Assembly: GCA_037447655.1 (NCBI GenBank)
Contig: JBBHKE010002364.1
Coordinates: 48,774-112,773 of the forward strand
Length of the DNA: 64,000 nt
From: Zygnema cylindricum
Taxonomy: Eukaryota > Streptophyta > Zygnematophyceae > Zygnematales > Zygnemataceae
Direction: 5' to 3'
A program made the position numbers and the translations under genes. Shown in pieces: positions 1 through 64,000 of the stretch (positions within the stretch are counted from its first letter, which is position 1; the number at the start of each line of letters is the position of its first letter). Below the pieces are notes generated by a model, which worked only from the letters and a program-made list of their open reading frames with translations, made no database searches and was not told where the DNA came from.

Positions 1-98
1 TGATTTCAATGTGAATGTGTAATTTCCAATATGTAAAATGTGTGATTGAAATTGGTTGTAGTAATGGGATATTTTGAGAGGTAGGAAATCATATTACA
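1..98 (+). repeat. 3' end of the 5' LTR
   Basis: This stretch aligns base for base in length with the last 98 bp of the 3' LTR and ends in TTACA, directly before the PBS. The two copies differ at several positions, as expected for an old insertion. Confidence 0.92.
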
Positions 99-100
99 TA

Positions 101-112
101 TGGTATCAAAGC
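101..112 (+). promoter_or_regulatory. Primer-binding site, initiator tRNA-Met type
   Basis: TGGTATCAAAGC lies 2 bp after the LTR end. It matches the common plant PBS TGGTATCAGAGC (complement of the 3' end of initiator tRNA-Met) with one mismatch. Confidence 0.9.
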
Positions 113-940
113 TTTGGTTAAAAGCCAGGGAAAAACTTGCTCACTCGGAAATCGACTGCCGTGACTGGTGAGGGTGCTTAGACCCGTGCAAGTGGAAACA
201 CAATGTGAAGTGGTACGGAATTGGAGGGAAACTAAGTGACACCACTGCCAACGGCCGCTGGTTAGAAGTAGGGCCTGCTTAGGTCCTAAGAACTCAGGTG
301 GGGTGGTCTCACTCCAATTACCTAGAGGCCAAACAAACTGTCATTCTCCTAGCGATTAATCATGTATGGATGAAGGACTTAAAGCCATGAAGGGTGAGGA
401 TGTGAGGACTATAGAGTAAAAGATCATAATGTAGTGGGAAATGGGAAATTTGTTAACGGAGGAGAAAAAAAGTGGAGTACTTTACCTTTTAAAGAGCAAA
501 ATAGTTGAGAAATGACTGAAAACTTTTCAAACCCTAAATGCTTACCTTTGAGAGTTTTTTCATTTTGATGTTGCAAAATTAATGGTTAAATCTTACCTTT
601 GAAAGCTTTCAATTTCGTTGTTGCAAAATTTGTGGGGAAATTCATACATTTCTGCATCAATGTTTGGGAAATTAAAGAATTGAATCTGCACAACTTACTT
701 TCAATGTCTTATTGATTTCTCAAATTTTGATATTTTTCAAAGGATTTGTTAAAAAGAAGAAGTCTTAAATTGGAGCAACCTGAGGAATTCAAATCTACAA
801 CAAATTCTTTGAGAAATTATATTTTATCTTTTTTTTTGTTTGATTTCATTGTGTGATGATGCTAAATTTTGCACGGAAATGTAAAATGGAGAATGCCTTC
901 AATGTGTTTTAGAAGTGTATTGTGAAATTGGTCAAAAGAT
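113..940 (+). other. Untranslated leader of the gypsy element
   Basis: About 830 bp between the PBS and the first recognisable gag ORF. No ORF or other feature is visible. A packaging signal may lie here, but nothing in the sequence shows it. Confidence 0.5.
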
Positions 941-2128
941 TTGATGGCCATGCTTTTGTTGTGGATGAAACAATTTACTAAATTGAAAAGTGAATTAAAA
1001 GTTGTTGAGGAAAATGGAAATGTTTCAAATGAGAAATTGGATGAATTCATTAATTTAATTCAAACCAAGAATGATGTTAATGACCATAAGGGTGACACTA
1101 GTAAAACGGATGTCACTTTTAGAGAGGATGATCATGATAGACCTAAGAAGATAAAAGATCTGAATTTGTCTATTAGTGAGGCACCATACTTTGATGGTAA
1201 GAAGATTAATGAGTCAGATACGTGGATATTCCACATAGAATATAATTTGGAATATAGGAATTGTGATCGTGATGATTACACTTTTTTTGTTGTCAATTGT
1301 GTGAAGGGTGATGCTCACATTTGGTATTATATTCAGAGAATGTCTAATTTGATTCATGATAATGCTGATTATGAAGCTTTTAAAACCACGAACAAATTGC
1401 GTTTTTTATTTGTCAGTTATAAATCAAGAATGAAAAAAAGTGGCCAAACTGTAAGCAGAATTGATGTGTCAAAGATTATATTGTGGAATTTGACTCATCT
1501 AGCATTCATATCACAAGTTTGATAAAACGGCTAAACTATATAAATCGTATACTGAAATCAGAACTAAAACATCAAAAATAAGTTAATTTGAAAGAATTAT
1601 ACGATAAGTCATTGGAATTAGATGATCAATTGGGGTATAATCGGGAAACTCAATCACTCAGGGGTAATTTGAATGAAATATCACAATGGGGTGAAGAGGA
1701 ATTTGTAGAAAACGGTTTGAATGCGGGTTTGGTGAATAGGCAAAATATATTTAAGGGAAATCAGATAGTGGACAGAGTGCTAATGCAAGAAACAAATTTA
1801 ACAATAGAGAGGGATACGTTAAGAGTCCTAAACCAAGCATTAATGATCAGAAATCTAATCTAACCATTCCCACATGCACTATTTGTCAAAAAAGAGGTGA
1901 TAGAGCATTTGAGTGTGCACAATTGAAGAAGATTAATTGTTATAACTGTAAAGAGGAGGGACATTTCAGTAGGGAGTGCACAGAACCCAAAAAAAAAGTC
2001 ACTTGTTTCCAATGCGGAGGTCTATATCAATACGCTTAAGACTATAGAGATAAAGGTTATCTTAAAATAGTCGATGTTAATGAAGCTCTTCAGGAAGATA
2101 TTGCATTATATCTAGCTTAGCAAGAAAC
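941..2128 (+). pseudogene. gag polyprotein relic (Ty3/gypsy)
   Basis: The capsid-like part (941-1522) contains LNLSISEAPYFDGK, then a tryptophan-containing helix region, typical of the Retrotrans_gag fold that packages the RNA. A stop and frameshift separate it from a second piece (1588-1863). The nucleocapsid zinc knuckle follows in another frame at 1938-1979: CYNCKEEGHFSREC, spacing C-X2-C-X4-H-X4-C. A second CFQCGG half-knuckle follows it and runs into a stop. At least two frameshifts break the gene. Assignment rests on the knuckle and on its position upstream of PR and RT. Confidence 0.82.
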
Positions 2129-2289
2129 CGAGGAGGTGGGAAACGGAAAAAGACTAGCTGAAAGTCTTCAGTTGAGTCAACAAGATCTAGAAGTTAAAGA
2201 GTTAACTGGAGGGCAAGTTAATGAATGGAAAAGCTATGATAGCAAAATCCGATATGATTTTGTCTACACTGTATAGTTTGAATAATCCT

Positions 2290-2708
2290 TCTAATGAAAA
2301 GAGGAAAATAAAATTCCTAAAGTAATAAGGAAAAAACATTTACATGTTCAGGTGGCAAATGGTAATAAGTCCATATTAGATTTACAAACTGACACAATAG
2401 AAGTTGATATCAAGGGTCATAAAATGAAAGTTGTGTGTGAAATAATGAATTTGGGAAGTGAGGAACTAATCCTAGAAAAGTTTTGGTTAACTGAACATAA
2501 CCCTCAAATTAATTGGGAAACTAACACATTAAAAGTGAAGTCTAAAAAATGTTGGATGGTTTTGCAAGCATTACCTTCAAAGAAACTTCATAGAAATCAT
2601 ATAAATAATATAAATAAACAAGGAGTGGAAGGTTTGATTTCAAGTAAACAATTTAAAAAGCATTTAAAAGATAAAAACAAATCATGTTTTATTGTTATTA
2701 GTAACTGA
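2290..2708 (+). pseudogene. Aspartic protease relic of the gypsy element
   Basis: An open stretch (2352-2708) contains EELILEKFWLTEHNPQINWE. This matches the C-terminal part of plant gypsy proteases, where 'ILGxxWLxxHNPxIDW' follows the core fold. The N-terminal DTG/DSG active-site loop is not recognisable upstream, so the domain is partial or decayed. It would cleave the Gag-Pol polyprotein. It lies between the zinc knuckle and RT, as expected. Confidence 0.68.
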
Positions 2709-2819
2709 GGCAGTTACCAATGAGAGGATGGAGAAAACACTAACCTTCATGTCATTCCTAAACCAAACACCACTAAAAATCTTAAAAATCTAAAATTTGA
2801 TTTTGTAACTGACATTAAT

Positions 2820-4240
2820 ACATCTGATGCTACAGTTAAAGATTTGATTTTTGAATTTTGAGATGTTTTCCCGGTTGATTTACCCACAAGAAGGCCACCT
2901 TCTCGAGATGTGGAATATGTTATTAACCTTAAACTTGGAAGTTATCCTTATGTCACAAGAATTTATAAGCACAATTTCTTTGAGCAGAAAGAGTTAAAGA
3001 AACAAATCAAAGAGCTTCTAGAAAAATGACATATCCAGCCCAGTAAATCACCATATGGAGCACCAGTCTTCTTCTTCCAAAAGAAGGACCGAACATTGAG
3101 AATGTGTGTCGATTATCGTAGTTTTAACAACATTACGGGGAAAGATAAGTATCCGTCACCACTAATATTTGATTTCATAGATCGTTTTAAATGTGATATA
3201 TATATATATTTTTTTATTGACCTGTGTAGTAGCTTTAATCAAGTGCCAAATAGAACTGAAGATGTTGATAAATCTGCTTTTAGAACTAGAGTCGGCCATT
3301 TTGAATGGATAGTGATGCCATTTGGTTTGACGAATGCACCTCCCAGTTACCAAAGATTAATGAACCAAACCTTTTCAGATTACATATACGAGCTTGTTCA
3401 AGAGTTTTTAGGTGACATTTTAATCCATAGTGAATCTAAAGAACAACATGAAACTCATTTAAAGAAAGTGTTGGAAAGGTTAAGAGAAAGATCATTGTAT
3501 GGAAAATTGTCAAAATTCAGTTTTCTTAAAAGTGAACAATTATTTTTGGCAAATATAGTTAGTGGGGAAGGTGTGAATACAGATCCATCCAAAATTATTG
3601 CAATCCAAAATTGGGAGCAAACCACTCACGTCACAGTAGTTAGATCATTTTTGGGATTGGCCACTTATTACAAGAAATTTATCAAGAACTTTAGTGTATG
3701 ATTGCCGCTCCTTTGACGGATTTACTTGGGGAGAAAGAGACATTTGGGTGGGGACCTGATCAAGAGTGAGCTTTTGAAGAATTAAAAGGGAAGTTGACCT
3801 CTTCCCTTACACTGGTGTAGCCTGACCGTGCTGGAGATTTTGAAGTCTTAATCACCACAAATACATCTGATAAATGATAAGGTACAGTCATAAGTCAAAA
3901 AGTTGGTAAAGACCTTCATCCTACTGCTTTCGAGTCCATGAAATTCAATGATGGTGAAAATAATCGTCCCGCACAGGAAAAAAAAATCTTGCAATTGTTC
4001 ATGCTTTAGTAAAATGGCGTCGTTATTTGAATAATAAAAAATTCATCGTTCTTTGTGATAAAAAGGCATTTTCTTATCTAAAAATATTAACTGATGCACA
4101 TATCATGACAGGCAGAAAAGTTAGGTGGATACAAAAATTTGCATATTTCAAATTTAACGTCAAACATATTTCGGGAAAGACAAATGGAAAGACAAATGTA
4201 GTCGCAGATCCTTTAAGTAGATGTTTTAAAATAAGTATGA
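2820..4240 (+). pseudogene. Reverse transcriptase and RNase H relic
   Basis: RT begins near 2820 (FEF..DVFPVDLPTRRPP) and is clearest at 3096-3701: RMCVDYRSFNNIT, FIDLCSSFNQV, FEWIVMPFGLTNAPPSYQRL, then FLGDILIHS where the YxDD catalytic box should be, so the first catalytic Asp is Gly. The thumb/connection (GLATYYKKFIKNFSV) is followed by a stop and a frameshift. RNase H follows in pieces up to about 4230 (VRWIQKFAYFKFNVKHISG, then VVADPLSR). The enzyme would copy the element RNA and degrade the RNA strand. The lost Asp and the stops make it dead. Confidence 0.9.
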
Positions 4241-4299
4241 TGGTTCAAGATGAATTGTTTTTAGATGCTGTTATAAATGGTTATGATAAATATCCTTAT

Positions 4300-5466
4300 T
4301 TTGCTATGATTTGCAAGAATCTTTCGGGAGGGAATTTTGAACCATTAAATGAGAGGCATGTCAAAAACTTCAAAATATACAATGGTTTAGTGTATTTGCG
4401 AACAAGGGATAAATTATGCATTCTTGAAATGGGAGAAATTAGAAAACAACTTTTACAGGAAGCCCATGAGCATTTAGGAAATCTAGGTCAAGATAATACT
4501 CTTAGTTGGTTGCAAAGTAGATTCTTTAGGCCATGGATGGCAAAAGATGTGTCAAAACAAGTGGAAAGTTGAGTCATCTGCGAACAAAGTAAACTTAGTA
4601 ATCAAAAACCCAAGGGTCTCTTAAAACCTTCGGATATCCCCGAAAGACCATGGGAATCTGTCAGCTTGGATTTTATTTTCAGATTGCCAGCTACATCTAA
4701 AAAAAATCACAGTATCATCGTCGTAGTCGATAGCCAATATTTATCTATGCAAAACTACTCATTCAATTGTAAATATTGCAAAGTTATATTTTGACAATAT
4801 GGTTAGACATCATGAAGTTCCTTTGTCTATAGTCAGTGATAGAGATTCAAAATTTACTTTTGCATTTTGGAAAGAATTGCAGCAAAATTTAGGCACTTAA
4901 TAAAAAATAAGAACCTCTTATCATCCTCAGAGAGATGGACAAACAAAGAAGATGAACTATACACTAGAGGAAATGTTGTGGACTGTTTGCAATGGAGTCC
5001 AGAACACGTGGGAATCTAAATTCCCATTAATGGAATTTTTATACAATTCATATAAACATGCCAATACAAGATTCTCACCTTTGAAGTTGCATACCGATAG
5101 CGACCGAGGGAAGCATTATACTTAATAACAGGGGTCACTCAAGAGTATAGGGGTTCTGGAACGGAGCTTGGGAATACATTCAAACAATTTGGAATAACAG
5201 TCTGGGATGCATTAGTGGAGGCACAAAGAAGGCAAAAATTAAAAGTTAACCGCAAACAAGGTGATTGGGTTCTAAGCACAAGTGACAAGGTTTGTCTTTC
5301 AACAACTCATTACATGTGCAAGATCGAGGGACATTCGGATCCTACGGGGAAATTTGCTCATAAGTACATTGGACCATTTATTGTAATCGAGATGATATCG
5401 TCAGTTGCTGCCATATTAAACTTTCCTCCTTCAACAAAAATTCATCCAGTGATACACTACACGTAA
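4300..5466 (+). pseudogene. Integrase relic of the gypsy element
   Basis: The HHCC zinc-binding region is seen at about 4465-4595 (HEHLGNLGQDNT, then VICEQSK), but the first Cys of the pair is a TGA stop. The DDE core follows in broken frames: SVSLDFIFRLP (first Asp), IVSDRDSKF (second Asp), then HPQRDGQTKKMNY, where the catalytic Glu (usually QTERVN) is Lys. The C-terminal part (5215-5466) holds GDWVLSTSD and KYIGPFIVIE, the usual GPF/Y-type tail. Its role would be insertion of cDNA into the genome. It is inactive. Confidence 0.88.
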
Positions 5467-5499
5467 TTGAAACCAACAAATCATCGACTAATTGAAGGG

Positions 5500-5709
5500 A
5501 AATTGGAATTAGATCCCTCAATAATTATAGAGCATGAGGTGTAAAGATCTGTAATAGATTAGGTTGGTCAATTGTTTAAGGTCGACAATACTATATTTTG
5601 GCAAGTGCATTATCTACGAAGGCGAGAAGATGAGTTGACTTTAGAAGATAAAAATTATGAGCTTTTACAAAGGTATTGGTGGGAAAATAATATAGAAGCC
5701 CCGTCTTGA
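5500..5709 (+). pseudogene. Possible chromodomain remnant after integrase
   Basis: After the integrase tail, a frame with two stops reads IIEHEV, FKVDNTIFWQVHYLRRREDE and then a Trp-rich end. Order and composition resemble the C-terminal chromodomain of chromoviruses (motifs like 'VEKILD', 'YLVKWKGY', 'TWEP'), which steers insertion to chromatin marks. The match is weak and rests mainly on position between integrase and PPT. Confidence 0.45.
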
Positions 5710-5745
5710 GAATGAAATGTGTTTTAATCGAAGTTAGTTATAAAT

Positions 5746-5755
5746 AAGGAAGGGA
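5746..5755 (+). promoter_or_regulatory. Polypurine tract of the gypsy element
   Basis: AAGGAAGGGA lies 3 bp before the start of the 3' LTR, the expected place for the plus-strand primer. Confidence 0.75.
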
Positions 5756-5758
5756 TGA

Positions 5759-6732
5759 TGTAACAATATTAGTGGTTCAAACTTTTTCGTAAATGAGTAT
5801 TTAAGTGGTAGGAGTATGGAGTAATGAATTTGGTAGACGTCCGCGAAAAAATCATATGATTTAGAGTTGTATTTTAAAAGATGTAACGATTGATGTATTT
5901 AGGCGACAACGCGAGGTCAAAATAACGAATGGGTGTTCATTCTATATGGTTAACGATCAAACTAGCCGCGGATATTCAGGTGCACTTTTATAACGTACCA
6001 AATGAATCAATATTTCGTTTGGTACGCACGATGTTTCTTTCCGTACAATTTTTAGTATGAAACGTTGCTTTCACTTTATGGAATTTCGTTGGCAATTTTG
6101 CGTGTGAAATTTGTGACGCACGTCCGTGTAAAGTCGCGTGTCGATTCCCACACACTTTTGCATGTAAATGTTACATAGTGAAAAGTAGCGTTCAATTGGT
6201 TAGAAATGCTTCATAGTTAGTGAGAGATTTCGCACGTTTTTGCATTGGTCAGTCTGAGTCCTAGTTGATCAATGATGATTGGCCCAGGTAAAAGCTTGTT
6301 CAATGGAGCATTGACTTTGGCCTGGCTGGTCCAAGGCCACGACGGATAAATAGTGAAGTCAAAAAGAAAATTAGGCATCTTCTCATTTGGAAAAGTTTGT
6401 GGAAATTTTTGACGAATCCTGATCTTGAGCGAATAATACGAAATTGGAGCAATGGCATTTTGCACGAAAATCTTTTACTATTTTGTTAGTGTTTTAGTTC
6501 TTAAGAGATATAATTATTTAAGAGTGGAGTGCAGTGGAAAATATTTTTAAGGGTTGAGCCAAGAGGGCAAGAGACCAAACTGAATGTCATGTGGATTGAA
6601 GCTTCTTCTAATTAAAAGTTGATCTTTATGTGAGTGATTTCAATGTGAATGTGTAATTTCCAATGTGTGGAATGTGCGATTCAAATTGCTTGTAGTAATC
6701 AAATATTGTGAGAGGTAAGGAATCCTATTACA
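5759..6732 (+). repeat. 3' LTR of the gypsy element (974 bp)
   Basis: Begins TGTAACAATA and ends CTATTACA, giving terminal inverted repeats TGTAA/TTACA. Its last 98 bp match the 5' LTR tail at the window start. LTRs carry promoter and polyadenylation signals, but none can be pinpointed by eye. Confidence 0.9.
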
Positions 6733-7174
6733 TTCATTATAATGTTTTAATGGATGTTGTTGCATCTAACTTCAATAGACAAGTTGATCTACTATGTTTA
6801 TCTGAATGTGAAAAAGCAATAGACAGAGATAATATGTATATGTTGTCTAATAATGAACCTATTAAAAATGTCCAGATTATTTTAATGATTCTTTTGAAAA
6901 TGATGGTAAAGATGATTATAATTGTGATAATGTTGTACTATGTAATAGTGATAGTGTTGATACACTTGTAAATGAAAGTGTAGATTAAAAAAAGAAAAAA
7001 CATACAAAACAAACAAATAATATAAGTGGTAATCTTGGTGACGTGGATGTTGTTAAAAATAATAGGTGCAATAGAAATGGATATAAGAATGGAAATATTG
7101 GTAAGTCTTTTATTGGTGTTTCAGTATTTAGTGACATTGAGTTTGTGGTTAAATTACGAATTAGGAAAAAATAG
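6733..7174 (+). pseudogene. Coding relic of unknown function next to the gypsy LTR
   Basis: Three successive frames give plausible protein: MDVVASNFNRQVDLLCLSEC, then an Asp/Asn-rich run (PDYFNDSFENDGKDDYN), then a Lys/Asn-rich run ending near 7172. Codon-like composition and acidic/basic patches suggest decayed coding DNA with at least two frameshifts and a stop. No family was recognised. The gypsy element may have inserted into it, or it may be compositional accident. Confidence 0.35.
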
Positions 7175-7776
7175 CATATACCGTTAGGTACTTATTGTAA
7201 TAGCCTAAAGCTTTTTTAGCATATGATTATGGTCTATTTGTTATGGGTTTACACATGTATCTAAAAATGAATAATGTTAACCTATGTTGTGAATCTGATT
7301 TGGTTTTTTTAGCAACATATACAAAATCTTAACTTTGGTTTTTCTTTTTATATAGATTGAAAGCAACAACTCAACTTAATCTGACGAAAAACAAAGGACT
7401 TAAAAGAGTCCAATTGCAACAAGCGTCGATATTATTAGAGTGTTATTGTTTTATTGAATTAAGACGACAATTTTTTTTTTGTTTTTTTATATATATAGTT
7501 TATTATATATATATTATATATTTAGATATATAAATATATATTATTTTTCTCAAAGATACGGGTGTAGGGGTTTTAGGGGCTTGATTAGCACATTATCATT
7601 ACGTGATTAAAGGTTTATAAGGGTTTGATTAATACTCAATTTAGGGTTTTATAATTTTTTTTTAGTCACTAAATTTTTTTAGGCTATAAGAAACAAATTA
7701 TTTGTCATGTTTTTTTCCACATAAACAGAAATAGCAGTAATACTTGCTTACTTGCAAGTAACATCATAAAAAAAAA
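7175..7776. other. AT-rich non-coding stretch
   Basis: No gene seen. It contains a TA-dinucleotide-rich block at about 7485-7550 and several poly-T/poly-A runs. Confidence 0.6.
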
Positions 7777-8482
7777 CAAAGTAATCAAAGTATCACCAAA
7801 ACAAAGTATTCAAAGTTTATGTATTGTATTTAAAAAAAAAAAACCAATGTCTCTAATGTTGGTCACATAAAAAAAAAAGTAATCAAGTATCACCGAAACA
7901 AAGTAGTCAAAGTATTTGTGTTGTATTTAAAAAAATATTTATACACCAATGTTTGTAATGTTGGTCAGCCTTTGAGCTGATCATGATGTTTAACAACTTT
8001 CTTGGTCTTTAGACTAAGTTGGTTGATCGAAAAAAATATAATAAAAAAAAATCAAAGTAACAATGTAATCTAACAAACAAATATTATGAATGAAAACAAG
8101 TGTTTGTAATGTTGGTCAGCCTCCGAGCTGATAGTGATGTTTATGCAACCTTCTAAGTCATAGGACTAAGTTGGTTGATCACAAAAAAAGAAAAAGAAAA
8201 ACAAAGTACTCAAAGTAATCAATCTACTATAATATAAAACGAAAATCAATAAATATCAAGTGATTTTAATGTTAGTCAGCCTGTGAGCTGATAATGATGT
8301 TTATGCAACCATCTGGGTCTTCGACTTAGGTGCTTGATCGAAACAAAAAAAAATACATAAAGTAATCAACATATTCCAACTATAAACAAATATAAAAAAA
8401 AATATGTGTTTGTAGTGTTAGTCAACCATCGAGCTGATAATCATGTTGTTCCAACCTGGGTCTTTGGACTAAGTTGGTTGAA
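7777..8482 (+). repeat. Tandem repeat array with a two-hairpin unit
   Basis: Four copies of a unit of about 80 bp lie at 7951-8029, 8101-8180, 8261-8340 and 8405-8482 (steps of 150, 160 and 144 bp), separated by A-rich spacers. Each unit contains GTCAGCC...GAGCTGAT, able to form a short hairpin, and CAACC...GACTAAGTTGGTTG, able to form a second one. Some changes keep pairing (C-G to U-G). Upstream, a segment of about 95 bp is duplicated (7777-7870 and 7876-7970). No coding potential. The unit could be a minisatellite or an array of small structured RNAs; the sequence alone does not decide. Confidence 0.75.
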
Positions 8483-9334
8483 TCCTAGTTAAGTCTGATG
8501 TTTTTTCTTTTTTTCTCATTATATTCATTTGTTTCTTTCGTTTTTGTTATGTGATCAAGGTTGTATTGTGGTTATTTATTTTGTTTTTCTTTTTTTTGTT
8601 TTCTTCTTTTGTAATATTATGTATTGATAAAAAAAAAAAAAAAAAAAATATGCAACACCTTGTTATAAAATAAACAAAAACCATTAGTATTATGTTTAAA
8701 CGAATAATGGTTGAATACTGCTAATGCTTTAATGTGTGTTCTAGATTTAACATTAAAGTATTTAATACTACATGATATATTTAGTCCATTCATTCAAAAT
8801 CATTAGATTGAGATTGAGCGCTCAAATTAATGTGAAACTTCTACTCTTAATCAAACCCCCTACATGAACGAAACGCGAATTAAGCCATCCACTTGACTTC
8901 ATCATCTTCTTCTACATACATGAACCTTTCTCCCATAGATTTTGATAACAAATAATTAATAAACCCGTAAAAATTTTGTTTTTTTCATGAAATATATTTA
9001 TTCGATGTTAATTTTTGTCGTATGATTACTCTGTCGTTTCATTTCTTCGTGTCGTTTCAGTCGACGATTGTGCCCCCAAATGGTTTTCATTTATTATACA
9101 TTTATTATACATTTATTTTATTTCAATTAACATAAATTGTATACAATGATTTATTTTTGCCGTCAGATTGAAATTTAGCATTCGTGACGTTTAATAGTGT
9201 CGGCCGTTATGTAAGACGTTAATCGTTTCTCCTTTTTTCGTAAGTCTGCATTAGCCGTTACGTTTTTCAAACCAATTGTTAACGATTTCGGCCACAATAT
9301 GGTACAATACCATGTACAATGCGATAGTACAGTA
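8483..9334. other. AT-rich non-coding stretch
   Basis: No gene seen. It holds a poly-A run at about 8631-8649 and low-complexity T-rich DNA. Near 9095-9115, TTTATTATACA is directly repeated. Confidence 0.6.
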
Positions 9335-9754
9335 CCCAAAATTTCAAAACGCAACGACAAAAAGGCGGCGGCAAACTTTGATGGAGGGAGTGTGACGGGA
9401 TAATTTGGGCGGATTCGCAACCACCCTGGCGGAAAGCACATGGCCCATGCGACGTGTACGCAGATACGCGCGCGCTCATCGTGGATTCTTTTTCTTTATC
9501 CACGCGGCCCATTTTTACACGTTCAGTGTCTCAGAAGTGTCCTCCTTGTGCACGGTCGTCAAAGACTGCAGGGTTAGTGACGTGGCGTCTCGGATAAAAA
9601 GTGTAATGGCATCCGACGGTCAATGTTTAAGAGTACAGCCTTAGACATTTTCCCCTAATGATGTTTTCTTTGGAAAAAAAAAAGGTACAAACCTGTACAA
9701 AGCGGTACGGCCCTCAATAAACAACTTCACTTTTTCGCTAATGGAAGGCCACCC
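9335..9754 (+). mobile_element. Right part of a small TIR element (5' truncated)
   Basis: From ATTTCAAAACGCAACGAC to the terminus AATGGAAGGCCACCC this matches the right part of the full element at 18410-19127 and, inverted, the one at 9817-10449. No left terminus was found. ORFs read through it on both strands are not conserved between copies and are taken as non-coding. Confidence 0.8.
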
Positions 9755-9816
9755 TGAGTGTTGATAGAAAACGTATGCTCATTATCCAATGTGCCGCGGC
9801 TCAAACTTTTCTGTAA

Positions 9817-10449
9817 GGGTGGACTTCCATTAGAGAAAAAGTGTGGTTGTTTAATGAGGGTCGTACCTTTTTGTACTGGTCCGTACCTTTTTTTTTTCTA
9901 AAGAAATACATCATTGTCAAAGGTTGTAGGCATGCATAAATTATGACCGTCAGATGCTGTTACATTTTTTATCCGAGACGCCACGTCACCAACACTACAC
10001 TATTTGACGACCGTGCACAAGGAAGACATTTCTCATAGACTGAACGTGTAAAAATGGGCCTCGTGGAAAAGGGAAAAAAATCCACGATGAGCGCGTGCGT
10101 ATGTGCGTACACGTCGCACGGGCCATGTGCCTTCCGCCTAAGTGGTTGCGAATCCGCCCAAATTATCTCGTCACGCTCCCACCATCAAAGTTTGCCGACG
10201 CCATTTTGTCGTTGCGTTTTGGGTAGTACATTCAATGCCCTATGTACGATTCATTAATTACCTCCGCTGGTAAAGATATTTCCTCCGCTAGTACAGAAAT
10301 TACTTCCTCTTGTACAATTATTGCCTCCTCTCGTACAGATATTGCTTTCAGACTCTGCATTCTAAGACTCTTTAAACGACCTAATGGAAGGCACGCCCTT
10401 CACTAAAATTTTCCGTACAATTACTGAGACGCCTAATGGAAGTCCACCC
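9817..10449 (-). mobile_element. Non-autonomous TIR element, PIF/Harbinger-like (633 bp)
   Basis: It begins GGGTGGACTTCCATTAG and ends with the inverse TAATGGAAGTCCACCC, flanked on both sides by TAA (9814-9816 and 10450-10452). The interior is the reverse complement of the element at 18410-19127. A 3-bp T-N-A target duplication with GGG-starting TIRs fits the PIF/Harbinger superfamily. No transposase is encoded, so it would depend on an autonomous partner. Confidence 0.88.
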
Positions 10450-10452
10450 TAA

Positions 10453-10681
10453 ATGGTGATGCACCTCAGCGAGGTACATCACCATTTACAAAAACGTTTG
10501 AAGCGAATGCTTCGCGAAAAAATATCCAATGGTCATTGTTACCTCCTAAACCTTGGGAGAATACTGGCAAGTTTTTTTGTAATGTTGTTCAAGGATAAAA
10601 ACAAAATAAGAGGTACATCATAGTACGAACAGGTCTTGATTTCTGTAAACAACCTCACTTTTTGTCCGAAGGAACTTCACC
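10453..10681 (+). mobile_element. Right part of another TIR element with strong hairpin
   Basis: It opens with a near-perfect hairpin (10453-10489; arms GGTGATGCACCTC and GAGGTACATCACC), then AAGCGAATGCTTCGCG, and ends GTCCGAAGGAACTTCACC. This is the order of the right halves of other TIR elements here. Its left half is missing or displaced by the 9817-10449 insertion. Confidence 0.62.
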
Positions 10682-11419
10682 TTCAGTAAATGTATTTAAG
10701 ATATTAAATTACAGTCTGCCACGTTTTCTTACACTTATAGGGTTTATAATTTATCGTTTACAATAATGTACCCTTTAGTAACGAGAGTTCAATGCAAACC
10801 TATTTTTATGACATCAACAACAGGGATTGTAAATATTTCATGGATATTGTTGTTAACAATAGATAAAAGTGTGCATATTCATAAATTTTTTAGTTGGAGT
10901 GTATTAGCTACTTGCATTTTTTCTTTCTACACACGAGGTTGTAAAATGTACACAAACGTTATATTTTAGGACGCCTTGTAGAGTTGATGGTGGCATAAAC
11001 ACATGTTTCGTTACTATTATTCTTTATTATTACGTGTTAAAACATTTGTTTACATAGTCGTGCAACTTTATGTTCCAATTGTAAAACTTACCAATCTTAC
11101 TAAAATCTTTATGTTTTAACGTTTTCGTTGTAATCGAACCATATTGCTACAATTTCATTGTTTATTTTCATTAGAATAATGAATGGTGTGGTTTTGGTAT
11201 GCGGAATATAATAAACAACCTAAACCATGTATTTATACTTTATGTTTAGGGTTAATCGTAGCGTATGATATTTTATGTTTTAATAATTCCAAACATTTTC
11301 TAATTGCAATTGTTTGAGTTTCTATATCGTCCGATTTTACAAGGTTGAATATAATGTATGAAGTTATTACTTGCATATTTTGTGACCCAGGTGGTTGGTT
11401 ATATTAATCTATATATTGC
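10682..11419. other. Non-coding stretch
   Basis: No gene or repeat recognised. AT-rich. The short ORF at 10766-10969 has no visible domain. Confidence 0.5.
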
Positions 11420-12350
11420 TTCCCACGGATTTATTTAAAACATACAATGAGGTTTCACGTACAAATGCGTGTTTAGACCACTTTATCTATTAACATACCC
11501 ATTTGTCCATTGAACATATGATAGATGAACTACGGAGCACCACAACAACCAATTTGCAGGCCAAACCGATCTATATTGACCAACACACACAATCAACCGC
11601 TTAGTCATACATTGGTGGCTACTTTAAATTTTAGTGTGACCAATTCTATAAAAAACTTCCTAAACCTATAACCCTTCTTATTATTGGTCGTTTCAACCCT
11701 ATACATTACTATTAAGGTGTAAAAACCATGCTTTTCGTCGATTTACTAAAAACGTATAATGAGGTTTCACGTACAAATGCGTGTTTAGACCATTTTTTTC
11801 AATAACATACCCTTTTTTCCATTGAACAAACGATAAATGAACAATAAAACACCACAATAACCCATTTGCGGGCTAAAGCAATTGGGTATCGACCAACACA
11901 CAAAATCGAGCAATCGGCCATTTATTCGTAAACCGCAAGTTACTAAGAATTTTAAGGTGACTTATATTTCCACAAACTTGGTAAACGTATAACCTTTTTT
12001 CATTGGTCCTTACAATTATATAATTTTTTATAATTACGTAAAAACCGTGCTTTTCGTCGATTTACTTAAAACAAATAATAAAATTGCATATACAAATGCG
12101 AGTTTACACCATTGTTTTTAATAAAATAACTATTAGTTCATTGAGCATAAGCTATGTGAAATACAAAGCATCACAAGAATCCATCCGCGGGCTAAACGAA
12201 TTAGATATCGACCAACACACACAATCGGCCAATAGACCGTTTAGTCATACATCGGTGGTTACTAAGAATCTTAGGGATACCAATTCTATAACAAACTTTG
12301 TAAACGTATAACATTTTTTATTTTGGTCGTTGCAACCTTTAAAAATACTA
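11420..12350 (+). repeat. Satellite-like tandem repeat, three copies of about 315 bp
   Basis: The marker ACAAATGCG recurs at 11461, 11773 and 12092 (periods 312 and 319). Each unit also carries 'gatttactaaaa' at its start, 'gaccaacacacacaatc' in the middle and 'aaacgtataac' near the end. Copies are diverged. No coding potential is shared. It may be a fragment of a larger satellite array. Confidence 0.85.
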
Positions 12351-12925
12351 ATAGATGTTCATTACAACGAGGTCAGTAGAACATATTAAGTTAAAGACAT
12401 ACAAACGTATGTTACTATATTAGTGGTGTGTTTGGTAGATATTTTGCACCAATAAGCAGTGTATGTAATTGTTGAAATATTAGTTGTCGTTAACATTGAT
12501 ACACACGATATACACACCAATCATGCATAGTAGTACAATTATTTAATTGTTTGCGTTTGTATGGAACAAAGTATCATTGTGAACATTTAAAGCAAAGACT
12601 TTGCGTGGCTTGAGAATGGTCATAAAGATTAAAAATGTAATGTTAAAAAATTAAAAAAACCCTAATCGAAGTACAACAATAAAATAAAAATACCATATAT
12701 TTATTCTTCTCATCGTCAATTCTAAGTAAACACGTGATTTCACATAACTCCTCTAATTTTTGAAATCGTAACACCTTCCACTAAAAAATTCTCTCTCTTT
12801 TTACTCCGTCTTTTGGAACCAATTGAGTACGAAAAGCTAAAGCCTATTTTAGCTTTGTTTTGCATCCACTAAACTGCTCTATCTTAACGCTTTCTAAATT
12901 TGTGTTGCTTTTGTTGAGTCCTACC
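12351..12925. other. Non-coding stretch
   Basis: No gene or repeat recognised; AT-rich. Confidence 0.5.
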
Positions 12926-13320
12926 TGTAATTTTGTGACCTCCATTGGCCCACAGAATGTCTAGCTTCTATGAAGCCTCTAGGATATTATTTGCCCCTAT
13001 GACTTTCAAACCAAATAAAAGCCACACAATCAGACAAGAATTCTGACCAACTTCACCCCTATAAAGACCTGACTCCTTACATCAAACGCAAAAAGAATTT
13101 CTGCATAGAATTTTTGCATTTGCTTCCCCGAGCAGTAAGTTATGGCTGGTCAAAGACGACCTATAAATAAAAAAGGTCTCTGAGAGAGAGGCGCCTCAAA
13201 AATGACTAAGTCCTAAATCCCTCTCTAAACCCCCTAGTACTATTGTAATCAACCAATCATAAGACTGTAAAGTACAAGAAAGTACAAATGCCACTGTACT
13301 TTGTGTACGGCCATGGTATA
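12926..13320 (-). repeat. Truncated copia LTR (copia B family)
   Basis: Read on the minus strand it matches the R-U5 half of the copia B LTRs (38362-39264 and 43665-44565). Shared blocks include GAGGCGCCTCTCTC, GCCATAACTTACTGCTC and the LTR end CACAAAATTACA. The U3 half is missing: similarity stops near 13320, where the transposase relic begins. No PBS follows the LTR end, so it is a solo LTR fragment. Confidence 0.8.
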
Positions 13321-13329
13321 GCATGGCCG

Positions 13330-13608
13330 TCCAAGTGGGGAGTATTAAGTAGAAAAATGGTGTACAGACATACGAAGAATTTAGTCAATACCATCATCGC
13401 AGTATGTACCTTAAATAATTTGTTACTTGATGAAGATACATCTTACGTTGGTGATGTTTCCCCTCCTACGACGGCACCAAATGAGCAAGAGGAAGGTGAT
13501 GGGGAAAACAATGATGCGTATGATGACGTCGAAGGGAGACAATTACGCGATTTTTTGGCTGATGACTTATACAATAGGCATAGGGTATATCGAATGGAGG
13601 GTTGATTT
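13330..13608 (+). pseudogene. C-terminal fragment of a PIF/Harbinger-like transposase
   Basis: The ORF translates to WPSKWGVLSRKMVYRH, then VNTIIAVCTLNNLLLDED, an acidic stretch, and RDFLADDLYNRHR. This resembles the C-terminal end of DDE_Tnp_4/HARBI1-type transposases (pattern 'RWgIL...y....iI.aC.LHNfl..D'), the cut-and-paste nucleases of PIF/Harbinger elements. The catalytic DDE part would lie upstream, but that DNA is now a copia LTR fragment. A trihelix gene about 2 kb away on the other strand fits the two-gene structure of this superfamily. Family assignment is by pattern recognition only. Confidence 0.55.
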
Positions 13609-14039
13609 TCACAACTAGGTCAAATCATAGTAGGGGTGAAAATAGAGTGAGGATACGCCAGGCAATTTGATAAAGATTCGTAGCATTCAAGAGAAAAAAT
13701 CAAATATAAAGGGGAAGTGAGCGAGTGGGAGGGAAAGAGTTTTGAAAATGGATTGGAAAATTAGGAATTATAATGTTTTGGAAAGTGATCGGTCTTTATA
13801 GGGAGAATAGGTGGTAAAGGATAATAATAGAAATTAGGTTTAAAAATATTTTAAATCTAATACCTAATACTTGGTATGGTTCAATGGAATTTTTCACTTG
13901 TTAATTGATATCGTTGGGTTTTTTTGAATCATTCTCATGATTTACGTGATAATGGTCAATTTCTTCTAGCCTCTTTATTATTCGCGTTGTCTTTATGGAT
14001 GGTTTGTGCATGTATTTGAACGTCTTTGTTATGGTTTTA

Positions 14040-14700
14040 CATGATTACATTGGCTATGTCTTGGAGAGAGGAGAGGAAAAGGGTAGAGGTTAGAGTGAGA
14101 GAGGGAGAGTAAAAGAAAAAAAAAAAATGTACATTTTAGCAGGAGGGAAATCTAGACAGCAGGATTTTGAGAGAGGGGAGGAGAAGGAAAAGGAGAGGGC
14201 ATTGCTTTTTTGGAGAGAGGGAGAAGGCAGAATTTTGAGAGGAGTCGGAGAGGGAAGGTTAATGATCAGATTTTATGAGGGGGGAAGATAGGAACGACAT
14301 ACTTAAAGAGAGGGGAGGAGAGGGAAATGGAGAGGGAATTTCTGATAGAGAGAATAGGGAGATCTCAGAATTTTGAGAGAGGCACGGAGAGCTCAGAATG
14401 TTGAGAGATGCAATGGAAGAGGAAAAAATAGGTCAGATTTTTGAGGGAGGGAGATAGGAATTGCAGAATTTAAAGAGAGGGGAGGAAAGGAAAATGGAGA
14501 GGTAATAGGAGAGGGAGAACTCATAATTTTGAGAGATGCAGTGGGAGAGGGAAAAATAGGTCAGATTTTTTAGGGAGGGAGATAGGGATGGCAGAATTAA
14601 AAAAAATGGGAAGAGAGGGAAATGGAGTAGGAATGTTTGGAATAGAGGGAGAGTGAGAGGGCATAAATTTGAGAGAGGCAGTGAGACATGACAGATTTTT
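14040..14700 (+). repeat. Purine-rich GAGAGG-type degenerate repeat
   Basis: Irregular repeats of blocks like 'ttttgagagaggggaggag' and 'gggagataggaattgcagaatt', with a step of roughly 60-130 bp. A pyrimidine-rich counterpart with the complementary motif (CTCTCCTCCTCTCAAAAAT) lies at about 16400-17270. The two flank the trihelix gene exon 2 and may be long subterminal inverted repeats of one transposon. Confidence 0.6.
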
Positions 14701-15554
14701 GCAAGTTTTACGTAGGGAGAGAGAAAGACGGCAAGGAAAACAAGTAGACAGGAACAATGTTAAATACCAATTGAAAAAACTAATTGAAAAATCATTGCAG
14801 TGTAAACACAATTTTCAAAGTAATTACGTTGGTAAAAGCACTTTTTGTCTTTCACTTTCAAAAATTACATCTTCTGTATAAAACAATTTTTTTTTAATAA
14901 TTTTGACCACAAAATGTGGTTTGTGTATTTTTTAAAGTTTCTTGTTCATTTCTCTACTTCAACTCGTGACATAATTAAACATAATATCAAACCCCTAAAC
15001 TAACCCTAAATAATCCTAAAAGCACAATAAATTTGGAACTTTTTGAAAACGTCTTGACCTTCACGAAAATATTATTGTCCGAATCAACAACAATAAAAAC
15101 AGAAAATGAATAAAGTTAATACACATTTTAAAATGAACGCGAAACAAACTCAATAACATAAAAGTAGTTGAAAGAATAATGTCAGAAACGATAACCTAAA
15201 AATATAAAACCAAACATCAAAATCATTGTGTACACATTGCAAACTAAATAAAGGGATATGAATGAAAAGAATTCGTACCTTATAACATCAATTTTCATTG
15301 GATGTGTTCCCTCCGTCACGATTTTTGTTTTGCGCAATCATCCAAAGAGCGTCAATCAACTTTTGTCTCCATTCGTTCTCATTTTCCCTTTGTCGTTCTT
15401 GTTTCTCCCAATTCGCCATTAACATTTCTCCAAATTTGTTATATCTTTATTTTGTTTTAACGTCCCTTGTATTTCTCCAGCTGCCTCTCGATACGCCTCG
15501 AGATCTAATGTACGTGCTTTACTTGTATTTCTTCTCTTTCCAGTATTATTCTCA
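14701..15554. other. Non-coding stretch downstream of the trihelix gene
   Basis: No gene seen. On the minus strand it would hold the 3' UTR of the trihelix gene. No clear polyadenylation signal could be fixed. Confidence 0.4.
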
Positions 15555-15840
15555 TCAGATTGTCCAAATATATAAATTTTTTTTAGTACTCCCGTCATCT
15601 TGGAGTGAGGCAGATTTGTCTAGACTAATCATGTAATTATCACGCACATGAGTAGGTGCAATGTTCTGGTTCCCACCCACGGCTTCGTTCATTGCTGCAT
15701 AATATTGTTCTCCAAAAAAAGACGGCAACTTTCTTTCGATCCTACTTATAGTTGACATCATCCAGTAATCTTGATTGCCCGACGATATTTTCATCTGCCA
15801 ATCTTTAACTTCTTATAATCCCTTTGGACATTCTCCCACT

Positions 15841-15960
15841 TTTGCCAACAACGTCTAAAATCTTTTATCACTCCTTGCGCTTCTAGCTGTTTACTAATCA
15901 ATTGCCAACAACGTCTAAAATCCTTTATCACTCCTTGCACTTCTAGCTGTGTACTAATCA
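15841..15960 (-). repeat. 60-bp tandem duplication inside the trihelix domain
   Basis: 15841-15900 and 15901-15960 are nearly identical (about five differences). In frame, this repeats the 20-residue block ending GVIKDFRRCWQ. Confidence 0.95.
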
Positions 15961-16379
15961 ATTTCCATTTTTTTTTTGAGGTCGATGAATAGCTTGTAAA
16001 CCATTTGGTTTTTTCTTTTTGTAGCTCCTCCCCCTTCAACGAAATCATCTTTAGAGTTTCGTTATCACTCCAACGACCATAAACATGCGAAGGGTTTGTT
16101 GCTGTTTTTTTGTCGTTTATTCGGCGCTTGACTATCCTCCGTGTTACTTGTTGTTTTTGGTTCCGTATCATGGGTTCCTCGTTTTCTGCCTCCTTTGTTT
16201 CCATTTGATACCTTTCGTTTTATGGTTGCACATGTTTCGTTCAAGTTACCGGCCCCTAGGTTCGAACTTTGTTGGGTCCAACCTTCTCCACCTACAAAAA
16301 AAACAAACACAAACCAAATTTTCTACATCTGATAAAATTGTTTATATTGCTCGAAATAATCGTGGAACAAAAACAAATA

Positions 16380-17280
16380 AATTGTCTACTTTCTCTCTAA
16401 CTTTGTATTCCTATCACTCTCCTTTTTTTTCTTTTTCTCTCCAAAATCTACCCTTCACCTTTCCCTTACCCTCACTCTCTTAAAAACCTACCATTTCCAT
16501 GCATCTCTTTTAAAAAACATACTATTTCCTCTTTAAAAATTTAGGTGAAATAAAGTTTCAACAAAAAAGAAGAAAAAGAATAAAGAGGTGAAGAAAAGCA
16601 TGGAGGAGAACGATGAAGAAGAGAATGGGAAAAAGAAAGATGAGAAGAGGAATAAAAAGACGAGGAGGTGAAGAAAAATGTGTGATGGAGACAAAAAACC
16701 TCCCCTAAAAATCTGCCTATCTCATCTACCTCTCCTCTTTCCCCCACTCTCACTCTATTACTCAAAAAAATCTGCCTCTCTCGAAATTCTACCATCACCC
16801 TCTCCTCCTCTCAAAAATATACACACTTTTTTAAAAGCCTGCATATTCCTCTACCTCTCTCTTAAAAAAAGAAAAAAAATGGATAAGTGAGGAACGAGAG
16901 AGTTAAAAGAGAAGAGATGAAAGTGAAAACGAGATTCAACAAAAGGTGGAAGAAGATGAAGGAGGTGAAGAAGAGTAAGGAAGAGGAATGGAAAATAAAA
17001 AAAGGAATAAAAAGAGGGAATAAAAAAAAAATCTGCCATTACCCTCTCCTCCTCTCAAAAATATACACAGAAAAAAAAATGGAAGAGAAGAAGCACAGTG
17101 AAGGAGACAAGAAACCTCCCCTAAAAACCTGCCCATTTCCTCTACCTCACCTTCTTTCCCCCACTCTCCCTTTGTTGCTCTAAAAAATCAGCCTCTATCA
17201 GAATTTACCATCTCCCTCTCTCAAAATCAACCTTTTTCCTTTATCTCTCTTTCTTTCTTTCACTCTATTGAAGTCAGATT
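16380..17280 (+). repeat. Pyrimidine-rich tract within the intron of the trihelix gene
   Basis: Mostly C/T on the + strand, with recurrent CTCTCCTCCTCTCAAAAAT-like and CCTCCCCTAAAAA blocks, interrupted by short purine-rich inserts. It is complementary in style to 14040-14700. ORFs here are low-complexity. Confidence 0.6.
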
Positions 17281-17884
17281 ATTTTTTATCAAAGAAAAGG
17301 ACTAAAAAGGCAAAAATATACAAGATGAAGAAGATGAAGCTGGAAAAGGGAAATTCTTCGATATAAATATATGTATACCTCACCTGTTACAACTTTTTCT
17401 CGGTCAAAGTTGCCTCCTCCTTCTAAGTTGATGGGGTTCTCACAATTTCCCCCAGGTCCAGAGTTCTGCGATTGGCTGCGATTGGTTGCCAGCTCCATGG
17501 ATGGTGGAAGTGCCATTTTTTTGTGCAATAGGTGATGGTAATGTTCTTGGTGGAAAAGCAAACGGGTTGAAACCGGCCCATATGAACGACATCCTGATGA
17601 GTAGATTTGATTTAGGATAACTTAGATACACGGTAGACCACAGCCTGGATAGCCACGCTTAAATAAGCATCAAAGGTCCTTTTTATTTATGGTTTAAAAA
17701 ATTGATGTGATACAGAAAATTTTGAGAGGATGGCGGGAACTTCATTTTTCCTTTCTTTTACGAAATTTAAAATTAGGTTGGAAGATTCCATTCCAATTTG
17801 AATTTGTGTTTCAAACCAAAAATGACAAAAAATAGCGCGCGAAACCATGGAGCTGGAAGGAGGACAACAACCGTACTTTTTTTG

Positions 17885-17945
17885 GAAGGCAAAAACGGTT
17901 TTTGCCTTCAAAAAGAAGTACGGTTTTTGAAAAACCGTACTTCTT
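17885..17945. repeat. Two adjacent perfect hairpins
   Basis: 17885-17909: GAAGGCAAAAA and its inverse around CGG. 17913-17945: AAGAAGTACGGTTTTT and its exact inverse around a single G. Both could extrude as cruciforms or fold in RNA. They lie just upstream of a TIR-element right half. Confidence 0.85.
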
Positions 17946-18049
17946 TTCGTCAAAGATTTTAAGGTCACCTTGTCCGACAATACGTGACTTTGGGGACGTG
18001 TGAACATTTTATTTTTTCTTCGTCGCACGTGTTTATAGTCCACGTGTAG

Positions 18050-18310
18050 CAATTTTACAGGTTCTGTTTTGGTGAACCCACCTCGGCGAGGTGGGTTGGC
18101 CATTACAGAGGCGGATGGAGCGATTGCTTCGCGGATGAAGACCAGAATAGAATCGGACGATCGATGTTTTTTCCCTGATCCTTGGAGAATTGTAATCTTA
18201 TTTTCTGTAATGTTCTTTTCCAAAAATTCACGATGAGATAGTACGGCATGGTACGGCCAAGTACAAAATCCTGTAATAAACCTCACTTTTCTTCTGATGT
18301 AACCATGTCC
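18050..18310 (+). mobile_element. Right half of a TIR element with hairpin and GCTTCGCGG motif
   Basis: Contains the perfect hairpin AACCCACCTC-GGC-GAGGTGGGTT, then GCGATTGCTTCGCGGATGAA, GTACGGCATGGTACGGCC, AAACCTCACTTTTCTTC and a terminus TGTAACCATGTCC followed by TTA. The order matches other TIR elements in the window. No matching left terminus was found; it may belong to the larger element holding the trihelix gene. Confidence 0.6.
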
Positions 18311-18409
18311 TTAGTCTTCTCCACAATCTCATATTATATGGTTACTGCTTTCGTACTTTTCTTTTTTCATCTCTAAATAAAATATAATAATACCTTAAAA
18401 ACTGGTTAA

Positions 18410-19127
18410 GGGTGGACTTCCATTATGCGTCTCAGTAATTGTACGGAATACTTTACTGAAGGGAGTGCCTTCCATTAGGTCGCGTCAGTAAACCTACGTG
18501 GCTCATTCTCGTTGGTAACACGTAGGTTAATACTAGATGCCTAAAATCTTAAAAGAATCTTAGATTGCAAATTTTGAACGTAATATCTGTACGAACGGAG
18601 GTATTATCTGTACCAGCGGAGGAAATATCTGTACCAGCGAAGGAAACATCTGTACCAGCGGAGGCAATTAATGCCTCGTACAGAGGGCATTGAATGTACC
18701 ACCCGAGATTTCAAAACGCAACGACAAAAAGGCGGCGGCAAACTTTGACGGTGGGATCGTGACGTGATATTTTATGCGGATTCGCAGCCACCCTGGCGGA
18801 CGGCACATGGCCCTTGCGACGTGTACGCACATATGCGCGCGCTCCTCGTGGATTTTTTTGACCTTTTCCACGCGGCCTATTTTTACACGTTCTGTATTCG
18901 AGAACTGTCCTCCTTGTGCACGATCTTAACAAACTGTAGGGTTTGTGACGTGGCGTCACGGATAAAAAGTGTAACTGAATCCGGCGGTCCTATTTTACGC
19001 CTACAACCTTGGACAATTTTCTGTAATATTGTTTTCCTTGAAAAAAAGAATAGTTTTGTACGAACCTGTACGAAACGGTACGGCCTTCAGTAAAAAACCA
19101 CACTTTTTCGCTAATGGAAGTCCACCC
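18410..19127 (+). mobile_element. Non-autonomous TIR element, PIF/Harbinger-like (718 bp)
   Basis: Begins GGGTGGACTTCCATTATG and ends CTAATGGAAGTCCACCC. This is the most complete copy of the family also at 9817-10449 (inverted) and 9335-9754. The flanks are TAA on the left and TCA on the right, so the TSD is imperfect. Interior blocks shared by copies include four 'gtaccagcggaggaaat'-like repeats (about 18600-18665) and CGACGTGTACGCACATATGC. Not coding. Confidence 0.87.
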
Positions 19128-19130
19128 TCA

Positions 19131-19190
19131 ATCAACCCGGTCTGTAGAGTTGGCCGTAAAATTACAGAAACGTATGATGGAACTTCACCC
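19131..19190 (+). repeat. Right-end remnant of an outer TIR element
   Basis: ATCAACCCGGTCTGTAGAG to GGAACTTCACCC matches the outer element end at 25757-25815 and is followed by TAA. It shows that the 18410-19127 element sits at or near the same internal site as the inner element of the 24256-25815 nest. Confidence 0.7.
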
Positions 19191-19367
19191 TAAGTCTTCA
19201 AAAACAATACTGAGAACATAACCCTAAATGGCGTACAGAAAAAAATAGGACAAGCTACGCTATTGGAGAATAAAAAAAAAAAAAACGGGACGGAATTAGC
19301 GTACACTACGCTAATAGCGATCGGTCAAGGGTCCCGATATATCGCTCCGAGACCAACAAATTTCTTA

Positions 19368-20071
19368 GGCCTGTTCTCCATTAGGCAGTCCCAGTAAACA
19401 TGCGGATACGTCTATTTCTCATGTTTACTGGCACGGCCTTCCATTATGTCGTGCCAGTAGACATCGTTTCTCAATTATGATTGGGCCACGTAGGTTAGTT
19501 TTCAGATTCTTAAAATCTAGAAATATTCTTCAAGCTGAAAATCTGTACGTTATATTTGTACGGATCGAGGTAGTTAATGACTCGTACGAAATTTTGCGAC
19601 CAGATTTTAATTTTGAAATTGAAAATCAAAATTTCGGAACGGAATGTCAAAAAGGCGCCGCAAACTTTTAAGGTCAGCGGATGTCAAAAGGAGCGTGCGA
19701 AGATATTTCGGTTGACCTGCATAGACCGTGGCGGAAGGCACATGGCGTGTACGACGTGTTCGATTCACATTGCCTGTTCGTGGTGGATTTTATTTCTAAT
19801 TTTCAAGTGTACCAATGCAACGCGACCAGTGTGAAGAAACTCTCCTCCCGAGGAGAGTCTCTTCACACTGGACGATGTGCGTGATTGCTTCGCGAATCTA
19901 AAAAAGTGAAAAAACCAACGGTCGACATTTACGCCTATTATATTGGAGCCATCCAGTAGACATGTTTCGTCATGTTTCGTCTGACAACAAAAAAAAAAAT
20001 GGTACGAATCTGTACGAAATCGTACGGCGTCCAGTAAACAACCCCACTTTTCCTCTAATGGAAGTTCACCC
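19368..20071 (+). mobile_element. Non-autonomous TIR element (704 bp) with long hairpin
   Basis: Starts GGCCTGTTCTCCATTAGG, ends CTAATGGAAGTTCACCC, and is flanked by TTA on both sides (19365-19367 and 20072-20074). The interior has a long hairpin at about 19829-19874 (arms CCAGTGTGAAGA and TCTTCACACTGG, inner CTCTCCTC/GAGGAGAG), then GCGTGATTGCTTCGCG, ACCAACGGTCGAC and GTACGGCGTCCAGTAAACA. Confidence 0.85.
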
Positions 20072-20931
20072 TTATTTGCGATAAGCGGGAAAAGTATAGT
20101 ACGGTATTCAATAGTACTTTATAGTATACTGCATTGTGTTTTTACTATATATAGGATGGCATGCCACGTGTAACAACCTGTTGCGTACTTCTATGTTACG
20201 AGATAATGGCGGTTCAGTAAAACGGGGTAAACCGTACAACTTTACTGTACAAACCCTATAATTATTGCCTATAGTTATCGGTACCCGGTGTTTTTGCGAT
20301 GAAAAACAGATATTATTATCTGTTTTTTATGGGCAATAACACCGAATCGATATATCGTGACGATATATCAATTATCGGCAAGTCAAAAGAAGTTACATAC
20401 GATTATCGACAAAACCCTGCCCATACACAACACTAATAGTAATACGACCTTCTGGTGATCGATAATATTCTGGTACGTCAGCGTCTGCTAATTTTGTCGT
20501 TTTGCTGGCCACATACGATCGGTGTTTGTGTGACTTCTGTGAAATTTTCGTTGCGTACGGAAACGACTTTTATCGGAGGAGACACTTTCCCCATATTGCC
20601 CGGACTGTTTTGTCATCTTCGATAGGAAAATTACAGTGAAAGTTTTACCCTCGTTTCAACGGTAGATTGTACAATTTGTACAGCTTTTGTGTACGGTTCA
20701 GCTTAAAAATGGACGGATTTGCCCTCCACGTCAGCCTAAATTTACTCATTGAAAGTACAATACTGTACTGTAGTACCCATCCCGTCCAAAAGAGTGGTCA
20801 TTTTTGTCGGTTTTGCTTTTGATGATTTGTGGCGACTCATGTAGACTTTTTACGACTGCGAAATCGCACACGAATCTGCTACAGTGGTCAAGCTCAACCG
20901 TACAGTTCCTGTGAGTCATTATTCCGCAACA
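20072..20931. other. Non-coding stretch with a cluster of hairpins
   Basis: No gene seen. Perfect inverted repeats lie at 20302-20326 (AAAAACAGATA-TTAT-TATCTGTTTTT) and 20349-20369 (GATATATCG-TGA-CGATATATC), with GGTGTT/AACACC pairing outside the first. A diverged relative of this region is seen at about 21750-22070. Confidence 0.6.
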
Positions 20932-21273
20932 TTACGTTACGAGGACAAACGTGTCCCTTTTCCCACGAAGGTATGAATTATGAAACGAGACCGCGATAGC
21001 TTCACTCTTTGCAGGGTTCAAACCATAGTTCAAAAGTAGGTGTTTTTTGGTAGGCCTTTTGTAGGCCGCCTTTAGCGTAAGTTGTGTTACAGGTTTTCCA
21101 TGTGATCTTCTTAGATCGCTACTTTCATCAGCGACCGTCCGATCGTTCGAATCTGACGATAGTCCTATCGAAAGTTGTGTTATGGGCTTTTCATGTGATT
21201 TTCTTAGATCGTTACTTTCATCAACGACCGTCAGATCATCCGAATCTGACGGTTTAAATAAAAAGTCGCTCAA
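20932..21273 (-). other. Short ORF with a 93-bp internal duplication
   Basis: The ORF is 113 codons. Two copies of a 93-bp unit (about 21081-21173 and 21174-21266) give repeated DESNDLRKSHEKPITQL-like segments of 31 residues. The period is a multiple of three. No domain is recognised, and there is no neighbour to suggest a role. It could be a decayed gene or chance ORF over a duplication. Confidence 0.35.
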
Positions 21274-23186
21274 AACTCACAGAAAAAGATTTTTTTGTCC
21301 GATTTTTTTTTCAAATTTAGACATGATGTTTAATTCTCTATCGATCTATGTGCAACTCAACCCTGTTACTATTTTATTTCATTTTGCGCCCAATACAATA
21401 TGGGTCTTAAGGCCATATTGTATGTTTTGCATACAACAGGCATATTGTATGGGCGTACGGTCACCTACTTTTGAACTATGGTTCAAACGGTACCATCTAC
21501 ATTTGCGATTGTGTAAACGGTTAAACACTATCGTGTAAACGAATAAATCATTGATTGTTTAAAGATTGCACCTGGAATTTCTCGTAGGTAGTCCAATTTA
21601 TACTCCGGGAGTCGACCAAGTTAACAAGTTTCACAGGTCAAAATGTTAATTTAATCAAATTAGCCAAAAAAAAAAAAAAAAGCCCGAATTGAAGGCAATG
21701 TGAAAAACTAACTTGCCAAAATCACTAGTTTTTTGCATTGTGAAAGTTGAATTTTGTTATCACCGATAAGTGTAAAAAATATTATATACTATAGCATAGT
21801 ATTTTGTACAAAAATGTTTTATACTTCATACCTTATATAACGTGGCATGAGAAGTATGACAATTTGTTCTATACCTCCGCATAGAAAGTAGATGTGTACG
21901 GTCTAAACTGTACATTTATTGCTTGTAAGTATCGTGCCTGATATTTCGGTTTTTTATCCCGATAATTCCGTTACCAGAATACTGGACCAACATATCGGTA
22001 ATCGTTAGGTCAGAAAACGGTACACGTCGATTATCGTCAAATTGCTATCGATACACCACACGACTAATCACTGTGGACGACGTTAATTTTTAAACCAATA
22101 AGGATGCACCGTGAATAGCTAAAAAATGGAGTTTTTCACTACATGTCGTACTTTTTAGTCAACGCCGTCCTATTTTTTTTTTCTTTTTGATAAAAAATGT
22201 TTTTTGTGGATCTACCAAGATTTTCTAAGCTTATAGGCATAAACATTGAACGTCCGATTTTATAATTTTTCGCATCCGCGATGCAATCAATCAAACCACG
22301 GGGTTTGTTGCTAGTGTCCTCATTGTACACCAACGTGCACAATTGGCATACTTGCAAAAACAAGATATGTTCCAAATTGGACGAGCGATGACAACCTTAC
22401 ATTTTGTATAGGCCATGTGATTTTGTGGATGCAATTCCCACACATGCCATAAGAAAACCTTGTCCGAGGAAAATCATTTGAAGCTCCTTTACCATCCATT
22501 GACCTTCATTGAACTGATTTTGGGTTTGAAACATAACAACACAAGTCGTAGAATGATAGTATATGCATGTAAAAACGTGATATTTAAATAATTTTGTCTG
22601 CTTGTACTAATATTACGTAAACATTTCTCGCATGGAAAATCAAAAATATTTGACGATGTTCTACTTTAAGGCATGAGTGTAAAACAATGCACTCAAGGGA
22701 GATGTATACTAGGAATTGTTGTTTGTGTGAACAACAATAACTCGACGCCCCTAAACTTTGAGCTTTCAACTTAATATAAAATTTATATTACTAAATTTCC
22801 CTTTACATTAATGTAGGTGCGTTTAATTAACATCAACAACAATAATTTGAATATTCTTCAAACAGTGTAGGGTACCCAATGTGTTAATCTCAAGTTTGTG
22901 CTAAAGTAGAAAACAATGTCAAAAACGACCTGCGTCAATACGCGAAGGCAAATTCATTATTGATTTTTATCATTAAACAGAGGAGAATATCGGGCGAACT
23001 TGTTCTCACATATTCAAACGTCCACCATGTGAACACGGGCTAAAGAGGTCACAATATAGGAACGTGTATCCAAATTAGTGTTAGTTGTATGAATAAGCTT
23101 GAATGGTTTGTTAGCGTTAAATTTTTTGAAGCAAGAATAGAAGTTATAACAATATTTGATTTTTTAAACTACTTATATTTTTACAC
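21274..23186. other. Non-coding stretch
   Basis: No supported gene. 21390-21455 has an inverted repeat around CAATATGG/CCATATTG. 21750-22070 resembles 20080-20430. Minus-strand ORFs at 22139-22375 and 22584-22769 show no recognisable domain. Confidence 0.45.
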
Positions 23187-23189
23187 TAA

Positions 23190-23868
23190 GGGTGAAGTTC
23201 AATCGGACAAAAAATGAGGTTGTTTACAATAATCTACACCTCCCTGTACTACTCCGATCCTCTTATTTTCTTTTTATTCAGAAACATCATTACATAGAAT
23301 CTTACCGATATTCTCCAAAGGTTTGGGAGGTAACAACGTCTATTGTATATTCTTTTGCGAAGCATTTGCTTCAATTATACCATTTACAGAAAAAAATGAG
23401 CCTCAACACGTTGGATAATGAACATACATGTCTAGACGGTAACCAACAAAAATCAAAAAATTCCACACACGATATATCCAGTCAAAAATTGAACCGAAAT
23501 TACAAAAGTAATCTCGTAGTGAACTTTCGCCACACTATTTTTGTTAGCGCCCATTTGTTACGCAAAAAAACAGAAAGTCAAAACCCTAAAAACATTGAGT
23601 TAGTATTTGACAAGGCGTCTGCAAAGAGTACAAAAATTATGTCTTACAATGACTTGGTCCACACGAACATGGTTTGCAAATGAAAATTTCAAGTTGAAGT
23701 TGGTCGGTGTGAAAGATATTCGACGATTTTCAATACACGATATTATCTTACGTGATACCACTCAATTTTGAGCGCGTGGATTACAGACTCTGCGCGATAG
23801 AACATCGTTAAAAATGTAACATCTCGTAATGTTGGCCGTAAACAAAATTTCGTGATAGAACTTCACCC
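23190..23868 (+). mobile_element. Non-autonomous TIR element (679 bp)
   Basis: Starts GGGTGAAGTTCAATCGGA and ends TGATAGAACTTCACCC, flanked by TAA on both sides (23187-23189 and 23869-23871). GTTTAC lies inside each terminus. The 163-codon ORF on + (23192-23683) reads through the TIR and is not considered coding. Confidence 0.85.
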
Positions 23869-24255
23869 TAATAATGTTTGACGTTGTATATGTTGGCACG
23901 ACGTAATGTAAAATTGGCCAAAATATTGAATATCAACGGAGAATTGATTGTAACATCTAAGTGGAGTTTCCATTATATAAAAGCCTTCACACACGTGTTC
24001 CGTTTTCAGTGGTTCAATGTAATCTAAAGATTATTTATCGGAAATGGTCAATCATTCACATAATTTATACTTACAATGTAAAATATTTACTTGCGTTCTA
24101 TGATATTGTTATAATATGCGCATCCTATTATTGTAACACCGTCATCACCTTTTTTGTTCACACGCGCTTTTCTTTTGTCTACTTTTTTAATGTGACTAGT
24201 AAACCAATGCACGTTATACGAGCATGGACCATGTTGTGTTTATTAAAACGTCTAA

Positions 24256-25815
24256 GGGTCAAGTTCCATTAGTCGGAAAGTTGGGTAGTTTACAGAAAAC
24301 CGCGACTATCCAAACCAAACCGTACCGCTTATTTTGTCTTTATACACGAAACAACATTACAAAGAATCTTGCCAATACTTTCTGAAGGTGTGGGAGGTAA
24401 CACTAACAGTCAGATATTCATCCGCGAGGCGTTCCCTTCATTTTTCTCTATAGCCGCCAATGTACCTCAAAGAGGTGGGTTGGTAGCCACAGAAAAAAAA
24501 TTAATCGCGACACGCTTGACGATTAAGCTACGTGTCACGATGGACAACCAACGAAAATTGACAGAATTTACACAAGGCACGCGCTTTCAAAAATACAACC
24601 GAATATAAAAATGTAATTTCCTAACACTCCCTCGTCACTCTATTTTCAGTACCTTTTGTTTGTCACCCTATTTTTGTCCAAAGACTTTCGTTATGTTTGA
24701 AAATATGAACCCTAAAAAATCAGGAAGCGTAGAAGATTGGCATCTCCAAAAAGTATAACAACCTTCTCTCGTATGATGATTTCATACGCAGGTACATGGT
24801 ACGCAAGTGAAGATATGATGTAAACTTTGTCGGTGCTAAAAATCTTAAGGATGTTCAATATCGGATCGTAGCTTAGGTGGTGCCACTCAATGTAGAACAC
24901 GTCGTTTATAGAATTTGTGATGGAACATCGACTCAGGGTAACATTCCATTAGGCAGTACTAGGAAATGTACGAACAAGTCTACTAACAGCGTTTACTGGA
25001 AGTCCGCTCCATTTTGTCGGGCTAGTAACGAACCTTCCTCAATTATGATTGGCGCCACATAGGCTAAAGTCCAAATTCTGAAAATCTTAAAAATATGTAT
25101 AAACGGAAAGTCAAAATGAAACATTTGTACGACCGGAGGTAGTTAATAATTCGTACGTCAAGTTTGCGGCAAGATTTTGATTTTGAAAACGAAAATCAAA
25201 ATTTTGAAACGGAATGGCAAAAAGAAGTGACAAAATTTGACGGTCACGGGAAACATTAAATGTTGGTGGATGTCAGACGGAGCGTGCGACGATATTTTCG
25301 GCTGACGTGCATCCAGCGTGGCAGGAGGCACATGGCATGTACGACGTGTAGGCCCGTGATCACTTGTTCAAAGTAGATATTTTTTTGCTTTTTCATGTGT
25401 ACCAATGGTAATCATCCAATGGAACCTAACTCTCTTCGCGAGGAGAGTTAAGGCCCACTAGATGATGTGCGCGATTGCTTCGCGGATCTCTAAAACTGAA
25501 ACATCCAACGGTCAAAAATTACGCCTACATCATTGGAGCTTCCCGACAGCTTTCCAGTAATGATGTTTCGTCTGGCAAAAAATAAAATATGGTACAGCTC
25601 TGTAGTTGTAGTTTTCCAGTAACAATGTGTAGCTTTTTAGTAACGATGTTTTGCGTGACAAAAAAAAAATATGGTATGGCTCTGTACGGCACTGTACGAA
25701 AAAGTCCGGCGTCCAGTAACAAACCTCACTTTTTGTCTAATAGAATGTTACCCTCATCAACCCGGCCCGTAGAGTTGGCCGTACGATTACAAAATCGACT
25801 AATGGAACTTGACCC
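24256..25815 (+). mobile_element. Outer TIR element, about 740 bp, split by a nested insertion
   Basis: Starts GGGTCAAGTTCCATTAGTCG and ends with the exact inverse of that 20-mer, flanked by TAA (24253-24255 and 25816-25818). Removing the inner element (24936-25753) and one TCA leaves about 740 bp, the family size. It contains a hairpin ACCTC-AAA-GAGGT near 24472. Confidence 0.88.
24936..25753 (+). mobile_element. Inner TIR element (818 bp) nested in 24256-25815
   Basis: Starts GGGTAACATTCCATTAGG and ends CTAATAGAATGTTACCC, flanked by TCA on both sides (24933-24935 and 25754-25756). The interior shows the family's hairpin (AACTCTC..GAGAGTT, about 25429-25450), GCGCGATTGCTTCGCGGATC and AACATCCAACGGTC. 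GTAGTTTTCCAGTAA-like segments repeat near 25553-25650. Confidence 0.88.
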
Positions 25816-25818
25816 TAA

Positions 25819-26799
25819 GTACTGTTGTACTAATCTTGACGTTTGTACGGAAATATTTAGACCCGGCCCAAAGCAACTCAAAGATTGCACGCAAAATTGA
25901 GCAAAGAAATAATGACACTAAATCGTCTCGAATCTTGCCATACCGTGTCCTATTTATCATCATGCTCGTTACACGGGCATGGACGGTGTCCAGATATGTA
26001 CTTCTTGAAAAGGAGAGATAGCTTCTAAATTTCTAGCATTTTATGATCGGACGGTCATAAACGAAAAATACACGGCTAATGACTCATTATTGCAGGTGGC
26101 GACTTGATATTTATTCATTGACATGTTCTAGCAACCAAGATCTAACAGTGAAAAACGATCGCCGATGGGGTGGTTTGAAAGTTACCCTATCGGTCAGGTC
26201 GCCGACAAAGCTACCCGTTTGTTGAGGTCCCCCAAGTGACACGTTGTTAAAGTCTTTAGATGAACAAAGATGACTTATTTAAAGGTTTTCAAACAGACGA
26301 CTAAATGTCTAAAATTTTTATAAAGATAAAAAGAGCGTGACGAGATATCTTTAAAAAGATATTATGTTAGATTTGGTGTACTCGTGTCCACCTCGTTATA
26401 AGTCACATAGCCTTTGTGATGTGTGAAAACTTCTGTGGTAGTCCATCGTGGCATGAATCTATATCATTTAGGGGTAGCAATTCTACACTTTCTACAGATG
26501 ACTATCAACCTCCCTAAGGCAAGTGGCACTTTCTATAGATGACTACCGACTTCCCTAAGGCAGGTAGCCATCCAGAAAACCGGATACAACGATTGCTTCT
26601 TGGATGAGGTCCCAAAACTAATTGAATGGTCAATGTTTAGCCTAGACTCGAAGAGAATCTTGGTCGGATCCGGTAATGTCATTGTTTTTGAAAATAGAAA
26701 AGAAAACAATGCGGTATTGTATATAAAAGTATGGAATCATGTAAACAACATGCATTTTTTGTTCATAGATAGTAAGCCTAATCATTCATTTGATTGGTT
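25819..26799. other. Non-coding stretch, probable decayed TIR-element right half
   Basis: About 26480-26775 shows the order of the TIR family: GACTACCGACTTCC hairpin region, ACGATTGCTTCTTGGATGAG, TGGTCAATG, GTAAACAACATG. No clear terminus. A 30-bp segment (CACTTTCTA..GACTA..) is directly repeated near 26490-26560. No gene. Confidence 0.45.
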
Positions 26800-27101
26800 T
26801 GTGTCGAGCGTGCCCGCCGATGAAAGAGGAAGGGCCTTGAATCCAAAGAGTTGCAAAGGGGAGACCTGCAAAGAATTCCAGATGCAAATGCTTCCCTAAA
26901 AAATGGTCATGCCCTCTTCTGTCCCATACCCTCCCGGTGACATGAATGCAAACGTTGGGAAGAAAGAGACATGCCAGATGGAAGTATGCGGGAGAAGGTG
27001 AATGAAAAAGAAAAAGAAGTTACCCCCTACTCCTCCCCCCCCCCCTTTTACCATGATGTCAGAGGGCTAGGGCTGGGCTGCTTTCCCAATTTATGATGCC
27101 T
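26800..27101 (-). repeat. Partial G-family LTR/U3-like segment
   Basis: On the minus strand it matches 33868-34160 (from TTGGGAAAGC to GGGCACGCTC). It follows the end of G1's 3' LTR by about 15 bp, so it is a truncated second copy of the U3-like region. It ends abruptly near 26800. Confidence 0.65.
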
Positions 27102-27827
27102 TGTTGGAAGTCTAACAAAGATTATCTCAAAACCCACTATTCAGGTAAAAAAGATTCTGGTAATCAACCCCAGAGGAGACCCAACCGAAGCCCCAAAAGG
27201 ACTACCAAAGAGAGAACAAAGGCACTTCCACTCAGAATAATGAAAGAATAAGAATAAAAATAGGATGTCTCTGAAATAACAATATCACCTTGCCCTAGAA
27301 AAGAGAGATAATGGTTTAATTTGGAATGATAGCAAGCGAGCTCAACATACCCCCAAAACGTAGCGTTGACAACAAGAGAAGACGAAATCTCTCCCAAAGA
27401 CACCGGAACAGGTAAAACCTCCTTAACTCCTCGGTTTCTGCAACCCGGAACCGACAAGACCCTTCTTGGTATCCAATAGACACAAGTCCTAAATCGCCCA
27501 AACATCAAAGATAGTGCCAACTACCCAACCGGACTACGACTTCCACAAAGGATAGATGCAAACCAAGATGGCAATAGGGTCACAATCACATACAAAACAA
27601 AAGTTGTCCAAAAGAAAGTTTGCTGGAATTTCTAAGGTTTTTCTCAGGAGATATTAATGAAACAACAACCTGTCTCCTTCGGCCCCAAGCGCCTTATACA
27701 ACAGAATTTGTCCAGTTTCAAATCCAAAAGTTCAACGTAATGCAAGGAGCCAATGAGCGGAGAGCAATTGCTATTGAACTGACATAAGACAAATATAACC
27801 GTACCACACTCGGGGCAAAATGTTCTA
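27102..27827 (-). repeat. G1 3' LTR, R-U5 part (left of copia A)
   Basis: It matches 51240-51970 (same orientation) and 55780-56493 (opposite orientation). Shared blocks include 'ttccgggttgcagaaaccgag' and 'ctcgcttgctat'. It ends TTAGACTTCCAACA on the minus strand. The other part of this LTR lies at 33395-34160. Confidence 0.8.
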
Positions 27828-28565
27828 TGTTGTTCTGAGACAAGTGTTGGTACTGAAGATGAAGAAGATGCAGCAGTAGTCATCGTAGAACAAATCAAGA
27901 GAGGAAGCTTCCACAAATACCGATGGCTAAACAGCAACTTTGACAGACTATAACTTTCGGAAAAAGGCTCCAAACGTCCTTAAAATTTTCCACAATGTAG
28001 ATAACATACAAAGAAACACACACACAAAATTTCAATCAATTCCGCTCACAAATCTGTGAGATATGTAGAAATGAAATTACATAAAACTGAGTGTACAGTT
28101 TTCATATCATTTGTTCCTAAAAATCAAATTCACTAAGTCCTACTTTTATACACCGAAACTACACTAAGCTGTACGGAGGCATTCCAGCCGTACATCTAAC
28201 ATTCTATCACAAATATTTACACCGAAGTTCAAACAACGTAAAGTGATGATGATCTAGTCACGCCTTGTCACTATTTGTTGGCGGCGGCTGTCAGCGGTCC
28301 GATTAGAGGATTTGGCACCGTAGAATTGACTTCACAAAGAACAGTGGTCCTGCCGAATTTCCGTACGTCCACGGAGGACATACTCACGCATTCTCCCAAG
28401 TGACGACACGTGTCCCAAGTGTGAATGAACCGTGAACTCCCAACTTCACTGTCACACTAATTTCGGTAAGTACTGAACCGAACTCAACCAAAAATAGCTT
28501 AAGTCCTGAACAGCTCTCTCTCACAGCTGAGGCATAAAGAGGACTAAAGATTTCTAAAAACAACA
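27828..28565 (-). repeat. Copia A 3' LTR (738 bp)
   Basis: On the minus strand it starts TGTTGTTTTTAG and ends CAGAACAACA (inverted termini TGTTGTT/AACAACA). It has the same length as the 5' LTR at 32657-33394. Confidence 0.95.
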
Positions 28566-28579
28566 CTCCCCTAAAGCTT
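28566..28579 (-). promoter_or_regulatory. Copia A polypurine tract
   Basis: On the minus strand AAAGCTTTAGGGGAG abuts the 3' LTR start. The same tract abuts the related LTR at 61707-62798. Confidence 0.85.
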
Positions 28580-28588
28580 TAGACTCTG

Positions 28589-31500
28589 CTAGTCACTTAG
28601 TCCACAAGCCTCTCTACAGAACTTCAATTTGGGAGCAGGTAAGGGTTTTGTCATCATATCAGCCACCATTTGCTCATCCGGTAAATAACTCAACTTCAAG
28701 ACTTTTCCCATCACCTTTTCTCTTACAAATGGAAGCTTGATATCAATGTGCTTACTCTTAAAGTGATGACTGGGATTAGATGCAATAGCGATTGCTGCCT
28801 GATTATCACACCACACTATCTGTGGTCCAGATTGCATAAAGAGAAGCTCTTGGAGAAGAGACTTTACCCAAAGTAACTCTTTAACTGCCGAGCTGGCAAC
28901 CATGTACTTAGCCTGCATGGTAGACTGAGCCGTTACCTTCTGAAGTTTGCTGCTCCAGCAGCAAGTTCCACTTCCGATCTTCAAAATGTATCCGGTGGTG
29001 GAGCGTCGGCTCGGCATATCTCCGTAGCTCGCATCGCTCCATGTATGAATTTTGACTTCCTCTCCACCGAGAGAGAGTCTAAGATTTTGAGTTCCTGCAA
29101 GATAACGAAGAACTCTCTTTGCTGCCTCATAGTCTGATTTCCTTGGATTCTGAAGGCTTCGGCTTAAGGCTCCAACCGCTGCTGCGATGTCGGGACGAGT
29201 ACAATTCATGAAATAAATGAGGCTTCCGACAATCTGCCTGTAAGGAATGGAGGACATAGAATCTGCCTCCTCGAATCTAAGAAACCATCAACCAAAACAC
29301 CACCATCTGTTTCCGTGCCTTCCAATTTCTGCCTGAATTCCATAGGAGTGGCACTCCCCTTTGCGTCCGACATGCCAAACTTTTCTAACATGTTCTTGAT
29401 TGCTTCCTTTTGAGTTAAATAAATAATTTTCTGTTTCCTGTCTCTTTCTACTTGAATTCCTAGAATATACTTAGCCTCACCCAAGTCTTTCATTTCAAAC
29501 CGAGAATTCAAAGCTGATTTTATTTTATTAATCTCATTGATGGATTTGCTAATTAGTAGCAAATCATCTACATAAACTGCCACATAAATCACTCCATCAT
29601 CACCTTGCATTACATAGACTGAGTGATCTGAACTGATCCTGGTAAAGCCTAGATTGGTTAAAAACTCATCTAATTTCAGGTTCCATTGCCTCGGAGCCTG
29701 TTTCAGACCATAAAGGGACTTCAACAGTTTACAGACCAGATTTTCTTTCCCTTTTTCTGCATACATCTCTGGCTGCTTCATATAAATTACTTCCTCCAAA
29801 TCACCATGCAAGAAAGCTGTCTTAACATCCATCTGATGCAATTCCATATCTTCTATTGCAGCAAGAGATAGCAAAACTCTAACAGTAGGAAAGCGAACCA
29901 CAGGAGAGAAGGTCTCTTCATAGTCAATTCCCTCCTTTTGGCTAAATCCCTTAGCAACCTGTCTAGCTTTATATCTCTCAATTGTATTATCAGGATTCAA
30001 TTTTAATTTGAAGACCCACTTACAACCGATAGCTTTCCTGTTCGGTGGGAGCTCCACAAGTTCCCAAGTTTGGGCTTCTATAATTGACTTTATCTCTTCA
30101 TTTGCAGCCGAGATCGAATGATCCTTTTCAGGAACGGAAAAAGCTTCATGAATAGTAAGCGGCTCCCCTGTGCTTGCAGAAAAAGCACTCTCAACTCGGT
30201 CGCCTCGAAGGCGGCTACTTTGTCTTCTTCCCCCCAGAAAATCTGACGCGGGAACGGTTGGTTCCTTAGATTGCCGCACAAGGCGTGTATTCGGAGGAGC
30301 ATCGACAGAAGGAGCAGCTCCAGAAGGAGTATTAGACGGCCCAGAGGCATTTGGGAGAGAGGTAGAAGAAGTAGAAGAGGATGGAGTAAAAGGTACCTGC
30401 TCAAGAATGATATACTCTTGTATTTTCTCTTTCCTTTCAGCTGCATCCATGCTAAAAACGTCAACAGATTGACTTTCTTCTTTAATCTGAATATTCCTAG
30501 CTGTTTGAAGACATCCTCTCTGAGGATTATACACTCTATAACCTGCAGATTCATCATCATAGCCTAAAAAGATGCCAGGTACAGATTTTGGACTAAGCTT
30601 CCAATTAGGAAGATTATCCAAGATAAAACATTTGCTACCAAAAACTCTAAAATGACTAACATTTGGCTTTTTGCCTGTCCAAACTTCATAAGGTGTCTTA
30701 CCCCTAACAGCCCGGGTTTCCACTCTATTTCTGATATAAGAAGCACAATGAAAAGCTTCCCCCCAAAACTTTGGATCCACACCTTTATCGGCCATCATAG
30801 ATCGAGCACATTCAGTCAAAGTCCGATTAAGTCTTTCGGCAACACCATTTTGTTCCGGTGTGTACGGAGCAGTAAATTCACGAGAGATGCCATTCTCTTT
30901 CAAAAAATCAGCAAATGCATGAGATACATACTCTCCACCATTATTCGTTCGCAAAGCAAGAATAGATTTGCCGTGAAGTTTCTCCGCCCAGATTTTGTAG
31001 TGCTTAAAGTGAGTGAAGACTTCTCCCTTCTCCTTCATGAAGTATAGGCGACTATATCGGGAGTAATCGTCTGTAAAGGTGACAAAGAAGCGGCTGCCAC
31101 CAAGAGAGGGAACTTTGGAAGGGCCGAAGACATCAGAGTGAATAATACCAAGGAGATCTGTGGCTCGATGATCAGAAACTTGTGGTAGAGGAAGCTTGTG
31201 AAGCTTTCCGAGAGCACAACCATCACAAACATGGGACTCTTTTTGACCAAGCTTGACTCCCTCTATCATATTATGGTTTATCATCTTAGTAAGTCTCTCA
31301 TGGTGCACATGACCAAGCCTTTTATGCCACAAAACATTATCACATAGGACACTAGAGTACGCAAAATCAATTTTATTAGCCAGGTCCATGCGGTACAAAA
31401 AGTTTGGGCCTCTAGTTCCTACTAGAGCTACTCTTCCATTCTTGCTCACTATTTTCTTGCCATTTTTCTGGAGAACCTCAAAGCCTTTGCTTTCAGCTAC

Positions 31501-32712
31501 AGACGTAGAAAACAAATTTTTCTTGAACTTTGGAACATACAAGACATCATACAAAGTTCTCTTAACAACCTTTCCATCTATCACACAATCGAGATCTATG
31601 TTTCCTTTGGCATTTGATTCAACAGCATAGCCACAAGCATAAAAGATCTGACGTAAAGGAATAGAAGACATCTCCTTAAACCAAGACTTGTTCCAACACA
31701 TGTGTGAAGAGCTGCCGGAATCCATTATCCATCCGAGGTCCTTTTCTCCTTCCATCATGTCGAGTTTGGCGAGAGCAAAGAACTCTTTGTCATCAGTTTT
31801 TGGAAAACTGATCACATCAGGTGTCGTTTCCTCGGTCTTTTTCTTCTCCAATTCCGTATCCTCCGCTGAAAATGCAACAATTTTATTCGGAGGTTTTTGG
31901 GAAATGGGAGGTCCGCGGTGTCTCCATCCTTTCCGAAAGGTACCTGTTTCAAGAGCTTTTATATACAAAGGACAAGCTCTGAAGGAGTGACCATCAGTAT
32001 AGCAATAAACACATTTCTCAAACTGAGGATTAAACTGATTCCCTTGATATCTATTTTCCCTCTGAAACTGAGCCGTAAATGCTACAGCTGGTTTTCCAAA
32101 TCCTAAAACTGTCTGAGTAGCCTCTTCTGCCAAGATAAACTCTATAGCTGTTTGCAAATTCCAAAGAGGTTTAGACAATTTTTTCATTTCATCTGAGGCT
32201 CCTTTATATTCATTAGGAAGCCCCTTTAGGAGAATCATGGCCTGATGATAAGGGGAGAAAGTCCCCCCAGAACATGCATTTTCTGACAGTAACATTCGAA
32301 ACCGATTAGTGTATTCCACCATGCTACCACCTGTGTACTTATACTCATAGATTTGACCAGCAGTTATAATCTCATGCTGGTCACTAGCTTTAACATAAGA
32401 AGATTTCAATGCATCCCACAAATCTGATGCCTTTGCAACATCAATATATGTCATATGCAATTCTTTTGATATCATAAGCTTTACTAAATGCAAAGCCTGG
32501 TCATTTTTCTGATCAAAACTGGCATCAGATTCTGCCAATGATCCATTTAACACATCAATAAGTTTCACTTGCTTGAAGTAAGACTTAACCAAATCTGCCC
32601 AATACAGATATTCACGTCCATCAAAGACCGGAATTCGTGAAGGCGGGCCCGTAACCTGTTGTTCTGAGACAAGTGTTGGTACTGAAGATGAAGAAGATGC
32701 AGCAGTAGTCAT
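28589..32712 (-). pseudogene. Copia A gag-pol polyprotein, one frameshift
   Basis: The frame opens at an ATG in the LTR (MTTAASSSSSVP) and reads through the PBS. Domain order: gag, zinc knuckle CVYCYTDGHSFRAC (31972-32013), protease IMDSGSSSHM, pre-integrase HHCC (HKRLGHVHHERL, CDGCALGK), integrase core (HSDVFGP; TNNGGEY; PEQNGVAERLNRT), RT (MDVKTAFLHGDLEE, VAVYVDDLLLIS intact) and RNase H (HTWSDASYGD). This is the copia order PR-IN-RT-RH. The second integrase Asp is Asn (TNNGGEY for SDNGGEY). The RNase H Glu region reads STMQAKYM instead of STxEAEY. A frameshift near 29260-29280 separates RT from RNase H. Nearly intact but most likely inactive. Confidence 0.95.
32644..32656 (-). promoter_or_regulatory. 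Copia A PBS, half-tRNA (initiator Met) type
   Basis: Directly after the 5' LTR end (AACAACA) the minus strand reads GGTTACGGGCCCG. This is two changes from GGTTATGGGCCCA, the complement of the anticodon-loop region of initiator tRNA-Met used by Drosophila copia. The site also encodes gag residues (V-T-G-P). Confidence 0.82.
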
Positions 32713-33394
32713 CGTAGAACAAATCAAGAGAGGAAGCTTCCACAAATACCGATGGCTGAACAGCAACTTTGACAGACTATAACTTTCAGAAATACGCTCC
32801 AAACGTCATGAAAATTTGCCACAATGTAGATAACATATAAAGAAACACACACACAAAATTGCAATTAATTCCGCTCACAAATCTGTGAGATATGTAGAAA
32901 TGAAATTACATAAAACTGAGTGTACAGTTTTCATATCATTTGTTCCAAAAAATCAAATTCACTAAGTCCTACTTTTATACACCGAAACTACACTAAGCTG
33001 TACGGAGGCATTCCAGCCGTACATCTAACATTCTATCACAAATATTTACACCGAAGTTCAGACAACGTAAAGTGATAATGATCTAGTCACGCCTCGTCAC
33101 TATTTGTTGGCGGCGGCTGTCAGCGGTCCGATTAGAGGATTTGGCACCGTAGAATTGACTTCACAAAAACCAGTGGTCCTGCCGAATTTCCGAACGTCCA
33201 CGGAGGACATACTCACGCATTCTCCCAAGTGACGACACGTGTCCCAAGTGTGAATGAACCGTGAACTCCCAACTTCACTGTCACACTAATTTCGGTAAGT
33301 ACTAAACCGAACTCAACCAAAAATAGCTTAAGTCCTGAACAGCTCTCTCTCACAGCTGAGGCATAAAGAGGACTAAAGATTTCTAAAAACAACA
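32657..33394 (-). repeat. Copia A 5' LTR (738 bp)
   Basis: Termini as in the 3' LTR. It contains the probable gag start (ATG complement at 32710-32712) 53 bp before its end. Confidence 0.95.
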
Positions 33395-34160
33395 TTCTAC
33401 TCTATTCTACGGCTGAATCCGAGAATAAGAGTATAAATCGGATCCACTAACCTACCAAAAAGCTCTAAACTGGCGCTGGAACACCAGACTTTGACCAAGT
33501 GAAATTAATGGACCGAAAGTTAAGTGAACCTGAACAAAATCCCAGCTGACATCTAACAGCATAATCTAGATTGCAATCCCAAAAGTTACGTGACCATCCA
33601 CAATGTACCCTCCATTAGGGACGTGTGAAACTACTTCCAAGTAGTAAAAATTGCAATCTTGGGAACGAAACAACTTGGTCGTCTAGCCTCCGTTAGGCTT
33701 AAACAAAAGTACGTCGGGCTCAGTGTGGGAAATAGTGGGATCAGGTCCGGACTGTTACACCTCAATATTCGTACCCCTATATTCGTAACCCTTTGACCGT
33801 GCTGGGAAAAAGGGTTTCGGAAATCCTGGTAATATGGGAGTGTGCCGAGAAGGCACACAAGCTTAAAAGTTGTTGAGCGTGCCCGTCGGTGAGACAGGAA
33901 GGGCCCAGACTCCAAAAAGTAGCAAAGGGAAGACCTACAAAGAATTCCAGATGCAAATGCTTCATTGAAAAACGGTGATGCCCTCTTCTGTCCCAATCCC
34001 TCCGGTTGACATGAATGCAAACATAGGGCAGAAAGATACATGCCATATGGAAGTATGCGAGAGAAGGTGAATGAAAAAGAAAAATAAGTTACCCCCTTCT
34101 CCTCCCCTCCCTTCTTTACAATGATGTCAGATGGAAAAGGGTGGGTTGCTTTCCCAATTT
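33395..34160 (-). repeat. G1 3' LTR, U3-side part (right of copia A)
   Basis: Continues the LTR at 27102-27827 across the copia A insertion. 33400-33757 matches 51990-52300 and 55397-55760 (inverted): GCCTAACGGAGGC and CCGGACC. Its minus-strand head (about 34160, TTGGGAAAGC) follows a purine tract AAGAGGGGGGAAAA, a plausible PPT, so the LTR may start there and be about 1.49 kb. An alternative start is TGTAACAGTCC at about 33757. Confidence 0.65.
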
Positions 34161-34259
34161 TCCCCCCTCTTAGTCCTCGGGACTAAAAAAAGTAATATTT
34201 TACCAGCCCAATTCGCAATTCCCACAGAACTAGAGGGCAAAGGGTTGAGGACGAGAGTC

Positions 34260-35168
34260 CTAAGATGAAGGAAAAAAGGACTGATGCCAACACTGGTCGC
34301 ATCGATCGCAGACCAGTATAGGTTCCGAAGGGGAAGACAAGAGGCAGGCGGAGGAACATGAAGGTGGGTTAGGAAAATAGGTGAGGTGAAAAGTCGGCTC
34401 GTCTTCCAATCCCCGGAGGTGACAATGAGCCACATTGATCAGATTCTCCTTGATGTTTTGACCATCTTTTCCCTCCAATGTCATAACACCCTTACTGGAG
34501 ACCTCTACAACTTTATAAATCACCCGTCCCGCCAAAATATCCAGCGTGTCCTTTTTCTGTTGCATCCGGTACACGAAATCCTCGGGCATCAATCGCCGTT
34601 GCCGCAAGACAAAATTCTCGCTTCGGCGTTGCGAATACCAGAGTTGATCTCAGTGTTGAGATGCTTGTAAATTCCCCATGTCGAGAGGCATTTCGCGGTG
34701 AAATAACTTGGCCCTGTCGCCAATCAGTTTCTCGACCGTTCCCTTGCTATCCATCTCCGGAAGGACCACTGCTTGAGCGCCGGGTAGGATTGGATGTCGT
34801 CCGAACAAAATGAAAGAAGGAATGTAGGAATAGAGGGAAGCTTTCCGGCTAAATTTGTACCCCATAGCAATCCAAAGCACCTTTATGTCCCACTCTCGTG
34901 AATCCCTTTCACCAGTATATTTTGGCAGCGACCGCTTCATTGTCTTTACGTACCTTTCGGCCAAACCGTCCGCTTGTGGGTGGTTTTGGCTGGTCAGCCG
35001 GTGGTCGATGAGGCACAATTGTCGAGCATGCCTGGGGAACAATAAAGAATGAAGCTTGTAGCTCAAATAGTCTGCATTGGAGTCCTGAAAAAAACTTCGA
35101 ATGTGGATGTTTCCCATGACAATGATTATGCCCATTTTTGCCCTTCCATACCTCCCGCAGACATGCAT
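34260..35168 (-). pseudogene. G1 integrase C-terminal half, second (duplicated) copy
   Basis: On the minus strand it begins within the core at IDHRLTSQNHPQADGLAER (catalytic Glu region), continues with IPSFILFGRHPILPG and VEKLIGDRAKLFHREMP, and ends with the SH3-like tail MPEDFVYRMQQKKDTLDI. The same region occurs at 35559-36100, so about 1.1 kb (integrase 3' half plus the purine tract and downstream U3-like sequence) is tandemly duplicated. The junction is near 35010-35030. It lacks the zinc-binding and first two Asp regions. Confidence 0.85.
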
Positions 35169-35310
35169 GCAAGGCGTTGCAAAAAATGGGACAAGATGAG
35201 AAATGCAAGGTTAAAAAGAAGAAAAGATACCCCACTCCCCCTCCCTTTTCCCCATATGACTGGACAAAGGGTTGCCGTGGAGGTAATCGGGCCGCAGTCC
35301 CAATTTCCCC
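35020..35310 (-). repeat. Internal copy of the G U3-like segment
   Basis: On the minus strand, a purine tract (AAGAGGGGGGGAAA) followed by TTGGGACTGCGGCCCG, then 'tggggtatcttttc' and GCATGCTCGACAATTG. It parallels 33868-34160, 26800-27101 and, inverted, 56494-56765. It lies at the junction of the integrase duplication. Confidence 0.65.
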
Positions 35311-35558
35311 CCCCTCTTAGTCAATCGTGATTAAGAATTAAATTGTTATCCGCTCAATTTGCAGCTCCTGCAGAACCAGGTGATTGAGGGTTGATGGCGT
35401 GGCTCCCAAGAGGAGGGAAGACAGGAAGGATGCCAACACTGGCTGCAGTGATTGCTTACCAAAACGTGGCCAAGCTGGGAGGACAGATCACAGGATGAGG
35501 AGCAAGAAGGACGGTCCGCAAAATAAGTCAGGTGGAAAGTGGGTTCGTCCTCCAGTCC

Positions 35559-36670
35559 TCAAAGATAGCTAGGGGCAACATTGATTTGGTTCTCTTTAAT
35601 TTTGCGGCCATCTTTCCCCTCCAAAGTAAGAACCCCCTTGCAAGAAACTTCCACCACTTTTAATATTACCCGACCGGTACAAATATCTAACGTGTCATTC
35701 TTTTGTTGCATCCTGTATACAAAGTCCCCGGGCATAAATCGTCGCTGTCTGGGCACATAATTTCCACTCCGTCGTTGGGAATACCACAACTGATCTCGGT
35801 GTTGAGCCGACTGTAAATTTCCTATGGCATGAGGTATCTCTCGGTGGAACACTTTAGCTCTTTTAGAGATCAGTTTTTCGACAGTTCTGTGGTCATCCAT
35901 TTCCGTAGAACCACCGCTTGGGCCGAGGCAGCTCCGGGGAGGATGGGATGTCGTCCAAATAGGATGAAGTAAGGGCTGTAGGAGTGGAGGGAAGCTTGTC
36001 GCCTGAACCTGTATCCCATGGCAATCCCAGGAACCCTTCGGTCCCACTCCCCCAGATCTTCTTCGACTGCATATTTTTGCAGTGACCGCTTCACTGTTTG
36101 GACGCACCTTTCGGCCAATCCGTCGGCCTGTGGGTGGTCCTGACTGGTTAGCTGGTGGTCAATGAGCCATTTCTCCAAGAGGGTGGAAGATTCTATTGCA
36201 AATTCAGAGCCTTGGTCGGTCGAAACCTCCGCGGGCCCTCCGAATTTAGACAACACTCTCTGCAAAAAGGCATCTGCAATGGACTTTGATTCCTTTAGTG
36301 GCAAAACCACCACTTCTATCCATATGAAAAAATGTTCGATCATGACAAGCACGAAGCGATTGCCCCGTCGGCTGGCCGGAAGAGGCCCCAAAATATCCAG
36401 AGATCATCGATAAAACATTCCCCGGATGGGCAAAGAATGCAGCTCGGTTCCGCCCTTTTTGTCGAAAGCTGCTTTTACCCGGTCGCAGAAAGAACAAACC
36501 TGTACAATTTGGTTGACTTGAGCCCGCAACCCATGCCACCAATAGGATCCCATGACCAGAGAAGTGGTCCGTTTTCGCCCGAAATGTCCACATACTGATA
36601 GAGACGGGTAATCAGAGTTTCTCGATCGGCGGGGGGAGGAACCACTTTCCTCGTCCCGTCCGCCCATTTT
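35559..36670 (-). pseudogene. G1 integrase
   Basis: Minus strand: zinc-binding part near 36500-36600 (GSYWWHGL, QVCSFCDRVKA), then DDE core: SLDILGPLP in a shifted frame, FVLVMIEHFFIWIEVVVLP, VSTDQGSEF (second Asp) and HPQADGLAERCVQTVKRSL (Glu). A C-terminal domain ends GDFVYRMQQKNDTLDICTG. It would insert the cDNA. At least three frameshifts. Core residues are retained where visible. A partial duplicate follows at 34260-35168. Confidence 0.9.
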
Positions 36671-36799
36671 CGGAGGAGAATACCTATGTCCGTGTCATAC
36701 GCCACCATACGGGTTTGAACTCGGGACAATTGAAGTCCAGGCAAGTGTGGAAGAGGAGATCCCCGCTGTATGGATTGCAGGGAATCGTGGTCATTCCAA

Positions 36800-37399
36800 A
36801 TATCCTTCCGCCCGGCTCCTATGGGTGCCTGTCCCTCAACGTCGGCTGAAAATGTGGACAGTTCCCCCCCAAATTGCAGAAGCCAAATAAAAGCGGAGGA
36901 GGCCTCGATGAATCCCAAACTGATCTCCGGATCCTCATCGTGTCTTGCCCCGGTAGAATCAAATGTGGAGGGGTAGGGGTTTCTGTTAAGTCCGTCGGCA
37001 TTCCCATTGATTTCTCCTGCCCGGTGGATAATATTGAAATCGTATTCATGCAAGATAAGAATCCATCTGGCGAGTTTGCCGGTTAATTTGATATTTTCTA
37101 TGATCCATTTCAGAGGCTGATGGTCCGTAATTAAAGTGAAATGGATCATGTATAAATATGGCCGAAAATGCTGAATCGCCCAACCTGCAGCAAGGAGCTC
37201 CTCGTAGTAACTGCTGTAATTTCTTGTTGGCTCGGTAATTGCTCTGACTAGCGTAAGCCGCTACATACTCTGCTCTGGCATCATCCACCTGAGCCAAAAC
37301 GGCCCCCAATCCAAACTTGCTCCAATAAGTGTAAAGGAGGAAAGGTCTTTGGTGATCGGGCATTCGGAGCACGGGGTGCTGCTTGAGTGCGTCCTTCAA
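36800..37399 (-). pseudogene. G1 RNase H domain
   Basis: Minus strand: MPDHQRPFLLYTYWSKFGLG, AVLAQVDD, YASQSN, then FTLITDHQPLKWIIEN, GKLARWILILHEYDF and RAGEINGNADGLNRNP. This is the RNase H of Ty3/gypsy RT, between RT and integrase. The first catalytic Asp (usually 'TDAS') is replaced by Tyr (YTYWSKFG). Frameshifted near 37200. Confidence 0.88.
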
Positions 37400-37479
37400 A
37401 AATTGGAAAGCGATCTGCTCTGTGGCCTACTTCCATTCTTGGTCTTTCCGCAACAACTTGTTCCGAGGTTGGGCGTGAC

Positions 37480-38361
37480 TACTGAACTCGGGAATGAACC
37501 TCGAATAATAATTAGCCAGGCCAAGAAAGGTGCGTAGAGCTGATATATCTTGAGGTGGGTGAAGAGCGTCTAGAGCGGCCACCTTGACCATAGAGCGGCC
37601 ACCTTGACCATATAGGGACCCACTGTTTTGGGGGTTACTTCATGTCCAAGGTAAATAATTTTCTGAACAACGAAAATACCTTTACCAGGGTGGCATTTCA
37701 AACCCGCTACTTGAACTGCCCGGAGGACAATCCGGATATGCTTCAAGTGTTATTCAAAGTCTTGGAGAAAATTATTACATCATCAATATAGCACTGGACA
37801 CAATCAATTCCTTGGAGGGCTTCGTCCATCGCCCTTTGGAAATTTGCCGGCGCACTCTTCAACCCGAAGGGCATGTATATCCACTCGTATAACCGGAAAC
37901 CTGCCCAAAATGCCGTTCTTTCCCGGTGCTTTGGTTCCGTGGCAATTTGGTGAAACCCGTTTTTCATATCAATGGTGGAGTAGATGGTGGCCCCCGAAAG
38001 AGAGCCAAAAGCCTCTTCCGGGGTGGGCATCGGATACTGGTCCGGAATAGTGGTCGTGTTGAGCATGCGGTAATCCCCACACATCCGAAAATCTATTGTT
38101 TTCCCTGAGGCATCCTTCTTTAGAGGGAGAACGGTTGGGGAAGCGAACCTATGGAGTCTGGTGCTTTCCTGAACCAACCCAGCTTCCACAAGGTCTGAAA
38201 TATGGCGGTGATAAACTATTTTTCCTTAAAATTGAGGGGATATTGCTTTTGCCAAACAGTTGGTGTCTCATCTATCAGGTCAATTCAGAAAAGAATTCTT
38301 TTGTTAATGTCGAAATCTGTTTCTGACCAGGAGAATCCCTGTTTGTTTCTTGCTAACAACT
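37480..38361 (-). pseudogene. G1 reverse transcriptase, C-terminal to copia B
   Basis: Best part at 37743-38189: FASPTVLPLKKDASG, RMCGDYRMLNTTTIPDQYPM, STIDMKNGFHQIATEP, YMPFGLKSAPANFQRAMDEA and CYIDDVIIFSK, with the YxDD box intact. A frameshift follows, then the thumb region to about 37480. A 20-bp tandem repeat (AGAGCGGCCACCTTGACCAT) lies at about 37574-37612. The N-terminal linker is on the other side of copia B (44571-44925). Confidence 0.92.
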
Positions 38362-39264
38362 TGTTGAAAAGAAATAATTAATATTCACTTCTTAATTTAG
38401 ACTCAAGAGTGAAGAGAGAGAGAGAGAGTCACCATGGCTGCCGCCATAGTCAGAAAGAAATAGACACACAGGCAGACAAAATAATAGATTGCCAAAATAT
38501 TGCCCTACACCAGATTTGAACTTAGGTCTACCAAATACTACATAGACGTATGCCTCAACCATTATGGCGTGTACAAAACGATATACGTAATTAGTTCGGT
38601 ATGTATTTAAAGTGTTACGAAAAACGTCACTTTCATGAAAACACACCAAAATTCACGAAACAACATCAATAGTCAAACGGCGCTGGCGGACGTAAATCTA
38701 ACCGTGAAAATTACATGATCGGACGGACGTCATCGCCCCCGCCAAACCCGAAGGAATCTTTGGCGGCTTTCAAACATAGCGGCGCGCTGTGCCACGTGGC
38801 GCAACATCATTGGATGACGGGAAGAATGGGAGGAGGAACGACATTTCCCATGTTGACAAGTGTTGACCAGAAGGCCATGTTGTACAATGGCCTTACAAGA
38901 AGTACAATTGGCCACTGTACCTTCTTGTAGTATACACTCTTTTGATTGGCTTGGGGTAGAGTAGGACGTAGTTATGAGTAGGATTTAAGGGACTTAGCGT
39001 GTTTGAGGCGCCTCTCTCCAGGTGACCTTTTGTAATTTTAGGCCATCTTTGGCCAGCCATAACTTACTGCTCAGAGGAGCAAATTCAGTGATTCTTTTTG
39101 CGTTTGACTCAAGGGAGTCTTCTCCTCACAGGGTTGAGGGTGGTCAGAATATTTGTGTGCCTGGGCGGCACTTATTCAATGGGAAAGTGAAAGGGTCAAA
39201 TATTATCGTAGAGGCTTTACATAGGCTGTTCATTTTGTGGGTCAATGGAGACCACAAAATTTCA
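38362..39264 (+). repeat. Copia B 5' LTR (903 bp)
   Basis: Starts TGTTGAAAAGAAATAA, ends CACAAAATTTCA directly before the PBS. A possible TATA-type promoter could not be fixed. GAGGCGCCTCTC at about 39006 is conserved in all family LTRs here. Confidence 0.94.
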
Positions 39265-40222
39265 GGTTATGGGCCCACCCTCTAAGGTACCGATATTTAA
39301 TGGATAAGACTTTATTTATTGGGAAAATGGGGCATAGTGTCCGGGCAAATTCGATGCCCACCTCCACTTGGGTTTGGAGGAACACGTTTTTTTAGCACCT
39401 CCGTCACAACAGCTGTTAAAACATTAGCCACCATCTCGAATGATGACGAGGAAGGGGAGGAAATAATCATGGAAGGAGAAAAGGGAGAAGGTGCTTCGCG
39501 AGGGACTCCACTGTTAAGGACGATAATGGCAGCAGCACCACCAACAATGGTGGGAGGGAGTCAGACTGAACGGTCAGAATATAAAAATTGGAACTATAAA
39601 GATAAGGTGGCTAAGCTCTTAATTCTCAAAAGTGTAGTGAAGGGTATTCCCATTCCCTTTATGCATGTTAGATCTTCCTCTTAGATTTGGGTATCTCTAG
39701 TGAACAAATATAAGAGTGGGTCATTGCAGCAGCAACAACTGGCAAAAAATAATATTTCAGCTTATAGTTACAAGGAAGGAAGTATGAATGATTATTGCAA
39801 TGATTTAAGAGCATTATTTGGAAAACTAGAGAGCGCAGGTAACTCATGGTCTGAGAGACAAAGAGTAAATACACTGATAATGAAACTACTTGAAGAGTAT
39901 GAGAATATCATTAATCGGTTGCAGGATCTAGGTGATAGCAATTGGAATTGGGATAGTACAATGGGGATGATTTTAGTGAATGAGAGTACCATAAAACTCA
40001 GGAGAGGAAGTCCGAGTGTTCAAGCATTGGCTGCAGGATCTGATTGGCAGAAGCATGATGAAGAAAAAGGAAAGGATCGCTATTAAAACTTTGGAGGAAA
40101 AAGACAAGGAGGTGGCAGATTTGATCGACAAGGGAGAGGAGCTCCTCGAGGTGGATTATGTCACTTCTGCTATAAACCGGAACATTATATGGCAGATTGT
40201 GTCAAGCTTGCAGATCTTTGAC
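39246..40222 (+). pseudogene. Copia B gag
   Basis: The frame can start at ATG 39246 in the LTR (METTKFQ) and crosses the PBS as VMGPPSKVPIFNG, followed by an in-frame TAA. Later frames give a capsid-like region (about 39570-40080: MNDYCNDLRALFGKLESAG, LEEYENIINRLQDLG) and the zinc knuckle CHFCYKPEHYMADC (40159-40200). Gag packages the element RNA in cytoplasmic particles. At least three stops or frameshifts. The same V-M/T-G-P-P-S start is seen in copia A and C. Confidence 0.85.
39265..39277 (+). promoter_or_regulatory. Copia B PBS, half-tRNA (initiator Met) type
   Basis: GGTTATGGGCCCA directly follows the LTR and is the exact complement of the anticodon-loop segment of initiator tRNA-Met (UGGGCCCAUAACC). 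The ATG inside it is in frame with gag. Confidence 0.9.
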
Positions 40223-40299
40223 TAAAAGATGGACAAGGTTCTTCAAGAGATGGAGGAAAGAAAAAGGCTTTTCTGACTCAAGTTCACGATGAGGAAGAA

Positions 40300-41700
40300 G
40301 ATGAAGTAACCGAACCGGAAGAGGAGCTTGAGGAGCTTCTTCTCAAACCTAAAATCACTGAGAAGTATGCAAACATTCCACGGAGACAAAAGTGTGCTTT
40401 CGGAGGTAAGAGGTATCCACCTGAGGATGGGTGGATCATAGACTCAGGGGCCTCAATGCATATGTGCAAGGATAAGAGGTGGTTTATTAAATTAAGAAAA
40501 ATTCCAACGGTTGAGATAAAGTATGGAGATGGTAGAGTAGAAACCACAGGTGTTGTTGGATCGGCTGATTTAAAAGTTCTAGTTGATGAAAAGGCTTCAA
40601 TTGTAACACTCTCAGATGTTCTTTACATTCCACAGCTTAGCAAGAATCTAGTCTCTTCAGCTGTTCTAGATGAAAAAGAGTTCGAAACAGCACTAAGAAA
40701 GGAATCTTCACAGCTAGCTTTGATAATGAGGTTTATTTCATAGCTGAAAAGGGTAGTCAAGGAATGTTCAGAATTGTAATTTGCAATGAAAAGGGTGTTC
40801 TCTACTCGTGTGGAAGTGATATGATGCTTTGGCACAAGAGGTTGGGGCATGTGAATCTAGATAGATTAAAGAAAATGAAGAAAAAGGGAATAGTGGATGG
40901 AATTAAGTTTGGAGATGATGAGACCTCAGAGGATTGTAGTGGATGTGCCCAAGGGAAGATACATAGACTCCCATTTCCAAAGGCATCCACTTTTAGAAGA
41001 GAGAAAGTATTAGATCTAGTTCACACTGATGTTTGGGGACCAGCTAGGTATGCTTCACATGGGGGGAAAAGATGGATGCTAACCATTACAGATGATTGGT
41101 CCAGATACACTAAGGTATATTTTCTTAGACATAAGTCAGAGGTACTAAGATGTTTCAAAGAATACAAATTATGGAGTAAAAAATTACATGAAACCTCAAT
41201 AAAAGAGATAAAAAGTGATAATGGGAAAGAATACACCTCAAAGGAATTTAAAGAGTTTCATAAAGAAGAAGGAATCCATCATGAGAAAATTGTTCCTTAT
41301 AATCCGGAACAAAATGGAGTAGTAGAAAGAGTGAATAGAACTTTAGGAGATATGTCCAGAAGTATGTTACCTGATAAAAGAATAGGATTGCGGTTTTGGG
41401 CTGAGTCTAGGAACTATGCTAATTTCATAAAAAATAGAGTGCTAACTTCGGCAAATAAGGAGGAAACTCCGTATGAAAGATGGACGGGAAGAAAACCAGA
41501 TTTGTCTTGTTTGAGAGTGTTCGGAAGTCAAGTCTACAGTTTGGATTCCTATAAGACTAAATGGAAGTTTGAGGGAAGAGGGAAACCAAGATATCTTGTA
41601 GGATATGATGAGAGCACAAAAGGATATCGAGTGTATGACTTAAAAAAGAGAGATATCATTATGGTAAAACACATAGTGGTGATGAATGAAGTAAAGTCTA
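40300..41700 (+). pseudogene. Copia B protease and integrase
   Basis: Protease active site WIIDSGASMHMCKDK (about 40432-40476). Frameshift near 40740. The long ORF 40764-42200 continues with the zinc-binding region (LWHKRLGHVNLDRL, CSGCAQGK) and the integrase core: LVHTDVWGP, IKSDNGKEYTSKEF, NPEQNGVVERVNRT, so D-D-E are all present. It ends with RPDLSCLRVFGS-like C-terminal sequence (about 41490-41530). It would insert copia cDNA. The acidic Glu/Lys-rich stretch at 41770-41930 is the usual variable linker before RT. Confidence 0.92.
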
Positions 41701-42049
41701 TTGATCTATTCAAATGTAACAAAGAAGCCAAAATCAGATTTGAATCGGGTCAGTATTCTAACTTTGACTTGGGAAATGAAGAGAAGGAAGACGGGGAGAA
41801 GGAAAAATCTGCGGATGTGCCAAAGGAGAAGGACGAAAAGACAACATCCGAGGTAACACCACAATACGAAGTGGAAATTGACGAGGAACTTGATCAAACA
41901 CGGGAATTAGAAGATAGGGGAGATGAAAATCTTCCTAAACGAAACCCGAGGATGCCTTCCATTCCGGCTTCAGATTTTGAAGGAGGAAAAAGTAGTAAAC
42001 TGCTTCAAGAAAGACATGTAAATAAGAAACTCACAAAGATGTCTCACCC

Positions 42050-43650
42050 AGAAAAACCTCAAACATACTTAGAGGCCATAAATACTCCAGAAAGCAGCCG
42101 GTGGATCACTGCCATCAATGAAGAAATGACCTCTATCGTGGAATCCAATACATGGGAGTTGGTAGATTGTCCACCGGACAGAAAACTGATTGGATGTTAG
42201 TGGGTTTTTAAGCTTAAACTAAACCCAGATAATACCATTGAAAGGTATAAAGCTAGGTTGGTTGCTAAAGGTTATACTCAGAAAGAAGGAATAGACTATG
42301 AAGAAACCTTTGCACCCATAGTCAAATTCCCTTCTGTCAGAATCCTCTTAAGTTTAGCCGCAGCAGAGGATATGGAAATACACCAGATGGATATTAAGAC
42401 CGCCTTCTTACACAGAGAGTTGGAAGAAGAAATCTGCATGAGGCAACCGAAAGGATTCGTGAAAAGTGGAGAAGAAAGCAAGGTGTGCAAACTGATAAAA
42501 TCACTTTATGGCCTTAAGCAAGCCCCGCGACAATGGAACATAAAATTGGACGAATTTCTGACAGGTATGAGATACATTAGAATAAGTTCAGATCACTCCA
42601 TATACATATTTGAGGATGAAAATGGAGTGATATTTAATGCTATTTATGTTGATGATTTCTTAGTCTTAAGCAAGTCGTTAGATAAAATTAACAAACTCAA
42701 ACAGGATCTGTGAAGTCGGTTTGACATGAAAGATCTCGGCGAAGCAAAATAAATTTTGGGGATTCAAATGGAGATGGATAGAGGGAATAGAATTATAAGA
42801 CTCACTCAGTAAGAAACTATCGGTAATATGCTAGAAACGTTTCAGATGGAGAAAGCAAATGGGTGTACCACTCCATGGATCTAAAGAAAGTATCGGAGGG
42901 GAGTGAAGAGGGAGGAATATTGATTTTAAATGATAAAATAGATGAGGAACAAAAGAGGTTTATGGAAGGAATTCCTTATAGGCAAATTGTAGGCAGTTTA
43001 ATTTACTTTATGAATTGTACACGTCCTGACATACCTGCGGCTGTAGGCATTCTCAGTAGAAGTCTAAATGAGCCTAGGAAAAGAGACTGGGAAGCAACGA
43101 TATTTGGTGGGAACAAGAGAATTATGGTTGCATTTGGGAGGGGAGCACACTGACATCACCACTTGGAGTGATGCCAGTTATGGGGATGTGCCTTTGAGAC
43201 GATGTACAACTGGATATGTGTTACAAATTGGACCTGGTGCATGCTGTTGGAGTAGTAAACAACAGAAAGTAGTTGCTCAGTCCACTATAGAGGCTGAATA
43301 TATGGCTTCATGTGTTGCCACTAAAGAATTAATGTGGGTAAAATCTCTACTCGAAGAACTTGGGTAAAATCTCTACTCGAAGAACTTGGGTTCATGAAAT
43401 CTGGGACTCAGAATGTCTTTTGTGATAATTAAGTTGCTATCTCTATCGCAGCTAATCCAAAACACTATTTCAAAGCTAAACATATGGATATAAGACTAAG
43501 CTTTGTCAGAGAGAAGGTTGAGATTATAATATTTAAATTGGTTCATAAAAGTGATAAAAAGATGATTGCAGACATGATGACAAAACCGGTACCTTCTCCT
43601 AAGTTAAAATTTTGCAAAGAAAATTGTGGACTTAAATTAAAAGTTGACTA
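42050..43650 (+). pseudogene. Copia B reverse transcriptase and RNase H
   Basis: RT: PETYLEA-like start near 42060, TAG stop at 42198-42200 just before WVFKLKLNPDN, then GIDYEETFAPIVKFPSVR, HQMDIKTAFLHRELEEE, YGLKQAPRQWN and NAIYVDDFLVLSKS (YVDD intact). Stops at 42711-42713 and 42749-42751. RNase H: YRQIVGSLIYFMNCTRPDI, TTWSDASYGDVPLRR, STIEAEYMASC (catalytic Asp and Glu kept). A 26-bp tandem duplication (GGTAAAATCTCTACTCGAAG..) lies at about 43336-43389. Inactive. Confidence 0.92.
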
Positions 43651-43652
43651 AG

Positions 43653-43664
43653 AATTAAGGGGAG
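43653..43664 (+). promoter_or_regulatory. Copia B polypurine tract
   Basis: AATTAAGGGGAG abuts the 3' LTR start TGTTGAAAAG. Confidence 0.85.
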
Positions 43665-44565
43665 TGTTGAAAAGAAGTAACTAATTTTCACTTTCTAATT
43701 TAGAATCTAGAGTGAAGAGAGAGAGAGAGTCACCATGGCTGCCGCCAGAGTCAGAAAGAAACAGGCAGACATGTATAGACAAATAATAAATTGCCAAAAT
43801 ATTGCCCTACACCAGATTTGAACTTAAATCTACGAAATACTACATAGACGTATGCCTGAACCATTATGGCGTGTACGAAATGATATACGTACTTAGTTCG
43901 GTATGTATTTAAAGTGTTACGAAAAACGTCACTTTCATTAAAAGACACCAAAATTCACGAAACAACATCTGTAGTCAAAAGGCGCTCGCGGACGCAAATC
44001 TAAGCGTGAAAAATACATGATCGGACGGACGTCATCGCCCCCGCCAAACCCGAAGGAATCTTTGGCGGCTTTCGAACATAGCGGCGCGCAGTGCCACGTG
44101 GCGCAACATCATTGGACGCCAGAAAGAATGGGATGAGGAACGACAGCTCCCATGTTGACATGTATCAACCAGAAGGCTATGTTGTACAATGGCCTTACAA
44201 GAAGTACAATCGGCCACTGTACCTTCTTCTACTATACACTCTTTTGATTGGCCTAGGGTAGAGTAGGACGTAGTTGTGTGTAGGAGTTAAGGGACTTAGC
44301 GTGTTTGAGGCGCCTCTCTCAGGTGACCTTTTGTAATTATAGGCCATCTTTGGCCTGCCATAACTTACTGCTCAAAGGAGCAAATTCAGTGATTCTTTTT
44401 GCGTTTGACTCAAGGGAGTCTTCTCCTCACAAGGGTGAGGATGGTCAGAATATTTGTGTGCCTGGGCGGCACTTATTCAGTGGGAAAGTGAAAGGGTCAA
44501 ATATTATCCTAGAGGCTTTACATAGGCTGTTCATTCTGTGGGTCAATGAAGATCACAAAATTTCA
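43665..44565 (+). repeat. Copia B 3' LTR (901 bp)
   Basis: Starts TGTTGAAAAGAAGTAA, ends GATCACAAAATTTCA, and is followed by the TSD CAACT. Confidence 0.94.
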
Positions 44566-44570
44566 CAACT

Positions 44571-44925
44571 GCGATAGCTGAGCCTTTTGTTGAGGATCTA
44601 ACTGCTCCCCCAAGGTCGAATCCATTTTCCTTGGCTCCACCGCTGCCCATGCTTCCGGGGGTCTTCCCAATCTAGTAATATCAAATTCAGATCCTACGTG
44701 TGGGTCTACTTTTTCCCTTCCGGCTAGGATCGTACTGTTGACAACTTCCACTAAGTTGTTCCCTTCTAAGCAGCTGCACCCCCACACAGGAGGGACCCTC
44801 AGAGAGGAGATTTGAATTTTTTTTCTCTCTCTCCCCCTCTCAAGCTGCAAAGTTATTTGAATTGCCAACAATTTAGGAGCTTGAAGGTAACTATTTTGCT
44901 TCTCTGGAGAGTGGAGACTGGAAAA
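44571..44925 (-). pseudogene. G1 linker between DNMT and RT
   Basis: Minus strand: after motif X of the DNMT the frame continues as a hydrophilic linker (SEFDITRLGRPPEAWA, LDPQQKAQLSQL) that leads into RT. G2 has the same linker uninterrupted (about 54600-54960). Copia B inserted at its end. Confidence 0.7.
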
Positions 44926-46037
44926 GGCAAGAGCATGTTTGATAACCCATGTGATTGCGTTCAAATCCATGCTCTGTCCGGATTAGGCTGCACCTTTGGG
45001 GTTTCGAAATACCTGGTGCAGCTGTAGTTTTTGTATAGAATCCCATGGCTTGCTCCCTTTCTGCAATGGTTGGGGTTGTCCATTTTCCTGCGGTATTGTC
45101 AAAGATCACTTCGGCTGCCCCTTTCCGATACACGTGGCTGTTCGGGAAGGAGACCAAGGTTGGAAGAGCTCTGCATGGAAATCCTGGTTTGTTGCATTTG
45201 AAGAAGGGAGAATGGTCAATTTTTGTCACGGGGGTGGCCATTCGCCCCTTTTCTATAATTTGTTGTACACTATTGTTGGGGTCCACAATATGCCTGTCCA
45301 AGAGCTGCATGAGGATGGGGAGTTGGATCAAATAGGTCTATTAAGTCCTTACTCGGTGGGCGCGCGATTCCATCTGTGCCGCATCGAAAACCAGCGGGAT
45401 TCCTATAAATCTGGATGACTTGCTACCAACTATCCGCCACATGTTGTCGTCGATCATCCCCCGGGTGGACATTCTCCAAAACATACCCCACTGGTGTGTC
45501 TTGGAGCTGTTGTATCCATGATATTACTTGTATCATCTGAAAGAAGGTCTTGCTTCTCCTGTGTGCATGTCCTTTTCTTTGTCATGATAGGGAGTATCCC
45601 TGACAAGGCCATCCTGCTACCACCAAATCTACTCTTCCCAAACTGGCTTAGTGTGGGGTCATGATATTTTCCACATTCTGAGGTAGGCTTCGGTGAGCTT
45701 GGGAGATTGCCGACACTAGGAGCAGTTGAGGATATAATTGGTGAAGTTGGTGCAGGCGATGCTTGTTGACGTCTCGGGCTTCGGGTGATATTTCCACAAC
45801 CGTATAAGCCTCCACTATGTATCATGCCTTCAAAACCGCTTCCAAATCAGTGTTGATTCCCGAAAATAATGATACAATCCGGAGTCTGGAATCTGGAATT
45901 GTTACTGACACCACCTGTCGGTTGAGCTTCCCATCTTGGGACAAGATCTCCGAAGATTCTGACCGAAGAGTTGAAAATGTCTTATTTGGTGATATAGATG
46001 TAAAAGCTTGTTCCACTCCCCGCCGAAGTGCTATCAT
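44926..46037 (-). pseudogene. G1 cytosine-5 DNA methyltransferase domain (DNMT3-like)
   Basis: Minus strand, in order: motif I RIVSLFSGI (45855-45881; AdoMet binding), a motif II-like VVEISPEARDV, motif IV VDLVVAGWPCQGYS with the catalytic Cys (PCQ codons 45600-45608), motif VI VGYVLENV (45468-45476), motif VIII FDAAQMESRAHRVRT (about 45345-45390), motif IX PTIAEREQAMGF (about 45038-45073) and motif X GQSMDLNAITWV-like at 44935-44980. Motif VIII (AHRxR) and the spacing favour a DNMT3-type over a DNMT1-type domain. It sits between protease and RT, so it would be made as part of Pol and could methylate cytosines. Stops at 45822, 45648, 45582 and 45423 plus two frameshifts make this copy non-functional. 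Confidence 0.88.
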
Positions 46038-46091
46038 CTGAAATAATCGGACTTGGTATCCCTCTTCCCACCGCTTAGAAATAAGGAATTG

Positions 46092-46865
46092 CTATATCTC
46101 GTCAGCAATATCCGGTGAGCTGGCAAAAAGATCCGCCGGAGAGGATGTGGCATATACGGGGTAACATCCAGACACAAGAGCATTTATCTTTCTCCAATTC
46201 CATAAACCCAAGGGAACCACCACCTGGGTCCCTTCGGGCTCCTTGGGGTCCCTCACCATGAATTGCTTCTTCCACATACTCAACTCTATATTAAGTCAGG
46301 TCCAAGTTGCCATCCCCAGCAGAATCTCGAAGTGCTTCCCTCCCACCACTAGGAATGGGAGCTGGATTTGGACTCGTTGACCCGCATCATCTGAGAATTC
46401 AATTTCCATAGCTTTGATGATCCTATAAATCAGTTGACTTCTGCTGCTAACTGTACTCAGGAAAATGTCGCTTGGTATGATTTCTGGCCGTTTTTCCTTG
46501 GAGATCTGTTGTAAAGCAGAAGTTGTAACTAAATTTGGAATCGCACTGGTATCGACCACTACAATGTGATAGCCCCCGTATCCGTTGAGCTTGAAATTTC
46601 TGGTCCGGTTGAAGATGAAAGCCACCGATAAGGCCTTGTAATCCTTATCTATCATAGGGGTGCAGGGATCGGCTGACAAAAAGACAAAACTGGGTCGATT
46701 TGCCAGCTCTACTTTCTCCTGTCCCAAGTGGATTTCCTCTCCTAATGCCTGAATAAGGATATCTTCTGGCAAATTGTGGGATGAGGCCAAAGTTTTGACA
46801 TGTGTGAGGGCGTAGGCCATCAGGTGCCTGACTAACATAGCAGCTGGTTTAGAGGAAAGAGGCAC
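46092..46865 (-). pseudogene. G1 aspartic protease region
   Basis: Minus strand: HIVVVDTSAIPNLVTTSALQ (DTSA in place of DTGA/DSGA), a long middle, then QLPFLVVGGKHFEILLGMATW, the hydrophobic-Leu-Gly pattern that closes retropepsins. It would cleave Gag-Pol. It is preceded by KALSVAFIFNRT and followed by a linker (46092-46283) before the DNMT. The ORF is nearly complete, with a stop after TWT. Confidence 0.7.
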
Positions 46866-49015
46866 AGCATTAGGCGGTGAAATAGGGGTACTTCGCTCCT
46901 CCGGTTTCTCCTCCTCTCCCCCCTTGCTTCCTCCTCTTCGCCATCTGAACCTGGTGTGGGAGGTGTCGCTGGTGTATCATCCTCCGGGCATTCTGCCATA
47001 TGCCGTTCGAACCAGTCTTGGGTTTTCTGCTTTTCTTCCTCTTTAGCCAATTTTCTGTCTCCGTTTGTTTGTTGGTCTTGTTTTCTCGAATCCGGGCGGC
47101 AATTTCTTTTCAGCAAGTGGAGGTGGGTTTTTAGGTTTTATTCCTAGACTGGTGTTGTTATTCAGTATTACTGCCCGGGGAGTGAATGACAATGGTTCCG
47201 TTATCTTTCTGTTATGGTCTCCTGAGGCCAGTCCTTGTCTGTCCCTCCTTTGCTCCGATGTGCTGTTGCGAAGTGGTCTGCGATTATCCTTGACTCCCAC
47301 ATTCCAGGCTCGTGATTGAAAAGTTCGGGCATGGTTAACTCTTGGAGGCGTCATATCCCATCCGATAATGTCGTCATCATCCCCAGCCGCCGTGGATTCT
47401 TGCTCAAGGTCCGCTAGCTTTTGTAATAGCTCTTGTTTTCTTCGTTGGAGTTTCTGAGCCGCCGTCAGAGCAGGAGGTCGGGAGGGAGACCTTAAACGTA
47501 ATGTGGCTAATTCTAAAGCCATCGCGGCCAGTTGTTGGCTTTGATGCTGAATTATATCTTTCGGTTTAAATAGTGCTCGATCTACTGGCGTTTGTTTGGG
47601 TTTCTCCATTGTGCGTAGTCCTCAAGGGTAAAGGAGCTGAAGAGGGAGAGGATTTACGGGAGCTTCCCCTTCATCGGTAAATAAGGGGTACTACATCATC
47701 TCCTTTGGCACCCCATTCTTTTGGAAACACTGCCCCTTTTTGTGTCCGATGAAACCGCAAGCCTTACATTTGGAGCCCTCGGTAGTGTATTTGCTCCGTA
47801 ATTCATTAGAAATTTTGGCGTCATCAAATTTTGGAAGTTTTATTAGTCTCAATTGAGCTTGAGACGATTTGGACGTTTCGGCCCGGGGAGTTAGGCAGTA
47901 ATTGTCCTTTGTTACTGGTGTTTTGTCCTCAGATCCCCTTCCTTGTTTCATTTCGTGTTGCTTCTGGGTTCTTTCAGCCCTTTCTTTTTCCCATTCGTTT
48001 TGTTTCAGAGCGAGTTCCGGTTTGAGTTTCCGGGGGCAACGTTTCCACCCGTTGTCGTTTTGCTGAGAGTTCAGGCAATTATACAGAATCATTCTGTCAT
48101 CCGCCCCCATTGCGGGTTCTGATCCGCCATCAACTGCTTGTTTTCCTATAAGCTTCCACAAAGCTTGAAGTTCCTCTTGTTCCTCATTGCTTAATGAGGT
48201 TTCTCCGGCAAACCCGGCGAAGTTAGCTTTGGCTTTGCCGGTAACAGCTTTCTCCCTAGCCTCGCTGTGGACGAAATGATCTTACTGTTTCATGGCCACC
48301 AATGAGATTTTTTTTGCTGTGGGATTAATGTCCTAGATTGCCTGTCCGGCAATCCAATTATCCAGAGCCGTTTGCCTGTAGGTCCAAACGAGTTTTGAAC
48401 AACGATAAAATATTTTGTTGCCATTTCCTGTTAGTCAATTGTTGACAGTTTGGTTTTTTGGCAAAGACTGAAGAGCCTATTGAAAAGGGTCTGAGGCGTC
48501 TCATTCTTCAAGCATCGGAAGTCCGTGAATTCCTTGATGTCGGACTCATTCCTCTCAGTATACAGAAGTCTCCAGGCGTCAAGGAGAGTGGTGCAAGAAG
48601 TGGGGTTAGCGATCATTCGAGTGGCAACTCGGGCTGCCTGAATAGCTTGCAGCTGGTTAACGTAGGCTCAACCTTGGGCATGCAGCTTCATGTCCTCGGT
48701 AAAGGCAAGAGAGACAGGAGCGGCTGCCGCTGCAGCCAAGTCGGCTTCCGCATGTATAACCGCGGCATCGAGAGTCGGGTCGGAGATTTTGATGCTGAGA
48801 GCCATCAGGAGAGGTTGCCGCTCCTTGTAATCCGCCAGAGCACCCCTTGAGAGATAGCTGACCATCATAGAGAAAAGTGTTGTCTCGAAGTCATCCGGAA
48901 TGGCCCTTCGCCGATATTTGTTGATTTCAGACTGAGTGAAGGATTTCCACAACAGTTCGAAATCGGAGAAGGAGATCCCGAAATTATCCCCTGTAAATAT
49001 TCGGTTTTCCTCCAT
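46832..49015 (-). pseudogene. G1 gag with zinc knuckle and coiled-coil region
   Basis: Minus strand: capsid-like part 49015-48431 (FSDFELLWKSFTQSEINKYR; then ETPQTLFNRLFSLCQ, typical of Retrotrans_gag), a basic/charged stretch, and zinc knuckle CKACGFIGHKKGQC (47727-47768). A Gln/Leu/Lys-rich segment with heptad-like pattern follows (about 47400-47600: QKLQRRKQELLQKLADLEQE), probably a coiled coil, then a Glu-rich segment before protease. Several frameshifts. Confidence 0.78.
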
Positions 49016-51239
49016 CTCTTTCTCCTCCTCCGCAAGGTTAGTGAATTGAGGAGAGTGAGGCCGAGTGGGATTGAAAAACTACGCCCGTGAAATAACCCCT
49101 TGATCTCCGCCTTCGGAGCCGGTATCGCCTACTACTCCGACAAAAGTAGCAGCTTGTTAAATGGCCACTCTCACCCCCACTGAGGAAGTGCTTGGTGTTG
49201 AAAAGATGGTTGGGGGGTAAATGTCTCCCACAGGTAATTCCTCTGTCCCCCGAGGTGCGGAAGGTCTCTGCGATCGCCGACTTATCCTTTTTGGTGGGAT
49301 TTGAAGATCCGGTCTGTTTGGAGGAGTTCCCTTGGATGTGGAAGAAGAAGCGGATGGCGAAAGACTTTGCTTGGGATACAGGGTTTGCCCCCTAGTAGTG
49401 CGTCCGGAAAGAGGAGAAGGGAGTGGTTCAGAACTGGAAGATTGAGAACGCCGGTGAGGTGGAGAATAGGCGGGGATGGAGGTTTTTGGTCGCGCAGAAG
49501 TGGCAAGTGATTCAACTACCAACCCGGGGGGCCCTGTGGAATATCTTTGGGATCTGCTGCAGGTCCCGGTGCTGGAGAGGAAATAAGAGGAGGAGGAGTG
49601 GATGTAGGATCAAGATTTGGTCCGGAGGGTGGCTTAGGAGGAGTAGCTTGTCTCAAAGGGATGTGGATCCTTTCGTTTGGTCGTAATTTCACCAAAGTCT
49701 CCACGGCGGAGGAGATCTCCATATAGAAAGGTAGGATGCTCCCAAGATATAGAAGCCAACTCAGAAGGTAGATCTGCACCCAAACCCTTTTCATTAGGTC
49801 CTGTTGTTCCTTCCCCTCATTGCTGAAGGGGAAGTTCCTGTCGATTCCCAGATGGAGTCTTCTTAGGGTGAGACTTGGGAACTTGTGCAGCTTCCCTTGT
49901 TGGCTCCTAGATATTAGGATGAAGTATTGGAGAAGTAAAGACCTGCTCCCTAAGAAGTCTACTTGACCTAAGCCAGGTGTCCCGTATCAGTCGCAGTTCT
50001 TGTTCCTATACTTTGCTCTTTTTCTCCTCTTAGCCTCCCAATATATTTCGACACATCCGGCCCCCGTCGTAGCCCCACCTTGAGATCTCAACTTTTTTAC
50101 CAATTCTTGAGCACTGCTTAAAACCACAGTTAGATCTCCCACCTCTAAACCTGGCGTCTTGGGATATGTAGGTTCGGGTCGCCATAGCTCCTCGGAAGGG
50201 CGCACTGTGGGATCCTTGGGAAAGGATCTCCCTTGGTCTACACCTGGAACCTCGGAATCGGTTGGTTCGGATTGCCGAAGCCCCAAAGGAGGTGAACCTT
50301 TTTGGGCTGCTGAGGGAGGACCTCCAGTCCAGGTTGGAGCGGGTGCTGGGAATGTATCCTCCTTGGAAATAGGAGCGAATCTACCTTTACTATCACGGTG
50401 GTCGAACCGCTTTCCCTTCCAAGGATCTGGAAAGTCTTTCTTGCTGCACCCCTCTTCAAGACGAGATCGAGAGATGGTACGTCCTCTGGCCTGCTGGTAG
50501 ATGTATCCTGAAAGAAAGATTGCCGAGGGCAAAATTTTGGGGCTCTCCAAGGTAGACTCTGTTCCGACGGTGATGAGCTACTTTCATAGGAATTGCTCAG
50601 AATTTCCACCACTCCTCCGACGGGTCTAACCACCCTAGTTCAATCGGCCAGGCCACTCTTTAAACCTACTCATTTTTCACCCTCAGCTCATGGAGATCAT
50701 GCAGAGCAAGTAGTTCCTTATGACCAAGACGATGGGGATCGGCTAACACCGCAGGGTCTATTGAAATCTCAGCCCTGGGAATCTTGGATCGGGCATGGAA
50801 TCCAACCTCCGGCGGATGCCGAAGGACTGGCTCCCTATGGGCCAACTGCTTTTGTTGGGAAGTGGGAGACATTTTCCTTTTCTCTTCGGCTTGGGCCCGG
50901 GCCGCTTCGGCTAGAGAAGGGAAGTGTTTGGGGGTGAGGAGGGGAGGCGTCGGAGGAACGTTTTCCTCGGCCTGTCCTTTGGGTGGAGATTCAAACATGG
51001 GAGCTCCTTGCATTGCTTCCTCGGGCCTGGGAGAGCCCCCCCCGGGGGCAGACCTCTCTTGCCTACCTCTCTCCTCAGGCGTAAGACTGGGGGTTCCCCT
51101 ATCCTAAACCTCTCCTCCTCCCATTGGATGGTAACAACTAGAAAGAGAAAGTAATATAAAATGAGAAAATCTAACTCCCTTCCACTAAGAGAGATTCCTG
51201 AGTCAAAGCTCCTATCTCCTCTTATCCGAGTAGACAAGG
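49016..51239 (-). other. G1 leader and possible N-terminal gag extension
   Basis: Several overlapping minus-strand ORFs (50666-51013, 49987-50550, 49157-49522) are Pro/Ser/Arg-rich without a recognisable domain. The segment AEEKRKMSPTSQQKQLAH suggests coding. They may be the decayed N-terminal part of gag or an additional ORF specific to this long element. No PBS could be placed with confidence after the LTR. Confidence 0.4.
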
Positions 51240-52430
51240 TGCACTTTTCAGTACTTTGCTGATCCACTAGAAGTCTAACAATTGTATCCTCAAAACCCAC
51301 TGTTTTAGTACTAAAGATGCGAAGAATCGGTTCCAGAAGGGACACAACGAAATCCAAAGAGAACTACCGGAGGAGGACAAATGAACTTCCACGCGAAAAT
51401 AATAAAAATAGAAAGGATTGGCTGTTTCAAATTTAAAAATATCACCTTGCCCCCGAAAATGGAATAAAAGATGGAATTAAAAATTATGGCAAAGCAAGCT
51501 CAACATATCCTAGAAAGCTAAGATGACACCAATGGAAGACGAAATATCTCTCGGTGGCACCGAATACCGGTACGATTCTCCTTCACCACTCGGTTTTCGC
51601 AGATCGGAACCAACTGGACTCTTCTCGGTTTCAATAGCAAAAAGTGAAGATCGCCCAAAAGGATTGATAATGCCAACTACCCGCCCAAACTACGATCTCT
51701 AAACAAGACAAATCCAAACCAAGATGGCAGAAGAGTCAAGCAATCAAGCACAACAAAGATTCTCCAAAAGAAGGTTTGTTTGGAATTTCTTTTGAGGTTT
51801 TTCACAAGAGACAGTAATGAAAAGCAACCTGTCTCCTTCGACCCCAAGTGCCTTATACAACCAAGTTTGTCCACTTCCGGTCGGAAGAGTCAAAGCAATT
51901 CAAGGAACTAATCAACGGGAAGCAAATGCTATCGAACTGACAAAAGACAAATTAAGTTGTACTACACTTAGGGCAAAAAGTTGTGCTTCCAGTCACGGCT
52001 AGATTTCCGGCTGAAAGTCAAAGTTTGTTCCACTTCAATAAGACAAAGTACTGAAAATGACGCATGAACGCCGGATTTTGTCCTGATCTAATTAATGGAC
52101 AAAAAGTCAATTGGACCTGAACTAAATTCGTACTGACATAAGTAACCCATATATAAATGACTATCTGAAGAGTTACGTTGCGTTCCACAACGTGCCCCCC
52201 AAAAGAACAAGCGGCAAATGGTACATGTGAAAATAAAATCTTTGAAGCGGAAGCAGCACCGGCCTCTGTTAGGCATAAAATAAAGTGTGTTCCGTTCAGT
52301 TTAGAAATCCATGATCTTGTTTGGTTTGGTGTACCTGCGCCGTCCGTGATGTCCGTCTGGTGAAAGTGTCAGAAGATCTTGGGTAAATAAAGGTGTGCCG
52401 AAAATGCATACGTGCTTGACACAATTCCAA
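51240..52430 (-). repeat. G-family LTR shared by G2 (3') and G1 (5')
   Basis: It matches G1's left LTR along its length (GACAGGTTGCTTTTCATTAC; GTTAGACTTCT end near 51260). To its right the G2 integrase stops and LTR U3-side sequence (GCATTTTCGGCACACC) begins at about 52430. To its left G1's leader follows. So a single LTR serves both copies. Its U3 head is missing. Confidence 0.72.
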
Positions 52431-52998
52431 CAAGTTTGAGAATTCTCTTGCAAATTCGGAGCCTTGGGTGGTCAAAACTTCGGTTGGTGCCTTAAAATTG
52501 GGACAACACTCTCTGCAAGAATGCGTCTCCATTTGCCTTGGACTCCTTCTGGGGTAAGACCACTAATTTTATCCACTTGGAAAAATGCTCTATCATTACC
52601 AATACAAAGCGGTTCTCTCGTCTGCTTTTGGGGAGAGGGCTTAACAGATCCAAAGACGACCGATAAAACATTCCCCGGATGGGGTGGGAATGAAGTTGAG
52701 TACCTCTTTTTTTGTCAAAGTTTGCTTTGACTCGGTCACATGAACAACACGTCTGGACAATCCGGTTGACTTGGGTCTGCAACCTGTGCCACCAGTACGA
52801 TCCTGTGACCAGGGAAGTGGTCCGTTTCTGCCCAAAATAGCCACATTGCTGGTGGAGGCAAAAAATAAGAGTCTCTCGGTCGGCCGAGGGAGGAACCACT
52901 TTCCTCGTCCCGTCTGACCACTTCTGGATTAAGATGCCTCTTTCCCACTCGTACGCCGCCATTTGGGTTTGAACACGGGATAGCTGAACTCTAGACAA
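52431..52998 (-). pseudogene. G2 integrase (C-terminus deleted)
   Basis: Minus strand: zinc-binding part (QQCGYFGQKRT, GSYWWHRL, CCSCDRVKA), SLDLLSPLP with first Asp, NRFVLVMIEHFSKWIKLVVL, then, frameshifted, APTEVLTTQGSEFAREFSN. The second Asp position reads TTQGSEF instead of STDQGSEF. It ends abruptly at about 52430 where LTR sequence begins. Confidence 0.88.
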
Positions 52999-53028
52999 AT
53001 GGGGAAGAGGAGAACCTTGTTGGATAGA

Positions 53029-53562
53029 CTAAAGTGCCTTGGGGTCATTCCAAATGTCTTTACGCCCAGCCCCTATTTGCGCCTGCCCCTCCACGTCTGC
53101 AGAGAAAGATGACAATTCCCCCCCAAATTGAGGAAGCCAAATAAAAGCAGAGAAGGCTCGAATGAGTTCCAAACTGATTTCAGGATCCTCATCGTGACGG
53201 GCTCCAGTAGAATCTTTGGTGGAAGGGTAAAGCTTTTTGCTAAGTCTATCGACGTTCACATGGATTTCCTCGGCCCGGTGGAATATGTCAAAATCATATT
53301 CCTGCAATATTGACACCCATCTGGCAAGCTTGCAAGTCATCTTACTGTTCTCCATAATCCACTTAAGAGGTTAGTGATCCGTAAGCAGAGTGAAATGAAC
53401 CCCATACAGATATGGTCTGAAATGTTGGATCACCCAGACAGATGCGAGTAATTCCCCATGATAGCTGCTGTAATTCCCCTCCGCTTGGTTGTTACTTCTA
53501 CTAGCGTAAGCCACCACATATTCGGCCCCCGCATCATCCAGTTGAGCCAAAACAACTGCCAA
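53029..53562 (-). pseudogene. G2 RNase H
   Basis: Minus strand: AVVLAQLDDAGAEYVVAYAS, GNYSSYHGELLA, HFTLLTDH, then a stop (ACTAA complement near 53370) and KLARWVSILQEYDFDIFHRA. RNase H of a Ty3/gypsy Pol; frameshifted. Confidence 0.86.
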
Positions 53563-53570
53563 TCGAAACC

Positions 53571-54420
53571 TGCTCCAATCAGTGTAAAAGAGGAAGGCCT
53601 TGATGATTGGGCATCCGGAGCACTAGGTGTTGCTTCAGTGAATCCTTTAAAAAAAGGAATGAAATTTGTTGTTCCTCCGCCCACTACCACTCTTGGTTCT
53701 TCCGCAATAACTGGTTCAAAGGCTGAACGTGACTGCTAAACTCGGGGATGAACCTCCGATAGTAGTTAACTAGGCCTAAAAACGTGCAGAGTGCAGAGAA
53801 GTCCTGAGGAGGGGGAAGGGCATCAAGGGCTGCCACTTTGATTACATGGGGACCCACTGTCCCGGGAGTAACTTCATGTCCTAGGTAAATAATTTTCTGC
53901 TCCCCAAAAATTCCCTTACCTGGGTGACATTTCAAGCCCGCTGCTTGGAGGGCCCGGAGGACAATCAGGATATGCTCCAAGTGTTCCTCAAAGATTTTTG
54001 AAAAGATAATGTCATCGTCGATATAGCACCGTGCACAGTCGATTCCCCGGAGCACCTCGTCCATGGCTCGTTGGAATTTGGCAGGTGCATTATTTAGCAC
54101 GAATGGCATGTAGAGCCATTCATACAACCTGGACCCTGCCCAAAACGCTGTTATTTCCCGGTGCTTTGGCACCATTGCGATTTGGTGGAACCCATTTTTC
54201 ATGTCTAAGGTGGAATAAATAGAGGCCCTCGCCAGCGAGTCGAAAATCTCTTCCGGTGTTGGCATTAGGTATCGCTCAGGTACGATTGCTGTGTTGAGCA
54301 TCAGGTAGTCCCCACACATCCGAAAGTCTAGTGTGAGTCCTTTTTGGGTGGGAGAACGGTTGGGGACGCAAACCCATGGAGTCCGGTACTTTCTTGCACC
54401 AATCTTGCTTCCACCAAGGT
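53571..54420 (-). pseudogene. G2 reverse transcriptase
   Basis: Minus strand ORF 53684-54319: MCGDYLMLNTAIVPERYLMP, STLDMKNGFHQIAMVP, YMPFVLNNAPAKFQRAMDE, CYIDDDIIFSK (YIDD kept, next residue Asp instead of Val), then GLKCHPGKGIF and LGLVNYYRRFIPEFSSHVQ. This is the longest intact RT stretch of the G family here. The N-terminal part continues, frameshifted, to about 54420. Confidence 0.92.
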
Positions 54421-54967
54421 TTGTACCTTAGCCAAAAATGAACTCTTTCTCCTTGAAGCTGAGTGGATACTGCTTCTGCAAAACAGTCCCCGTCTCGTCT
54501 ATCAAATCGATCCGAAGAGGGGTCCCTTTGTAGATGCCAACGTCAGTGTCTGACCACGAGAACACCTGTTTGTTCTCCTCCAACAGGTTGGAGAGCTAGG
54601 CCTACTGTTGAGGGTCTAACTGCTCCCCTAAGGTCCAATCCATCTTCCCAGGTTCCACGGGTGCCCATGCTTCTGGGGGTCTACCCTAGCGTGAGATGTC
54701 AAATTCCAACCCTACTTGTGGGTCTACTTCCCCTCCTCCTGTTAGAATGTTGTTGCTAACAACTTCCGCTAAGCTGCCCCCTTCCGAGCCCCTGCTCCCC
54801 CCCCACTGAGGAATCCCTTGATTTGGGTGAAATACTGGGACTGTAAATTTTTGATGATAAAACCTGTCTCCTTGCCTCCCTCCCCCCCTCAAGCTGCAAG
54901 TTGGCCTGTATTCTTAACAACTTTGGAGCTTGAAGGTAGCTAGCCCTTGACTGAGGAGACAGTAGGC

Positions 54968-55331
54968 TAGAAAAGGGAAGAGAATGTTTTAAAACCCATG
55001 TGATTGCATTTAGATCCATGCTCTGTCCGAGTAGGCTGCACCTTTATAGGTTTGAAATACCTGGTGCTGTCGTGGTTGCAGGTTGGAATCCCATTGCTTG
55101 TTTTCGTTCTTCCACCGTCGGTGATGTCCAAACTCCAATCTTGCTGTCGAATATCATTCCTGCCACTCCTTTCCAATACGCATGGCTGTTGGGAAAGGAA
55201 ACCAAGTTTGAAAAGGCTCGTCGTGGTGCCCCTGGTTTGTTGCACGAAAAGAACAGAGGACGCTCAACCTTTGTCACTGGAGTGGCCATCCGCCCTGTCA
55301 AGCTCATGTGCTTCACAGGCACCCCTTTCAT
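54968..55331 (-). pseudogene. G2 DNA methyltransferase C-terminus (motifs IX-X)
   Basis: Minus strand: GRMATPVTKVERPLFF, NLVSFPNSHAYWKG, motif IX PTVEERKQAMGF, TTTAPGIS and, after one in-frame TAA, motif X RCSLLGQSMDLNAITWV. Motif X is in frame here, unlike in G1. It matches the DNMT3 pattern (ERVFGF...; RQRLLGRSW...). The catalytic half would lie upstream but is replaced by the inverted LTR. Its presence in two copies shows that the domain belongs to the family. Confidence 0.85.
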
Positions 55332-56493
55332 CTTACCAAGGATTCCCGGGCCTTTTTCCTCTGTACGGTCATTAAAGTACGGGGAAAGGAGCGCACTCAG
55401 CCGGACCAGATTCTTCTATTTTCCTAACTGAACGGAACGCACTTTATTTCGCGCCTAACGGAGGCCGGACGACAAAGTTACTCCGTTCCAAAGATTACCA
55501 TCCTGTTACATGTGACCAGTTGCCAACTGTCCCGTTGGGGGCTACATTGTGGAACGCCACGTAACTTTTGGGATAGTCTTGTAGATTTTGCTGTTGGCTA
55601 TCAGTAGGACGTTAGTTCAGGTCCACCAGCCTGGTAGAGCATTTATTAATTTGAGTCAAAGTTAGGCGTTTCACGTGAATTTAGAACTTTGTTGCCCAGG
55701 ATTCTGTTATAGAAAAACCACGTGGCTTCTAATCTAGACGGAGATAGTCGCCTAACTTTTTGCCCTGAGTGTAGTACAACATGTTTTGTCTTATGTCCAT
55801 AGGATAATAATTCCTGGCCGGTGATTGGCCCCTGGTATTGCTTTGACTTTGGTACTATCGATAGGACAAACTTTGTTTGTATAAGGCACTTGGGGCCGAG
55901 GGAGACAGGTTGCTGTTTCAGTACTGTCTCCTGAGAAAAACCCTCGAAATTCCAGCAAACTTTCTTGTGGAGAACTTTTGTTTTGCTTGTGATTGTGACC
56001 TTATTGCCATCTTGGTTTGCATCCGTCCTTTGTGGAAATCGTAGTCCGGTTGGGTGGTTGGCACCATCTTTCCTGTTTTGGGCGGTTTGGGGACTAGTGT
56101 TTGTTGGAAACCAAGAAGGGTCTTGCCGGTTCCGGGTCGCGGAAACCGAGGAGTTAAGGAGGACTTACCTGTTCCGAGGTTTTCAGGGGGATATTTCGTC
56201 TCCTTTTGGTTGTCCACGTTACGTTTTGGGGGTAGGATGAGCTCGCTTGCTATTATTCCACATTCTAACTTTATATCTCTATTCTTTTCTAAGGGCAAAG
56301 TGATATTGTTAATTCTGAGACAGCATTTTCATATTTATATCCTTTCATTTTTCTGAGTAGCAGCATCTGAATTCTCTCTTTGGTAGTCCTTCTTGGGGCC
56401 CTGGTTGGGTTTCTTCCGGGGTCGATTACCAGAATCTTTTGTACCAGAATAGCGGATTTTGAGAGGATTTTTGTTAGGCTTCCAACAGATAGT
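55310..56493 (+). repeat. G-family LTR, inverted relative to G1 and G2
   Basis: On the + strand it follows the same order as the minus-strand G LTRs: CACAGGCACCCC, CCGGACC, GCCTAACGGAGGCC, GGGGCCGAGGGAGACAGG, GGGTCTTGCCGGTTCCGGG, ending TTAGGCTTCCAACA. It marks an inversion or a separate insertion that truncates G2. Confidence 0.78.
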
Positions 56494-56765
56494 CACAAAA
56501 TTAAGGACCCCGCTCCACCTCTAAGGGTTCCCTCCTTTCCCCCGTCCAGGAGGGGGAAGGAGAGGGGAGAGGGGATATCTTTTCGCCCTCCCCAAGCACT
56601 CATCCCCACCTTTGCATACATTCCTATAGGAACAAGGCGGGCATCATTGGGCACAAGCATGGTTGTGGGGAGCATTCGCATTCTGGGGAAGGTTGTTTGC
56701 AGGACTCCAATGGAATCACCCGGGGTAGTGGGCCCTCCTCCGATGTTTCCGGCACGCTCGACATT
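56494..56765 (+). repeat. G U3-like segment after the inverted LTR
   Basis: Matches (same orientation as the preceding LTR) the segments at 35020-35310 and 26800-27101: 'gggatatctttt', TTTGCATACATTCC, GCAGGACTCCAATGGAA, GGCACGCTCGACA. It ends where copia C begins. Confidence 0.6.
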
Positions 56766-56779
56766 TCCCTTCATCCATA

Positions 56780-57495
56780 ACCACTAGATGCTTCTCCAAT
56801 ATATTATCCTCTCTTTTGAGATCAAAGTCTCTATATCCTTTCACATCTTCATCAAATCCTAGTAGATATCCTAGTTTTCCTTTTGGGTCCTACTTCCAGT
56901 TTGACCGATCTGTGTCTAAACTGAACACTTGACTACCAAAAACCTTTAAGTGTGAAACATCTAATTTTCGGCCTGTCCATCGCTCATAGGGTGTTTGGCC
57001 TTTTATTGTTAAAGTAAGAACTCTATTCTTGAGATAATTTGCACAGTTCATTGCTTCGGCCCAAAACTTCATTCCTATTTTTTTATTTAACAGCATACTC
57101 CTAACACTATCACTTAGTGTTCTATTTAATCTTTCAGCTACACCATTCTACTCAGGATTTTCAGGAACTGTCTTTTGGTGTTGCACTCCATCTTCTCTCA
57201 GAAAATCCTCAAACTGGTTAGAGGTTTACTCTCCACCATTGTCACTTCTTACTCTCTTGATTCAGGTTTCATGGAGTATTTCACTCCATGCTTTATATTG
57301 TCTAAAAAATTCTTGAGCCTCTGACTTATTTTTCAAAAAATACACCCTAGAATACCGAGAACAATCATCGGTGATACTCATCATAAATCTCTTCCCCTTG
57401 GGTGATGGCACTTTGGCCGGCCCCCAAATACCTGTGTGTACTAATTTTAGAATCTTTTCTCCCTTATAGGTGGCAGTTTTTGGGAAGGGTAACAT
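56780..57495 (-). pseudogene. Copia C integrase
   Basis: Minus strand: KLVHTGIWGPAKVPSPKGKR (first Asp is Gly), MSITDDCSRYSRVYFLKNKS, then a second-Asp region in another frame, AERLNRTLSDSVRS-like sequence, FWAEAMNCANYLKNRV and TPYERWTGRKLDVSHLKVFG. Ends truncated. Inactive by substitution and stops. Confidence 0.88.
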
Positions 57496-57513
57496 GTGTG
57501 CTTTACCTTAAAA

Positions 57514-58046
57514 CTATCCACTAAAATCACTTAGATTCTCACTCTCACCGAACTGAATCCCTTTCACTACTCCCATCTTTTTCATCTCTATTAATTTATC
57601 TAGATTCACATGTCCAAGCCTCTTATGCCACAACATTATATCATGAACACCAGCATAATGAAGTTTCTTCTTTTCATTGCTTAAAGTCAGCCTAAACATC
57701 CCTTGGCTACCTTTTTCAGCAGTGAAATAAACTTCCTCCTCAAAACTAGCAGTAAAGACTCCTTTCCTAGTTCTAATATCAAAACCCTTTTCATCTAATA
57801 TAGACGTAGAGATAAGGTTTTTGTTCAGCTCCGGAATAAACAATACATTGGAGAATGTAACTATGGATGTCTTTCCTTCTACTAACACTTTCAGATCCAT
57901 CGATCCTACAAGAGTAGTGGTGACTATCCTCCAATCCTTGTACTTTATGTCTACAGTGGGAATCTTTCTTATCTTAGTGAACAGGTGTTTATCTTTACAC
58001 ATGTGCATGGAGGCACTTGAATCTCCAATCTAGCCTGATTCACCTT
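57514..58046 (-). pseudogene. Copia C protease and pre-integrase region
   Basis: Minus strand: GDSSASMHMCKDK (protease DSG is DSS), KIRKIPTVDIKYKDWRIVTT, VLFIPELNKNLISTS, then MLWHKRLGHVNLDKL of the HHCC region. Nearly the same as copia B at 40430-40950 in order and wording. Confidence 0.88.
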
Positions 58047-58206
58047 TCAATCCATCGAAAGCACATTTCTGCTTTCATGGAATTTCGACCTCATTTTTCG
58101 CTTCGTACTCCTCATCCAATAGGTGTTCATTGTCCTCGTCCTTGGATTCCACCTGAAGTACCTTTGTCACAAGGGCCTTTTTTTTTCCTCTTGGATATAC
58201 ACCTGT

Positions 58207-59145
58207 CTACCCCTCCTTTAACCGCAGCTTTATTAACTTAGTGCACTCAGACATATAGTGCCCTAATTTTTTACAAAAATGGCACAAACCCTTAGGAGTC
58301 ATTGGTCCGAACTCCTCGGTCTGATTTTTTTGCCCCTCCCCTCTGTAATTTCCGAAAAGCTTCCTGGATTTAAATTTCGTCCAATTGGTCCGAACTGTCA
58401 AGGCTTGCCCACTCTTTCCTCCACTTCAGATCTCAATCGTATTCTCCCGAACGAGAATCATCCCTACTACTGAATTCCAAATCCACCTTGAGTCGGCAAG
58501 TCCTTCACATGGTTGACTATGTTCTCAAACTCATCTGCTAACTTCATGAGCAAACAATTATCCTTCATCTTTTCAGTTTCAACCTGTCTAGCACTCTCCA
58601 GCTCCATGAAAGGTGTTGCAAGCTCATTACAAAAATCCAACATCTTCCCCCATTTCTATATATATACGTCTATTTTGTGATCAGCCAACTGTTGTTGCTC
58701 GATTGTAGCACTTCGGTACATCTCTATGAGAGCCCCTCAAAGATTGAATGCCCTCTCTACTTGGAAATGATGAGATGCATGCCCTTGAGTAAGATGGCGG
58801 AGGATGAAGTGCTTAGCCGCCATATTGTTGCAGTCCCAAGTATCGATATCATTCTACTCGTTCCTCGCAATAGGTGACATGAATGCCAAACCGGTTGCTA
58901 TTAGTGTGATGTTTCTTTCTCCTTTCCTTTGTCTAACACCTCCCTTTCTTTTGTGTCATTCGTTGAAGATGGATCTGCATCTCTAGTGAATCTGCTTCCT
59001 GTAAACCTCGGAGGGATCCCAAGACTCGATGGAGGCTTCACCCGTCCACTCATTATTCCCCAAAACCTTTTCCACATACAACTCTTATCACCATACTTTC
59101 TCAGTAAATGAAGCCACTTCCATTAAAGATGGGCACCCTAGAGGG
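58207..59145 (-). pseudogene. Copia C gag
   Basis: Minus strand: start region VMGPPSRVPIFNG right after the PBS, decayed capsid (59100-58420), and zinc knuckle CHFCKKLGHYMSEC (58243-58284). Several stops and frameshifts. Plus-strand ORFs over the same stretch are shadows. Confidence 0.78.
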
Positions 59146-59158
59146 TGGGCCCATAACT
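59146..59158 (-). promoter_or_regulatory. Copia C PBS, half-tRNA (initiator Met) type
   Basis: Minus strand AGTTATGGGCCCA follows the LTR end TTGCA: one change from GGTTATGGGCCCA. As in copia B, the ATG is in frame with V-M-G-P-P-S. Confidence 0.85.
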
Positions 59159-60028
59159 TGCAACTCTGAGACCTCTATATGTCCTCAGAGTATGTAGCTC
59201 ACACGAAGCCACTAAGATAACCCTAACCCCTTTGTGTTTCAGCAAGAATAACTGCCACCCTCGTAGACGAAAATTCTGACCATCTTCACCTGTGTGAAGA
59301 AAAGACTCCTTTGAGTCTATAGCAAAAAGAATCTTTGAATTTGCTCCCCTAAGTAGTAAGTTATGAAAGGTCAAAGTTAGACCTTTTGTATAGAAGCTTT
59401 TAGAGAGAGAGGGTCCAATATATCAAGTTTTTATGAGTCTTATCTCTCTCTAAAACTCTATCTACTGAATTACGGCACAAATCATAATAGTGTGTCGTAC
59501 AAAAAGGTACAGGTGCTGGTGTACTTTCTGTATGGCCATTATAGTTTATTGCCAACAAGTCGACACATGTCATTTTTGGATTCGTTCCTGTAATCCTCGG
59601 GGATGGCCTAATCCAATATGGTTTTGCCACGTGTCAATTGATGTGAGGTCAACCTCAAACCGCCGAAAACCTATTCCGAGATCTCAACTTGTTTTGCGGC
59701 CGTCCGATTAAACCGGATTTCAATCGCAGCCGTCATAAATACTTGCGCGATATTTGTTTTGCCTTCGAAACAAAGTGTTTGGTATTAATTTCTGATGTTC
59801 CATACGCCGTACAACACAAACTCTATCTATGTCCAAATATCCTGTAAAATGAAATAGTCTACGTGTCAATATTTATATAAGTATCAAACCTTGTATCGTA
59901 TAACCTTCATCTTAGAATAATTTGCTAAGGCTACCGGCTACTGGCAGCTCTAACAGACGGAAGGTACCAAGTTCAAATCCCGGTCCGTCAATTACTATTT
60001 TGGTAAATCTACCAATCTAATGTATGTC
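59159..60028 (-). repeat. Copia C LTR, U3 side truncated
   Basis: It shares with copia B LTRs the blocks around GCATAACTTACTACTTAGG, the AAAGATTCTTTTTGC segment, the sequence near 59480-59560 and the GTTCAAATC segment near 59960. It ends near 60028 without the expected TGTTGA start. Confidence 0.72.
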
Positions 60029-60185
60029 CCCGTTTGGATAGCATATGCGGCTATGGCTCTATCTCCCTCTCCAACTTTCAGTGACAGCGACAAGTGTGGG
60101 AGTTGGAGAGAGGAGTTAGAGGCAGAATGCCTCTACTTCTTTTCTGTATTTTACAAAACTTAAAAAATACTAAAATAACCTTTAA
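60029..60185 (+). other. Short non-LTR insert between copia C and copia D
   Basis: CCCCGTTTGGATAGC followed by CTCTATCTCCCTCTCCAAC and its rough inverse GTTGGAGAGAGGAG. This resembles the end of a small hAT-like or MITE element, but no TSD was found. Confidence 0.3.
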
Positions 60186-61706
60186 TTTCTACAAAAAAGG
60201 TAGCCAAGCAATGTTTAGGCTGATTTTAAACAATGAAAAGAAGAAACTTTACTATGTTGGTGTTCATAATATTATGTTGTGGCATAAGAGGCTTGGACAT
60301 GTGCATTTAGATAAGTTTAAAGAAATGAAAAAGATGGGAATAGTGGAAGGAATGCAGTTCGGAGAAAGTGAAAACCTGATTGACTGTAGTGGTTGTGATC
60401 AAGGAAAAGCACACAGATTACCATTCCCAAAGGAAGCCAGTTATAAAAAGGAAAAAGTGTTAGACTTGGTACACACTGATATATGGGGATCGGCCAAAGT
60501 GCCCTCACCCGGTGGTAAAAGGTTTATGATGACAATCACTAATGATTAGTCTCGATACTCTAAAGTGTATTTTTTGAAAAATAAATCAGTGGCCCCACAG
60601 GTTTTTAAAGAATATAATGCATGTAGTGAGAAACTCCATGAAACCCCTATTAATAGAGTAAGGTGTGATAATGGGGGAGAGTACAACTCCAATCAGTTTG
60701 AGGATTTTATTAGATAAGATGGAGTGCAACACCAAAAGACAATTCCTGAAAATCTTGAGCAGAATGGTGTAGCCGAGAGGTTAAATAGAACTCAAAGTGA
60801 TAGTGCCAAGAGTATGCTCTTAGATAAGAAAATAGGAAGGAGATTTTGGGCCGAAGTTATGAACCGTGCAAATTATCTCAAGAATAGAGTTCTTACCTCG
60901 GCAGTAAAGGCCAAACTCCTTATGAGAGATGGACCGGCCGAAAACCAAATGTTTCAATAAAGGTTTTTAGTGAAGTATTTGCTCAAACAATGAGTCAAAT
61001 GGGAAGTGGATCCCAAAGCAAAACCAGGATATCTGCTTGGATATGATGAAAATGTGAAAGGATATAGAGTCTATGATCTCAAGAGAGAAGATAAAATCCT
61101 AGTAAAGCACCTAGTGGTCATGGATGAAGGGAAATTTATAGATCCGTTTAAGCACACAAAGAGAGTCAAAATCAGATTTGAGTCAGAAAATTATGATGAC
61201 TTTATCTCAAGAATAGAGTTCTTACCTCGACAGCAAAGGCCAAACTCCTTATGAGAGATGGACCTGCCGAAAACCAAATGTTTCACACTTAAAGGTTTTC
61301 GGTAGTCAAGTATTTAGCCTAAACACATATTGGTCAAATAGGAAGTTGGATCCGAAAGCAAAACCAGGATATCTGCTTGGATATGATGAAAATGTGAAAG
61401 GATATAGAGCCTATGATCTCAAGAGAGAAGATAAAATCCTAGTAAAGCATCTAGTGGTCATGGATGAAGGGAAATTTATAGATCTGTTTAAGCACACAAA
61501 GAGAGTCAAAATCTGATTTGAGTCAGAAAATTCTGATGACTTTGAGCTTCCTAATTATCCAGGTTTTCGAGAAGATTATGATCTTGCAAGTACAAATCAA
61601 ACCGAGGAGGATTTAGCCGTTGAACCCCAACCGAAGTACCAACTCCAACCGAAGCAAAAGACGTGGTGGAAATAGACCCGAAATCGAGGGATAGGAGAGA
61701 AGTTGA
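60186..61706 (+). pseudogene. Copia D: integrase-region fragment
   Basis: Plus strand: GSQAMFRLILNNEKKK, MLWHKRLGHVHLDKF, CSGCDQGKAHRLPFPK, LVHTDIWGSAKVPSPGGKR (first Asp kept), a TAG stop at 60547-60549, VRCDNGGEYNSNQF (second Asp kept), a TAA at 60714-60716, ENLEQNGVAERLNRTQ (Glu kept) and FWAEVMNRANYLKNRV. The C-terminal part is duplicated in tandem. Ends in an acidic linker before RT where an LTR (61707) has inserted. Closest to copia C, in inverted orientation to it. Confidence 0.88.
60876..61533 (+). repeat. 329-bp tandem duplication in copia D
   Basis: 60876-61204 and 61205-61533 repeat the segment from CTCAAGAATAGAGTTCTTAC to the sequence around GAGTCAGAAAATT. The copies differ at scattered sites and by small indels. 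Confidence 0.9.
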
Positions 61707-62798
61707 TGTTGTCCATAGCCTTTTTCAGCCTTAGATTTACCCTTGGAAGCACCACAGACTACCCAAAACAGCCTACTTTGAGTCAACACAAAGTTCTATA
61801 AAAACAACAAAACAAGCTGAAACTACAAACACAGACATTTTTTAGGCTATAAAATAACCTCAAAAAGTTTCAGACAAAAAGTAAAAAAAAAAAAAAAACA
61901 GAGTGATCACATCATCTAGTCAAAGTTGTAGAAAAACAGTCTGCCAGAACTATAATAAAACCGACAACTTCACAATGAAGTTACACACAGACCAGACACA
62001 CAATAGGTTTTCAAATCTGTGACAAGATTAACAATATAGAGAGGAACTTACAAGCAAAATTTCAGATAATTATGCCAACAATTGTGAGAGTAATCCTCAG
62101 ATAAAAAATCCCAAAAATCACCATAAACAGTTTTTTGGTACAGAAAGTTCCTTCACTACAAAAAAAAACTAAGTCCTAAATCCTAATCATATACAAAGAA
62201 CCTTGAAATGTACGGAGGCATACCAGCCGTAGGCTAACTACCAACTACCTCTATTACTGTGAGTATACTAGAGTACTTCGAGGTATGTCAAAAATGAATT
62301 AAGCTACAGTAATAAACTAATTAACAAAACGACAAATCTTTGTTCTATCAAAACTTTACATCGACTTCGGCCGTACATGCTGAGTCATAGAAGATTGTCC
62401 GCTCGTCTTCCGGACATAATTGACGGCGGTCTCTGTCCACCGTCCGTATGTACAATTCGGCATTGTAGATGAGACGCCCCGTGTAGCCGTACTACTCAAA
62501 GTGTATGTGGGAACTGACTACGGATATTCCAAAATATTTTTTTCGTCGTTCTGACGCGTATCCCTGGATTGTATTAATCCCTGACACGTATCCATGGATT
62601 GTATTAATCCGTGTGCTTGCTAATTACTCAGTTAATGACGAGACAATGTTATCGTTCAATATCAGCAACGAAGTAATTTCGTCGTTGACTTCCCAACGAA
62701 CTAATCAAATATTATAAGTCATGAATTTTCTCTCTCTCTCCTCACAACCGAGACATAACAACCGAAGCATAGAGAGGACTAAAGCTTTTAGTACAACA
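61707..62798 (-). repeat. 3' LTR of a copia A-family element (1092 bp)
   Basis: Minus strand: starts TGTTGTACTAAAAGC and ends GGACAACA. It shares GTACGGAGGCAT..CCAGCCGTA and the CTAAGTCCTA segments with the copia A LTR but is longer and diverged. The PPT follows on the right (62799-62813), so this is a 3' LTR whose internal region is cut after about 60 bp. Confidence 0.8.
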
Positions 62799-62813
62799 CT
62801 CCCCTAAAGCTTT
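62799..62813 (-). promoter_or_regulatory. Polypurine tract of the copia A-family relic
   Basis: Minus strand TAAAGCTTTAGGGGAG, the same as in copia A at 28566-28579. Only a short internal remnant follows (to about 62860). Confidence 0.75.
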
Positions 62814-62859
62814 AGACTCTACTATCCAGTTAAACCACTATTTAATAGAAAATTTGTAC

Positions 62860-63873
62860 ATGTACTTTCATTTAGACCGGCTTAGTCCTTCTCAAGTTAA
62901 AACAACTCAAGCCCACATTTACACTTATAATAACGTATGCACGAAACTAAACATTAAAAAAACAACATTCCCTTGAATATTTTGTTGAGTGCACCCGAAT
63001 AAAATATGCCGCGTGGCAAATTTAATTGTACCTTTCTGTATGCCAAATTTCTTCCTTTAATTTTTCTTCTTTTTTGTTCAAACCTCACCACGGCTTTCGC
63101 TGCCTCTTGCCATGCCTTCAAAATTCGACATTCCTGACGCGCCACTTCCTCAACGGGCCACTGCTTCCGCTACCTCTTTCCATATCTTCAAAAAAAAAAT
63201 GTTTTCTTTTTCTTTTTCTCTTCCTTTTCACAAGCCAAAATTTCCCATTGTGAAATTCTATCAAGATAACAAAATTTCAGCAGTATGCGCCTCCAAATGC
63301 AAAAATGTTATAAAGCCGCCACTTCTATAAGACACAACCGTCATATAACTCTTAAAATTAAAATTTCTCCCTTTAAGCTCAATTTCCACCTAATTGATTC
63401 TCACTCAGAATATCGTCCATAAAACCACTTTTCACGATTTTTCCGTTTGATCACTTTCTGCATATGTTTTTTTCTCCAGTTGTACCTTGAATCTGCATCT
63501 TTTCTTAGATTTCTTAATGAATTTTGGTAGTTTCTGTAAATTTACTTTTCTTTCATGTTTTCTATTCTCATAAACTTCCTCTCTTGCTCCAATTTTCTTA
63601 AAATATTTATGCGGTCCTTTTCCCTTTTGCTTTGCTATTTTCTTTCGGTTTTCTTTTCTAATATCCCATTTTTTTGCATTTTTATCAAGTTCCACTTCCA
63701 AGTAATTTTCAGTTTCCACTTCCAGGAAACCTTCACTTCCTCCACCATTTTTACTTCAATAACCTCTTCCTTTTGCAAATCTTTGTCACTCACCGATCTC
63801 TCGCCGGAAAGGGGGACAGAAAAACAAAATCCTTTTGTTTTACCTCTTTTTCCATACCATCTTTGGTGACTAT
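62860..63873. other. Unassigned stretch
   Basis: No supported gene. Minus-strand ORFs at 62954-63145 and 63432-63719 are Lys/Arg/Glu-rich with no recognised domain. The opposite strand is T/C-rich with many CTTCC/TTTTC runs. It could be decayed coding DNA or the interior of another element. Confidence 0.4.
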
Positions 63874-64000
63874 TGTTGTTTTTAGAAAGATTTAGTCCTC
63901 TGTATGCTTCAGCTGTGAGGGAGAGAGAGTTGTTCAGGACTTAAGCTATTTTTGGTTGAGTTTGGTTCAGTACTTACCAAAATTAGTGTGACAGTGAAGT
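63874..64000 (+). repeat. Start of a copia A-family LTR, cut by window end
   Basis: TGTTGTTTTTAGAAAG, then GCTTCAGCTGTGAGGGAGAG and TTTTTGGTTGAGTTTGG, is nearly the reverse complement of 33269-33394. No PPT precedes it, so it is a 5' or solo LTR in + orientation. Confidence 0.9.

Follow-up and report, generated by a model that had tools for sequence, protein, structure and literature searches.

KnitGypsy-Dnmt3, from the streptophyte Klebsormidium nitens, carries a Dnmt3-type domain in its Gypsy Pol open reading frame; according to the accessible text of PMC5890265, the domain is intronless, has conserved key residues and evolves under purifying selection. A figure legend in the same text gives the element a DIRS-like repeat arrangement together with Gypsy domains. 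The enzyme was inactive in yeast, a result that its authors considered inconclusive as human DNMT3B failed too (PMC5890265, accessible text). In dinoflagellates, SymbioDIRS-Dnmt3 has a Dnmt3 domain in Pol and A-coding-B-A-B repeats, and its domain methylates CG in yeast; it was for their DIRS elements that the 2018 authors proposed cDNA methylation, and of the two prior reports that they cite for a linkage between DNMT and reverse transcriptase (RT), one is Iyer et al. 2011 (PMC5890265, accessible text). In the portions available, the streptophyte and dinoflagellate cases are restated in PMC12344493, the 2018 paper is listed among the references of PMC10538959, and such transposons are said to be absent from land plants in PMC6338049. 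Our literature search, mostly outside subscription journals, returned no land-plant report of DNMT-bearing gypsy elements and no account of a PHD finger in DNMT-bearing elements.

Here we analyze a 64,000-nucleotide stretch of Zygnema cylindricum DNA (the window) that contains a Ty3/gypsy-type element, G1, nested in a sister element, G2. Like KnitGypsy-Dnmt3, the G1 family carries an in-frame Dnmt3-type domain within a gypsy-type Pol, with conserved key residues and purifying selection on the domain, and has DIRS-like A-coding-B-A-B repeats (in 5 of 10 copies). Compared by published description only, it differs from the Klebsormidium element in having a PHD finger, a 4-bp target-site duplication (TSD), TGTC...GACA ends and very young copies. 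The G1 family probably belongs with this streptophyte element. It shares the Dnmt3 domain in Pol and the repeat plan with SymbioDIRS-Dnmt3 (PMC5890265, accessible text), but its RT is of gypsy type and its integrase a DDE enzyme, where the dinoflagellate element encodes a DIRS RT and a tyrosine recombinase. A DNMT3 in a gypsy Pol combined with DIRS-like repeats was already known from Klebsormidium (same source); what we add are young copies and the PHD finger.

A methyltransferase relic on the minus strand

The original prediction for this locus was that the C5 cytosine methyltransferase motifs lie in canonical order on the minus strand between protease and RT, at 44926 to 46037, in a copy that is dead, and it proposed a search with the Pfam profile PF00145. 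We found the motifs in canonical order on the minus strand from 45947 to 44896, spread over three frames. Motifs I to VI share one frame (45947-45396), motifs VIII and IX a second (45406-44981), and motif X lies in a third (44979-44896); the motif names are those that we take to apply to this relic. The match extends 30 bases below the predicted start and ends about 90 bases before the predicted end.

When stops were read as X, the frame with motifs I to VI matched PF00145 with an E value of 1.1e-8, scoring 35.3 bits where the cut-off is 22. The second DNMT frame and the relic in G2, read in the same manner, gave no match to the profile, and neither did the uninterrupted short pieces of the relic searched alone. 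A profile search of the 352.8-Mb genome recovered the same domain at 45465-45647 on the minus strand (C1783:94238-94420) with 34.1 bits and an E value of 3.1e-6, above the cut-off. By tblastn, the database relative P0001 (1,458 amino acids) matched the relic with 133 bits; 463 of 500 dinucleotide-shuffled controls gave some match, the top one with 28.5 bits. Moreover, 82 of 84 database relatives matched the region 44880-46150. The frames, the Pfam match and the tblastn result together confirm the predicted motifs, and the stops and frameshifts that interrupt the relic bear out that this copy is dead.

The methyltransferase lies within Pol

The order of domains in the family's Gag-Pol is Gag, protease, DNMT3-type methyltransferase, RT, RNase H, DDE integrase and PHD finger. 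In G1, the following features were located, from 5' to 3' of the element:

35020..52421, minus strand: whole G1 element, with TGTC...GACA ends and the 4-bp target duplication ATTG, inside the integrase of its sister G2; defined by repeat matches
51350..52421, minus strand: A1, the 5' terminal repeat, alignable in part only
47115..48281, minus strand: C-terminal part of Gag, with a CCHC knuckle seen by eye and a weak P0001 match
46300..46620 (approximate), minus strand: aspartic protease relic, VDTSA seen by eye, in the frame of DNMT motifs I to VI and in the 29%-identity P0001 stretch
44896..45947, minus strand: DNMT3-type C5 methyltransferase relic, with frame changes near 45406 and 44980 and several stops
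38362..44565, plus strand: copia element between DNMT and RT, TSD CAACT, LTR K2P 0.074
37591..38361, minus strand: RT, RVT_1 E value of 5e-19 on 37746-38225
37226..37609, minus strand: RNase H region, 63% identity to P0003
35906..37221, minus strand: integrase (linker, zinc-binding domain and DDE core), rve E value of 9.5e-8, barely above the cut-off, 55 to 72% identity to P0003
35352..35513, minus strand: PHD-finger relic, the C-terminal domain of Pol, family profile E value of 2e-6, PF00628 E value of 0.0017
35020..35318, minus strand: 3' end of the element, with a poly-G polypurine tract and a B repeat; A2-B2 is absent

G2 is split by the insertion of G1 into the following parts:

52422..55337, minus strand: first half of G2, comprising the C-terminal part of DNMT, RT, RNase H and the start of integrase
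26802..35019, minus strand: second half of G2, comprising the end of integrase and the polypurine tract, with GACA at its end
34206-34364, minus strand: PHD relic
33871-34160, minus strand: B1
27828..33394, minus strand: copia element in the A2 repeat, probable TSD TTCTA, with an ORF of 1,199 amino acids at 29206-32805
26802-27092, minus strand: B2

The position of the DNMT in G1 was read from P0001, which aligned along a single stretch at 29% identity (47315-45396); starting in Gag, the stretch passes through protease and reaches the DNMT with no change of frame and with eight stops in it. Its Gag match (P0001 residues 203 to 464) was weak, with 25% identity and an E value of 7e-10, and Pfam searches of the corresponding G1 pieces found neither a knuckle in Gag nor a protease. 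When the empty site of the inserted copia was restored at its 5-bp TSD, the frame continued from the DNMT linker into RT, the main stretch of which is 56 to 67% identical to P0001 and P0003. Protease, RT, RNase H and DDE integrase are thus present in the Ty3/gypsy order. The single Gag-protease-DNMT stretch, the same order in relatives and the read-through at the copia empty site support, at the sequence level, the earlier proposal that the DNMT belongs to the Pol of G1 and is not a stray host pseudogene.

The nesting is apparent from the P0003 matches, which reach residue 1218 on one side of G1 and resume at 1218 on the other. In G2, a second and shorter DNMT relic occupies 54879-55337 on the minus strand; it comprises the region that follows motif VIII and includes motifs IX and X. 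Between G1 and G2, dN/dS was 0.34 (0.19 to 0.59) for the C-terminal part of DNMT, 0.15 for RT and 0.11 for integrase; RNase H has no value, as dS was saturated. An A-type terminal repeat of the G1 family, on the plus strand at 55296-56318, adjoins the broken start of the G2 DNMT. The copia in G2 has a 398-nt LTR stretch with 98% identity, and none of its 42 database matches was close; the best named ones were from the angiosperms Trifolium (37% identity) and Rhodiola (34%), some other named matches being more identical across a short part only.

A DNMT3-like domain and its relatives

The element domain is nearer to DNMT3 than to DRM, DNMT1/CMT, DNMT2 or bacterial enzymes, and its motif order is not rearranged, unlike that of DRM. 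This supports the earlier DNMT3-like label, with the qualification that the DNMT3A reference sits on a long, uncertain branch of the DNMT tree. A DRM or CMT assignment was rejected. In the alignment, which covers 80 of the 84 DNMT domains, the catalytic Cys, Glu and Arg are conserved in 79, 80 and 80 sequences, respectively. A PCN catalytic loop was not found in these domains: the residue after Cys is Q in 74 (E in 4, I in 1 and L in 1), in contrast to N in DNMT3A. The DNMT3 of plants is of the same enzyme class with unrearranged motifs and, unlike the element domain, is a host gene with DUF3444 (PMC6453930, accessible text).

The relatives are the 84 proteins with an E value of at most 0.001 among 7,988 scored candidates. 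Precomputed Pfam annotation gives 65 of them an RT, RNase H or integrase domain. Among the organisms named are Marchantia polymorpha (P0019 and P0024) and Closterium (P0056 and P0058); the Haematococcus relative P0085 is a short, weak match, P0084 resembles a bacterial methylase rather than an element protein, and one weak prokaryote-like match accompanied P0001 in the database search. No protein named K. nitens was among the matches, and searches of viral_contigs and of prokaryote genomes returned no relatives. The original statement that DNMT retrotransposons occur in a few lineages fits what is in print, but the database relatives spread wider. In particular, the two Marchantia proteins point against the stated absence from land plants. 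Neither contains an RT; P0024 has a protease-like stretch, seen by eye, besides its DNMT. They belong to a set of proteins (P0004-P0011, P0014-P0021, P0024 and P0026) with a DNMT and neither RT nor integrase in the same protein, so that the sequences suggest co-packaging with RT for part of the relatives only.

Two layouts were found. The DNMT lies either between protease and RT, as in G1 (layout A), or between RNase H and integrase (layout B). Layout B was assigned by position to entries outside the layout A lists, and 8 of its 46 entries are without RT. Proteins P0025-P0075 are mostly of layout B, often with a PHD finger, and P0050 represents 196 member sequences. Layout B forms one clade, with SH-aLRT support of 100 in the DNMT tree (a quick tree of 79 relatives, omitting P0077, P0078, P0081, P0084 and P0085, with references on long branches) and 96 in the RT tree (55 of the 84 relatives). 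Its next kin in the RT tree, P0023 and P0029, are placed elsewhere in the DNMT tree. G1, G2 and P0003 cluster in the RT tree with support of 100. Across 53 elements, DNMT and RT distances were correlated (Mantel r of 0.82, reached in 0 of 2,000 permutations). Since the two histories agree, the sequences point to a DNMT acquired long ago and inherited together with Pol. Of the original idea that a DNMT3-like gene was captured into Pol, the DNMT3-like character stands, and capture by the G1 element itself does not.

Young copies in the host genome

In the 352.8-Mb assembly that contains the window, we scored 123 of 782 first-look candidates with the PF00145 profile, which gives at least 123 places in the genome. 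Thirty loci, each of about 3.3 to 3.5 kb, were examined. All except one match the element DNMT family; the remaining locus reads as a host exon of chromomethylase type, a class assigned by eye. Protease was seen in 26 of the 30 loci and RT in 23, in the order protease-DNMT-RT wherever both were seen. The DNMT is uninterrupted over at least 290 codons in 14 loci, as anticipated by the suggestion that intact relatives may exist in this genome. Median dN/dS was 0.23 (0.11 to 0.35) in the 22 of 91 DNMT pairs with dS between 0.05 and 1.5. Figures were identical for L008 and L009 and for L019 and L020. Such loci may come from duplicate or allelic contigs, and the 14 copies and 22 pairs are accordingly not fully independent of one another. 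By this sequence measure, the DNMT of the genome copies is under purifying selection. Some copies in this genome are very young: terminal repeats are 100%, 99.6% and 97.8% identical in three copies and 99.5% in a fourth. The family therefore seems to have been active recently.

Split repeats and a possible route of integration

Ten copies were surveyed for repeats, four of them covered by guessed end zones only, one of which shows the plan. Five copies have the arrangement A1-coding-B1-A2-B2 with outer ends TGTC and GACA, and in all five a G-rich polypurine tract immediately precedes B1. A 4-bp TSD flanks three of them (TTGG, AAGG and CCCT) and is absent from the other two. A sixth copy, C1407, has B1 and B2 only. 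The four copies without the split plan, three of which are among those covered by end zones, include one with an A-like pair of 70% identity and one with weak repeats of 69 to 74%. In the window, G2 retains B1, parts of A2, and B2 (B1 and B2 are 86% alike), and G1 retains A1 and a single B.

None of the five full copies has an identical full LTR at both ends; each has A on the left and B-A-B on the right. Given these unequal ends, we classified the family by its Pol as gypsy-type and not as an ordinary LTR element. It does have TG...CA ends and short TSDs, of 4 bp in three of the five full copies and in G1. Membership in DIRS was rejected: in seven database relatives scanned, no tyrosine recombinase was found (PF00589, E value of at most 0.01), and all seven have the DDE integrase (rve).

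Split repeats combined with a DDE integrase and a 4-bp TSD pose the puzzle of how the integrase meets its ends. Because the polypurine tract precedes B, reverse-transcribed DNA should start at B; the integrated copies start with A and end with B, so A-coding-B-A-B would be a circularly permuted form of the B-initiated product. The simplest route would be a cDNA circle opened at the B|A junction. If the circle contains two B-A units, a cut at this junction would give A-coding-B-A-B; with a single unit it would give A-coding-B, as in G1. Alternatively, a loss through recombination between B1 and B2 would leave G1 in the same form.

A PHD finger after the integrase

PHD fingers with C4HC3 zinc ligands are present in relatives (PF00628 E values of 6e-11 for P0012 and 3e-11 for P0050). 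A PHD profile of the family, run against all six frames of the window, matched the G1 relic, and the sole other match was the G2 relic. Both relics are degenerate and below the Pfam cut-off. Chromoviruses are the chromodomain Ty3/gypsy elements, in which the chromodomain follows the integrase. The present family similarly has a chromatin-reader domain after the integrase of a gypsy Pol; it differs in that a PHD finger replaces the chromodomain, in its additional DNMT and in its split repeats. By analogy, the PHD finger might select or hold chromatin and thereby guide or anchor integration.

A proposed mechanism and its alternatives

On balance, and with reservations, we favor the reading that G1 is a dead Ty3/gypsy-type copy of an element that works like KnitGypsy-Dnmt3, including cDNA methylation, the role of the PHD finger and the permuted circle. 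The DNMT would be made and packaged within the polyprotein. Lying next to RT in Pol, it would be in the particle during cDNA synthesis and could methylate the new cDNA at CG sites, either ahead of integration or during it. We infer that the simplest role for the G1-family enzyme would be to methylate the element's own cDNA. If the cDNA is methylated by the time of integration, the copy would enter the genome already marked. The young copies allow one to ask why a parasite carries a parasite-silencing enzyme, as their cDNA can be examined for methylation. We entertain only tentatively, as possible though doubtful, a broader scheme in which one ancient green-lineage gypsy family kept DNMT3 and PHD, moved the methylase once within Pol (between the protease-RT and the RNase H-integrase places), integrates pre-methylated, permuted circular cDNA and is still running.

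Alternatively, the DNMT may act in trans on the host or on rivals, silencing competitors or the element's own sisters and so limiting harm to the host, instead of marking its own cDNA. Purifying selection shows only that activity is kept, and slowed retrotransposition is among the options raised in the accessible text of PMC5890265. We consider action in trans rather unlikely, with an appreciable chance of being right; wherever RT is in the same protein, the DNMT lies inside Pol in both layouts, which would tie it to the particle. It is unlikely that ordinary LTR copies, by recombining or by inserting into one another, gave rise to the split repeats in place of a permuted circle. The lone B at the 3' end of G1 and the lack of the full plan in half of the surveyed copies would fit such an origin; against it, five copies agree in their A-coding-B-A-B plan and in their outer ends and have similar polypurine tracts, three of them with TSDs, and the same plan is reported for Klebsormidium (PMC5890265, accessible text). 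Use of the DNMT as a nucleic-acid binder or Pol scaffold, with its catalysis idle, would agree with the inactivity of the KnitGypsy enzyme in yeast, an assay in which human DNMT3B also failed (PMC5890265, accessible text), and is highly improbable given the near-complete retention of the catalytic Cys, Glu and Arg. Finally, a host DNMT pseudogene inside the element by chance, an alternative that the original prediction had itself raised, would account for the stops and frameshifts and is rejected with near certainty, since Gag, protease and DNMT form one stretch in one frame, G2 holds the DNMT end at the same position, and the same layout recurs in independent copies, with RT, RNase H or integrase in most relatives and family matches at nearly all host loci examined.

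Other features of the window and the genome

A distinct gypsy-like element with RVT_1, RNase H and an H2C2 zinc domain, fungal-like by eye, occupies 926-5466 on the plus strand. A frame at 15794-16219 on the minus strand contains a Myb/SANT-like domain (PF13837, E value of 3.6e-8). More copia fragments were seen by eye, on both strands, at 56716-58029 and 60085-61675. A search of the 64-kb window with Rfam at gathering scores gave no match.

The host genome also contains an Lhcb3-type antenna gene, with 417 bits to 5xnl_3 (chain 3 of 5xnl, which we take to be Lhcb3) and 416 to 7oui_2, the next single-domain class scoring 377; this call uses the best single-domain matches, the top match by summed score being the two-domain LHCI protein 9vfj_2. 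An Lhcb6-type gene scored 313 bits to CP24, with the next at 182. To our knowledge, Lhcb3 and Lhcb6 are confined to land plants; on that premise, the two genes would point to a land-plant host. Lhcb genes are found in tandem arrays in this genome (loci L034, L035, L038 and L040, contigs C519 and C2590).
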